64,000 nucleotides of DNA from Tomocerus qinae (Eukaryota > Arthropoda > Collembola > Entomobryomorpha > Tomoceridae): assembly GCA_020055645.1 (NCBI GenBank), contig CM034546.1, positions 65,348,001 to 65,412,000 of the forward strand, written 5' to 3'. A model generated the notes under the pieces. It searched no databases. It was given only the letters and a program-made list of their open reading frames with translations, and was not told the DNA's origin. A program made the translations under genes and the position numbers. Of the stretch, positions 1 through 64,000 are shown piece by piece (position 1 is the stretch's first letter; the number at the start of each line of letters is the position of its first letter).

Positions 1-273
1 GTATTAATATCCACCATATCGTTATGGGGATGGATTGCTTGCATGCACATCTCAGGCCAGTTTTATCATCACTCAAAAATCTCTGTGAAAGAAATAAAAT
101 ATTTTAAGTGGAAGAGTCAAGCAGAAACCAAAGAGATGAGTAAATTCCGAAAATCCTGTTCTCCGGTCGCCATCAAATTTGGTTTTTGCTACAATATCAA
201 AGTCACGACGGCTATGAAATATTTAATGAATGTCATCCGTGGAACCTCCAAAATGCTTATTGCTTTCTCCTGA
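1..273 (+). CDS. Chemoreceptor-like multi-pass membrane protein, 3' end only
   Basis: The reading frame is open from base 1 to the TGA at 271-273 and gives the last 90 residues of the same family as the complete genes at 14828-16363, 18066-19656 and 22777-24112. It matches their final exon across the last predicted membrane segment and the basic C-terminal block ending in IAFS. The Met at 43 is internal; the real start lies outside the window. Its 3' flank (about 840-1000) resembles the 3' flank of the gene ending at 24112, so the copies were duplicated with their surroundings. The family looks like a divergent gustatory-receptor-type protein, but that is inference from topology. Confidence 0.8.
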   Translation, partial: VLISTISLWGWIACMHISGQFYHHSKISVKEIKYFKWKSQAETKEMSKFRKSCSPVAIKFGFCYNIKVTTAMKYLMNVIRGTSKMLIAFS

Positions 274-1860
274 AATTCCTGATAAACATTTATCGAAAAT
301 TGGGTTCCTGCTTTTCACAAGTGCCAAGTACATGTCTTTAAAATTTAATTTCAGATTTTGCTATAAAAAAAGATATATTTTGGTGCTGTGCTGACTGTGT
401 CGGCAATTTTCTTTTAATTGGGGAATTACTGTATTTAGCTGTTACCGCAAGGTTCTAAAAAACATTTTCGACGCTCTAGATAACCATAGTCTATTATAGT
501 ATATAATTTGGAACTGGAAAATTACAATTTCTGCGTTAGGTTTGGTCCCTACTCTCTACAATTATCGAAGGAATGAAGAAAACTGAAGAAGGCTGCATGG
601 TTACTATGGTATGGAATGTCCCCATCAGCTTATCAAGGCTAAACGATCAGCGCAAAAACTCACTTGAGTAATTTGTTATTATATTCTCATGCAAGAAGCA
701 AATAATTATAAGCTCCCATGGCGCAAATATGTGTACATATTTAACAGTCGACACTTTATTTAAGCATTATTCATTATTATTTGTTCTATATAGTCATTTC
801 TTTTCCAATTCTCTTTGTACATGTAATTGGAAATTTGCAATAATATTATTGTAGTACTAATTAAATACAATAACAAAATTATTCATTTTCATTTAAACTG
901 CCATGCAAGATACGATAAAAATATTATAGTTTAATATTCGGAGAGTCTCATGTATTGTGTCCCACTAGCTGTTAACCCTAAAATTGCCTTGGTTCAAAGT
1001 ACCGAGTATGCTGTAAATGCCACATGCCGTAAATGCTGCACAAAAATAATGTTACGGCATGCCGTAAATGCCGTAAACATAAAAAACATCGCCAAAAATC
1101 GAATTTGTTACCTGTCAAAAACGATGTCTTTACTTAATTTACTGCATTTACGTCATATATAGATTTTATGATTTTGTTCCAACCGTTGCTTAGAGTAGAT
1201 ATGCCGAATAGCCTCATGGATTTTTGTATCTATCAAGAATGCATCTATCTTTATATGTAGAAAATTTCATGAAAATCGGTTCCCCAACTGAATGTTGTAG
1301 TACAACATACATTGTTCTCAGTTTATTTTAAGTAGTTTCAATTTAATTGCTGGCTCACTATTAAAATTTTCGAGAAAGCTATTGAAGTGCATAACATATT
1401 GTAAGTACCTTTACCTCTCTGCAAATTGTTTTTGAAGTTATATATGTGCATTAAATTCGATGATATTTTGCCTGATGGGAATATTTACACTTAAAGTGGA
1501 AAGTTTCAATTACTACCGTAGTAAGGTTATGAAATGTATACTTTTTAAAAACGAGAACCTTTTAAGATTGATTGAATTCATTAAATAAATAATACATCTA
1601 AAAATATTACTTACTGTAAATGTTTAACTTGTGGGCTCATCATGTCAATAACTCATCAATTTAGCTCATGAATTTATATGAAAGTAAACGTTACCCAATA
1701 TTTTTTCATTTTTTGTTTCAGAAACTTCCAAAGTAGACATTTATCACTTTTGGAAGGCAAACCATATATATTATAATTACAATTATTATTATATTACACA
1801 TTTATAGTTAGAGAGAATCATTGATTAATCACTTAAAAATTCATTTCTATTGAAACAAAA
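274..1860. other. Intergenic, duplicated flank
   Basis: I see no gene. Bases about 860-1000 (attcattttc, then a block around tctcatgtattgtg) resemble 24870-24960, and 1660-1800 resembles 25630-25840. The same spacer therefore separates a chemoreceptor gene from an IR in both places. The open frame at 950-1162 lies in this shared non-coding DNA and is not a gene. Confidence 0.6.
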
Positions 1861-4800
1861 ATGAAGCTGTTTTTCTCGATGGAATTAATAATTTTATTTA
1901 GTTACTTATTAGGAGTCCATAGCAAAATTTCAACTTCGGAGAATTATTCTGTAGAAATCGTGGGTCTTAATACCATAATAAACTTTTTTTCTCAGTTCTG
2001 CAGTGTTTATATCTACCACGATGCTGCTGCTCCAGAATTTTCCCATTTCGGCAGCAATAGTTCACCTATTCTCATTATGAATATTGATAATTAATAATGC
2101 TTCTCGAAGGTATACAGACGTACATTGGGAATGGCGAAAATGGATTTTGACGTATGCACAAATTAGCGTTTTTCAAAAAAAGATACCACAGTGGTGACCA
2201 AACCTGATATATGGTTCCTCCTGCGGTGATTTCTCGACAGTTTCTCCAGCCACCTTTTGCAAAGAAAGTTACGGATACGAAATATTTATTGTGCAGCAAA
2301 TTTTGTTACTTGATTTAGTGTATAATGTTTTTCCCCGTTTCACTCGTTTGATTAATCCTATTTATTTTAACTAAAGTAACTTGTAACTAAAGGAGAAGGG
2401 AACTATTTTATTGATAAGGCTTCACTTTACTGTAGATCATGTTTTGCAAGATGTAATATTCGCCCCAACACAATGGCTTTGTTATTGGAAACGTCATTTA
2501 CAATTTTGGAAAACGATGTACTAGAATATTTAGTAGAGTATATTTATACTCACAGGTTTAAAAAATTTCCCACAACTAATTACTGTGGCCAACTATTGGA
2601 AAATGGAACAGAAATAATACGTTTTAATGAAAACAACATTTTTTCATTTTCGGTAGTAATCTCACCATTTATCTCTCTCAAAAAAAAAAAAACCTTTTTT
2701 GACATAGCTATTTGGTCAGTTTTGTTAAACTTTGACTTTACAAGGGATACATGGGAGTTAGTCGGTTTCACATATTATATACGAACTGAAGATGAATATT
2801 GGAATTGGGTCACCTGCTCAGGAATACACGGAGATGATTTTTGGCGAATGTATGTAATACCCTTTGACAAAATAACCTGGCTCTTAATAGCTTTATCATT
2901 CATGTTAGCTTCACTTGTATTCTTTCATGACGTTTCTATATACAATACAAAATACAACTGCAAATTAATTCTGAAATCGCAAAATATATTTAAACTATTA
3001 AATGTAACTTTCTTATTCATAATAGTTTTACTAGAACAAGGTGCGTCCCTTCATACCAAAATGGACAAAATTAAATTGATGTACACATTCGGTATTTGGA
3101 TTGTGGTAGGACTGATTTTAAGCAATGTTTATAAATCTATTATTGTCAGTCAACTGATTTCCCCCCAGGAAAATTGACAGTCAGTATAGCCATTTTAAAG
3201 ATTTGGATAATTTTGCAATTTCCGTTTTAAACTATGATATGAATAATTGGATAACTGAAGTGAAATTATCAATAAATATTTCTGACCGTGTAATTAATTA
3301 AAAATACTGATATTACTTTACCTCAATGTACCGACCCAGATTTATCACACATTTTTCAATTTTATGCTATAAATACGTCAAAACTTTCTCCTTGTAATTC
3401 AAGTGGTATTATTAGTAGGATTCCTGAAAATTACATTTTAAAAAAGAGGAATGAATTTGAAACCTTTGATATCTATGGTGACAGAAATTATTTGAAATAG
3501 GAAAATGAAAAAAAGTAGATCTTCAGTGGACATTTTTAGTTCTGTTTTTCTGTGCACTTTTTTATTGTTAACTGACATCTTTGGTCAAAAAAATTCATTT
3601 TTCAGTATTTCAGGGCCCATGTGAAATAACACCAAAAAATCGGAATATGAAATAGCTCCGAAACTACCGGTCCGATTTGGATGAAACTTGGAACAGAAGT
3701 CAACAATCGCTGTATCTCGGGGTGTTTTTTGAATTTGTGAAAAATTCGAATTTCTTTCCTTTCAAAATTACGAAAACATTTTCGAAATAGGCAGTTTTTC
3801 ATATAAGGAATTGTTTCATCAAAATTCTGCCCGATTAAAAATGAAGCCCTTATAAAGTTATGGTTTATAGAGGAAAAAAATATTTCAAAATTGTTGACCT
3901 CTATAAGATGTCAGAGGTCAAATTTTATTTTTCGTCAAAATATGCTTATGTAAGGTGACGTTCGCCAGCTAAAGTTATAGTAAACACCAAATAAGTACAT
4001 AATTTGGCTACAGAGGGCTTCATAAAGGGGTCAAAGGTCATAACTGTGAAAATGGAAATGTCTGATGCACAAGCTATGCGGCTGTAGTGCATCCGGCATT
4101 TTAGTACGTACCAGCCATAACCCCTTTTTAACATAGGCTTGTGCCTGCTCCAGTGCCTAGATAATACATGGCAAAGTTTATTTAACCTTCCTGCCCATTC
4201 AACACTTGTGACTTCTAATGCAATCTAATGTAATTGATCTATTACATCGTAATGATATGTGTGTTGTTAATAGAAAGCTGAGGATAAGAAAATTTAGTAT
4301 ATCGAAGTGAAGAAGATGAGATGAATAATTGTGAATTATCATAAAAATCATAGAACTTTCTTAATATTTACCCACAATGCGACTTGTGAATGCGAATAGT
4401 ATTTTTGTCGCTAAGTCACTTTAACACTGTTTTTCAAAAAGAACTTGTTGCGCTTTAAAACATTTCCAGTTTCATTCATTAATATCTCTGATATCGATTA
4501 GAGTTTAAATTGGCAGTACTAAATTAAAGTATAAATTATTTATCTCATCTTCTTCACTTCGATATACTAAATTTTCTTATCCTCAGCTTTCTATTAACAA
4601 CACACATATCATTACGATGTAATAGATCAATTACATTAGATTGCATTAGAAGTCACAAGTGTTGAATGGGCAGGAAGGTTAAATAAACTTTGCCATGTAT
4701 TATCTAGGCACTGGAGCAGGCACAAGCCTATGTTAAAAAGGGGTTATGGCTGGTACGTACTAAAATGCCGGATGCACTACAGCCGCATAGCTTGTGCATC

Positions 4801-6060
4801 AGACATTTCCATTTTCACAGTTATGACCTTTGACCCCTTTATGAAGCCCTCTGTAGCCAAATTATGTACTTATTTGGTGTTTACTATAACTTTAGCTGGC
4901 GAACGTCACCTTACATAAGCATATTTTGACGAAAAATAAAATTTGACCTCTGACATCTTATAGAGGTCAACAATTTTGAAATATTTTTTTCCTCTATAAA
5001 CCATAACTTTATAAGGGCTTCATTTTTAATCGGGCAGAATTTTGATGAAACAATTCCTTATATGAAAAACTGCCTATTTCGAAAATGTTTTCGTAATTTT
5101 GAAAGGGAAGAAATTCGAATTTTTCACAAATTCAAAAAACACCCCGAGATACAGCGATTGTTGACTTCTGTTCCAAGTTTCATCCAAATCGGACCGGTAG
5201 TTTCGGAGCTATTTCATATTCCGATTTTTTGGTGTTATTTCACATGGGCCCTGAAATACTGAAAAATGAATTTTTTTGACCAAAGATGTCAGTTAACAAT
5301 AAAAAAGTGCACAGAAAAACAGAACTAAAAATGTCCGCTGAAGGTCTACTTTTTTTCATTTTCCTATTTCAAATAATTTCTGTCTGGTACTCTTCAAAAA
5401 AAGATTATGTTAGATTTTTTTTTCAAAATTGCTATTAACAAAACGTAAGTGTTCAATCTTATTTCTTCAAATGAAAGTAATTCAAATTCACGATCAGCTT
5501 TGAAAAAACTTTTACAACTTCCTTCAAAATATCTCTACGGCGAATTTTTAGTATCTGTTCGTCCGAACAGTTCCATAACTTCTCAATATTTAAAAACCAA
5601 TCATTAATTTTTTAAAAAATTGCAAATACAGTGCATTTGCAGGTCCTAGTAAATGGTTGGACATTTTTGAGAAATATTTATTTCGAAATATCGTTTACGT
5701 ACGCAGAACGGAAAATATTTTTAAAACCCAAAAGAAATTCCCAATTCCATATTTTTTTAATAGTCATCTACTTATTCAAAGAATGCAAAGTATTATGAGC
5801 TCTGGTATTTACAACTTATTCGAAAATTGGAATTCTTACTTTGAAGAAAAAGAAGTTCGACTGCATTTCAAAGTACATGAGAACTTTTAAAGATGTTCAA
5901 TAACAGAAAATTCCAAATCAGATCGACCATTGAGTAATTCAAACTTCATTTTTCCGTTTATTATATTTATATAATTGCCATTATCTTAACCATTGTCATT
6001 TTTGTTATAGAAAACTTGTCAAATATTTTTAGATATTTAAAATGCAAGATCAACAATATA
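1861..6060 (+). pseudogene. Ionotropic receptor (IR) pseudogene, interrupted by a foldback element
   Basis: This is a broken paralogue of the intact IR at 27894-30140. The first 77 codons (1861-2094) align with that protein's N-terminus and stop early. The middle part (2473-3177) carries the first membrane segment after IPFDKITW, the LLEQG pore-side block and the third membrane segment ending in SQLISP, then hits a stop after a C-run frame error near 3163. Recognisable sequence continues to 3479, is split by the 3480-5384 foldback element, and resumes at 5389. The end of the ligand-binding lobe is at 5657-5890, followed by a frame-broken last membrane segment to about 6060. At least three frame breaks plus the insertion make it non-functional. 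Confidence 0.9.
3480..5384. mobile_element. Foldback transposon with ~850-bp inverted arms
   Basis: Bases 3480-4330 are the near-perfect reverse complement of 4535-5384, with a spacer of about 200 bases. The termini are GACAGAAATTATTTG and its complement. TGGT occurs directly on both sides (3476-3479 and 5385-5388), consistent with a 4-bp target-site duplication. The intact paralogue has no such insert at the matching place, so this is a clean insertion into the IR pseudogene. There is no transposase, so it is non-autonomous. Open frames in the arms (3602-3802, 3946-4134, 4730-4918, 5062-5262) are mirror images of one another and are not genes. Confidence 0.92.
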
Positions 6061-6470
6061 AAGGAAAAATTGCGGTGGATCCTAATTCAAATGATTCTGA
6101 GATTTATTACTACTACTGTTAATTTTAAAAGCAGTCATGCCATTAAGTGAATAACAGTATACCTTAACACCAGAACATCCTATAATGAGTTAATAAATTT
6201 AATAATATTTGCACATGAATAAAATAATATATTGTTTAATGAATTATGTTATATGCATTGCATTAATAGTGCAATATATTATAATATTGAGTTTCTTCAT
6301 TGATGTGTAATAATAATTGTCGCTTTATACTTTATATTTAGTGTACTTTCTTTCTGTTTGCTGTTTTATACTGCCACTCCAAAAACAATATAAAAGAAAG
6401 GTAGTAGCTACAGTCTACTTTACATACCAAAAGAAATTTCCTACGATTTCCAGACGTCATAGAGTATGGA
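6061..6470. other. Intergenic
   Basis: AT-rich spacer between the IR pseudogene and the transposon unit starting at 6471. Bases 6400-6470 (around acagtctactttacata and ccagacgtcat) resemble 21360-21430, so this DNA also occurs near the chemoreceptor duplication. The frame at 6317-6586 runs into the transposon terminus and has no recognisable content. Confidence 0.5.
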
Positions 6471-6745
6471 TACCTTTTTACGGGGCTTTCAAAGTAATTC
6501 TTTGGGCAGTAAATATATGTTTTGGGGCAGTTTTTTTAATTGGCAGTAACCGTTATTGTTGGAGGGCTGTAAAACAAATGCATTAGGCAGTAGAACCCAT
6601 GCAAATGGCAGTAATACAAAACTGTATTTTTCATAGAATTTTTTAGAATAGATTTACTTGTCTACATAGCTTGTCTAGCTTAAGAATATTGTTAGTGGGT
6701 ATTCCGATAATGAATTTAGCTAAAGGTAACGAACTTATCAAAATG

Positions 6746-7186
6746 TGTTATGAAAACGGATTCAGTTAGTGAGACAAGTTTTGTATTTAGTTGTTACTGT
6801 AAAGTAACTTTTATTGAACAGAGAGAGAATGAAGTTTCCAGCTCAAACAGTTGAATAATACTCAGTGCTTTTACATTATTGTCCATGGTATTTAAATACT
6901 ATGCTTACATAGACAGATGTGAGAGACCCTTAATGGTTACAATAGGTATCTCTATAAAGCAAGGGACATGAGACGATGTAACAGTTGTACCCATATGCTT
7001 TCATGCTTCATTTAGACTTAATTGAGCTACAAAATCATAAAAACTAATAGTTACTACATTAAGAAGGGCCAAACGTTAAGTACTTGGACCCTTAAAATCT
7101 AATGTTCAGCTTAAATGTACAAACCAATTGTGTGAACATTTGCTACTTTACTTTCTCATGCATTTATTTAGGTTAGTATTCTAACA
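6746..7186 (-). repeat. 3' LTR of copia element
   Basis: 441 bp, apparently identical to 13221-13661, preceded on the plus strand by the duplicated target AAATG (6741-6745). Confidence 0.95.
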
Positions 7187-7196
7187 CTATCCCTTA
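7187..7196 (-). other. Polypurine tract of copia element
   Basis: The minus strand reads TAAGGGATAG immediately before the 3' LTR, the expected place and composition for the plus-strand primer. Confidence 0.55.
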
Positions 7197-7213
7197 ATCT
7201 AAATACATTTTCT

Positions 7214-8767
7214 TTAGGCATCATCTATTTCGATGGTTTTAGGGGCTGTAAATTTTACAGCAGGCTCAACAGTTTTCTTCCGTTTCCAAATGATAGTCAT
7301 AACAACAACCAGAATTATTATAATAAGAGATAAAAAAATGATTCCACCAATCAACAAATTTAAAAACATAAAAGTAGTATTATATGAATCATGATTTTTC
7401 TTAGTTGAATCCAACATTTTTATATCTTCCTTAATTTCGTCCATGTGTATCTTCGGCTGTAATAGCCAATTAGCTTTCATCGTGAATAAAGGGTTGACCT
7501 CCTGGATATGGCTAATTTGAAATTCGCCGGCCTTGTAGAAATGGTCATTGATTGTGAAAGCTGCTGTAATTGGCAGCGTGAAGACATCAAGTGGGCAGGC
7601 CTGTTCTCTTTTTCCAATTGTTATATTATTGCCGTGGCAATAAATATAATTCTGAAAGTTGAAGTTTTTTACTTGAACGAAATCCATCGCGTCCTTTGTA
7701 TGTCTCGGATGACATTTTCCCAACGAATAATACCTCGAGACGTTTGGGTAGGTCATGCTATGGTCACAATCCTGTGAAGGAGACAAAATCAAATCAGAGT
7801 ATTTAACATTAACTGCATACACACAACTGTGTAATTCACTCATGATCACGTTTCGGGGTCCAGAAAACGAGATAACGCAAGTCTGGTTCTCAGTTTGGTG
7901 TATCAGGTCAAAAGGGTCAGCCTCCAGAAGGTGCAGAGTATCATTTATAAGTGGAGTAACAAAATCAAAGTACAGTTTAGATTTGTCATAAGATAATCGA
8001 CATTTCTTTGCTCTGCCAAGCCGAATTGGACAAGACTCTTTACATGGCAAGGAGAAGCCAAGATAGTCAAACAATGGAGCATATAACTTCCGTTCTTCCC
8101 AATTTCGCTTCGCTTCTTTAAGTATTTGTTTGGCAGTCAGCATTCTTGATGTTATGTATGAAATTGCGTAAATAGATGCGCTCAGCTTTGCTTTCATTTG
8201 TGTATAGTCATCTTCATGTGCCTTAGTTTCTATCCGCAAAAGTTTTACATTATGTTGTAGAACTTTAATTGCTTCTTTCGCTAATTCCATATTTTTCGAA
8301 AGACTCTCTAGTTCACTCTCCATCTCAGTCATCTTCGTTTCAACAGTTGCTATTTTTCCTGCTGCTACACTGGCTGTCACCTGTGCTGAGATTCCAAGTC
8401 CAACTGGAACAACTATGGCCATGATTAGTATTCCCATTAATATTCCGAAAACAAATCTCTTAGAGCGTGAATGGACTTCTGTGAAGCTGCCTTTAGGGCA
8501 CATAATTTCCAGTTCCTTCAGAAAATATTCATCATACAGTTCGTTGCATTTGTTTTTCGTATCGATGAGAAGATCCTCATGAATTGTCTCATTCGTCAAA
8601 ATGTCGCAAGGGCTTTTCAAATGAATCATTAAATAGTACTCATTGTAACCTACAGTTATAGGTATGTTACTTGGCCTCCAGAGTACTGGTTGGTTTACGG
8701 TTGGGTTTGCAGTAATTGGAGATAGAAGTCCCAGCAATAGTAGCATAGTAATGAATAACTTGCTCAT
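7214..8767 (-). CDS. env: Envelope-like class I fusion glycoprotein of copia element
   Basis: The 517 codons start at the Met beginning a typical signal peptide (residues 1-21). A furin-type site RSKR lies at 101-104 and is followed at once by a Gly-rich hydrophobic fusion-peptide-like segment (105 to about 128). Next comes a heptad-type coiled coil (about 130-200), a Cys-rich ectodomain with several N-x-S/T sites, one long membrane anchor (466-494) and a basic cytoplasmic tail. A short N-terminal subunit and long membrane-anchored subunit is the plan of baculovirus F and gypsy/errantivirus envelopes. The frame has no internal stop. It is in frame with pol, so expression could be by polyprotein cleavage or by a spliced message; the sequence does not decide. 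Viral origin is inference. Confidence 0.82.
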   Translation of the reverse strand: MSKLFITMLLLLGLLSPITANPTVNQPVLWRPSNIPITVGYNEYYLMIHLKSPCDILTNETIHEDLLIDTKNKCNELYDEYFLKELEIMCPKGSFTEVHSRSKRFVFGILMGILIMAIVVPVGLGISAQVTASVAAGKIATVETKMTEMESELESLSKNMELAKEAIKVLQHNVKLLRIETKAHEDDYTQMKAKLSASIYAISYITSRMLTAKQILKEAKRNWEERKLYAPLFDYLGFSLPCKESCPIRLGRAKKCRLSYDKSKLYFDFVTPLINDTLHLLEADPFDLIHQTENQTCVISFSGPRNVIMSELHSCVYAVNVKYSDLILSPSQDCDHSMTYPNVSRYYSLGKCHPRHTKDAMDFVQVKNFNFQNYIYCHGNNITIGKREQACPLDVFTLPITAAFTINDHFYKAGEFQISHIQEVNPLFTMKANWLLQPKIHMDEIKEDIKMLDSTKKNHDSYNTTFMFLNLLIGGIIFLSLIIIILVVVMTIIWKRKKTVEPAVKFTAPKTIEIDDA

Positions 8768-8987
8768 TAGTCCACTTATGGTTCCAGTTCCAACACCGAT
8801 CTTTGAATGGGGATTGATATTCCCGTTTCCTGCACTGAGTCCAAGTTTCTGTGTATCATGCTGATGTTTGCCTTTTAGCAGTGGTTTTGTGAGTACATCT
8901 GCCTTTTGTTCTTCTTTGGGTACATGGTGTACCTCTATTACATTATTAGTTATTAGTTCTCTGACATAGTGGTAACGTACATCTATA
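8768..8987 (-). CDS. pol: Copia pol C-terminal end (RNase H tail)
   Basis: This continues RNase H after the hAT insertion. It contains the usual copia ending: a VHHVPKEEQKADVLTKPL stretch followed by the H...LGL element. No stop separates it from the envelope-like frame; about 20 linker residues run straight into the Met at 8767. Confidence 0.88.
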
Positions 8988-8995
8988 TGCTTAGT

Positions 8996-9398
8996 CAGTG
9001 TTGTGCAGTGGTTAAAACCACTAGTGGTCATAATGGTCAAAATGGCCCGGTCAAAAAAAATTAAAAAGTGGTCAAAATGGTCAAAATGGACAAAATGCCT
9101 GTTTGGGGTTAAGTGAGACCCCAAGGTAGCTTTTACTGCAACAGTAAACAACAAATACAACTTTTTAAAGATTGCAGTTAAAAATGATTAGAGAGTGTCA
9201 TTCTGTAGTCTGATGTTAGTAGAATAGTGTTTCATTGGTTTTAGGCCATATTTCATTCTCTAAATATTTTAAATTTCATTTGCTAGCCTAAGTAACTGTA
9301 TACTGATATTTTGTCCATTTTAGCCATTTTGACCATTTTGACCATTTTGACCAGTGGCCCGGTCAAAATGCAAAAAAGTGGTCAACAGTACAACACTG
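8996..9398. mobile_element. hAT-type non-autonomous element (403 bp) inside pol
   Basis: The ends are CAGTGTTGT and its inverse ACAACACTG. They are flanked by the perfect 8-bp direct repeat TGCTTAGT (8988-8995 and 9399-9406). Removing the element and one repeat restores the RNase H coding register, so it is a true insertion. Termini starting CAG with 8-bp duplications are typical of the hAT superfamily. Inside are repeated ggtcaaaat units in inverted arrangement and no transposase. Confidence 0.93.
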
Positions 9399-12300
9399 TG
9401 CTTAGTACGTTTATGAAACTCTGGGTTTTTTGCTAGCCGTATAGCGCTTGTATTGTCAACGAACAGCTTGGCTGGGCCGTCTTGTGGTATCTGCAGCTCC
9501 AAAAGATAGGTTTGCAGCCAAACACATTCCCTGGCTGCTGAGGAAAAAACAACATACTCTGCCTCTGTACTGGAACAAGTCACTATAGGTTGCTTATTAC
9601 TGTTCCAAGTGATCAAACTATCTCCAAGGAAAAAGGCATAACCAGTGGTTGATTTCCTGTCAAGTTTGTTGCCTGCAAAGTCTGAATCCGAGTAGCCATT
9701 CAAACTCAACTCTCCTCCCTTCTTGTAATACAAACCCAAGTTTATTGTTCCTTTTAGGTACATAAGTACCTTCTTCGCTGCTTCGAGATGATTCTCATCG
9801 TATGCACTCATAAATTGGGACAGTTTTGACACTGCATAGGCAATGTCAGGACGGGATAATCTTGTGAGAAACAATAAAGCTCCAATGAGCTGTGGATAAG
9901 GCAGTCCTTTCTCACACTGCTCAGCAGGAAGCCAATCCTGGTTTGGTTGCATTGGTACAGACTGTACACTGCAATCAGTCATCTCAAATCTGTCAAGCAA
10001 GGTTTGTACATACGATGCCTGTCCCATATAAATTCCGTCTTCGCTTCGTTTAATTTCAAATCCCACGAAAGAGCTCAGTTCTCCTTTTGATATTTCAAAT
10101 GTAGACTCAATTCTCTGTGTAACCATTTTTAGTGCTTCGTTATTTGGGGACACCATTAAAATATCGTCCACATATACCAGTAGGTATACAATGTATGTGT
10201 TAACAAATCCAATAAAGACACAAGGGTCGCTTGTTAATACATTAAAATTATTTTCTTTTAAAAATTCAGTTAATCTCTCGTTCCAGCATCTCGGTGCTTG
10301 CTTAAGCCCATAAAGACTCTTGTCCAACAAGCAAACTAAGTTGGGATTTTCTATAAATCCGTCAGGCTGCTTCATATAAATAACTTCTTTAACTTTCCCA
10401 TGCAGAAAGGCTGTTTTGATGTCTAGTTGTACAATAAAGTAGCCGTATGTAGCTGCTATGCATATCAGAATCCTTATGCTTTCGTATCGGCCAACAGAGG
10501 AGAATGTGGCATAATAATCAATTCCATGTACTTGCTTGTAACCTTTTATAACCAAACGGGACTTAAATCTTGAAATTGTGCCATCTGGGTTTGTTTTTAC
10601 TCTGTATACCCAACGGTTGTCAAGTACTTGCTTGTCTGTTGGGTATGGGACCAAAGTCCAAGTTTTATTTAATTTATGGCTATGTAATTCATCCACCATG
10701 GATTCCATCCATTCCTTGGCATTGGGTGACATAATTGCTTCATCAAACGTTGCTGGCTCTATTATTTTTGTATGAAATCCAACTTGAAGTCTGTCTATTG
10801 GCTTTAGTTTGGACCTATCCCTTAAAGTAGGCCCTGGCTTTATGTAGGATTCTATCTCCTCTTCGTCTCCCACAGGTTCACTTAACTCTTTTCTACTCTG
10901 CTCAAAGCTGTTCGCTTCCTCAAGAGAAATTTCACCTTGTACTACTTCTTTGAAAGTTACATTACGAGCAATTGTTACTGTTTTATTAAGAGCATTGTAT
11001 ATTCTGTAGCTTTCTCCATCATATCCAACCATATAACTCTGTTCAGCAGTATCATTCCACACTTTTCGTTTGTTTTGTGGTATGTGTGCAAAGGCTAGGC
11101 ATCCAAAAATACGCAAATGTCCCATTTCTGGTTTTCTTTTTAAAATAGCCTCAAATGCTGTTATTTCTGGACACTGTGTATCCAGAATTCGGTTCTTTAT
11201 GTAAACTGCTGTGGCCATTGCTTCAGCCCACAAATATTCTGGCAGTTTTGACTGCAGTAGCATACAGCGAGCCGATTCTTTCAAAGTTCTCATTTCCCGT
11301 TCTATCTTCCCATTCGATTCAGGGCTGTATGGGGCCGTGGTCTCATGTACAATACCCATTTTCTGAAAGAATGTCTGAACTGTCTTATTAACCATTTCAG
11401 TTCCATTGTCACTTCTAAAAACTTTAAGTCTTGATCCTGTCTGGTTTTCCATAAAGTAAACATACTCTTCAATACAGGCAGGGACTTGTGTCTTTTTCGT
11501 GATAAAGAATACCATACGAAATCCTGTCGAATCATCTTTCATTAGGAAGAAATAATCAGCTCCTCCAATAGAAGTAACAGGCATTTTCCCAGATAGGTCT
11601 GCGTGAACCATTTCCCCTGGCTTAGTATTTCTCTTAGTTTCCACTGTGTGGTAAGGCTTTCTAGCTTGTTTTCCCAATTGACAAGTGCTACATTCAATGA
11701 ACTGTTCTCCAAAATTCCCATAAAATCCTTTCACTGCATTTTTCTTGGCCGTGTCATTAATGAACCTTATATTGATGTGACCCATTCGCTCATGCCAGAG
11801 TCTTGCATTAGAGCTCAAGCATATTGCATTTGCTTTGTTCGGTACAATGGGTTTAAACTTCATAATATACATATTATCTCTCATTACAGCTACTGGCCCT
11901 TCTAATCCATTTCTATCAATGTATTTTGCCACTCCCGCTGCTCTTATTATGGTATATCCCTTTTTATCCATAATAACTTCTGAAAAGAGATTGGCTGCTC
12001 CCTCAATATGCAGTACCTCATTCATTGTGCATTCTATCCATTTATTGTTCATGAATGCCAATACTGAAACAGTTCCTATTCCTTGGGCTTCCACTGCGTT
12101 TCCGTCAGTAAGGTATACTGACACTCGGGTCTCAAACTCTTTGTATGAAATAAAGAAGGATTTTTTACCGCATATATGTTGGCTTGCACCGGAATCTGAA
12201 ATCCATACATCATTACCATGATTTGGATTGCTCATGAAGGCTGCAATTGTCTTTCTTTTATCCTCCTCACTTTCGTTGGGGTGTGTATTGCGGGCTGGGC

Positions 12301-12418
12301 ATTCCTTATCCTTATACCAATGACCAGTCTGTTTGCACCGACTGCATTTGGTCTTTTTCTTTAATTCTTCAATCTTTCTTTTCTTGAATTCCTTTTTGTC
12401 GAGTTTCCCTTTTCCTCC
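9399..12418 (-). CDS. pol: Copia pol: zinc knuckle, protease, integrase, reverse transcriptase, RNase H (interrupted)
   Basis: The frame is open from the gag junction (12418); its first ATG is at 12235. In order it shows the CCHC knuckle, the aspartic protease motif DSGAS (about 12180-12200), the integrase HHCC region beginning HERMGH (about 11776-11794), the integrase catalytic core with RSDNGTE and ESNGKIERE, reverse transcriptase with the YVDD box (about 10157-10174), and RNase H with the SSTEAEY block (about 9560-9590). At 9398 a 403-bp hAT-type element interrupts RNase H after KRTKH, and the frame reads into it and stops at 9320. The rest of RNase H continues at 8988-8768. Confidence 0.93.
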
Positions 12419-13058
12419 TTTTTGCCTGAAACGCCTTTACTTGGCTCTGCTCCTCCTCAGTGTTGCTTACTTGTTTCAGCTCAAGATCCTCTTTTCTCAA
12501 CCTGGCTAACAGTGCGGGCATTGTTTGGGATGCTGCAGGAACACTGTCCCATGCCTTTTTGAAAGCATTATGCTTTTCATCAGGAAGTGAAGACACTATC
12601 TTCATAATTGTGGTATCATCGTCAATAACCACACCCATTTGGTTTAGAGAGATTGACAACCTCTCTATCTCAGTGTATGTAGTGACAAGAGTTGTTCCCT
12701 CTTTGAACTTATAGTTGAAGAATGAAGCTAACACAAACTGTTTGTTCAACTGACTTGTGTCACTATGAATTGACTTTAGACGGTCATACACTTGTTTTGA
12801 TGTAATACAACTGTGGATATGAGTAGCGTTCACTAATGTAAGAGTGGGTACAATGATGGCTTGGGCCTTTATATCAGAATCGTCCCATTTATCTTTATCA
12901 GCTGCGGCTGCACGAGTGGATGTGCCACTGACAACGTCCCACACTTTTGCAGCTTTAAGAACTAGGGTGATTTGTAAGTTCCAGAGATCCCAATTATCAT
13001 TTGCAAGTTTTACAACGTGATTTGTATCAATACGTTGCGAAATACTGACGGTGGCCAT
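12369..13058 (-). CDS. gag: Copia gag (capsid-type) protein
   Basis: The 229 codons begin about 160 bases inside the 5' LTR. The protein has the usual copia gag pattern: an early W-x-LW element, a YDRLKS helix region, and the stretch with IVSSLPDE before a basic C-terminus. It would form the particle shell. The frame stops before the nucleic-acid-binding knuckle, which lies in the neighbouring frame (about 12290-12345) as C-x2-C-x4-H-x4-C. The switch point is near an A-run at 12419-12423 (minus-strand sense). It is either an indel in this copy or a site of frameshifting; copia elements more often use a single frame. Confidence 0.88.
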   Translation of the reverse strand: MATVSISQRIDTNHVVKLANDNWDLWNLQITLVLKAAKVWDVVSGTSTRAAAADKDKWDDSDIKAQAIIVPTLTLVNATHIHSCITSKQVYDRLKSIHSDTSQLNKQFVLASFFNYKFKEGTTLVTTYTEIERLSISLNQMGVVIDDDTTIMKIVSSLPDEKHNAFKKAWDSVPAASQTMPALLARLRKEDLELKQVSNTEEEQSQVKAFQAKRRKRETRQKGIQEKKD

Positions 13059-13200
13059 TTTACTTGTCAGAGTTCAACAACTTGCTCACTCACAAATACT
13101 TCACTCTTTTCCACACAAAAAACTGACTAAGTATTTACTGATTGGACAAATTCACTAAGTTCAAAAAACTTGAATTCTTTTAACTCACAGATCGAATCCT

Positions 13201-13220
13201 GAATCCCACTTCTGACACCA
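13201..13220 (-). other. Primer-binding site of copia element
   Basis: Directly after the 5' LTR the minus strand reads TGGTGTCAGAAGTGGG, which begins with TGG as expected for pairing to a tRNA CCA end. The sequence fits the 3' end of tRNA-Leu, by recall of that tRNA's acceptor and T-arm. The site is certain by position; the tRNA identity is inference. Confidence 0.75.
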
Positions 13221-13661
13221 TGTTATGAAAACGGATTCAGTTAGTGAGACAAGTTTTGTATTTAGTTGTTACTGTAAAGTAACTTTTATTGAACAGAGAG
13301 AGAATGAAGTTTCCAGCTCAAACAGTTGAATAATACTCAGTGCTTTTACATTATTGTCCATGGTATTTAAATACTATGCTTACATAGACAGATGTGAGAG
13401 ACCCTTAATGGTTACAATAGGTATCTCTATAAAGCAAGGGACATGAGACGATGTAACAGTTGTACCCATATGCTTTCATGCTTCATTTAGACTTAATTGA
13501 GCTACAAAATCATAAAAACTAATAGTTACTACATTAAGAAGGGCCAAACGTTAAGTACTTGGACCCTTAAAATCTAATGTTCAGCTTAAATGTACAAACC
13601 AATTGTGTGAACATTTGCTACTTTACTTTCTCATGCATTTATTTAGGTTAGTATTCTAACA
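13221..13661 (-). repeat. 5' LTR of copia element
   Basis: 441 bp, TG...CA on the minus strand, apparently identical to 6746-7186. The primer-binding site adjoins it at 13201-13220 and AAATG follows it at 13662-13666. Confidence 0.95.
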
Positions 13662-13800
13662 AAATGTACCTGCTTTAAATAAGATTGTCTTATCATGTGT
13701 ATCTTATCTTGTTTGAGTTGGCTGAATGCTGCTGTTTTATACTTCCACCTTAGTTTGAAAGCAACACTGAAACTATAAAGACTGACTAACAAGTCAGAGA

Positions 13801-14169
13801 ATGGCTTCCCAACTTACATATTATTCTAGTGATTCCGACACGACTGACTCAAAACGTGAAAATACTAACTTAAATAAAAATAAAATTGACTGGAATCTTT
13901 TAAAAACGTATAATACAGAAGAAGACGCATTGTTCGAAATTGAAAGTGATTGGTCAATTCGTTATAACAATATTAACCATACCACAACTATTTTCGAAGA
14001 AAATTTCACCCGTGTTAGCTGCTGGGCTCGTGTAGCTCGAGCCTACGACAGTCACACAAAACCACTTTCTATAGATGCTCGAAAACAAATAATGCAAGAC
14101 ATTACCAATTTGCAACTAAGCCAATCCCTGTCAATTTTCAATAAAGCGAGCAAACTGTTTACGACCTAG
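13801..14169 (+). CDS. Small unidentified protein in the ACTGCC-ended transposon
   Basis: 122 codons starting MASQLTYYSS, with an acidic/Asn-rich head, a W-x2-L-K-T-Y stretch, then a conserved-looking W-S-I-R and a Cys-Trp region. The spacing vaguely recalls the N-terminal region of Mutator-like transposases, but no catalytic core follows. It lies inside the transposon bounded by 6471 and 14396, so if real it is probably a transposon leftover. I do not recognise it with confidence. Confidence 0.4.
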   Translation: MASQLTYYSSDSDTTDSKRENTNLNKNKIDWNLLKTYNTEEDALFEIESDWSIRYNNINHTTTIFEENFTRVSCWARVARAYDSHTKPLSIDARKQIMQDITNLQLSQSLSIFNKASKLFTT

Positions 14170-14396
14170 TGGGACCAGGTTTTTAGGTACATTTTTTAAA
14201 ATTCTGTAAGAATATTAGAAATAAATAACATTTTTGTGTTACTGCCAATAATATTATTTCTACAGCCTATCGCATTTGTTTCTTACTGCCCCGAAAAATT
14301 AAAAAAACTGCCAATAGAAAACTGCCTAAAAGAATTGTTTTTACTGCCCAAAGAATTACTTTGAAAGCCCCATAAAAATTAATCCTATTCTGATTG

Positions 14397-14827
14397 ATTT
14401 ATTAATGGCATAATTATGTTTTTCATTACATTTTTTTGCCATTAGCCCGCAATTTACATATAGTAGGCGTTAAAACGGATCTCTTAATCAGATACGTATT
14501 TAGAATGGGGTAAATTGTGCGGTGCCTCTCGTAAGTCTGAGTAAACAGAGTTTCTTTCCAATAACGAATCACCTAATCATCAGTCACCATAATTAAGAAG
14601 AAGGGAAGTTAGGCGTGCGCCACAATCTGAGAGTTAGGGGGAGACCCAGGTGTCCCCTTAACTCTGAAATTGTACAAATCCATATAAATACCTGTCTAAG
14701 GTTTACTGTAATGTGCAAGTCCACTTATCTTTTGTCGAAAAGTTTTTACTAAAACTTAAATGGTATTAAGACGTAGTAACAAATATTTGGTTAGAAAATG
14801 CAATTCGAAAAATGTTAATCAGGAATT
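14397..14827. other. Intergenic
   Basis: Between the transposon end and the stop of the chemoreceptor-like gene. It includes the 3' flank of that minus-strand gene. I see no gene or repeat. The frame at 14766-14993 is a shadow. Confidence 0.5.
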
Positions 14828-16363
14828 TCAGGAGAAAGCAATAAGAATTTTGGAGGTTCCACGGATGACACTCAATAAATATTTCATAGCCGTAGTGACT
14901 TTGACGTTGTAGCAGGAACCAAATTTGATGGCAACCGGAGCACAGGACTTTCGGAATTTGTTCATCTCTTTTGTATCGGCTGCACTGTTCCACTTAAAAT
15001 ATTTTATTTCCTTCACACAGATTTTTGATTGATGATAAAACTGGTCTGAGATGTGCATGCAAACAAACCAGCCCCATAAGGTTACGGTTGCCATTAATAA
15101 AAAGAAAGCCATCGCCGGATAACTCATAACATGATGGTATCGAATCAATGCGTAATTGCACATCAATGTGCACTTGTTTAGCAGCCACTGTAGAGGAGCG
15201 CATAAATTTCCCACACAGGCTTGCATAATAATTCCTACTACTTGCAAACTTCGGTAAGTATGTTGCCAATTTTTTTTCTGTCGTAATGAAGAACCAGCCA
15301 CATAATATTTTTGACCAGGGCGCAATTCGACCTTTAAACATCTGATCACCGTGGGAATTAGGGAGAGAGTATTTAGCAAGTAAAAGGTCAGGTATCCTGA
15401 GCCAGTGTAAAGAATCCGAGTTTGAATGAGTGAAATCAGAACTTTCAGATACGGGACTAAAATATCCGGAAATAAATTAAACAATAACATATGCCTGTCC
15501 GGAAAACTTAATAATGTGCAGACTGTAAAGAGAGGTGGTAGGAGCATCATTATTGTGGCGCCCGATACCATCAGAATTTCACAGATGCCAGCTTGAACTT
15601 CAGGAACTCCATATTTTCCTATATATAAGGAAATAAAAGGTTTTTAAAACCTAATATTATAGTGATCGTCTAGTTATAAGCAGTTTTGTTATTAATTTAA
15701 AAAGGATTGCGGCTAGAAAAATCCACCGATTATTTCCATTTTTTCAGTGGTTTTTTGAAACCCTTAATGTTAACTCATTTTAAATAGAGATCCCTCTTTC
15801 AAGTAACCTTAGAAAGTCTTTGGAATGACGTATATTACATAGCATTACTACTTATTTTTTGAAGCTTAAAACAACTCTTTTAACTACCAAAAACAATTTT
15901 TATTAAAGCCCCAGAAATATTTTTCCTTTATCAAATGCGAATTTTTAGAAAACTAGAACGAAATATAATTTTTATTCTACGGCGTCCTCATTGTGAAATA
16001 ACTAAATAATAACTTACTTTCAATGTAGTTAAAAAATCCCCAGATTTCGTTGGCCATAAAAGGATCATCTTTAAAGGTAATGAAGAAACAACAACCCGCT
16101 ACGCAGGAGATCATACAAGCCAGCAGTTCCTGAATTTCCAGCAGTCTTTCCAAAACATTTTTGTTGTTTGTCTGCAAGTACTCCGAAATGATGAGCAATG
16201 TGTAAAGAAACACAAAAATGTAATTGCGGACCCATCTTTTGAAAATTTTACGAGATCGGAGCAGTTTAAACGTTTTCTTATCCAAAACAAATGGAATACT
16301 TCCCAAAAAGGAAAATAAAAAATTTCCGTAATTTAACAAAACTTTTGCCAACCGAGAACGCAT
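14828..16363 (-). CDS. Chemoreceptor-like multi-pass membrane protein A (2 exons, 378 aa)
   Basis: The model is complement(14828-15618, 16018-16363). Exon 1 (346 bases) starts at the MRSRLAKVLLNYG Met and ends NYIE before the donor GTAAGT. Exon 2 (791 bases) follows an acceptor ending ATATAG and joins in phase through an Arg codon. Lengths match copies B and C exactly. About six to seven hydrophobic segments are visible. The last part has a conserved block with KSCAPVAIKFGSCYN, then TTAMKYL near the C-terminus. Size and topology fit gustatory/odorant-receptor-type proteins with the C-terminus near the last helix, but I see no clear TYhhhhhQF signature, so the chemoreceptor role is inference. 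The intron is 399 bases. Confidence 0.85.
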
Positions 16364-18065
16364 TTTAGATTTGCTATGTCACTAGCTGACGATAAATTTT
16401 ACTAAATAAACTATGTATACTAAAACGACAGTGGAGATGCCAGTCTTGTGCCAGTGCCAGTTTTGTGCTGTTTTTCTTTTTAAAAATATGGTTTACTGTA
16501 TTTTGACTGTGTTTAATTCACCTATTAAATGCAATTACAACCTTTATACAATACTTCGATTTGTTTAATTTTCAAAAAATTATAGGAGACTATTCCTATT
16601 CCGTGATTCAACTGCGACAATACTGCATGCTGGTATAACACATCAGAATTGAACTTAGAATGAAGTTGAAAGGACGAAATTGTAGACATTAATTCTGTTT
16701 CCATTGTAATTTTGCTCCAAAATTTAAAGGTAAAGCATTAATAAAAGGTACCACAAATACAATTGTATACGTTGTAGCAAAAATTAAGTTTAAAGATTTT
16801 AAGTTGAGATTGCTAAATTATATATCTTAACTCTGTCTCCAGTCTGGATAGTAATTTTGTTTCAAAATCCGTAATTATAGTGCACTTTTATAATCTAAAC
16901 CATCGTGCTATATAAACATGACATTGTCACTAACTACATTTATAATGATATATATTATTTAAAAGGAGACATTTTTGCTGACTACAGGAAAGAAATATAA
17001 TTTAATTGTGACCATTTTATTTTTCATGTTTGCCTTTTGTTTCATTTCCCTATAAAACTGCTATACATTTAGATAAATAAGTCATGGTATTTATTATAAG
17101 AATTAATTTAAGCACTTTCCTTTTATGGGAATTTTAAAGAGACTATACTCAGCTCTAGAATACAAAAGAAATGATTAAAGCTACCAATATCATCATTATC
17201 ATCATCATTACCATATCATTAATATCTGTGACACAAAAAGTAACATCGTCGTCAAACATTTAAGTCACGTACACGTTGACCACAGAGTATCGAGGGATTT
17301 AAAAGCAATATGACTCTTCGATACCCTAATAATTTCTTATTTTACTCGTGTGGTCTTTTCAGAACCGAAAATTATTTTTGCGACGTCGAGAATATGTACT
17401 ATAACGCTCCTCTATGTTTATAATACATTTGGATGGTTGGCGTCAGAGTTACTAAACTTGCAATTCAAAACAGCCTTCCTAGTAGGTTGGAAATTTTCTA
17501 TGATGCCGGGCTCAAATAATGTAAATTGATTATTAGTTAACAAATTTATTTTCAGAATGGAAATTATTTATCACTTATGCACCCCTCCGGCTCCTTTTCT
17601 ATGTATACAGTGCTTAAAAATTGATTACTTTTTTGCCTTGTATATATGCTAGTAATGCTAACCCTATGACTGTAACATCAAAAGAAATTATTTATTCGGG
17701 AAAAACAACTAACCGAAGCGAGTGGATCGAGTTGGACAATATTGTAATTAATGCACTATGACTATGCAATTGTAGCAAATGTATTTAATTGTACGTAAAG
17801 TAAACTAACTATTTCCTTTATTTTATATCGTTAAAATTTTATATTATTAACACAGATCTGATTGCAGAATAAAACAACGATCAGAAAGTCTTCTAGAAAT
17901 AAAGACACAAATATTATTACACATCAATAAGGAAATTGAATATTATAACATAATAGATCTATAGTAAAACATTGAAAGAATCTCTCACTTGAATTTTTAG
18001 ATGAAATAATTTACTATTTGGACCGAATTGGACTCTATTGGGCCGAATTGGACTTTATTGAAATT
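16364..18065. other. Intergenic, shared 5' flank of copies A and B
   Basis: Upstream of copy A. Bases about 17280-17400 (including gaaccgaaaattatttttgc) match 20570-20670 upstream of copy B at nearly the same distance from the start codon. A and B are therefore direct duplicates with about 1 kb or more of flank. A short TCA/ATC simple repeat lies near 17190-17220. No gene is seen. Confidence 0.55.
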
Positions 18066-19656
18066 TTAGGAGAAAGCAATAAGAATTTTGGAGGTTCCAC
18101 GAATAACACTCATCAAATATGTCATACCCGTCGTAACTTTGATATTGTAGCAGGAACTAAATTTGATGGCGACAGGAGCACAGGATTTTTGGAATTTGCT
18201 CATCTCTTTGATTTCTGCTTGACTCTTCCACCTAAAATATTTGATTTCCTTCACACAGATTGTAGAGTGATGATGAAACTGCCCTGAGATGTGCATGCAA
18301 ACAAACCAGCCCCATAAGGTTACCGTTGACATTAATACCAAGAAAGCCAGCACGGGGTAACTGAGGACATGATGGTATCGAATCAGTCCGTAATTGCACA
18401 TCAATGTGCACTTATTCAGCAGCCATTGTAGAGGAGCGCATAAATCTCCCACACAGGCTTGCATAATAATTCCTACTACTTGCAAACTTCGGTAAGTATG
18501 TTGCCAATTATTTTTCTGTCGTAATGAAGAACCGACTAAATAATATTTTTGACCAGGGCGCAGTTCGACTTTTAAACTTCTGATTACCGTGGGAATTAGG
18601 GAGAGCGTGTTTAGCAAGTAGAACATAATGTATCCACAGCCAATGTAAAGAATTCGCATTTGAATAAGAAAAAGAAGAAGTCTCAAATACGGGACAAAAA
18701 TATCCGGAAATAAATTGAACAATAACATATGCCTGTTGGGACAAGTTAGTAATGTGCCGGTTGCCAGGAGGGGTGGGAGTGGCATTATTATTGCAGCGCC
18801 CAATGCCATCAGAATTTCACAGATTCCAGCTTCAACTTCACGAACCGGATGTTTTCCTACAAAATGAATTAAAAGTTACTTCAAAGAAATAATAACTGTC
18901 TACTCATTACATTACGCTTCAACTTTATTAAACTGTTTACTTATACTTCCTGATCGTCTAATAATATTGTGAACCCAAGATAGTTATCGTGAATAATTTT
19001 CAACTGGTTGGTTGAAGTTTAGAAAAAAGATAAAAGGGCTACGACATGACATTAGATTTACAACATCGTTTATTATTACGTTACGGCTATTGCTACTTGA
19101 CTATCACTTCTTAAAACCTTTAGAATTTAATTTCTTAAATGGTATTTCCATCCAATCTCTGAAAGAAGTATTTTAAGAACCAAAATAATTTTAAATTAAA
19201 GTCCCGGGCATATTTCTCCGTTATAAAATGTGGATTAGTATTAAAAACTGACACGAAATTTTTTTTAATTTGTGGCGCAATTGTAAGAAAAGAAAAATAT
19301 TGCATCTTACCTTCAATGTAATTAAAAAATCCCCATACTTCGTTCGCCATGAAAGGATCACCTTTTAAGGAAATCAATAAATAACAACCCACTACGGAGC
19401 AGATTATACAAGCCAGCAGTTCCTGAACTCCCATTAGTCTTTCCAAAACATTTTTGTCGGTTGTCTGCGAATACTCCCAAATAGAGGACAATGTGTAAAG
19501 AAAAAGAAAAATATAATTTCGGACCCATCTATTGAAAGCTTTAGGAGATCGAAGCAGTTTAAATGTTTTCTTTTCGAAAACAAAAGGTATACTTCCCCAA
19601 TAGAAAACAATAAGGTTTCCGTAATTTAACAAAACTTTGGCCAACTTGGAACGCAT
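18066..19656 (-). CDS. Chemoreceptor-like multi-pass membrane protein B (2 exons, 378 aa)
   Basis: The model is complement(18066-18856, 19311-19656), with exon lengths 346 and 791 as in A and C. The donor reads GTAAGA after NYIE and the acceptor ends TTGTAG; the joining codon gives Gly. It aligns end to end with A and C, with differences scattered along its length and no stop. It sits head-to-head with copy C about 3.1 kb away, in mirror-image flanks. The product is probably a plasma-membrane receptor of an expanded lineage-specific family; the ligand is unknown. The intron is 454 bases. Confidence 0.85.
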
Positions 19657-22600
19657 TTAATATTTGTAAGTAACTAGTTGACAACAAAATACTGAGTAAG
19701 ATATGTATATACTAATGGTGCAGTTTAATGGAGACGGTAAAGTTTTGTGCTATATTTCTATTTTTAAATACATGGTTTACTGCAATTTAGCTATGTGTGA
19801 TTCACCTATTAGATACAATTACAGCTTCTACAATGAATGCATATGTTTTATTTTCAAAAGTTTATAGGGACTAGCTGGTAGCCATATTTCCTGAATAAAC
19901 TGTGTAAGGTAATTACTGCAAGTTGCATTGACTCACATCAGAATTGTGTTTAAAATGCAGTAGAGAGGACAAAATTGTATACGTTCGTTCTGTCTCCTTT
20001 GTAATTTTGTTTCTAAATTTAATGTTTCAACAATAACAAAATAACAGCTTTAGACAGAAATTTGTTTAGGATAATAGTGCAACCTTCGCCACAATATATA
20101 TAACAACTGGAATAAGCAATTATCACAATCAGGGTTTATAGTGTACTTGTCTAATATATAAACACAGGACATGAAAAAGACCTTTTACCTTTTTGTTTGC
20201 CCTTTCGCCCAGCAAAATTATCAAAAAGGTACCATTTTGCTTTTTTGGTTATTTTAAATTGAATAAAATAAATTTAAATGTTATACGTTATAAAAGTTTT
20301 GGAAAATGTGAAAAATGTTTTGTCATGCTGAAAGAAAGTTTGTAACGATCAATAACAAGAAATTCAATCATAATTCATAATACAACTTCACATGTAGAAA
20401 ATGCCAGAGCAAAAGGGCAAAAAGGTACAAAAACGTGATGTTTTGCTCATCCTTTTTTACGCCCTGCATAAACATGTCATTGTCAAAAATATAATGGCAT
20501 ATATAATTTAAAAAGAGATATTTAACTGAATACTGAGTTGAGTTAATGAATCATGTTGATGATAGAGTAATCCAGGAATGTCAAAGCAATATGACTTTTC
20601 GCCACTTAATAATTTCTTATTTCCTCGGGTCACCTTTACAGAACCGAAAATTATTTTTGCAACGTCGGAGAAATGATCGTTATAGTCCTATATGTATATA
20701 ATATATCTTGGATGGCTGGTGTCAGAGTTACTAAATCTAAAAATCGAAAAAAGTCTTGGTACTCTGTAGTTTGAAAACTTTCTATGATGTCTGACTCAGA
20801 TAACGGTAAATTGATTACAGGCTGGTGACACATTTATTTTCAAAGTGGAAATGATTTATCTCTTATGCAGCTCTCCTTCTCTATACTTATGAAATCATTT
20901 ATAAAGTGTCTAAAAATTAATTCCTTTTGTCTTGTAAGTGCTAGACCTATAACAGCAGAAAGACAATATTGTAATTAATACTCTATGGATTAATTTTTAT
21001 GGGGCTTTCAAAGTAATTCTTTGGGCAGTAAAAACAATTCTTTTAGGCAGTTTTCTATTGGCAGTTTTTTTAATTTTTCGGGGCAGTAAGAAACAAACTG
21101 CCCCAAAACATATATTTACTGCCCAAAGAATTACTTTGAAAGCCCCGTAAAAAGGTATCCAATCAGAATATTGTCATATATTTGGTTTAGAATAATTAAA
21201 TTTTGTGTAACCGCTTTATGATTTTCTTGGACCACACAATGCTTCTAAATAGCGCAAGATGAGATAAATGCAGTATACCTTTCTGAAAGTCTCATATAAT
21301 ATTGTGTGTCCAATTAGGTGTTACCTGGGCCTCTAAATTATTATCTGAATAAACGAAAGGAAGAAGTTACAGTCTACTTTACATACAACTAAATATATTT
21401 GCTAAAATTTCCAGACGTCATGGAGTATCGTTGTTCCGCCTGAATATTCAATTTTTTTCTGCTTTTACAGTCATAGGCACTTCCAAGTCAATAGGAATCA
21501 ATTTTAAAACAATTTATACATCATTTCATAAGTATAAAGAAGGAGAGCTTCATAAGTGATAAATTATTTCCACTGCGAAAATAAATGTGGTAGCTAGTAA
21601 TCAATTTACCGTTATCTGTGTCAGACATCATAGAAAATTTCCAAACTACAGAGAGTATAGCAAAGCTTTTTTCCATTTTTAGGTTTAGTAACTCTCACGC
21701 CATCCAAACTATATTGTATACACATAATATAAGCTTAACCATCATTTTCTCGCCGTCGATAAAATAATTTTCGGTTCTGCAAGTTTGACACGAATAAATA
21801 AGAAGTTATTAAGGTAGCGAAACCTCAAGTTGCTAGATGTCCGTGGATTATTCTGCCATTATGAGTTAAATGTATGACAAGAATACTTTCTGTATGTCAG
21901 ACACTATGAAAACTGTAATTATTTCCTTTTGCATTTTAGAACTGACTAAAACGTTTATTATCTCTTCGAATTTTTTCCGATTGAAGGAAAGCGTTTAAAT
22001 TAAATACAATAAATATATGGTTTACACCTTTAAATGTATAAGGTGTTTTAGGAAATGATTCATATTTATATGAAAATTCAATTTCCACAATAAAATTACT
22101 ACTCTCCTTTTTAAACGCAGTACTATTGTTCCTTCATATTATACCTTGGCTTTTCTATGTGTATATAGGTAATGAAAATGCCATGTTTATATACGACCGA
22201 TCCACCGATCAGATAATATTATTATTACTTTGTAATTGGTTGGGATTTTGAAAAACGAGGTTGGAGACAGGCACATAACTAAGATCTATAATTTAGCAAT
22301 CTCTACTTACAATCTTTAAACCTTGGTTGTCACATATTCCAGTTGTTATATATTATATTGATTGTGTCGAAAGTCGCAATCTGGAACCAGACTTACTAAT
22401 TTTTGAAAAAACTTCTACATTGTACCTGTTATTAATGCTATAGCTTTTAATTTTGAAAAAAATTACAAAGGAATTAGAAATAATGTCTGCAATTTCGTCC
22501 TCTCCACTTCAATTCTAAATCGGATTATGGTGTTGCAAATTGCAAGTAATTACCGTTGTACCGTATCACGTAATCGACTAGTCGCACCAACTTTCGAAGA

Positions 22601-22776
22601 ATGTCTTCACTGTAAAAGCTGTAATTGTAAATCCAATAGGTGAATTTCACAAAGTCTAATTACAGTAAGCCTTGTTTTTAAAATAAAAAGTCTCATGTCT
22701 CCAATAAACTGCACCATTGGTATATACATAGTTTATTCACTATTTTGTTGTCAACTAGTTACCTTACAAATCTAAA
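19657..22776. repeat. Spacer of large inverted duplication between copies B and C
   Basis: Sequence upstream of copy B (19657 to about 20960) recurs as reverse complement upstream of copy C (about 21460-22776). For example, the gaaccgaaaattattttt block at about 20640 mirrors aaaataattttcggttc at about 21768. Start codons at 19656 and 22777 place the axis near 21,216. The arms diverge by small indels. The only unit in the centre is the short ACTGCC-type element at 20984-21157. The 60-codon frame at 20651-20833 is not a gene. Confidence 0.75.
20984..21157. mobile_element. Short ACTGCC-ended inverted-repeat element
   Basis: It has the same terminal variants as the 6471-14396 unit (GGATTAATTTTTATGGGGC on the left, the inverse of GGATACCTTTTTACGGGGC on the right) and ACTGCC-type subterminal motifs, but almost no interior. 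It is a deletion derivative of that family. No target duplication is evident. Confidence 0.75.
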
Positions 22777-24112
22777 ATGCGTTCCCGAGTCGCAAAGGTT
22801 TTGTTAAATTACGGAAACCTTATAGTTTTCTATTGGGGAAGTATACCTTTTGTTTTTGAAAAGAAAACGTTCAAACTGCTTCGATCTCGTAAAGCTTTCA
22901 AAAGATGGGTCCGAAATTTAATTATTGTTTTTCTCTACACATTGTTCTCAATTTCGGAGAATTTGAAGACAAACAAGAAGAATCTTTTGGAAAGGCTGTT
23001 AGGAATTCAAGAATTGCTAGCTTGTATAATGTTCTGCGTTGTGGGATGTTATTTGTTAGTTTACTTTAAAGACGATCCTTTTATGGCCAACGAAGTCTGG
23101 GGATTTTTTAATTACATTGAAAGTAAGTTATTTCACAATGAATTCGCGCCATAGAACTTTAAAAAATATATTTCGTGCTAGTTTTCAAAAAAAATCGCTG
23201 AAAAGGGTGGAAATATATGTGAATTTTTTCTGGTCGCAATCCTTTTTATATTAATAACTAACCTACTTAAAACGTTGACGCTCACTAGCTTAGGTTTTAA
23301 ATAACTTTTAATTTCTTACAGGAACACATCGGGTTCGTGAAGTTAAAGCTGGCGTATGCGAAATTCTGATGATATTGGGCGCTGTAATATTCATGCTACT
23401 CCCGCCTCTCTTTACAGCCTGCACACTACTAGCTTGTCCCGACAGGCATATGTTATTATTCAATTTATTTCCGGATATTTTAGTCCCGAGTCTGAAAATT
23501 CTTATTTCTCTTATTCAAATTCGAATTCTTTACATTGGCTGTGGATACGCTATGTTTTACTTGCTAAATACGATCTCCCTAATTCCCACGGTGATCAGAA
23601 GTTTAAAAGTCGAACTGCGCCCTGGACAAAAATATTATGTGGTTGGTTCTTCATTACGACAGAAAAATAATTGGCAACATACTTACCGAAGTTTGCAAGT
23701 CATTGGAATAATTATGCAAGCATGCGTGGGAGATTTATGCCCTCTTGTACAGTGGCTGCTGAACAAGTGCACATTGATGTGTAATTACGCATTGATTCGA
23801 TACCATCATGTTCTAAGTTACCCCGCGATGGCTTTCTTTTTATTAATGTCAACTGTAACCTTAGGGTGCTGGATGGTTTGCATGCACATCTCAGGCCAGT
23901 TTTATCATCACTCAAAAATCTGTGTGAAGCAAATAAAATATTTTAAGTGGAAGAGTGCAGCCGATACAAAAGAGATGAACAAATTCCGAAAGTCCTGTGC
24001 TCCGGTCGCCATCAAATTTGGTTCCTGCTACAACGTCAAAGTCACTACGGCTATGAAATATTTATTGAGTGTCATCCGTGGAACCTCCAAAATTCTTATT
24101 GCTTTCTCCTGA
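22777..24112 (+). CDS. Chemoreceptor-like multi-pass membrane protein C (2 exons, 378 aa)
   Basis: The model is join(22777-23122, 23322-24112). The donor is GTAAGT after NYIE, the acceptor ends TTACAG, the intron is 199 bases, and the phase is restored by an Arg codon. Hydrophobic segments fall at about residues 8-27, 47-66, 78-98, 130-153, 170-215 (two), 235-260 and 288-312. The C-terminal cytoplasmic-type block with KSCAPVAIKFGSCYN is shared with the partial gene at 1-273. Frames at 23356-23670 and 23947-24270 are shadows. A chemosensory role is inferred from family-style tandem expansion and topology. Confidence 0.87.
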
Positions 24113-25973
24113 AAATCCTGATTAACATTTGTCGAAAATATGTTTCTGTTTTTCAAAAGTACAAAGCACATATGTCTTCAAAATTTAATGTCAGATTTTT
24201 ACTTCAAAATTCAGAAAGCTGGATGTGGCCACAATTTTCTTTTTTTTTAAAGGCGTACAGGTCTGTCTAGTGGTCTAAACAGTCGCTTCTCAGGCTGAGG
24301 TCTGGAGTTCGAATCTCTGGAGCGCCTCAGGTCTAAAAGGTAGTAGTCTGAAGCTGGGAGAAGCTGTCATTGCCGTATATTCGTTATTAGCATTGATTTG
24401 CCTATCTTAGTGACAATATGATTATCTATCAATGCCCTGTCTGTAGTGTATGGATTGTTCTGTTGGTCTGTATACGTGCTACGAGTTCTACCTAGCACAA
24501 GTCTGGACAATGGGATGCACATGAGGTGATAAGGTGGATTGAAGTAGACTGCTGTAAGTGATTTGTCTGTGGTCACTGGTGGTCGGCTTACATGTCCCGG
24601 TCCCTCTCTGACTGCCCACCAGATCGAGTTGCGGGACAGTGTTGAGTCGTACCGTCTCATGGTTCAGTACTCTTCACTAAGTCTCTTCGTGTAAGTCTGT
24701 ACACTTAGTAAAGTTGTTCCGGGAGCCACTGCAAGTAAGCCCTCGCGGCTTGAGCGGTAGCATAGCTATACTAATCAATAGTAGTAGCTGTGCTTTCCCC
24801 CTAACACACACACAATTTTCTTTTGCTGTCACAGTAATAATAAATACAATGACATAAAAATAATAATTCATTTTCATTAAAACTTCCACGTAAAATGAAA
24901 TGAATACACTATTCGGAAAGTCTCATGTATTGTGCCCCATTAGGTGTTAACTCTAGAATTCCTATAGTGGTCCATGTGTCCACTTTATGATTTTATTCTT
25001 CTGTCATTCATTCATTCATACATCCACGGCGGTGGGTTCTTGGATCCTGTGTTAATCGGGGACGATGGTATAACATTAACTGTACCTTCGGTTCTATTCG
25101 TTGAGTCGAACAATGGAAGCGAATGGAATTTATGTTGTCTGGGACTCCTAAACAAACCAGTCCCATCGTCCTTGGCCCGATGTTAAAGCAATCGCGATAC
25201 ATACGAATCAATATTGTTCTCCAAATGCATTAAACTAATGTCTGTTTTTCCAGAATGATTGGTATGAGACCTGCCCAAATGACACTTTCTGTAATCAGTA
25301 TGAAATATTCTAAAATGGTCTTATATGTAAATTGCTTTCTAAGTAAATTGGATTACAAGATTTAGCTATAGTGACAGTGAGGTGTAGAACCATTTTGTTG
25401 ATATAATTATAACCTCTTTAGAAAAGTTTCAATGCTAATATCAGTATGTCCATTGTTACTGTTTAACAAAGACTTAACACCAAAATTTTCATGAATATTA
25501 ATAACAGTCAGGAGATACTTTCTGGAATATTATCACTTGCACTACTTTGAAATACGACACATATTTTACATTTGGGTTTGTCATTATTTCAAAGTCCCAT
25601 CAATTTAGGCGTTTTTTATTGTAAATTATTAATTGGTATGAAAGTAAATCATATTCAATAATTTGTTTTCCAATTTGAATAAAAGCTTTAAGAAGAAAGT
25701 AATCATTATAATGCATGCATCAGTCGTAAGTGAATTGGCTATTTCCAAATGTACTGCTCTCGTACTTAGACATGTGAAATTTACCTTTTCATTTTTGGAA
25801 GGCGTGAATATTACATAATAGTATTATTATAAACTAATTTAAATGGAATCAAATGTTGATCAAACATCGTACCTAAGTTAACAAACACATTTATCGCACA
25901 AAAACCACAATAAAGAAGTGTTAATCCATTTTGGCAAATTCTGTACTGATTTAATATATTTTAAAGTAACGAA
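24113..25973. other. Intergenic, with a tRNA-derived SINE-like stretch
   Basis: It holds the tRNA-like sequence at 24262-24331 and a unit of a few hundred bases after it that is unrelated to the flank of the 1-273 gene. The block from 24870 on resembles 860-1000, and 25630-25870 resembles the upstream region of the IR pseudogene. I see no protein gene; frames at 24367-24660, 24677-24889 and 24974-25211 have no recognisable content. Confidence 0.55.
24262..24331 (+). other. tRNA-Leu-like sequence, probable SINE head
   Basis: It has an A-box-like tctagtggtctaa, a TCTCAGGCTG segment that would place anticodon CAG, and a perfect B-box core GTTCGAATC. The order and spacing resemble a leucine tRNA. 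The acceptor and D stems pair poorly, so it is more likely a tRNA-derived SINE promoter or a tRNA pseudogene than a working tRNA. Confidence 0.5.
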
Positions 25974-26790
25974 AAAGGACCAGGCACTATCCTTATGGGA
26001 AACGTGAACCGACGGATGGGGCCCATTTCGATATATGTTTTTGACACTTATATAGTGGTCAAAAGTGAAGAAGGAAAAACTATGAATGTTGACACTTCGG
26101 GAGATAATGGGGGTCAAAGGTCAGCATTCCATTCCCTTATGACGTCCATCGTGCCGTACGTCATTCGAAAGGCCTCACTTTCCTGAGTCCAAAAATACCA
26201 CACACTTGACCTCTGTGACCGATAGGTCAAAAGCTATTAGCGAAAGAGTAGACATAGTTTAGTATTTATTGTATACTAGTATATTACCCGTCCTACGGAC
26301 GGGGCAAAAGGTAGGTGGGTTTATAATAATATACTCAGTGTTTGGTGCTTAATGTCACCGAAATGGCGAATGTTGCCGGTGGTACCCCGTCGGAATGTAA
26401 CATTCAGTGAGCGCAAAGCATATGCATTACAAAACATGAAGTTAGTTGATAATCAACCAAGTGAAAAGTGCCAAGAGAGTGCAATTGGTCTAAAGAATCC
26501 TATTGATTCAATGACCTATGCGGGTTTTCATTTAAAACGACAAACTGCTTTGCAGCTTTTATTATCATTATTCAATTATCGTCATTTATGTACGGACTCA
26601 GACAAACACACTAGGAAAATATCTTTAATGACAAGCCTTCAAATACGAAGACGTCGGCTGGACATTTGCCACCCAGGGCAGGGGAACGTGGACCCCTCTT
26701 CGCTTGCTGCCCCACAGGGGTTGCTACAACCCACGGGCAGTACATTTGGTAAGTAAGTATAATAAGTATGACTAGATTGGGATGTATGGC

Positions 26791-26856
26791 TAACCTAACC
26801 TAACCTAACCTAACCTAACCTAACCTAACCTAACCTAACCTAACCTAACCTAACCT
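26791..26856 (-). repeat. Interstitial telomeric repeat (TTAGG)n, ~13 copies
   Basis: The plus strand reads TAACC repeated without error for 66 bases, which is TTAGG on the minus strand, the ancestral arthropod telomere unit. Confidence 0.95.
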
Positions 26857-26987
26857 ATAACTAGATTGGGATGTATAACTAGATGGGGATGTATGACTAG
26901 ATGGAAATGTATGACTAGATGGGGATGAATGACTAGATGGGGATGTATGACTAGATGGGGATGTATGACTAGATTGGGATGTATGAC

Positions 26988-27014
26988 TAACCTAACCTAA
27001 CCTAACCTAACCTA
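26988..27014 (-). repeat. Interstitial telomeric repeat (TTAGG)n, ~5 copies
   Basis: Second perfect TAACC array, 27 bases, in the same foldback core and the same orientation as 26791-26856. Confidence 0.93.
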
Positions 27015-27893
27015 TGACTAGATTGGGATGTATAACTAGATGGGGATGTATGACTAGATGGGGATGTATGACTAGATGGGGATGTATGACTAGATGGGGA
27101 TGTATGACTAGATGGGAATGTATGACTAGATGGGGATGTATGACTAGATGGGGATGTATGACTAGATTGGGATGTATGACTAGATGGGGATGTATGACTA
27201 GATGGGGATGTATGACTAGATGGGGATGAATGACTAGATGGGGATGAATGACTAGATGGGGATGTATGACTAGATGGGGATGTATGACTAGATGGGGATG
27301 TATGAGTAGATGGGGATGAATGACTAGATAGGGATGTATGACTAGATGGGGATGTATGACTAAATGGGGATGTATGACTAGATGGACAAGTGTATTGGAT
27401 ATCTTCGGCCTTATATTTCGTAATGCATATGCTTTGCGCTCACTGAATGTTACATTCCGACGGTGTACCACTGGCAACATTCGCCATTTCGGTGACATTA
27501 AGCACCAAACACTGAGTATATTATTATAAACCCACCTACCTTTTGCCCCGTCCGTAGGACGGGTAATATACTAGTATACAATAAATACTAAACTATGTCT
27601 ACTCTTTCGCTAATAGCTTTTGACCTATCGGTCACAGAGGTCAAGTGTGTGGTATTTTTGGACTCAGGAAAGTGAGGCCTTTCGAATGACGTACGGCACG
27701 ATGGACGTCATAAGGGAATGGAATGCTGACCTTTGACCCCCATTATCTCCCGAAGTGTCAACATTCAGAGTTTTTCCTTCTTCACTTTTGACCACTATAT
27801 AAGTGTCAAAAACATATATCGAAATGGGCCCCATCCGTCGGTTCACGTTTCCCATAAGGATAGTGCCTGGTCCTTTAGCATTGTTTAGAAATA

Positions 27894-30140
27894 ATGAAAC
27901 CCGCTACTTTAATGGAATTTGTATTAATTATGATAATTAGTTACGTTTTTGGAGTAGTTGGTAAGGCTTCGACTCAAAAAGACAACTATTCTGTAGAAAT
28001 AGAAGGTTTTAATACCATCATCAACTTTTTTTCCCAATTTTGCAGTATTTATATTTTCCACGATAGTATTGTTTCAGAATTGTCTTATCTTGATAACAAT
28101 AGTGCACCTATTCTGATAACGAACATTAAAAACGCTTCTTCGTTAAAGTTTACAGAGGTCCATTCCGAAAGGAGGAAATGGATACTTCCATATGCACGAA
28201 TTAATGTTTTTCAAAAACAAATAATTACCTGGGAATCAAACGAGATTCTTGGATCCTATTGCATTACTTCGAGTTTTTATTCACCTGATAAAATCTGTAG
28301 AGAAAGTTACGTATACGACATTTTTATTGTTCCAGTAAACCTGTTACATCTTTATCAACGAAATCGAGATTTCACCGCGTATAATATTTATCCTATTTAT
28401 TTTGAACTGCAAACTGACGCGGATGGAAATAATTCCATTCAGAAAGCTTCACTATACTGCAAAAGTTGTTTCGCAAAATGTAACATTCACCCCTTTACAG
28501 TGGCTTTATTGTTGGAAATGAAATTTTCAATTTTGAAAACCGAAGTGCTAAAATCTTTTGTGAAGTACATTTACACTCATGCGTTTAAAGAAATTCCCAA
28601 GGTTAGTTACTGCCGTCAAATATTGGAGAATGGAACAGAAATTACAAGTTTTCATGGCAACAACACATTTTCAAATAGTACAGTGATATCGCCATTCATT
28701 TCGCTACTCAATCAATCAACTAATTTTGAAAAAGCCATTAAATTACTTTTATTAAAGTTTGCAATTACTAAAGACGTTGAAAAATTACATTTTGACACCT
28801 TTCATGTACAAATAGGAGAAGAATACTGGAATTGGGTTACATGCTCAGGAATACAAGAAGAAGATTATTGGCTGATGTATGTAATTCCATTCGACAAAAT
28901 AACATGGCTACTAATAGTTGTATCTCTTAACTCAGTTTCATTTGTGTTTTCCTACAACGTTTTAATAAACAATGATAAAAGAATTATCAATTTCATATTT
29001 AAAAATGTATTCCACCGTTTTCATACAACTTTCCTATTTTTAATAGTCCTGTTAGAACAAGGTGTATCTCTTCAAGCAAAAATTAACTTTAAGGTTATGT
29101 TAACATATGGCATTTGGATTGTGACAGGAGTAATTCTCAGCAATGCGTACAAAACCATTATTTTCAGCCAATTAATTTCTCCAAGAAAAATTGACAGTGA
29201 GTACATCCATTTTAAAGATTTGAACAATTTCGGTATTTCTGTATTAAACATGGATATTGTGGAGTTGATGCCAACACCATCGATGAAGATTCCTAAGAGT
29301 GTCCTCGAAGAAAACGGCAAGGTGAAATTTATACCAATCTGTACCGATCCACAATTATCACACATTTTTGCATTTTTCAATGCATCGAAAAACCTGCCTT
29401 CCTGCAACCATCCTGATATACTTAGAGAAGTTGGAGAAAATTATATTTTAAAACAGAAAACTGAATTCGAAAATTTGGCTGTATTAGGCCTTCAACAAAA
29501 TAGAATGATGCTATCTAATAATTTTTATAAAATTGTTTACACTAAGAACGAAGTGTACAGACTTATGGCTACTAATCAAAGTAATTCAAATTTACGATCA
29601 GCCTTAATTAAACTTTTAAGGCTACCGTCTAGACATCTCAGAGGTAAATTTGGAACGTCCTTCAGTGCTAAAATACCATTTATTATAAATAATTATGATT
29701 TTTTGAAAAACTGTAAAAATACTGCATTTGCTGGGCCAGGTACTTGGCTAGATGTTTTTGAAAAGTATTTGTTTCGAAATATTGTGTACATCCGAAGAAA
29801 TGAAAATATTTTCACGACCCAAAAGAAATTTACAGTTCCCTATTCTATCAGTAATTATCTACTGATTCAAAGGATGCAAAGTATTTTTAGCTCTGGAATA
29901 TACAAGCTATTTGCAAATTGGGATAGCTACTTTGAAGAGAAAGAAGTGCGACTACATTTCAAAATGAATTATAATTTCTCAACATTTTCACAAACTGAGA
30001 ATCCCAATGCAAAACGACCATTAAGTTTTTCAAACGTCATGTCTGTATTTTATATTTACTCATTTGCAATTATTTTAAGTACTGCCATTTTTGGAATAGA
30101 ACTAGTCTCAAAGACATTCAAATATTTTATGCATCTGTAA
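27894..30140 (+). CDS. Divergent ionotropic receptor, 748 aa, intronless
   Basis: Intact single exon. An N-terminal hydrophobic segment (about residues 8-25) acts as signal. Then comes a divergent extracellular region, a first membrane segment at about 335-360 after IPFDKITW, a pore-side block LLEQG (about 386), a third membrane segment at about 401-424 reading into SNAYKTIIFSQLISP (the position of the conserved SYTANLAAF-type motif), the second ligand lobe, and a last membrane segment at about 716-738. This is the IR/iGluR ion-channel layout; such IRs usually act in chemosensory neurons with co-receptors. Canonical glutamate-binding residues are not evident. AATAAA lies at 30155-30160. The paralogue at 1861-6060 is dead. 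A foldback element occupies its proximal upstream region. Confidence 0.9.
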   Translation: MKPATLMEFVLIMIISYVFGVVGKASTQKDNYSVEIEGFNTIINFFSQFCSIYIFHDSIVSELSYLDNNSAPILITNIKNASSLKFTEVHSERRKWILPYARINVFQKQIITWESNEILGSYCITSSFYSPDKICRESYVYDIFIVPVNLLHLYQRNRDFTAYNIYPIYFELQTDADGNNSIQKASLYCKSCFAKCNIHPFTVALLLEMKFSILKTEVLKSFVKYIYTHAFKEIPKVSYCRQILENGTEITSFHGNNTFSNSTVISPFISLLNQSTNFEKAIKLLLLKFAITKDVEKLHFDTFHVQIGEEYWNWVTCSGIQEEDYWLMYVIPFDKITWLLIVVSLNSVSFVFSYNVLINNDKRIINFIFKNVFHRFHTTFLFLIVLLEQGVSLQAKINFKVMLTYGIWIVTGVILSNAYKTIIFSQLISPRKIDSEYIHFKDLNNFGISVLNMDIVELMPTPSMKIPKSVLEENGKVKFIPICTDPQLSHIFAFFNASKNLPSCNHPDILREVGENYILKQKTEFENLAVLGLQQNRMMLSNNFYKIVYTKNEVYRLMATNQSNSNLRSALIKLLRLPSRHLRGKFGTSFSAKIPFIINNYDFLKNCKNTAFAGPGTWLDVFEKYLFRNIVYIRRNENIFTTQKKFTVPYSISNYLLIQRMQSIFSSGIYKLFANWDSYFEEKEVRLHFKMNYNFSTFSQTENPNAKRPLSFSNVMSVFYIYSFAIILSTAIFGIELVSKTFKYFMHL

Positions 30141-30468
30141 ATTTCAATATTGTGAATAAATCTACATTTTGTATTTCATAATGGTAATGGTAATCGTTAA
30201 TATAGCGTCAGTTATTACTTTATCCAACAAAATAATTTAATAATTTGTCTTAATTTAACATAAATATAAATCAGAGGAGTATAAATTGTAACATAGACTT
30301 CAACAATAAAGCTGCCTCTGCTACAACTTTCTCTATATACCATGTGTTGTTAGGTGTAAATTACCAAACCAGTTCGACTAACAAGTATAGTGGAGTAGAA
30401 TTTTACGTTTGACGATAATTTATTTCCAATTGAATATTAATAAAATACATTTTCATAAACATATTTAT
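30141..30468. other. Intergenic between convergent genes
   Basis: Holds the IR polyadenylation signal (AATAAA, 30155-30160) and the short 3' flank of the minus-strand CAP gene. Nothing else is seen. Confidence 0.6.
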
Positions 30469-31614
30469 TTATTTCTGCAGAACATTGTTGGGAAATTGCC
30501 CACCAACATTTCCAGGAGACAAGTAGTTGCCTACTACAACAGTGTAGCAACTACCATTCATAGTCGTCGTAGCCTTGCCAATTCCAACTCGACTTGTATC
30601 CTTCCAAACCACTGCCGTAAAATGCCCGGTGGCACTACTGAAGCCAGGGTTGGAAAAACTATAGGATTTTATTTCATTGTACCAAGCATCAACAGCAACA
30701 CAACCATTGATACTACATCCTGGCATCAGAGCAAGATTTTCACCATATTGCCCACCCCTTGCCTCAGGGCTGTGCTGAAATGCTGCCTGGCCTTGACTTC
30801 GGATGTTAGCCGCTAAAATGTCCGCGTATCTTTGGGCTGCAGTGGTTAACTGTAAATTGAATAAAGAGTTGTCACCAAATGATAAAATTATTATTGCAAT
30901 TAATATATCTGTGAAAAAGTATTAATAGCATAAAATGGATAATTTACTAGCCAAATAAAAGAGATAACTTGACAGTAATAAATGTGTGCATCCTAGTTAC
31001 AGCATTATAGTATGATAATATGATAGTAATGAGTGTTGTAGTAATTATTAGGGGATGAAAATTTGTGAAGTTTTGCTAACTAATTCAAAAAGATCTCAAT
31101 AAAAATCGGTTGAAGTAAGACAGTTGTTCCACATTTTAAAAATCGGTTGAAGTAAGACAGTTGTTGCACATTTTAAAAATCGCGCCATGAAATACATTAG
31201 GACATACCATGACCCTTTTTCGAGGGACCTAACCTAATTAAAACGATAACATTGATAGGTATTTGTGCTACCACTGCCTTACTTCAACCGAGAATAGTGG
31301 GTATTGGAAAAATATGAAAACAATAATATTATGCTTCTTACCGTAGCATCTTCAGTAAGGGCTGGAGCATGATGTTGGTTTCTGTAACAATTGTGCTGAG
31401 CAACAGCCTGGGGAATAAAACTTTGAGCTGGACATGAACAAGAGGAACTGGGATTAGTCGGGTTCGTTGGGTTAGTTGGATTGGTTGGATTTATTGGAGG
31501 TCCTATAGGAATAAAAGTTGGTTTAAAAATATTAGTGAAGAATCCAGGAGTAGCTTCTGCCCTATTTGAGCAGAAGATGGACAAGGTTGCTAATGTAATG
31601 ATGATTTTCAACAT
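30469..31614 (-). CDS. Secreted CAP-superfamily protein, 2 exons, 217 aa
   Basis: The model is complement(30469-30849, 31342-31614), phase 0. The donor is GTAAGA after the codons for LTEDAT and the acceptor ends TTTACAG. Residues 1-21 form a signal peptide. An NPT tandem (about 43-56) and a Cys pair precede the CAP domain, which shows HNCYRNQHHAPAL, GQYGENLA and the signature GHFTAVVW. At the second CAP signature the usual Cys is Gly (GNYLSPGNV). It resembles insect antigen-5 and plant PR-1 type proteins, probably extracellular; the biological role is open. The poly(A) signal AATAAA overlaps the stop. The intron (30850-31341) carries a short inverted-repeat element. Confidence 0.9.
31101..31293. 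mobile_element. Short inverted-repeat element in CAP intron
   Basis: A 37-bp unit (aaaaatcggttgaagtaag...) occurs twice in tandem at 31101-31174. The inverse of its head (ccttacttcaaccgag) lies at 31277-31292. The same ggttgaagtaag motif makes a hairpin at 45585-45643, so this is a dispersed family. Confidence 0.6.
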
Positions 31615-32630
31615 TTTGATAAACTGATTTACCCACAGTGATTATTAAATGATTGTAATATTTCGTTTATATACAGAAATTATTGTTTGTTCTTACGCCA
31701 CAGTAAAAGAGGGCTGAAATTTTCGACGCAATGATATTGTATTTTAGCAGTCGTTTGTGGTTGGCATGGCATTGTAAATAATTACACGTGTGGTTATACA
31801 AATATACGCAGATTAGGCAAAAGTAAATCAATGCGTTTTATGTACCGTTTCATAGGTGATATTAAATCTGCAATCCCACTAAAACCCAAAATAACATCCA
31901 TACAAACAGGTATTCTTCTTTTGTTTACATTTTTTTATTTTATTACAACTTTACATGTTATTCGTAAAAATTACAATTTTTTTCGAAATTTGCCATTTAC
32001 ATCAGTTTCGTTTATTGCAATTATTGACATAATGGCAATAAGTTCACTGTCATCTTTATAGTATTCACCTTGAACTTCAACTGTTAATAATAGGAACATC
32101 CGCTACAAATGCAAATAGCAAGAAACATCTGCGTCAACAGTAGCCGTTATTAAAAGTGCACAAATGAAATACGATATACTGAATTGATTTATCTCTAAAT
32201 GAACTGTGAAACTCGCTGATTGATTTCAATGGCCATTATGATGGTAAATTAATGCAACATCTCATAAAAATAGTTTTCATGTAATACCAGCTATGATATT
32301 TGTCAGCAAACGCACAATCACTGTTTGTGTCCTAAAAACATATTATACTGCTTATGAAATTTCTATATACGTCATTTTTTAAGAGGAATTAATTTTGGTC
32401 CCCCAATTTGCCCATTGATGACTACCAAGACTTAAATGCAAGTATAACACTTAAATTATGACCCATATACATATACTTATAGATATTACTTGTACACAAA
32501 TATATTTTAAACTACTAATCACACTACTATTCACACTTAAAAACACTTTAAAAATGGTAACTGTTCAAATATATATTTATCATGCTTGAATTCTTCTTGA
32601 ATTATATTAATACTGTTGAACCAAGATTGT
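31615..32630. other. Intergenic
   Basis: AT-rich spacer, upstream of the CAP gene and downstream of the metalloprotease-like gene. The 76-codon frame at 31831-32061 contains hydrophobic stretches but no recognisable family, and 32537-32725 is a shadow of the next gene. Confidence 0.5.
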
Positions 32631-34418
32631 TTACCACGAAGAATTTTCCCCATAAGTGCCATTACTATAGCGACAACGACCATTTTCACAAACAGCCTCA
32701 TTTGACCTTCCACATGGGATACCATCCGTTAATGACGGATGTGTTTCAACTGTGACCGAGGTACGTCCATTTTTGTAGTAGTGGCATCCAAGTAGTTTAC
32801 ATATTCCACTTCTTTCTATTTCAGTAGCACCTTGCATTCCAGTTAATGATTTACAAAGATCTGCATATGAAACATCCTTTTTGTGAAATTTGTCATTGAG
32901 GAAGAGACGAAGTTCTCTTTGAGGTTGTTCTTCTCTCAGACATTGGCCACTGACTGATTTGATGTACATTTTCATGCGTTTGATACTACAGTTGGAAAAT
33001 CTAAATTGTGTCTCATAGTGAGACATTGGATATGGATCTGTCATGATATTAAAACCTTCATTGGTTTCACAACTTTTGTCATGCCCATCGTGTAAAGCGC
33101 CCAAAAAATGAGCAAGTAAATGTGCCACTGTTTTTGCCCCTCCGAATAAATTATCATCTTTTGCTATGGACGTACTATAAGATTGTTCCAATTCTTGCAT
33201 AACCACTTTCTGACTTGTGTCATAATTATAGCAAGCATTCTCCCAGTAAACTAAACCAGGTAGGTCAGCACTTGCATTAGTGTGAACATTAATCAATCTA
33301 AAACGGTCTCTGCCAGAGATAAAAACAGACATATCATGTTCTGGCAAAATATTTAAGTTGGCGTAAACCCATTTTGAAATGTTTTCCAAAATATATTTCA
33401 TATCGCATCCTTCCCACGTTTGGCTATCACAATTCAACATTCCTTCCAATAGAGGCTTTTCTGCTTCTATTGAGGACATCGCTGCAATTCCAATAACTTT
33501 GAACTTGACTTTAAAATCTTCCCGTCCTGACCAAATACTATTGACAATGTGGAAGAATGTTCCGATGTAGTCCAACATTTCTTTGGGCATACTATCAAGT
33601 GCTTTGTACTTTGCATGATCTAAAATGACGAGTACTTCCGGTCTGATGTCAATAAATACTTCATCTATATTAGCGTAAGATTCTGATCCACCATATACCA
33701 TTCGGGCAATGTCAATATAATCTTCGATTGCATCGCTAGTGTTCAACCTACCCAAGTAGGAAAATCCTACGTTTGCATGTGCAATTCGATCTCCTCCATT
33801 TCCATCTAGAGTAAACTTTCGTCGACTTTTTGCTGTATTTCCCTTTTTAGATTTTAATGTTCTAATTTTACCGACTAAATCACGTACGTCTTCCAATGCA
33901 CCTTTTAATTTCTCTTTCGTTGATTTTGTATTAGAGTTTAACGATACATCTCCAATTACTCCACGGATTTTTCTAGTACCGCCTTCTTCACTTATTGACA
34001 ATACTGAAGATTCTTCATCATTAATTAAATGTCGTTCTGAAATTTCGTGGACCTCCTTCATACTTGGCGTGGCATCTCTAATAGATAACTTTTTCTCTGT
34101 CTCATTTTCAAATACTAAGAATCTAAAGTTAGGGGAGAATATTGATTCCCTTGGCTTTGTAAATTTTATATCGTAGTTCTTGTCAAAAGTTTTGAATTTC
34201 AGTTGGTAATGATCGTTTTCTTTTATATTGCGCTTTACTCGCTTAAAAGTATAATCCACTTCCTCTTCAATAAAATCACTATTTTGAATATTATCTTCTG
34301 CAGATTCTAAAGGTTTGTGAGTTGCTATACTGGCACAGTACATTGGCATAAACTTTTCAAAAATAAATAATGTGGTAAATAATACTGAAATTATTACTCT
34401 TGTATTTAGATTACACAT
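32631..34418 (-). CDS. ADAM/ADAMTS-type metalloprotease-like protein, catalytic Glu missing, 595 aa
   Basis: Single exon with a hydrophobic N-terminal signal segment, a long pro-region rich in K/E with dibasic sites (RVKR, KSRRK), then a reprolysin-type domain. At residues 433-444 the zinc motif reads HLLAHFLGALHD instead of HExxHxxGxxHD: all three zinc-binding His, the Gly and the Asp remain but the general-base Glu is Leu. A Met-turn-like NIMTDP follows. The Cys-rich tail (CKLLGC..., DGIPCG, CENGRC) matches the disintegrin/spacer-type region of ADAMTS proteins, but no thrombospondin repeats follow. It is predicted secreted and catalytically inactive, perhaps a binding protein or inhibitor. 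Confidence 0.85.
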   Translation of the reverse strand: MCNLNTRVIISVLFTTLFIFEKFMPMYCASIATHKPLESAEDNIQNSDFIEEEVDYTFKRVKRNIKENDHYQLKFKTFDKNYDIKFTKPRESIFSPNFRFLVFENETEKKLSIRDATPSMKEVHEISERHLINDEESSVLSISEEGGTRKIRGVIGDVSLNSNTKSTKEKLKGALEDVRDLVGKIRTLKSKKGNTAKSRRKFTLDGNGGDRIAHANVGFSYLGRLNTSDAIEDYIDIARMVYGGSESYANIDEVFIDIRPEVLVILDHAKYKALDSMPKEMLDYIGTFFHIVNSIWSGREDFKVKFKVIGIAAMSSIEAEKPLLEGMLNCDSQTWEGCDMKYILENISKWVYANLNILPEHDMSVFISGRDRFRLINVHTNASADLPGLVYWENACYNYDTSQKVVMQELEQSYSTSIAKDDNLFGGAKTVAHLLAHFLGALHDGHDKSCETNEGFNIMTDPYPMSHYETQFRFSNCSIKRMKMYIKSVSGQCLREEQPQRELRLFLNDKFHKKDVSYADLCKSLTGMQGATEIERSGICKLLGCHYYKNGRTSVTVETHPSLTDGIPCGRSNEAVCENGRCRYSNGTYGENSSW

Positions 34419-35172
34419 TTTATGTTAATAAAATTTATTAGTTGTAATGTTCACTAAGCACTAATATTTTCATGTGATATTAAATAATTTACTGACATAC
34501 TTATCAATTATCATACTTCTACTTACATTGCCGTTTTAACTAAAGGCGTTTGATTGATATTTAGAGCAGTGTATTGTACATTGTATAAATACAATGTAAT
34601 TAAACACAATGTCCGGAAATTGTTCAATTCGTTGAGCATTGTTGGTTGAAAAAAAATTTGTTTAGTATATTTTCTAATTAGTATTAGTATACTAATTTTA
34701 TAACAATTGGATTTGGAAGGGTATTATTTAGGAGGTGTTACATATATCCTTTAGGTTATAATACAAAAGGGAATAACTCGTCTCATTCATTAATTTACCC
34801 ATGACAAAAATACATATTTAGGTTCAGAGTTGGGTTGACAAAATAATAATTCCAAGTCCCGTCACAATTTTCTTGTAATAAAATTAAATTGGGAGACAAT
34901 ATGCATCGTTCTATATCGGATAGGAAAAATTCTTATTATAGTGTCACCTCGTTTGATATTATATATTAGAAACTACCTTGTAGAAACTATACCATGACCA
35001 TATCTGAACACAATTTTACCACAAATTATAAAAACTTGCCACAACCCAATCCTTAGGGCTATAAATATTAATAATTCTATCTGTTAATGCAGAAACACTA
35101 AAATAATGAGGTTTTTATTTCAGAACATTGCACCATCTAAACGGTTAAAAAACGTAATATCTCTTTTTAAAT
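34419..35172. other. Intergenic
   Basis: Spacer with a TTTATT (minus-strand AATAAA) at about 35114-35119 that would serve the IR ending at 35173. No gene is seen. Confidence 0.5.
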
Positions 35173-37641
35173 TTAGCTCTCAATTTCAGAGATAATTTCA
35201 ATGTGTAATATGGCCGATTGACCGATTTGTTTTCGTTTAGGTGGAATTAAATAGGTGGTAACACGTTCCCAAAATATACCAAGGACAAATCTGAAACGAG
35301 ATTCAGTAGCTTCCATTTGTCCACCACTAGATTTTTTCTTTATCTTTCCAAACGTTTGCAATTTTCCATTTGTTACTTCAAATATAAAAATGGCAAAACT
35401 TACACATAACATAAACATTTGTAAATAAAACAAAGACATAATGTTAGAATTTGTAACTACATAGGAGTAATGCAGAGTAGATGCTTCGTTGTCTGGAATA
35501 GGTTTGTATAAATTTTGTCTGTATCTATTCTTCTGTAAAAGATTGAGCCAATCTTCCAACAACCAAAAAATTCCTGAGCTCATGAGAATTTGCATTTTGA
35601 AATTAAAAGTTGGAGCATGATAACATTTTGGTATGACTACGATATTCTGTCTCCTAAATTGGTTCAAATTATTTCCCTGTGAATACATTTGGTTTCTGTC
35701 GAATAAATATTCTTTATAGAGATTTAATTTTCTATTGGTATCTACCCAAGCTCGTTTAGAGCACGTCTTCAAAGAATTTTTTGCAACTTCAAAGTACTCA
35801 GTTGAATAAGGTTCTTTTCCTCTTATTCTAAATTCGCCATAGAGAAATCGATTCGGCAGATTAAAATAGGCAACATTTTGCAAATTGGTTAATTCTGTCC
35901 AATCCCAATATACTTCAGATGTTCGAAGACCTATATACTCAAGAATATTTTGGGATATCATTGATTCGTGGCCAGAATAAATATTAAAGTCGGATAGAGT
36001 TTTAAGGGTATAATGTAGTTCAATTATAGTTTCATTTGATACTTTTGTACATTTTGAATCAGAGGAAAAATAAGGTGCGACTGTTTTTGGAAAACTGGAA
36101 TGGTAACAATTGTTTAAATCAAATACGCGTAGATATCTCTTTTTAAGAAATCTATTGGAGATTTTGTCAAATTCACTAAAATGGAATGGCACAGTCCCTA
36201 TAATAACGAATGAATCCAGATCCTTGAAAGAGTTATGGAGGAAATTATATTCCGTCGGCGAAGAAAGATCGCTAACAATGATTCCTTTATAGGCGTTGCT
36301 AATAACCACTCCGAAGATAATCCATATCCCAAAAGTCAAAACCAAATGTTTCTTGTCTAGTAAATGTTGAAATTCTACTCCTTGTTCTACCAAAACAGTG
36401 GCATTTTTGAACGTATTTGATAAAAAAATTTGATACTTCAATCTTATTGGAAATGCTCTGGATATTTTTGTTTTTGGATATTTACATAAATATTGAATTG
36501 TTAAAATGAAGGAAACAGCAAGCATGGATATCAAAATGAGAATCCAGCTAATTTCATCGAACGGAGACAAATAAATACTCCATGCAGATTTTGACTCTAT
36601 ACCGCCACAGGTAACAAAATTTAAACTGTCGTAACCCGTGGGAACAAAATAGTCGTTTATGGATTGAACCCACGATGTGAAAGAGATGTACGGTGAGAAC
36701 AAATTACTAAAGTACCTTTCCATAAAAACAAAAATTTTTTCGTCATCAAACGATAGATTTTCAGCTAAAATTGCACCAAGTGCTTCTTTAATATCCCAAT
36801 CATAATTTGTAAGCTGCAGAAATGGCGATACCGTTTTAGAAGTTACTCTTTTGATAGAGTCATTGTGGCCATCAGGGAAAATATTGATTGAACCATTTTC
36901 CATGTTTATACAGTATTTGATATTCCGATGGACTTTATTGTACTCTTGGGCGTACGTTTCTTCAATAAATTTTGAAATTATAACAGGGTTAGTGTATTTC
37001 AGAGTAACGTTAGCCAAAATAGTTGTGGTTGTAGGACAGCTTGATATACATGTAGTGCAGATATGGATAACTTGGTGCACATCGGCTTTGAAATACTGAT
37101 AATCAGAATCAGGGCGAAAATGGTCGTATTTTGGTAACGGCCTTATTGGGAAAATTAAGAAATCTGAATAAAATTTAACATCGTCCCTACTCAAATGATT
37201 GACTGTCAATTCTAGAGAACTAATCAATATATTATAACTCAATTTAGAAAAACGAAATCTATAGATTGATTCAAGATTTTCGAAACTCTTGGATTTGAAA
37301 ATAACATGAAATTTAGCTCGTGGCAGACTCCATTTACTCCAATTGTTAAATTTTATGGAACAATAAGGTTCGAAGACCTTGGAGACGTTTATTATAGAAG
37401 TCGGAAAATTAATTTTATTTGGTGAAGTCAATATGGGTAACGCTTCATCAAATATTATATCCACTGCACAATTGGAAAATATATTAATAAATTCAGTCAG
37501 GTTACTTATTTCTATAAAATTTGTGCCGGATACAAATTTGAAGACACTTACTAAAATGTATATTATTACGCTGACAATTTTTTTCAAAAAGCTTGATTTA
37601 CTTTTACAAGTTCTCATTTTTCGAAAATTTTGACAATCCAC
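35173..37641 (-). CDS. Divergent ionotropic receptor, 822 aa, intronless
   Basis: Same plan as the IR at 27894 but well diverged. There is a basic N-terminus then a hydrophobic signal segment (about residues 20-38), an extracellular region with several Cys and N-x-S/T sites, a first membrane segment at about 356-380 after SPFDEISW, a VEQG block before the third membrane segment with SNAYKGIIVSDLSSP (about 440-465), the second lobe, and a last membrane segment at about 729-752 with a basic tail. It is predicted to be a ligand-gated cation channel subunit, presumably chemosensory. A downstream Met (residue 9) is an alternative start. Frames on the other strand in this span are shadows. Confidence 0.88.
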   Translation of the reverse strand: MDCQNFRKMRTCKSKSSFLKKIVSVIIYILVSVFKFVSGTNFIEISNLTEFINIFSNCAVDIIFDEALPILTSPNKINFPTSIINVSKVFEPYCSIKFNNWSKWSLPRAKFHVIFKSKSFENLESIYRFRFSKLSYNILISSLELTVNHLSRDDVKFYSDFLIFPIRPLPKYDHFRPDSDYQYFKADVHQVIHICTTCISSCPTTTTILANVTLKYTNPVIISKFIEETYAQEYNKVHRNIKYCINMENGSINIFPDGHNDSIKRVTSKTVSPFLQLTNYDWDIKEALGAILAENLSFDDEKIFVFMERYFSNLFSPYISFTSWVQSINDYFVPTGYDSLNFVTCGGIESKSAWSIYLSPFDEISWILILISMLAVSFILTIQYLCKYPKTKISRAFPIRLKYQIFLSNTFKNATVLVEQGVEFQHLLDKKHLVLTFGIWIIFGVVISNAYKGIIVSDLSSPTEYNFLHNSFKDLDSFVIIGTVPFHFSEFDKISNRFLKKRYLRVFDLNNCYHSSFPKTVAPYFSSDSKCTKVSNETIIELHYTLKTLSDFNIYSGHESMISQNILEYIGLRTSEVYWDWTELTNLQNVAYFNLPNRFLYGEFRIRGKEPYSTEYFEVAKNSLKTCSKRAWVDTNRKLNLYKEYLFDRNQMYSQGNNLNQFRRQNIVVIPKCYHAPTFNFKMQILMSSGIFWLLEDWLNLLQKNRYRQNLYKPIPDNEASTLHYSYVVTNSNIMSLFYLQMFMLCVSFAIFIFEVTNGKLQTFGKIKKKSSGGQMEATESRFRFVLGIFWERVTTYLIPPKRKQIGQSAILHIEIISEIES

Positions 37642-38649
37642 TTATTAATTGGTTTAAGAGTAAATTTAGTAAAATGTGTGATGGCAGAAGTCTTTTAAAA
37701 AATTATTTACAAGGGACTTAAAAATCCTCCTGGGTATATTCATCCGGTATTTATTCATTGCATTGCCCAATCTATGCGAAGTGAACTTATGCTAATGGAA
37801 AATGAGATGTCAATCAAATTGCATCATTATTATTCACGAAAGTATCCATTCAGAGAAAAGCCTTGTCAGAATATAATAATTGATTTTGATTTGACCCTAT
37901 TTCTGTTTGGCATGTATTGTCCTCGTTGAGAGTTTTAAATTTGATGAAAGTGCGACGGTAGCCACTTCAAAATAAATTGGTAAAATTAACTGGTACTTAT
38001 GATTTGCAATTGAAGAGAGAGGTCAAAGGGCTCAGAACAACTACAAATCATAATTTATTATATAAATCATCATTATATTATATTTATTATAGTATAATGT
38101 ATCTCATATAATATTATTACCACTTTTTACTTTGGTATACATAGTTTTTTTCTGACATTAATCACATGCACTCGAAGTTTCAGAGTAACAATAACTAAAT
38201 TATGTATACCTAAGTACTAAAGAAAAACTGGTAAATATATCATGGCCTGTGGGTATATACATTTTGCAATCTTGTGCTCCAAGTTTTTCTACATAATCAT
38301 AATCAGAAGCAAATTGTCATTGTCGTAAAAATGTGACATTATTACTATATGTAGGTGTTATGGTTAAAGTGTTATGATGCGGTTCTACATAATCTAGTAA
38401 TCAATCAAAACTCAAGTTTCGTTCTACAACAAGCCTCAGTCTCCAGCAGAACTAAGGAGTGTGACTAAGAATTGCTGTGACATTCGTCAAATCACAAGGA
38501 GGTAGAGATACGTTAGTTAGAAATGCCGCACATAATATACAATACATTTATAGTCTACTTAAAAACAGAAGAAGTATATTATATAGAGATGTGGAAATAG
38601 AAAAAATTGACTTGTTGAATTGAATTAATGGAAAGAATGAAATGGATTC
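37642..38649. other. Intergenic
   Basis: Spacer between two minus-strand genes, holding the upstream region of the IR. AT-rich; no gene, repeat family or clear signal is seen. Confidence 0.5.
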
Positions 38650-41600
38650 TCATTTAGGAACAGTATACCTTTTGAAACCTTGATGAGAAATCCCTCTCCA
38701 CTTCCCAGTTTGTTTCTCAAAAACGTAATATGGATGCAGCTCTTTAATATCATCGCTAGATGCACCGTAATCACTCAACTTATTAGAATCCCACCAAAAC
38801 TGTCCAACTACAATAGTAGAACATTCTTTAGTAGCTGGGGAAATGAGATTAAAAATTTTATAATCCCTATTTGAATTTTTTGAGAAGAAATAATCTATGT
38901 TGGAGGTTGCAACGACTAGGTGATTGGTTTTGAAAATTTGGCCCGTAAAATGCTCAGTTTCAAAAAGGTGTCCACCGAATTGAAGTTTGTCTAGCTCAAA
39001 AGGGAAATCTCCAACTTTATTTATCACAACGTTTTCTAAAACCATTTCCATAACGCTTGGCGGAACTTTGTCTAAATTTAACTTTATATTAAATTTCCTG
39101 CATGGTGAAGACCTGCCTTTAGAACAGGCTGAATGTGATAATGACAGTATCAACATTTTTAGTTTACGGCATGCTAACAAATCAGGAATTTCTGCTGAGC
39201 TGCATAGATCCAGTGATAAAAATTCCAGATTCGGTAAATTAATTTCAGTGTGGAAATCATTATCAATTAAATGCGCTCGGAAGATAGATAAACGTTCTGT
39301 AATAGAAGATATCTTTTTCAAATCTATTGAAAACTTTAATCTTGGGTTATAAGAATGAAATTGCAATTTCATATCTTTGGTTTTGAAACCATAAAGAAAC
39401 TGTATGTTTTCAGTTTCGCTACCGTCACAATTTCTGAAACGTGTTCCTTGAAGGTAAAGTTTGTTGTGCACAAAATGAAAAATCTCAAATTCGTCACAAT
39501 TGAGAATAGTTACACCATTTAAGTCAATCGAACTGATTTTTAACTTGTTTAAATCAATGGACATATTTCGTCCATGTAATAAAAGATTATTGACAGATGT
39601 AAATCCACCAAAAACCAAATTCGTATTTACCATGCGTAAAAAATCGTTCTCCAAGAAAAATTTTGTATACTTCACAGAAATGTCGCGAAGGAAAATGTTT
39701 GGTTGTTGCTCTTTGTGTACAACTACGTCACAGAGCTCTAAATGCAATGTTTTAACCGACTTTAAGCATTTCAACTCAACTACATATTGTTCTCCTACCA
39801 AAATCAGAATTTTTAAATTACTACCAAAGTAATCACAAATCAATATTTTGGGAATATTTTCCCCGTTATTATCAATGAAACATATTTTCCCTAACTTTAG
39901 GAAAGATAAGCAGCTGAAGGCATTTTCAAATATCTGAACATGACAGTTTAGTAGGTATACATTTTCAGAATCTTTAAATAAAGAACTGTTTAAACGGTCC
40001 GATAGTCTACAGATAAATGTTTTTGGAATTTTTCTTCTGAAGAAAACCGTCCCATACTCATCCGTAATATGAAATAAATCCATAGTTAAAACATCCATCC
40101 ATTCATCTACAGGTGCTTCCATTCCTACAGATGATACCTTGACAAAAAATTTGTAAAATAAAAGATTTCGTAAAGGGGCATCATACGTTTGCACAAAGTG
40201 CCCCCTAAAATGCCTCAATTTTGGCAAATATAACCGTTCACAACAGCCACCTACTAAATTAACTTCTAATAGAATTATTGTGTCCAAATTGACACAAGAA
40301 ACTAAAGAGTAAATTAAATCTGCTCTAAATACTCTTAGTCTAACCAATACTAGTTTTTTCAGGTTACTTGAAAAACTTGATAAGTTAAGCAACTCGGTAA
40401 AGCAGTCCAAATTCGGAGTAGGATTTCTGCCAAATAAGTTTACTTCTTTTCTGTCATCAGAACTCTCCCTTAGTTCTTCATCTGTAACAATGGACATTTA
40501 AAAATGAATTTATTGTCATTGACATACGCAAAGAAACCCCATAAATAAAGATTGAAAGATAACCAAATATCAAGATAAATTATTTACCCCGGCCAACACG
40601 TTTGTAGATATCATCATTTGTTCCGAAAGCTAATTTTCTCATTTTCCCCACAGTTGTGCTTATTTTTGTACTATTGCAGATATTCCAACGCCATAGGAAA
40701 ATATGCTTTCCAAAGTTGTTAAATTCAGTTGAGTATGAATTACCATAACAAATGTGCTTTTGGGTTTGGTACAATTGAGTGTACATGTACTCGTCCATAT
40801 CTTTGTTATACCCAATCATGTGACCAATCAATTTATAAAACTGGTCCCACAATGTAAAGTTGGTAAATGGACTCTCAACTAAAGTGGCTGTTAATGATAT
40901 CATATTTTTAGTTTGCAAAAAGTCTTTTTTAGAAAAATTACCAGCAGCAATACGACATCCAAATTCAACCAAACATTTCCGACGAGTATTCATTTCGTAT
41001 CGGTGTAGACAAAGGTCTGGCCAAGATTGAAGTATCCGATTTCGAAAATAATGAGCTGTATCAACAAAGTATTTCTGAGCCATAGTGAAACATTGGCGAG
41101 TTATATGCATTTGCATGCATTCAATTCCAATAAGATACTTGTAGTGTGATGGTATCGAATGGAGTGATTCCAGAATTTTTAAATTATTGTCAGAGGAGTG
41201 GTTGCTACTCCAGATAAACTTTTCCTCGTATATATTTTCAAATATTGGCAGCGATTCTTCCAAATTTCCATTTTGCTTAAGGCAGAAAGCATAGTTGTAC
41301 TTTGACGGAATATATTCACTGTCTCCAGCATCATAGGAATTGAGGAATAGTTGAGAGAGGGCAATCGCGTCCGAGTATCTATTTTTTTCCAATAAATCTT
41401 TAAGCCTTTTTTTCTCGACCAGATGTAAGCGATATCCATCAAAATATTCAATTCCCAGTTTCAATTCTTCCAATTCAATGTTGCTTAACTTCATAGCATG
41501 CAAAAATGGTGTTGCTTTGTAGCTTAAAAATCCTTTGGTTTGAAGAATTTTTGTTAACGTATTTCCTGCTTCGTTTCTTTTTAAACGTCGTATTACTTGC

Positions 41601-43815
41601 TGAAGTAACCGATGAATATTTAAAGCTAAACATTCGTCGCCTTGCAGTACCTAAAAATGAAAAATATGAATTAAAAATTTACCAGATCAAATCTCTACAG
41701 GTGTCCTGTATTGTATTATGCTATGAAAGAAGTTTTATAGTATTTTTCTAAGTATTGAAACAATGTGAAAACCAGGGTTGGCAAGTGAAATATTTCGCTT
41801 GAAATAAATAGAGAAATAAATGACTTTATTTCGCGAAATATTTCACTTCAATTTTTGTTGAAAAGTGAAATTAATGAAATTAATGAAATAAATACAACAA
41901 AGTGAAATAAAGTCATTTATTTCACCCGTGTAAGGTGAAATAAATGCCATGTATCCCTATTTATTTCATCTTATTTCATTAATTTCAATTAATTTCTTTA
42001 TTTCAATTAATTTCATTTAATTTCATTTATTTCACTTTTCAAGACAAATGAGTCATTGAAATGTGAAATAAATGCCAACCCTGGTTAAAACGTACAAACA
42101 AAAATTAATATTATTATTTCTTTGATTAAATGTATAGGTATTTACTATTGGTACAAAACTATTTTAAAACAATGTCAAAGACCAAATAAATATTTGGAAA
42201 GCATATTTACTCAAATAATAAAAATATTAATATTAACTCATTATCAATTTGCTTCTTTGATTTAGAATGAAATCCCTGAAATTATTCTTGGTTTTCATTG
42301 AATTTTCCTGAGGAAGCTACCTTATTTGCCTACTGCTCTTAAATTAGGCAAAAATAGACATAGAAGAACGTCAAGAGCTGAAATGCACTTTTCACTTAAA
42401 CAAATTGATTTAATTTTACTCACCCCAATTTTGTTAGCTGTAATGAGTGAATACGACTGCAACAAATGTAGCGACAGTTCAACTTCTTCTTTAGCACCTA
42501 AAATTGCCATAAAAAATTTCTCCGGTATGTAGTCACTGGATAAATATGCAAATGATGTCAATATCTGATCTGCCAATTCCCCTCCATTTCTGTCTGTTTT
42601 TATTTGCTCCAACGAAATCCACATAGTTGTATGTATAGATTTCTCATAGTCATCAAAACTTTTATCCAAAAGTCCAACTGAGTTTTCAACATTCTTAACA
42701 TAACTTCCTAGATCCATTTTGGTTCTGTTCAGCATGGAGACTGCAATTTGTAAAGCCAATGGTAGATGTCCTAAGCAAGTGGCCAATTTTTTTATCTGAG
42801 AGTCATTATAAACTTTATCAGACAGATTATTACTAAGAAAGTCAAAACTTTCCACCGCACTGAAAACGTCTAATGGGAAATTAGTTATGCATCCAAGACC
42901 ATTCGGATACCCCCATTCAGTGTGTCTTGATGTAATAATAGTATAGAAGTTGGAATTTTCAGGTGGGAGTGCGGATTTGATTCCCCTTTCTCCCAAATAA
43001 CATTCTGCATTGTCGAATATGAATAGACATTTAATACCAGAAAGTTTTTCATAGCATTCGACTGTCAGATATTTCAATGCCATATTTTTATATTCTTTAA
43101 CGTCCAGAATTGGTGCCAGATTTTTGAAAGCTTCTAGCAAGCTGTTGCCTTCGCAGTCTATCCATATTATTTGATCGTAATTATCTTCGAAGTGTTGGGC
43201 GTACCATTTTGCTGTTGAGGTTTTCCCAATTCCTCCTAACCCACAGATAGTAACTTTTCTGCTAATAACATGACCCTGGTTTTCTTCATTAGCCGTTAAA
43301 ATATCATGCAATTTTTCTACTAATAAGCATCCTTCCCTTTTTCTTTGGCAAAATGAATTTACCAGTTCCTTTTTATCTGGCCACCATTTGCGTTTTAGTA
43401 TTTTTGGTTTTCCCTTTGTATAGGTTTCGTTTTGACTGGTGACACCAGTTATTATATCTGCACAATGCTCATTGGAAGTGCATCTTAGAATATCGACGAC
43501 ACAAGATTCGATTCTGTCCCATCCTTTCTTATTTAACATCATCCATAAGTCGCTGTTTTTGACCAACGTAGTTTTATGTGGCAGTTGCTAATAATCCAAA
43601 GGGTTTGAGAGTTCAAGTTAATAAATTATTATGAATATTATTATTAAGTAAATGTGTAATATAGAAATTATCAAGGTAATCTTTACCACAGTTTCCTTTT
43701 CATCTTCTGAAATAATTCCTTTTTCAAATAATTGAATCAAAACGGGGTCAATATTTGTTAAATGTTTCGAAAGCAAATTTAAATTACTAATTATTCTATC
43801 TTCCATGTTATTCAA
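38650..43815 (-). CDS. NLR-type protein: CARD / NB-ARC / TPR-like / LRR-like, 4 exons, 1395 aa
   Basis: The model is complement(38650-40481, 40588-41650, 42424-43587, 43687-43815); all junctions are GT-AG and keep frame. Residues 1 to about 92 look like a CARD: the first half (IDPVLIQLFEKGIISEDE) is exon 1 and the second half (MLNKKGW..., HCADIITGV) starts exon 2. NB-ARC covers about 130-430, with P-loop GLGGIGKT (159-166), Walker B-type FIFDNAE, sensor ITSR, GHLPLAL, and NIHRLLQ (about 442) at the MHD position. TPR-like helices with YNYAFCLKQNGNLEESL follow. From about 786 the exon-4 region has irregular leucine-rich repeats. Family knowledge says NB-ARC ATPases oligomerise on activation and CARD recruits partners; an immune or cell-death role is inference. 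Exon boundaries are by eye. Confidence 0.85.
41773..42083. mobile_element. hAT-type MITE (311 bp) in NLR intron
   Basis: The termini are CAGGGTTGGCA and its inverse. They are flanked by GTGAAAAC (41765-41772) and GTTAAAAC (42084-42091), an 8-bp duplication with one change. The interior is made of gaaataaa/tttatttc repeats in both senses. It lies in the second intron of the CARD gene. Confidence 0.85.
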
Positions 43816-44863
43816 TTAATACGTATTTGTCATACAACACCTCATCAACTTTCAACTGTAGCATTCAATTATAAAACAGTGTTTTCGCAGTAGTGGTTAT
43901 ATTATCTAATCAAACTGTTCGGATTTATCAGGAATTTTCACGCGCAACAAATAATATTTTGTTATCTGTTTTTATAATCCAATTATCCCACCTGTGACGT
44001 GCGACACGGATTATATACCTAATGTAGAATAAGTATTTAATTACGTATTTACAACAGCTTAACAAATATAATCACTAAATCAATCATATATAATAATATC
44101 AGCAGCGTCCTGCAACACTGCATGATATAAATAATGTTAAAGCTATGCATCAACATTCTTTAATATTTTGATTTGTAAGTTAGTATATAACATCACTATC
44201 ATCACTACTATAATATAAACATAATCGGAATTCTTGTATGTACGGATGTTTGTATGTTGTGTGTTCGCAGTTTCAAAACAGAATGGTCTAAGTTATGAAT
44301 GTTATTACTCGGCCATTGTACTTGGTTTAATGCATATACACGCTTGCGCGATGATGAAAGTCATTGTTGTGCGTCGTGGTAGTTGAAACTTCTGCATTCA
44401 ATCATTACTTTACTATTAGATAAACGGCAAAAGTTAGTCACGTGACAATTCCGTTTGTATGTTAGTACTTCTCTGTGTGATAATTTTCCCCAATTCTAAA
44501 ACGCAGCTAAGCACCAAACATCAAGCACAATAGCGCACTAAATTGTTCAAATCCCTACACGTCCGAACCAGAAGAACTTCAAACCAGTGTATATTTCAAA
44601 ACTTCGCACTTTGCGATCAATAATTTCATAATAGATCATGTAATGTAAAAATGGTCAGCAAGGCCGCAGCGAGGGGGGGGGCACTCTCGAGGGGGGGCCG
44701 CTCTCCCCCCTAAATCGAGAAAAATAAAGAAATTCGTAAAAAAATTTTAAAAAATCGTAAAAAATCGCATAAATTTTGTTCTCGGTGCTCCCCCCATCGA
44801 AATTTTACTCTTTGGTTAGTATAGGGATTTACTCTTATTTTTCATTTCCCCCACTTCCCCTCC

Positions 44864-44994
44864 TGTTCTTTTCAGAATAAATTGGAAAACTACAACATTC
44901 TTCTGTATAGTGATTGATTATCACTATGAACGACTGTAGGGTATACAATTTTTTGCCAATTTATTCTGAAGAGAAAAGGAGGGATCTTATATTA
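44864..44994. repeat. Imperfect hairpin repeat
   Basis: About 28 bases at the left (ending cagaataaattgg) are the inverse of the right end (beginning ccaatttattctg) with about two differences, around a loop of about 75 bases. Probably a small MITE. Confidence 0.55.
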
Positions 44995-45708
44995 AAGCAG
45001 GTTGTAGATAAAATAATTTAAAAAAAATTAGACTCCGACTTTTGATTTACTTATTATGAAATAATAAGAAGAATAATAAGAAATACAAGAAGTCTTGATT
45101 ACTGTGTGGTGAGTTACTCTGACTCACCATTATGCATACTGTCAAGTGTTATTCTCTTTCATCCGACGGAGACAAATAAACTGCTTCCCCTCACTCATTT
45201 TCGTATTATGGGTCTTGTAATTAATTAATTCCAAAGGCTGAATACCCATGACTATACTTGAATCTTGGTCCCAGTATAACAGACCACTGAGACAGGAATG
45301 GTACTCAGGAATAATAAGGTCAGTTCGAAAAAAAGTCCCATATAAAAGCTCAAACTCTCTTATGGGACTTAAATTACAATCAAAACCATTCAATTTTCTA
45401 ATTGATCGCTGTATTGTCAATTAAGGCTTACTTGACCTCAAAAATGTAAGGTAAAATGTAAAGGCCAAAGGCAGTATGTATAATGGTGGTTCAGAGTACC
45501 TACCGTAGATCCTTAGCCAAGTGATCATGGTGGGCGACTGGAGTAAGTTTCCAATGCCCACATTTCAATGTAAAAACAAAAGTTGGTTGAAGTAAGGCAG
45601 TGGTTGCACAAGTACTTATCACAACCACTCTCTTACGTCAACCCAAAAAGTTGATTCGGTCTTAGTAAGGCGAAGTTTTGGAATAATTTTTGACTCTCTG
45701 TCAATGTT

Positions 45709-45905
45709 AAATCTCTACCCCTGGCCCTGGCCCACTAATGTAGAAACCGTGATAAGGTCAATTGGAATTAATATATGAAACATCTATGCATCTGAATTAA
45801 ATTCTACTTAAATCGTACAATACTACCCCGGAATACACACTAGCTTTATTTCTAACAGGGCCTGGGCCCTGTAACCGCCTAGTTATATTATAATAAGCTA
45901 TATAG
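45709..45905. repeat. Dispersed repeat, copy 1
   Basis: Matches 62690-62875 through blocks such as taaatctctacc, tatgcatctgaa, ccccggaatac and cactagctttatttat(a/c)aca, with the same order and spacing. Type unknown; no protein. Confidence 0.7.
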
Positions 45906-46055
45906 GCATACCATCACTATACCTCCATAATTATTACCAGAGTTTTAGTACAGATATTGAAACTACCTAAGCTTTAATTTCAAAAATTTACTTGGAAATG
46001 TATATTAGAAACCAACATTATAACCCACTGTCACTTAGTTAAAGTAAATGACTAT

Positions 46056-46746
46056 CAGGGTTACCAGATTTTCTTCAGCCAATTTAAGTATCCTGACCAT
46101 AACAAAAGCCATTTACCAACCCGCGCCCGTCGGGCGCGTCTTAGTAAATTCTTTCAAATATCATACTTATTTGGCGCTATCATAAGTGCGCAGCTAACAA
46201 ATTTACGGTTTTTTGAAAAAAATGAAACAAAAATAACGTAAATAATGTATTTTGGAATTAATATTCGCGCATATTAATACAGAGATAAGTGAGAATATCA
46301 TAAAAATGTACAAATTCGCGCGTAGCGCGAGAAAAATTTGAAATTCAACTTCAAAATTTATCAATAATGATTTAAAGAATTTTGTGTAATTTAGCTTAAC
46401 GGCTAAGTAACATAGTTGAGGAAAAGAAGTTTGCTTTTATCCTCCACTGATTAAGGATTAATGGATTTCCATAGAAATTGACAGAGATTTTTGATAACTA
46501 AAATGGATCGATCAGCTAATAAAATTGAAATTCGCGCGAAGCGCGAGAAAATTTCGACATTTTAACTTATTTGAACGCTAACAAATTGTGTTCCTATACT
46601 TAAGGATGAAATTATTCCATTTTTACCGATTTTAGTTCATGTAAGTATAAGTATAATCTAAGTATTTTAAAATACTTGCAAGTATTTTAAGTATAGGGTC
46701 TAATTTAAGTATTATACTTGCCATTTAAGTATACCTGGTAACCCTG
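46056..46746. mobile_element. hAT-type non-autonomous element, 691 bp
   Basis: The ends are CAGGGTTACCAG and CTGGTAACCCTG, flanked by a perfect 8-bp duplication ATGACTAT (46048-46055 and 46747-46754). The paralogous upstream region of the next IR copy (about 50281-50330) lacks it, giving a natural empty site. The interior has two copies of a GCGCGAAGCGCG-type motif (about 46313 and 46535) and many aagtat units near the right end. No transposase. Confidence 0.95.
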
Positions 46747-46754
46747 ATGACTAT

Positions 46755-47261
46755 ATAGGAGTTATGTTATTAGAAGGTCATGCAGTCACACGCTAAGACA
46801 AATATAATGTGCTTGATGAGGATAAGAGAATATTATTCTGATTTTATTGATTAGCATTAGAGTTCTACTGTTTAATTTCTTCTCCCCCTGCTTCTTTATT
46901 ATTTGTCCAAAGCTTAAAAGTATATACATACCGTGCAAAACATGTAAAGTGTGGGAGTATTCATATCAAGTATAATATTTTACTGCTATATCTTACTTCT
47001 AGTATACATAATATATACGAGTATCCATGGAGTAGGTATGTTTAGCATATCGAACATATCAATAATTCACACTTTCGTTCAACAAACCTCCAACATTTTT
47101 GATTTGGTAGATCGTTTGAGCCTCAGGTAAATATATTTTTGGACACTAAATTGTAAAAAGAGAATATTTCTTACAACAAAATCGTCGTAAATAATACTAC
47201 CTTGTAATTAACTGAAATACAGTTTGAAACGAACATAATTAGTGCAAAAATAGTTTTCACA
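46755..47261. promoter_or_regulatory. Duplicated upstream region of tandem IR
   Basis: From tcatgcagtcacacgc to the ATG it parallels 50330-50784 almost base for base (for example gtatccatgga, atatcgaacatatcaataa). It probably includes the promoter and 5' leader; no element can be pinpointed. Confidence 0.5.
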
Positions 47262-49673
47262 ATGACTGTCCGGAAAATTGAAAGATTATTAAGAATTATT
47301 CTTATTGCTATTTTCAGCATTCAAAGAATTGTTTATGCTGGGAAATTAGAAAATTTATTTTCAACAGAGAAGGATTGCTACATCAATATAATCATTTACG
47401 AAACGTTTTCCACACAAGTTTCAGAGGTAATAGAAGAGCTGATTCAAACAAAATCTCCATATTCTCTCACGAATGTTAATTCTCTGAAAAGAGTTACATT
47501 TAAAAAGTACAAAAACATTACAAAACAGAAAATGGAATCACAAATGTATCAAAAAATTATAAAATCATTTGAATGTTCAGTTACAAAACAAAAAGTTATA
47601 CGTTCACCTTATTGGAAGAACCGATTTAAGTGTGTTGTGCACTTTTCTATTGATTTGAATTCAAGTAACTCACTCGACTCGGCATTGACAAGATACCTAA
47701 CTCAATATGTAGGTTTTCACTTCAGGTTTAATAAATTTAATAAATTTAAAAAACCTTATCTGTCATTTGGGAAAAGTTGCTATAATTACTGGGATTACAA
47801 TTTGGAGGATTACTCAAATGTTTATTTTCTCGTTAAAAAACAAAATTTGGGCAGTCTGGAAAACCAGACAAGATTTTTGAATGATATTGAATTTCATTTT
47901 TCTGGATTACGTGGATACTATTTTGTCAGGTCTTTAGTAGAAGACGATGAAAGGATATTTTTTATTTGTGGGAAATGTCAGCATCGAATAATGAAAATAA
48001 ATACAGAAAACTTAAATAAATTTTTGGACAGTTTGGTTCTTGCATATAATGGAAATGCTCCTGACGGGGCACTTTTGAGGAAAATGCGAGCAAACGCTGC
48101 GTTGAAAAGTAATTTCTTCAGAGAAAAAATTTATTCAGCTGTCAATCGTATTCCAAACCTTATACAACATTATTGTGGGCCACTATTACAAAACGAACAC
48201 TTTTCTACGGCTTTCATAGGAAACAAGGTCGACGTGGCTATTGTTTTATCTTCGATTGCGCTTTCCAGTTTCCCCAATATTACAATTGGCACATATGACT
48301 GCAAAACGATTGACAGGATAAAGTTATTCCATATTATGTACGAAAATTCAATACACAAATCTATTAATGCTATAATTCCAAATAGTAACCTAATTGTGAC
48401 TAGCACAGACAGTTACAATTATATATCTTGTGTAGTTCTGGAGGATGAGATTCTGTCGTTCTACGGCTACATCCGTCCGTTTAATCTCTCTGCTTGGATT
48501 GCAATTCTGTTGACAATATTTATTGTCACAATATTCTTCCAATTGACTTTGTATTTGAAGCAGAATGAAATCCACCAGTTCATCTTCACTTGCTGTGCTT
48601 ATGCACTCACCAACAATTGCGGATTCCCGAAGAAGATGGAGAAATATTTCTGGTTTAGAATTGTTCTGGGTCCATATCTACTGGTGTTCATCGTTCTTAC
48701 ATACGGCTATGCAGGAATCGTTATCACGGATTTAACTGAACCAAGAGCTGTTGGACAAATTGAGTCGTTTAAGGAAATTGCAGATTTGGACTATATTTCC
48801 GTTGTCAGTCCCCTGAAAGGAGAATCACCATTCCAACCGTGGTTAATGCCAGCAATTGAACAGAAATATATATTGTTCAACTACTACTGTTATATTTATT
48901 TAAACCTAACACCAAATGATAATCGAAGTATGCAGGTTAAAAATACTAAAATCTGCCGTTCGATTAGCTCAATCTTGAAAAATTTGACGTTTCAAGATGT
49001 ATCGATAGATAATGTTAAGTCAGCATTCGATTATGCTAATCGATTCGGTCATAGTCAAACACAATTTCTGTTATTTGATGAATCAATACTTTTCTCTAAA
49101 TTTGCCAAACAGCTAAATTCCATTTTGAACAAAATTAGTATCCCACTAATTTCACCAAAATTTTCTTTTCAACATTGGATTTCTCAATGCAATCGATCAG
49201 TGTTTGTAGATAGACAAAGCCAAATTCATCGATTTTTAAATGATTCTTATTGGAATATTGGGAAGGGGATCAAAACAAAAAGAAAATTGTACATAGGAGT
49301 TCCCGATGACAATACTATTACTCTTAGTACGTCATTCTACAGCACGTTTCTTTTTCTGGAAGAATACATGAAAGGAAAACTTTTTATTTTATCCGAATCT
49401 GGTCTCTACGCAAAATGGATGGATGTCTTCAATCATTTTAATTTTACGCAATGTCAACATTGTTTCGAGAGAGACCAACCACGCCCTTTGACTTTTTATA
49501 ATTCTAACATTTTCACTATTTTTGCTATTTATTTAGCTTGTTTAATTTTGTTCTTTTTGGCATTTTTCTGGGAAGTTAAATATTTGTGGGGCATGCAATT
49601 CTTGTTAAGATGTCCAATGTCAATATTAGTTAGCGTTAATGCAATATTGTGGAATGTTTGGCAAAAAATATAG
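47262..49673 (+). CDS. Divergent ionotropic receptor, 803 aa, tandem copy 1
   Basis: Intronless. There is a signal-type segment at about residues 8-26 (ending VYAGKLENLF), an extracellular half with a CGKCQ motif, a first membrane segment at about 404-433 (after RPFNLSAW), a pore region, a third membrane segment at about 463-490 leading into GYAGIVITDLTEP, the second lobe, and a last membrane segment at about 748-778. Nearly the entire protein aligns with the copy at 50785; differences cluster in the pore-loop stretch and C-terminus. A separate IR subfamily from those at 27894 and 35173. Predicted chemosensory cation-channel subunit; the ligand is unknown. Confidence 0.88.
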   Translation: MTVRKIERLLRIILIAIFSIQRIVYAGKLENLFSTEKDCYINIIIYETFSTQVSEVIEELIQTKSPYSLTNVNSLKRVTFKKYKNITKQKMESQMYQKIIKSFECSVTKQKVIRSPYWKNRFKCVVHFSIDLNSSNSLDSALTRYLTQYVGFHFRFNKFNKFKKPYLSFGKSCYNYWDYNLEDYSNVYFLVKKQNLGSLENQTRFLNDIEFHFSGLRGYYFVRSLVEDDERIFFICGKCQHRIMKINTENLNKFLDSLVLAYNGNAPDGALLRKMRANAALKSNFFREKIYSAVNRIPNLIQHYCGPLLQNEHFSTAFIGNKVDVAIVLSSIALSSFPNITIGTYDCKTIDRIKLFHIMYENSIHKSINAIIPNSNLIVTSTDSYNYISCVVLEDEILSFYGYIRPFNLSAWIAILLTIFIVTIFFQLTLYLKQNEIHQFIFTCCAYALTNNCGFPKKMEKYFWFRIVLGPYLLVFIVLTYGYAGIVITDLTEPRAVGQIESFKEIADLDYISVVSPLKGESPFQPWLMPAIEQKYILFNYYCYIYLNLTPNDNRSMQVKNTKICRSISSILKNLTFQDVSIDNVKSAFDYANRFGHSQTQFLLFDESILFSKFAKQLNSILNKISIPLISPKFSFQHWISQCNRSVFVDRQSQIHRFLNDSYWNIGKGIKTKRKLYIGVPDDNTITLSTSFYSTFLFLEEYMKGKLFILSESGLYAKWMDVFNHFNFTQCQHCFERDQPRPLTFYNSNIFTIFAIYLACLILFFLAFFWEVKYLWGMQFLLRCPMSILVSVNAILWNVWQKI

Positions 49674-50784
49674 GGTTAATATTTAAGGGGCTGTCAAATA
49701 ATTTGTTGAGGCAGAAAAATAATTATTTTAGGCAGTTTTTTGTCAGCAGTTTCAATCTTGGGTTATCATCGATTTTTTAGTTTTAATAAATTTTGTATAC
49801 GCCAAGTTACCTTAAATGTTATTATAAGCAAACGAGAGATTAATTCTTTAAAAATGAAAGGTTTGAAATTTTTTGACATTTTTGCTTGTAAAGCCAATTT
49901 GCAAAGCCAATAGATGTCCTAGATAGATGGCCAATTTTTTTCTGAGAATCATTATGAACGTTATCAAACAGATTTTTACTGGGGAAGTCAATACTTTCCG
50001 TCGTCTAATACTTACGTCTAATGGGAAATTAGTTATGTATCCAAGACCATTCGGAATTCGGATGCCGATGCCGCTATTCAGTGTGTCTTGATGTAATAAT
50101 AGTGTAGAAGTTGGGAATTGCAGGTGGTAGTGCAGATTTGATGCCCCTTGCTTCCAAATAACATTCTGCATTATCGAATATGAATAAACATTTAACACCA
50201 GTATCAGACTAACCTACAATCATCAATTTCAACAATTTACTTGGAAATCTATATTAGTAACCCATAATATAATATACCTACTGTCATTTAGTTAGTAAGT
50301 AAGTGACTGAGAATTATGTTATAAAGAAGGTCATGCAGTCACACGCTAAGACAAAAATAATAAATATGCTTGATGAGGCACATTTATACGAGAATATTAT
50401 TCTGTTTTTATTGAATAGCAGTATAGTTCTACTGTTTCATCCTGCTAAACTTCTTTATTATTTGTCCAAAGCTCAAAAGTATATATACACCGTGCAAAAC
50501 ATGTAAAGTGTGGGAGTATTTATATCAAATATAATATTTTAGTGCTATATCTTACTTCTAGTATACATATACGTGTATCCATGGATTAGGTATGTTTGGC
50601 ATATCGAACATATCAATAATTCACACTTTCGTTCAACAAAGGCACCAACACTTTTGATTTGGTAGATCGTTTGAGGTTCAGATAAACTTATTTTCGGACA
50701 CTAAATTGTAAAAAGAGAAAAATTCTTACAATAAAATCGTCGTAAATAATACTTCCTCGTAATAGTGCAAAAATAGTTTTCACA
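49674..50784. other. Intergenic between IR copies
   Basis: Holds a decayed ACTGCC-family end (aggggctgtcaaataattt, then ggcag motifs, 49686-49750), the NB-ARC relic at 49885-50205, and the duplicated IR upstream region (about 50210-50784). The frame at 50303-50506 lies in that upstream duplicate and is not a gene. Confidence 0.6.
49885..50205 (-). pseudogene. NB-ARC gene relic
   Basis: On the minus strand it retains pieces equivalent to the FDNAECY, ITSRHTEWG, NGLGCITNFPLDV and LGHLPLALQ parts of the CARD gene (matching 42757-43035), with frameshifts and small indels. No P-loop part or other exons are nearby. It shows that an NB-ARC gene once stood, or was copied, between the IR copies. Confidence 0.85.
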
Positions 50785-53250
50785 ATGACTATTTGGAAAA
50801 GTGAAAGATTATTAGGGATTATTCTTATTGCTATTTTCAGCATTCAAAGAATTGTTTGTGCTGGGAAATTAGAAAATTTATTTTCAACAGAGAAGGATTG
50901 CTACATCAATATAATCATTTACGAAACGTTTTCCACACAAGCTACAGAGGTAATAGAAGAGCTGATTCAAACAAAAACTCCATATTCTCTCACGAATGTT
51001 AATTCTCTGAAAAGGGTTTCATTTCAAAACTACAAGAACATTACAAAACAGAAAATGGAATCACAGATGTATCAAAAAATCATAAAATCATTTAAGTGTA
51101 CCATTCAAAAAAGACAAAAGATTATACGTTCACCTTATTGGAAGAACCGATTTAAGTGTTTTGTGCATTTTTCTGTGAATATGAATTCAAGTAACTCGCT
51201 TGACTTGGCACTGACCAGATATATAACTCAATATGTAAGTGCTCAGTTCAGGTTTAATAAATTCAATAAATTTAAAAAACCTTATCTATCATTAGGGTTA
51301 ACTTGCTATGATTGGCAGTACATTTTCGAGGATTACACATTTGTTTATTTTTTCGTTAAAAAAGAAATTTTGGGCAGTCTGGAAAACCAGACAAGATTTT
51401 TGAATGATATTGAATTTCATTTTTCTGGATTACGTGGACATTATTTCGTCAGGTCGTTGTTACAAGAAGATAGCAGGATATTTTTTATTTGTGGGAAATG
51501 TCAGCTTCGAATAATGAAAACAAATACTGAAAAACTAAATAAATTTGTGGACAGTTTGGTTCTTTCATACAGTGGAAATTCTCTTGACGGGGCACTTTTG
51601 AGGAAGACGCGAGCAAACGCTGCGTTGAAAAGTAATTACTTCACAGAAAAAATGTATTCAGCTGTCAATCGTTTTCCAAATCTGAGACAACATTATTGTG
51701 GGCCACTATTAGAGAACGAACACTTTTCAACGGCTTTCATAGGAAACAAGATCGACGTGGCCGTTGTTTTATCTTCAATTGCGCTTTCCAGTTTCCCTAA
51801 TATAACAATTGGCACACTTGGATGCAAAACGATTGACAGGATAAAGTTATTCCATATTAGATACGAAAATTCAATCGACAAATCTATTATTGCTAATTTT
51901 CCAAATAACCTAATTACAACCAACTCAGATAGTTATGGATACATATCGTGTGTGGTTCTGGAGGATGAGAGTCTGTCATTCTACGGCTATATCCGTCCAT
52001 TTGATCTCTCTGCTTGGATTGGAATTCTGTTGACAATATTTATTGTCACAGTCTTTCTTCAATTGACATTATATTTGAAACACAATAGAGCATATCCATT
52101 CATTCTGCTGTGTTATTCCTACGTTGTGGATAACAGCTACCATCTGCCGAAAAGTCTTGAGAAGCTATTTTGGCTCAAGTTAGTTTTGGGCCCATTTCTA
52201 TTGATGTTTATAATCCTCACAAATGGCTACACTGGAATCGTCATCACGGATTTAACAGAGCCAAGACCTGTTCGACAAATTGAGTCGTTTAAAGAAATTG
52301 CGGATTTGGACGATATTTCCGTTGTCAGTCCACTGAAAGGAGAATCACCATTCCAACCATGGTTAATGCCAGCTAGTGAACAGAAATATACATTGTTCAA
52401 CTACTACTGTTATATTTATTTGAACCAAACACCAAATGATAATCGAAGTATGCAGGTTAAAAATACTAAAATCTGTCGCTCAATTAGTTTCATCTTAAAA
52501 AATCTGACGTTTCAAGATGTTTCAATAGACATCGTTAAATCAGCGTTCGATTATGCCAATCGATTTGGTGATAGTCAAAAACAATTTCTGTTATTTGATG
52601 ATTCAGTATATTTCTCTAAATTTAGCAAACAGCTATATTCTATTTTGAACAAGATTAGTATCCCATTAATATCCCCAAGATTTTCTTTCCAACATTGGAT
52701 TGCCCAATGCAATCGATCAGTGTTTGTGGATAGACAGAGCCAAATTCATCGATTTTTAAACGATTCTTATTGGGATATTGGAAAGAAGGGGATCAAACCA
52801 AAAAGAAAATTGTACGTTGGAGTTCCAGATGACAATACAATTACTCTTGGAATGTCAATCTATAGCACGTTTCTTTTTCTTGAAGAATACATGAAAGGAA
52901 AGCTTAATACTTTGTCCGAATCTGGTCTCTACGCAAAATGGATGGATGTCTTCAATAATTTTAATTTTACGCAATGTCAACATTGTTTCGAGAAACACCA
53001 ACCACGCCCTTTGACTTTTTATAATTCTAACATTTTCACTATTTTTGCTATTTATTTAGCTTGTTTAATTTTGTTCTTTTTGGCATTTTTCTGGGAAGTT
53101 AAATATGTTGTGGGGCATGCAATTCTTGTTAAGATTTCCAATGTCAATATTAGTAACGTTAATACAATATTTTGGAATGTTTGGCAAAAAAAATATAAAC
53201 GCTTAGCCCTTACCATCGAAAGATGGCTCACGACAATAAGGGCGTGTTGA
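50785..53250 (+). CDS. Divergent ionotropic receptor, 821 aa, tandem copy 2
   Basis: Intronless paralogue of 47262-49673, sharing the signal segment, the FSTEKDCYINIIIYETFSTQ start of the ectodomain, the membrane segments and TDLTEP. It differs mostly in the pore-loop stretch between the first and third membrane segments, where the residues after LYLK are largely different. The C-terminus is about 25 residues longer because a frame difference near 53115 removes the stop used by copy 1. Tandem duplication included at least 450 bases of upstream DNA. Confidence 0.88.
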   Translation: MTIWKSERLLGIILIAIFSIQRIVCAGKLENLFSTEKDCYINIIIYETFSTQATEVIEELIQTKTPYSLTNVNSLKRVSFQNYKNITKQKMESQMYQKIIKSFKCTIQKRQKIIRSPYWKNRFKCFVHFSVNMNSSNSLDLALTRYITQYVSAQFRFNKFNKFKKPYLSLGLTCYDWQYIFEDYTFVYFFVKKEILGSLENQTRFLNDIEFHFSGLRGHYFVRSLLQEDSRIFFICGKCQLRIMKTNTEKLNKFVDSLVLSYSGNSLDGALLRKTRANAALKSNYFTEKMYSAVNRFPNLRQHYCGPLLENEHFSTAFIGNKIDVAVVLSSIALSSFPNITIGTLGCKTIDRIKLFHIRYENSIDKSIIANFPNNLITTNSDSYGYISCVVLEDESLSFYGYIRPFDLSAWIGILLTIFIVTVFLQLTLYLKHNRAYPFILLCYSYVVDNSYHLPKSLEKLFWLKLVLGPFLLMFIILTNGYTGIVITDLTEPRPVRQIESFKEIADLDDISVVSPLKGESPFQPWLMPASEQKYTLFNYYCYIYLNQTPNDNRSMQVKNTKICRSISFILKNLTFQDVSIDIVKSAFDYANRFGDSQKQFLLFDDSVYFSKFSKQLYSILNKISIPLISPRFSFQHWIAQCNRSVFVDRQSQIHRFLNDSYWDIGKKGIKPKRKLYVGVPDDNTITLGMSIYSTFLFLEEYMKGKLNTLSESGLYAKWMDVFNNFNFTQCQHCFEKHQPRPLTFYNSNIFTIFAIYLACLILFFLAFFWEVKYVVGHAILVKISNVNISNVNTIFWNVWQKKYKRLALTIERWLTTIRAC

Positions 53251-54897
53251 AACGCATATACCTATATTTTTTCTCATTTTCATGTAAGGTTAGTTTATCG
53301 GATGTCATATATTTTAGCAATTTGTAATGAATGCCAAGAAAACATATTAATAGCTAATTCATTACAGTTGCAATTTTGAGTTATCTTCAATTTTTTAATT
53401 ATAATAAACTTTATAGCCCTAGTTAAATTAAAGTTAAGTTTATTATAATTTTTGTTGCATTATTGTATATTGCTGTAATGTTCGTCATTATTAAAATCGT
53501 CTATATTTTTAATGTGTGATGGAATATGAAAGGCTATCCAGTTTTGTAGCGATTTTCGTCAACGTAATTTTATAATTATTGATAATTTTACCTTTAATGT
53601 TAGACAATCTTGGACAACTAAGTGGAAAATAATTGTTAATGCACTCCCTTGTATTTACTCTTTGTTATCGATTTCCATCTACCTACACAGATATACTATT
53701 ACTATTAATAAGTTAATAAATAGTACTAAATAAACGGTTTGTTCTAAAGCGATTTCAACTACATTCACAACATGCATAAAATATCATATCATATTACATC
53801 TAGTTCTAGTGCTAACGCACTCATATTAAAGTCATGCAATGTCAACACTGCATTAACTTGAGAAATCAAGCCCGGTTAGATAAATGTATATTAAACAGAA
53901 GGTACAACAAGTAACACACCTTGACGCATTACAGAAGCCAATAACCTCAGAAACGTAAGAGGATGCATGTATTGCATAGATAGTAGATTGAGAAACAAAA
54001 AATGCTGGATCTATATACAAGGTACAATTGAATGAAGTGCAGACGTAAAAAATGTTCACGAGCAATCTGATGCGTGTGCACATGGTAAATTTCCTATAGA
54101 TGAGAATTGAGAGATGCTTCACTAAAAACTCTCGAAGGGAAGATTGGACTTCAGAAAGACAAAAACTCCGACAGTGTTGGCTGTGGAGATAAAACGAGTA
54201 CCCATTACTGTAGAATTGGAAACAAAAGATGAAAATCGTAAGGTAATTACTGTCTACGTTGGAACAAAAACGACGTATGCTTTATTACTTTGAATGACAA
54301 ATGAATTCTAATGTAGACATTGTATGCGTTTCATAATATTTTAACAGCCATCATATTATTAGCAAAACTGTGAAAGAATTTGCAACACTGGAGTAACTCA
54401 CCCCTCTCTGAGTCAGAAACCAGTCACAACAATAATATGCAACAGAGATTCGCAAGTTTCATTCAGTATGTCATTTGCACTGCTATGCTGTAGGGAGATG
54501 TGAACTCCGTTTTCTCACACTAACTATTCACCCTTGATAATCATCCTTAAATGTTTGTTAAATATAACTGTAGTCTAACATTTTAACTACCCTACGCATT
54601 ATTAACCGGTGAGGCAAACGTATATACATAATATTAATATTAATACGTTTACATTAATTAGTAGTTATATTAATAACTATCAAATACATATATTAATCAT
54701 TGAACTTTTTTAATTGGCATGATAACGGAATTAACTTTCATATGATTTTTATTTTATACTCAGATATAACATTTAAAACTTATTTATAAATATAACCAAA
54801 TTAAATGTATATATTAATTCACTATTGCACTTGGGATTAATAACTCGATTTTGTATAAGTAATTATTCAATTAACTTTTGTATTATGATAAGGTACC
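53251..54897. other. Intergenic
   Basis: AT-rich spacer upstream of the GTPase/NB-ARC gene, with short ATTA/TAATA runs near 54630-54690. The 89-codon frame at 53853-54122 has no recognisable content. No other signal is seen. Confidence 0.5.
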
Positions 54898-57800
54898 ATG
54901 AATGGAAGAGTTGTGCAAATTCTGGGTCCAAGAGAACAATCTTTTAATTTGGACACGGATGTATTATTTGACATACTAACGAAAATCGGTTCTTGCCGTT
55001 TTGCAATTTATTCAATAAATGGACCCAGACGATCAGGAAAATCTTTTCTTTTGGACAAATTCCTTTATTACATGCAAAATACGGAAGAAAAAGACTGGTT
55101 TGAAAACTCCTTAAAGTCGAAAAATGAATTTTTTGAAACTAATCGAACACGAAGCAAAGGCGGTATAAATATTTGGTCTGAGCCAATATTCATTCACCAC
55201 GAAGGAGAAGAAATTGCGGTTTTGCTCATGGATTGTAATGAAACTTTGCAAGTTGGAGATGACGAAACGACCTTGAGAGACAACTTTTCTGTTTTTGCCT
55301 GGAGTCGTTTACTAAGCTCCGTTTTCATCTACAACAGCATGAGAGGCTTGGACCAACAGGCTATGCAATCCTTTCGTGCATCTCAAGATTACTTGGACCA
55401 TCAACTGACGCACGACGATAACAGGTTTTCATGTAGCATGTTACTATGTTAATTTATATCATGTATATTGTTATTTATATTTTTTGATTTAATAATAATC
55501 AAGACACGACTTGCTTTTGGTATTTTAAGTTTGCAGACAGAAATGAGGATATTTTCTCTGTTAAAGTATATAATATTATAAGTACTAGACGTTCTTAAGT
55601 CTTTTTCCAGATAGCCATAAAATAATTACGAATAACGTTGGCATAGAATATTTGTAACTTATGTTGATGCGAATTACCTATACGAAATGATAACAATATT
55701 GGTAAAGGATTACATTCTCCTTCTCAATATATCCATTTTTTGCAATATTTTTGTAAATCCTTTAAAACCTGATTTAGTACTAGTGACCGTCAGTCATTTT
55801 ACTTGTTCTTACTAGTGACCCATACTATTTCTTGTACAAAGTATACCAAAAATGATATGTTAACAAAGTTATGCTTGTTCACAGTAATTTAATGCTGAAT
55901 GAATTTATATATTAGATTCGGGAAAGGGAATCAAAACTGGGCGTTGCTACTTCGAGACTGGAGCTTGGCGGATTATGATTTTGGATACTACAATCCCAGG
56001 AGTTGCTCAAAACAAATACAAAATATAATTTCCAAATTAGGTTCAAGCACTTCACTCTTGCCATCAGAAGATGTGTTTAAACAAGAAAAAATAGCAGAAA
56101 TGCTTGAAGATGCATCTGCTTATTTGCTTCCACATCCTGGAAACTCATTTGCTATGTATTCCAAGGAGAATAATTTGGATCCCTTATTCTCAAAATACGC
56201 AAAACAATTTGTAGAATTGATGACTCAACAATTGACGCTGAAGGAATTTAAAAATGGGTGTTTAGTAACTGGGGAAGAATTTAAAGATCAGATAAAGGTT
56301 TGGAGTGAGATTTTAACCTGCGAGAAGATTCCTTCGAGTATTTTGGATACCAAATTGACCAGGTAAATAATAAAACACTTTATGTAACAAATCATTTAAT
56401 AATGTAGGTTTTTCTATGGTAATTATTTCTCTATACGTTTGCTAATGCCCTCCACAAATGATATGAATTCAGTTATTTGTATACTAATAATTAGGTAACA
56501 TTTAATATATGTGAAAAAATGTGTATAGTGTTTAGTTTGTTTTCTTATAATACGACATTGAGTAGATTTTTTAATCTAAATATATACTAATGTAAAATTG
56601 ACTAATAAATTTCTATCGTATATAGGGGTCCAAATAATTGTGAAGTCCACGAAAACTTAAAGAATGGATATTCAGATGAGAAAAATTCAAACGAGTTAAA
56701 ACACATTGCCAAAACACCAAAATCACAGATGTCAAAAGGACAATTAAATGGACAAACACAAGTTGGTCGTAATAGGTTAGTGAAATACTAAATGATAATT
56801 TTATTTGGAAAGTTTTTGTGTCAATTTAAATATTATGGATTAATTTAGTAAGAGTCCGGTTAGCTTAGAAAATGGACATTCATCTATCAATAGTAAAGCA
56901 GTAGAAGCCGAATTTACCAAATCGCCACAAAGCTTTTCGTCATCAGTTTGTAAATCGGAAATCAATGAAGAGTAAGTAATTTAGTACTTATCAAATTCAA
57001 TAATGCCACGTTTGTTTGATAAATTTGCATAAAAATTATTTTGCTAGTTCTAGTATTTTCGAAAAGGAATTTGAACTGGATGAAGAAGAAAAATTACTTT
57101 TAGAAGATTGGGTCTGCTCCGGAAAATTGATATTCCTAAAGAATTTCAACTCTCTAATTTCAAAAGAGCTTCCAATTCAAAGAGAAGATCGAAAGTATCA
57201 AAAGTCGACTTTTGCATCAAAAGTTGTAGATACGACAATAGGGATAGGTGCAGCGGCCGGCATAGCTGCGACAGGTGCAGCAGCACCATTAGCTGGGGTT
57301 ATTGCTAAAGGATTGTCAAGAGTTGTTGTCGGAGGTTTGATGGAAAAGGTTGGAAATGTAGTATTGGGGAATCTTGATGAAAAGAAAAGGAAAAACCTTC
57401 TAAGTTGGACAAATACATTAAATAGTAAAGCCGAAAAAGAATTTGAAGTGATTGTTAGTACAGGAATGTCCTACATTTGCATAGCTTACAAAGATTTGTT
57501 GAAAACGGTCACTAACAACGATGACAATAAATTAGGCTTTTTCCACGATACAACTCGACGAATTTTCAACTATTTATCAGAACACGGCAGTGAAAACAAA
57601 CAACTTACTCCTGAGCTTCTCTTCCAAGCATTTTTAAATGGACGCTCAACATTTCAACCTCTAAGTAAAAAAAGAGGATTGGAAATAGAGTCAAAAGAGA
57701 AGAAATTAAATACGCAAGACGTTTTTGAAGGTGGAATCCTCATTTCTGAAAATGGGATGAGCAAATTTTACATTAAACAAGATGCAGACGAAAAGAAAGT

Positions 57801-60800
57801 CCCAAGTCTTAATGAATTTAGATATGTCTTCGAATTTGAAAATAAAACCGAACTGCTAAAAAGGTTTAAGAAGTTTGAGGCAAATAACTTATGTATACAA
57901 TTGCAAGAAGATTGGAGACGAATACCAAATGTTGTTCAAGAATTTATTTATGGTATTAACAAGCCAAAAGATTCTGATAGGAAAAACTCCGTTGATTTGC
58001 AAAAGGAGAATAATGCATTATTAAAACATATATGCGAACATATGAATCAAATCGGTAACAAGCAGGATCGTGACGATAATTCATTATTAACAGAAGAGAA
58101 ACTAATTCAAAAATGGTGGCCAGAGAGAAAAGTTTTGGTGAACGCGTTCTACGAACGAAAATTGGACGGAAAAACAATTATTGAGCATATAATGGAGTTA
58201 TTGTTGGCAGCTAGCAATAAAATGGTAGTAATTACTCAAAAGACCAAAGTTTCTGGTTTGGGTGGAATTGGAAAGACTATTACAGCTAAATGGTTTGTTA
58301 ATTACTACCAAGACGATTACGAACATATCATTTGGATTGACAGCGGTGAAGAAAGTTTGTTAAAATCATTTAAAGACTTGGCCAGGGATTTAAAAATTAA
58401 TTACCGTCACGAACTAGATCTGAAAAATTTAGCGAGAAAATGTTTCGAGAAAATGTGGGAATCTAAATGTCTGTGGGTATTTGACAATGCAGAAAGATAC
58501 CAAGGAGAGCTTGGAATTAAAGATCTACTCCCGCAAAATGAATCTAATTTCCACTGCATCATTACATCAAGAAATACTGAATGGGGTAACAAAACGGGAC
58601 ACGCAATCACCAATTTCCAAATGGATGTATTCGGAATTAACGAAAGCTATGAATTTGTTAAGAATGCATTAAATCCTGACATACAATTCAAAGATAGCGA
58701 ATTAAAAACACTTTGTGACATGCTGGGGAATTTACCTTTAGCACTCCAGCTAACAGTAGCTACCCTTAATAATGGAAAACTAGGTATAAAAGATATGATA
58801 AGCAAAGTCGACTCGTCAGCCAACATTTTTAACGAAAAATTTGATGACTACGAGAAAACAATAAATAAAAACATGCAGATTTCCTTAGATTTAATTCAAA
58901 AGGAACCAAAAGGAAAAATCGCTTTTGATCTACTCACAATATTTGGCTACGTTCGTCCAGATGATGTGGATGCGGAATTTTTGCAACGTGTTGGGAATAT
59001 CAAGAAAGCAGATTTAATGGAAGCTATTGAATTGTTAGAGAAATATTCGCTGGTAACGAAAACTGGGACAGATACAAAGATGACCCACAATGACAGTTTC
59101 TGGAACAAAGTTCTTTTCCGTAGTCAAAGTGTTGAAGTTGATCTTCTGAGCATGCACAGACTTTTGCAGCAAACTATTAGAATCAATGGAAAAGACAATG
59201 AAAGAAAAGTGTTGAAAAAGATTTTGCAGTGCGAAGGCTATTTGGAATACAAAATGCAGCCTTACACTTATGCAGATGAAAAACTCAAGAAAGAATTTCG
59301 AAGCATTGGAGCCCAGTTGATTGATCAGATACAACTGGAAAAATTAATTGCCTCTGGGAATTTTGATAAAGCAGTTGCTTTGGCAAAATTCATTTCACAC
59401 GAGAGTCAATCTTCTGCATCGTTGTATAATTATGCCGTTTGTCTGGAAAAATTTGGAGAGACAAAAGAAGCATTAGAAATATTAAATAATCTACTTTTGG
59501 AACTAAAGAAGAAAGACGAATCTGAACTCAGTTTCAACGAAGAGAATGGTATTGATCTAATGGATCTGAACGAAAAGCTAACGAAATCTACCGTTTGGCA
59601 TAAAATAATTTCAATTCACACAAATCAACTTCACACATTATTTAATCAAAAACTATTTAGTGAAAGTCTTACACCAGCAAAATATCTGAGCAGCGTGCTT
59701 CAATCTGCAGCAGCGACTGTTAATCATGCAATATGCCTTAGCAAATGTGGTAAACCAGAAGAAGCGTTAGATCTATTAGAAAAGCTTTACCCAAAAGTTG
59801 AAAAACCAACTCAAATATCCGAAAATGTAGAATTTGATATTCTTTTGGCCCTAAGTCGATCTGTTGACAAATTGATGGTTAAAACTCAAATATTTTTTCT
59901 TCGACTTACTTCATTAGAATACGATCTAGCATCTGACGTTTTCGAAGATATTTTCGAACTTATTAAGTTCAGGAAAGAAAATCAAAGTTTACAGCTATTA
60001 AATTTGACATATCTGATTAGTATCCTCAAAAAATCAAATATTCAAGGATATTTTTTTACTTTCACTAACGGGAATGTCAGATTGGAATTAAGTAGGAACA
60101 CTAAAGGGATTGAACTATGGGATTGTTGTATTCAAAAAAACGAACTACCAACCAATTTAGAAAGACTTATTTTGAATCGGGTTTTGTTTCTTGATCAAAC
60201 GGCTAGTATTTTACAAATATATAGAATGTCTTCGGAAATTGTCGGTAAAAATATGCGTTATTTACATTTAAACTGCTACACGGACATTATCATTTCATTA
60301 GACGATGTGGCTCGTCTGCGCTTTCTTTATTTAAACGGTTGTACAATTTTGGTAGATAAAATTTTTACCAAAGTGACACCCAAGGAGCTTGGGTTACAAG
60401 ATATCAATTTCATTCGGGCAGATAAAAACGCAGGAGAAGATACAGAATTTCATTTAAATGAGTTTTTCAATTTCATGCAAATCCGAAAATTAAAACTTAG
60501 TGGAAGCAGCAACAAAAAGAATTTAGTATTTGATATCAATCAGCGAACGGCTGTAAATGAAAATAGATTTTCTGTCCTGGCATCACATTGCAAGAGAAAA
60601 TTCGCCGTGCAAGTAGAAGAAATCCCTTCGGTTGAATATCTTCATTTAAACGAGTGCTCCTTAATTTTGCGACATGGTTATCGAGTGTCCCCAAAAGAAC
60701 TTCAGGTTGAAGACGTAAAATTCATTCGGTACAACGATGATGCTTCAGATGTTCACTTGAAGGAATTTGTCGATTTAAAAAATATTCACAAACTAAATCT

Positions 60801-61386
60801 TTTCGATAAAGATATTTGGGTTGACATGTCAGACGAAATTTACATCGACTCGGTTACCTTATGGGAACCAAAATTGTTCAATTTAGAAATTGCCAAATGG
60901 AGTGTGAAGAAATTCAGCTGCTACCAATTTCCTCTTATGTCTAAAAATCTAATGACCATCAAAGAAATGGAAATACACGGATCTTTCTTGCAGCCAGTTT
61001 TAATAAACCTCTCCGCAATTCCAGAAAGTGTAGAGGTACTTACTTTAGGGGAAGGTACTAAAGTTAAAGGAACAAATTATAGTTCTACCAATTTAAAGTA
61101 TTTAAATGTAGTGAACAGAAATGCGTCCTGTTTGATTCTGTTTAACAAATGTGTTAGTTTGCTAAAAATTCAGTGTCAGTGCTTAACCGAAGAAGATATA
61201 TCAGCAGTACTCAAATATTTGAAGAAACCCCATAAAACGGTGCTCATTGGAAGTTTCACCTGGAAAAATGATGCCCATTTCAAAAAGTCCCCTTTTGCTA
61301 AACTTGTTAATAGAAAATCTGAATACTACCACTTTGAAAACTCAAAAGGAGTGGCAGTGGAGAAACAGCAATTTATAGCTTATTAG
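54898..61386 (+). CDS. GBP/atlastin-type GTPase fused to NB-ARC / TPR-like / LRR-like, 5 exons, 1861 aa
   Basis: The model is join(54898-55424, 55916-56362, 56626-56775, 56849-56971, 57048-61386); all GT-AG, phases agree. Residues 1 to about 235 are a GB1/RHD3-type GTPase domain: start with VVQIL...FNLD, P-loop GPRRSGKS (42-49), switch-like TRSKGGINIW (84-93), and RDW at 189-191. The G3 position reads DCNE (112-115) rather than DxxG. LLPHPG and helices to about 324 match the atlastin middle region. A polar linker, a Gly/Ala-rich segment (about 478-523), NB-ARC with GLGGIGKT (about 816-823), FDNAE and MHRLLQ (about 1117), TPR-like units, and irregular LRRs follow. The C-terminal block resembles that of the CARD gene. 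The first donor (GTTTTC) is weak; exon 5 has a twin acceptor. AATAAA is near 61446. Confidence 0.82.
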
Positions 61387-62200
61387 AATTAGATACATAC
61401 TATTACGTTACTATTACTATTATAACACGTTTATAAGCATCACTAAATAAATAAAGGCGAATTTTTAAATTTTAGGAGCATAATACTTGAATGAGTAATG
61501 AAGTTTACATTTACATGAATAGTTTACATTTAAAAATTAGTAACTGCGACTGACAGCATAAAATTTCTCTACTATAAACAATTTTGGATTTTGGGCTGGA
61601 GTTTTTGTATTTAAAATATTAAATTACACTGCTAACAAATCATACAGGCAAAATGTTACATTGTCTAAACGAAGATTTAGTAAACATTTTTATGCATAAT
61701 ATGTAGAAAGAAACCACGATGTAACAACAATGATAATAATCTCTATGTAATAAACACAGAAGGAAAAAAAATTACCAATAATATATCTATCTATGTATCT
61801 ACTCTCGCGTTTTTTTAAACTGGACGAAAAAAATGCTGCGTCCCAGGCTTCATGTTAAAGTAGGCTAAAATGAGGCGCAGAATTTTTTTCGTCTATGGCT
61901 ACACAATATATACGTATTTCCAGTAGGAGAGCCTAGGGAACCTGCATATATTGCGTAACGCAAAACGCACTCCCCCCATGTGTAATGCAAGTGCTGATTG
62001 CAACACTTTTGAGTACCATCTCCGCCCATCAACTGCACACGTAATATATGCATGTACCTTAGAAGCAAAATTCGCGAACCCAATTCCTCTAAACAACCGA
62101 AATCTTTAGTAGTTTCATCACTATCACTATCACTACTAAAGATAATCGTCTTGTTCGAGTTGCGCGGTGAAATTCGGTATGTCGGTATGTATGTCAGTAT

Positions 62201-62386
62201 CAAGCACGTATCCAGGAATTTGACCTAGGGGGGGCACACCAAAATATATTAGTAAAATTATGGCATATTCGCGCGAAGCGCGAAAATTTTTTGGATTTTT
62301 AACCTTTATTGACAAAAAAATCGTCTTTTTCTGGTAGCTTAGGGGGGGCCCGGACCCCCCCGGCCCCCCCTCTGGATACGTGCTTG
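62201..62386. mobile_element. hAT-type MITE, 186 bp
   Basis: The termini are CAAGCACGTATCCAG and its perfect inverse, with a perfect 8-bp duplication GTCAGTAT (62193-62200 and 62387-62394). The interior has a G-run, a GCGCGAAGCGCG motif shared with the 46056-46746 element, and a second G/C-run pair. Confidence 0.93.
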
Positions 62387-62689
62387 GTCAGTATGTATGT
62401 ACTATCGTGCATCAAATTAATGTTTTCAATAATGTACCCCAACGCATACCTCCATGTACTAAATATAACATATATTTCATAACAAAGCAGTTCATGCGTT
62501 CTGTATGCAAATATTTCCAGCTTTCGGTGCGCTTAAGGTTGCTATTATTTCACGTGCGGGAAAATTTAAAATTTAGCCATTTAAATTGTTGAAATTATGA
62601 TACAAAACAATATACAATTGCCAAGCACCTCCTTCCTGTCCGGAGATACGGTCAGTTTCCTAAAACAAAATTCCCTACACCTATCAATG

Positions 62690-62875
62690 TAAAATCTCTA
62701 CCTCCGACGCCGACCCACTAAATGAGAAACCATGAAAAGTTCAATTAGAAAAAAGCTATGCATCTGAAATACTTTCTTCTCATCGTACAATATTGTCCCC
62801 GGAATACGCACTAGCTTTATTTATAACAGGACCTAGGTCCTGTGACCGGCTAGTATTATTATAACATCAAAATAA
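62690..62875. repeat. Dispersed repeat, copy 2
   Basis: Counterpart of 45709-45905, same orientation, diverged by scattered substitutions and small indels. Confidence 0.7.
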
Positions 62876-64000
62876 TAACAGAAATTTACATAAGAAGGCT
62901 GAATGGTAAGTGGTGATCGAATGGAAATAATTAGCGAAAGGAAACATTTCTTAATGACCGTAATGTGGCTTATTAAATAGGATTTCAAAACTTGTAATCC
63001 AAATTGGTTCTGCTATATCGAAAAACTTATTCAACATTTTTTAGTAGAACTGGATTTACGTTTTTACTACCCTCTTGATTCTTTTGACAGTTTTGGTACA
63101 CCTTTTTGTAGAATTAAATAACAGTTGAGTAACTAACTATTTATTCTTCAGAAATATTTATTCTTAAGTTGTACTCATAGAATTTGCTTTAGCTGACACC
63201 TAAACATCATGTAATACACACTACACCTACGTAGGCTGACGGCTGACTACAGCTTCGGAGCTACGAGAAGAGACAATTTGAGACACGACATTATGCTACT
63301 ACTTACGTTACGACACGAGTACGAGACGAGGACGGTGCGGTAGTATGCCGTGTCTCAGGCTGCCTCTCTCCTCTCCCCCGTTCTCGTCTCGTACTATAGT
63401 AGTTGTGTGGTGTAGTGTGCCGTGCGTCATGTTGCCTCTCCTCAGTATCCTCTCGTCTCGTAAGTTGTAATGCATGTAGCCGACGAAAATATATTTTACT
63501 TGGCACATTGATAAAATTACTAACAATATTCATCAAAACAGCCATCTCATTTCTTTAAAGTATTCTTACTGTTACCATTAGCATAAACTGACCGTGTTTG
63601 AGAAACAAAATATATTTTTGTTTGCATGTAGTAGATCGTAAGCGGAATGATCAGGATATGGCTTAGAGACGTCGTAATATTATTATAGGACTTGTAAAAA
63701 TGTCCTTATTGAAAAATAAACCCAAAATAATGGTGAATGGTATATTATGAATGTCCTTTTAAATTTTAGGTATGAAAAATTACAATGCTTCAAAATTACA
63801 CTTTATGCCTAGGCATTAAGCTTATTTCCTGAATTTACGGATTACCGTTAACACATATAATAGGTGCAAAAATGTACATTATGGCTTTCAATATTTACTA
63901 AGCCTTTGATGAAAACGTGTTATGAGTTAACTATGCTTAAAAATGCTACCGTAAAGATGGTTTGGCAATTCGAGAATATATTTTCAATCTCAGGGACTCA

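Follow-up and report, generated by a model that had tools for sequence, protein, structure and literature searches.

The window analyzed here, the whole stretch of 64,000 nucleotides at contig 1:65348001-65412000, carries a gene that joins a GTPase domain of the GBP/atlastin type to an NB-ARC/TPR/LRR protein, and sequence comparison confirmed that this NLR-type gene is real and duplicated and that the GBP-like domain added to it appears degenerate. This domain order had been proposed in an earlier note and was confirmed by Pfam matches to PF02263 and PF00931, a TPR match and a predicted LRR solenoid. The GBP match of exons 1 and 2 is present (PF02263, E 1.3e-25, 90.6 bits against a curated cut-off of 21.1), and PF00931 scored 39.9 bits against a cut-off of 23.5. 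The NB-ARC domain carries a P-loop, a Walker B and a GLPL-like motif (GLGGIGKT, FDNAE and GNLPLAL in the translation), and its fold was closest to those of NRC2, Apaf-1 and CED-4 in a Foldseek comparison. As in NLRs, LRRs lie at the C-terminus, here as the predicted solenoid, and a Pfam scan found no CARD, PYD, TIR or CC at the N-terminus. The parts of the gene are given below, together with their state in further copies (L029, L030 and L041).

54898..55424, + strand: exon 1, first part of the GTPase (residues 1-175), with the P-loop GPRRSGKS at 55021-55044
55153..55164, + strand: switch I region, SKGG (from the alignment; same codons in the decayed L041)
55231..55242, + strand: switch II, DCNE plus a 3-aa insertion (from the alignment; same codons in the decayed L041)
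55916..56362, + strand: exon 2, second part of the GTPase (residues 176-325), with RDW and LLPHPG motifs
56626..56775, + strand: exon 3, linker (recognizable in L041; not found in L029 or L030)
56849..56971, + strand: exon 4, linker (splice sites recognizable in L041; one proposed linker exon each in L029 and L030)
57048..61386, + strand: exon 5, comprising MID, NB-ARC, winged-helix/TPR, LRR and the stop (81% DNA identity to L030)
57058..58089, + strand: MID domain, residues 420-763 (helical; no Pfam family)
58180..58881, + strand: NB-ARC, residues 794-1027 (GLGGIGKT, FDNAE, GNLPLAL; MHR further downstream)
59344..59508, + strand: TPR, residues 1182-1236 (domain match)
60010..61248, + strand: predicted LRR solenoid (68% identity to L030 over residues 1331-1861)

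Copies of the gene and selection

In the genome searched (334,443,149 bases in 115 contigs), the full fused order was found in three copies, including that of the window, and a fourth, decayed copy shows the first part of this order. The other copies are as follows.

Contig 1:63765501-63775400, - strand: L030, a 1854-aa open model of exons 1 and 2, one linker exon (selected from several open options) and exon 5
Contig 1:63818101-63828000, - strand: L029, same order, with the NB-ARC frame split by about 0.5 kb (insert or intron)
Contig 1:65254501-65260500, - strand: L041, decayed, with exons 1, 3, 4 and the start of exon 5 recognizable in 6 kb

About 2.6 kb stands in place of exon 2 in L041, and stops are present. 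DNA identity between the window copy and L030 is 84% over 54892-55427, 76% over 55902-56377 and 81% over 57046-61376, and the exon 1 proteins share 79% of their amino acids. Because two of the four copies are damaged (the NB-ARC frame of L029 is interrupted and L041 is decayed), the fusion trait may be unstable. For the single pair of the window copy and L030, dN/dS obtained by counting was 0.18 for exon 1, 0.34 for exon 2, 0.63 for the linker (53 codons; bootstrap 0.31-1.55), 0.14 for MID (residues 420-775), 0.08 for NB-ARC, 0.11 for the winged-helix and TPR part, 0.22 for the LRR (residues 1331-1861) and 0.19 for the whole protein (bootstrap 0.16-0.22). Positive selection on the LRR finds no support in this region-wide value of 0.22.

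An assembly chimera or a chance reading frame was ruled out by the copies elsewhere on the contig and the conserved exon borders, and contamination by the introns, the paralogues on the 140-Mb contig and the receptor-like frames nearby (named by eye). The locus might also consist of two adjacent genes, a short GTPase of exons 1 and 2 followed by an independent MID-NB-ARC-LRR gene, the two having been duplicated together, which we regard as very unlikely. Two AATAAA motifs at 56369 and 56604, both within intron 2, the Met that exon 3 encodes at residue 360 and the existence of a MID-first frame at another locus (L039, described below) are in its favor; any phase-2 GTAA donor gives a stop after exon 2. 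However, the exon 5 frame of the window copy contains no Met before residue 514, which is inside MID, an argument limited to this copy since exon 5 of L030 does have a Met close to its start. Moreover, both linker exons can be recognized in L041 together with their splice sites, the proposed linker exon of L030 maintains the frame, and no AATAAA occurs between exons 2 and 5 of L030. Least probable of all is a decaying gene without function: although L041 is decayed and L029 interrupted, both the window copy and L030 have open frames exceeding 1850 codons, and the overall dN/dS is 0.19 with the bootstrap range given above.

Several other features were observed in the window. At 7217-13073 (- strand), Copia-type gag and pol frames are followed by a 657-codon frame that looks env-like by eye, with RSKR and hydrophobic stretches and no Pfam match. 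Long intronless frames resembling divergent ionotropic receptors by eye lie at 2380-3174, 27879-30137, 35176-37641, 47208-49670 and 50746-53247, and a Pfam scan of those starting at 27879, 35176 and 50746 gave no match. A Reprolysin metalloprotease (32634-34424, - strand, E 1.4e-11) and a CAP-domain protein (30472-30921, - strand, E 2.6e-8) were also detected.

State of the fused GTPase

Atlastins are the closest solved structures to the fused GTPase by sequence (E 4.4e-27). We aligned it with related domains, giving 23 rows in all: 3 from fused copies, 18 from other copies in the same genome and 2 from tick units. The switch-I Thr is missing in all three readable fused copies (SKGG or SIGG), whereas each of the 20 other rows has Thr (xTxG). 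The switch-II DxxG is replaced by DCNE plus a 3-residue insertion in the same three copies and is retained in 18/18 non-fused copies of the genome, which all have the switch-I Thr as well; one tick unit has a gap at DxxG and the other has Tyr replacing Asp. At the DNA level, the decayed L041 contains the same SKGG and DCNE codons, and thus the change predates these duplications. The P-loop GxxxxGKS (GPRRSGKS) and RD (RDW) are kept in the three aligned fused copies, RD being preserved wherever exon 2 exists. At the fourth P-loop position, the window copy retains Arg, and L029 and L030 have Gln. GBP_C (PF02841) is absent from the fusion at E <= 1, and neither a CaaX end nor a paired hydrophobic membrane anchor was seen in the C-terminus (QQFIAY) or by hydropathy scan.

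The switch-I Thr and the DxxG residues play a role in GTP hydrolysis in this family. Because the Thr and the DxxG glycine are lost, GTP hydrolysis by the fused GTPase is unlikely; the domain appears to retain a nucleotide pocket without key catalytic residues and, given this loss, would resemble a built-in bait or a scaffold more than a working enzyme. The earlier suggestion of a working GTPase that assembles on membranes is not borne out, since all three readable copies lack both residues and L041 is likewise altered. Despite its altered switches, the GTPase is under purifying selection (dN/dS 0.18 and 0.34 in its two exons), and as a whole it gave no sign of positive selection in the comparison of the window copy with L030.

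Origin of the fused GTPase and the GBP repertoire

A profile search of the genome with PF02263 yielded 72 matches, merged to 57 loci (fused ones included), and the control search gave 0/14 genomes; the host family of the extra domain is therefore present elsewhere in the genome. In a GTPase tree that includes part of these 57 loci (24 rows, 298 columns, with caveats on the quality of rows), built with 18 non-fused copies and one atlastin-like gene of this genome, the fused domains cluster with L027 and L028 on a long branch (UFBoot 100), and the atlastin-like gene L040 clusters with the tick protein (UFBoot 100). The exon 1/2 junction of the fusion is matched in place by a phase-2 intron in L026 and L028, if the strongest donor is taken from the 5 and 7 splice options, respectively, that leave the frame open. 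The protein of L027 ends in CVIA followed by the stop, which we take to be a CaaX-like end. Among the compared copies, the nearest relatives of the fused GTPase thus appear to be two-exon GBP-like genes rather than the atlastin-like gene. Of the original label "GBP/atlastin-type", the domain type stands and an atlastin affinity is not supported: the closest structures are atlastins, but the tree places the GBP-like L027 and L028 nearest.

GBP domains are also fused to other partners in this genome. A search for HSP70 gave at least 86 matches (72 of 90 candidates scored), and among the matches listed, weak ones included, an HSP70 match follows at most 6 kb downstream on the strand of the GBP match at 22/57 GBP loci and lies on the other strand within 8 kb at 2/57. 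By Pfam, single frames on contig 1 of 1490-1842 aa combine an N-terminal GBP GTPase with HSP70 at L009, L010, L012, L015 and L017 (5/5 given) and at L019, the frame of which misses the GBP start. A 548-aa frame at L014:7417-9060 (- strand) joins a GBP GTPase to ApoL (PF05461, E 3.4e-9); GBPs and APOL3 act together in vertebrates. In addition, some twelve weak GBP matches, covering about positions 10-130 of the profile, were observed in frames of 900-2300 codons on contig 1 (for example, at 137602259, 132689686 and 42735129).

MID domain

MID, a helical region of about 345 aa, lies between the GTPase and NB-ARC. Its residues 484-502 form a hydrophobic, Gly/Ala-rich stretch, the sole one in the fusion above the hydropathy threshold, and structure-model confidence is low across the domain. 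The window MID had no Pfam match, the MIDs of other loci gave matches below the cut-off (BID 0.019 and RTX 0.14 in L030; Nup49_C 0.099 in L039), and MID alone had no match in a bacterial defence library. An ApoL-like nature of MID was not supported, as the window MID lacks a Pfam match and BLASTP against the ApoL-bearing GBP at L014 gave only E 0.67-8.3.

The genome search with residues 420-763 returned 11 matches, grouped into 8 loci. Four of these are the three fused copies and the decayed copy, and the remaining four lie at 56.21, 136.25, 66.04 and 15.22 Mb. A GBP match is listed upstream at 4/8 of these loci, and the four non-fused loci have no GBP match within 6 kb, among the matches listed. 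At L039 (66.04 Mb), the one of these four whose sequence was inspected, a Met followed by MID opens the frame of an NB-ARC gene, where further upstream exons are possible. Two bacterial NB-ARC proteins, assigned by source name to Rickettsiella and Aquirickettsiella (P0005 and P0006) align to residues 491-1129 of the fusion with 25-26% identity, that is, from within MID through NB-ARC; they differ from it in having long other parts and no PF02263 among their listed domains. Because these alignments begin at residue 491, part of MID seems to belong more widely to this NB-ARC class. When prokaryote genomes were scanned for P0006 relatives, 17 pattern matches emerged, none of which was confirmed.

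CARD-bearing paralogue and NB-ARC repertoire

The window also contains a paralogue of the receptor part and a fragment of another.

43806..38650, - strand: CARD-NB-ARC-TPR-LRR-like paralogue, 1392 aa, 11 kb from the fusion on the opposite strand (exons 43806-43687, 43587-42424, 41650-40588 and 40481-38653; stop 38652-38650; splice sites picked among several open combinations)
50077..50193, - strand: NB-ARC scrap, 59% identity over 39 aa

The first 92 aa of the paralogue match CARD (PF00619, E 1.7e-6, 28.4 bits, cut-off 23.9), whereas on the whole protein the match falls below the cut-off (E 1.4e-4, 22.3 bits); against PDB sequences, the same 92 aa gave weak matches, with CARD8 as the best (E 0.086). 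NB-ARC was found at E 1.9e-7. Pfam detected no TPR or LRR family in the paralogue, and both were called by similarity to the fusion, to which it is 39% identical over residues 768-1231. The earlier note had held that the GTPase replaces a CARD-type effector. The in-window paralogue does carry an N-terminal CARD, but a simple swap is not supported, since MID intervenes before NB-ARC in the fusion and leads the frame in L039. Among the best 8 NB-ARC loci of the genome, the NB-ARC frame begins with the second half of the paralogue CARD in five, and three of these five also have the first half upstream; of the rest, L034 matches the first half at its far end, L033 has MID and L031 has neither. Pfam recognized CARD in 1/7 of these NB-ARC locus frames, below the cut-off.

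A PF00931 profile search of the genome gave at least 126 matches, 116 of them on contig 1 by our own reading; it scored 126 of 253 candidates, the control search matched in 6/14 genomes (above the cut-off in three), and the matches omit the NB-ARC domains of the window paralogue, L029 and L030. Many contig 1 matches lie in frames of about 900-2000 codons, which looks like an NLR-like expansion in a hexapod. Arthropods are generally described as having few or no NLR-type receptors, and among the matches listed in the open-access literature we found no report of such a hexapod NLR repertoire.

Comparison with known systems

The fusion resembles plant NLR-IDs in that a receptor with NB-ARC and LRR carries an additional domain belonging to a different protein family of the host; in the plant examples RGA5 and Pik-1, these are HMA domains. 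It differs from them in being an animal gene, in its N-terminal, apparently degenerate GBP-like GTPase and in the TPR between NB-ARC and LRR, and a bait role of its GTPase is our proposal from sequence. Its NB-ARC fold is common to Apaf-1 and CED-4, and its paralogue carries CARD. The C-terminus of Apaf-1 is WD40; the fusion, in contrast, has TPR and LRR there, and the GTPase and MID take the place of CARD. Animal NLRs of the Hydra type also have NB-ARC and TPR. With GBPs and atlastins, the fusion shares the GTPase domain match (PF02263), the P-loop and the RD motif, but its switches I and II are altered, it has no GBP_C, CaaX end or paired anchor, and it is joined to NB-ARC. The best GTPase match in the protein collection, the tick protein LOC144142310 (P0001), has PF02263 too, but in two GBP units (by BLASTP), with GBP_C and no NB-ARC listed. 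No protein with both PF02263 and PF00931 among its listed Pfam domains was found among the matches listed (2/7,994, 61/7,984 and 1/1,176 scored), in a search that relies on shared 5-residue words and that distant fusions could escape. Likewise, among the matches listed in the open-access literature (titles and abstract starts), no description of a GBP-NB-ARC fusion protein was found; the match that pairs guanylate-binding protein with NB-ARC is an Aegilops tauschii mapping study, not such a fusion.

Discussion

Our first choice is that the gene encodes an NLR whose integrated GBP domain, now degenerate, acts as a bait within the receptor, with MID as a possible output, a reading that we consider quite possible though short of probable. 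The ancestral receptor would have been an NLR-type (STAND) protein of MID-NB-ARC-TPR-LRR order. A GBP-like GTPase may then have been joined to its N-terminus via a phase-2 exon join, and the product duplicated; the added domain would have kept its nucleotide pocket and lost the residues that read and hydrolyze GTP. Resembling the working GBPs of the same cell, it could act as bait: a microbial factor directed against GBPs, or binding to them, would contact the fused domain, or a ligand would contact the LRR, whereupon NB-ARC would swap ADP for ATP and the protein would oligomerize. The signal might be passed on by MID, with its helical make-up and Gly/Ala-rich hydrophobic stretch, or by a partner. 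The evidence for this reading comprises the full order in three copies, the switch losses, purifying selection, the MID-first frame of L039, the grouping with L027 and L028, the shared phase-2 intron, the Apaf-1/NRC2-like fold and the large NB-ARC repertoire. Weighing against it are the absence of signs of positive selection across the GTPase, the damage in two of the four copies, and MID, which matches no Pfam family and is modeled with low confidence.

The apparent loss of catalysis would fit a scaffold as well as a bait, and a scaffold, our next choice, is somewhat unlikely. GBPs heterodimerize, and a pseudo-GTPase that binds nucleotide without hydrolysis might recruit working, possibly prenylated GBPs upon NB-ARC oligomerization, so that these heterodimer contacts would make the fused domain part of the output. 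The kept P-loop and RD, the N-terminal position where relatives have CARD and the CVIA end of the near relative L027 are consistent with such a role; the GTPase contact of GBPs, however, depends on switch residues, which are lost here, and MID is retained as a possible output. A working effector, in which sensing drives GTP-dependent assembly on membranes, is unlikely. It could draw on the PF02263 and atlastin matches (E 1.3e-25 and 4.4e-27) and on the P-loop Arg of the window copy, but L029 and L030 have Gln in place of this Arg, 3/3 readable copies lack the switch-I Thr as well as the DxxG glycine, and the sole stretch above the hydropathy threshold is in MID. The bait idea is directly testable because the catalytic residues are lost.

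More broadly, and tentatively, we suggest that this springtail-lineage hexapod has a large NLR-like repertoire with swappable N-termini, one branch of which would carry an integrated decoy, a GBP devoid of catalysis, that guards the GBP system, an animal counterpart of the plant NLR-IDs in a genome that also has GBP-HSP70 and GBP-ApoL fusions. GBP and NLR families cooperate in vertebrates, and the fusion described here connects these two immune families. With more than 100 NB-ARC matches, relatives bearing CARD and a GBP-fused branch, this genome would provide a new system for studying how intracellular receptors diversify in animals.
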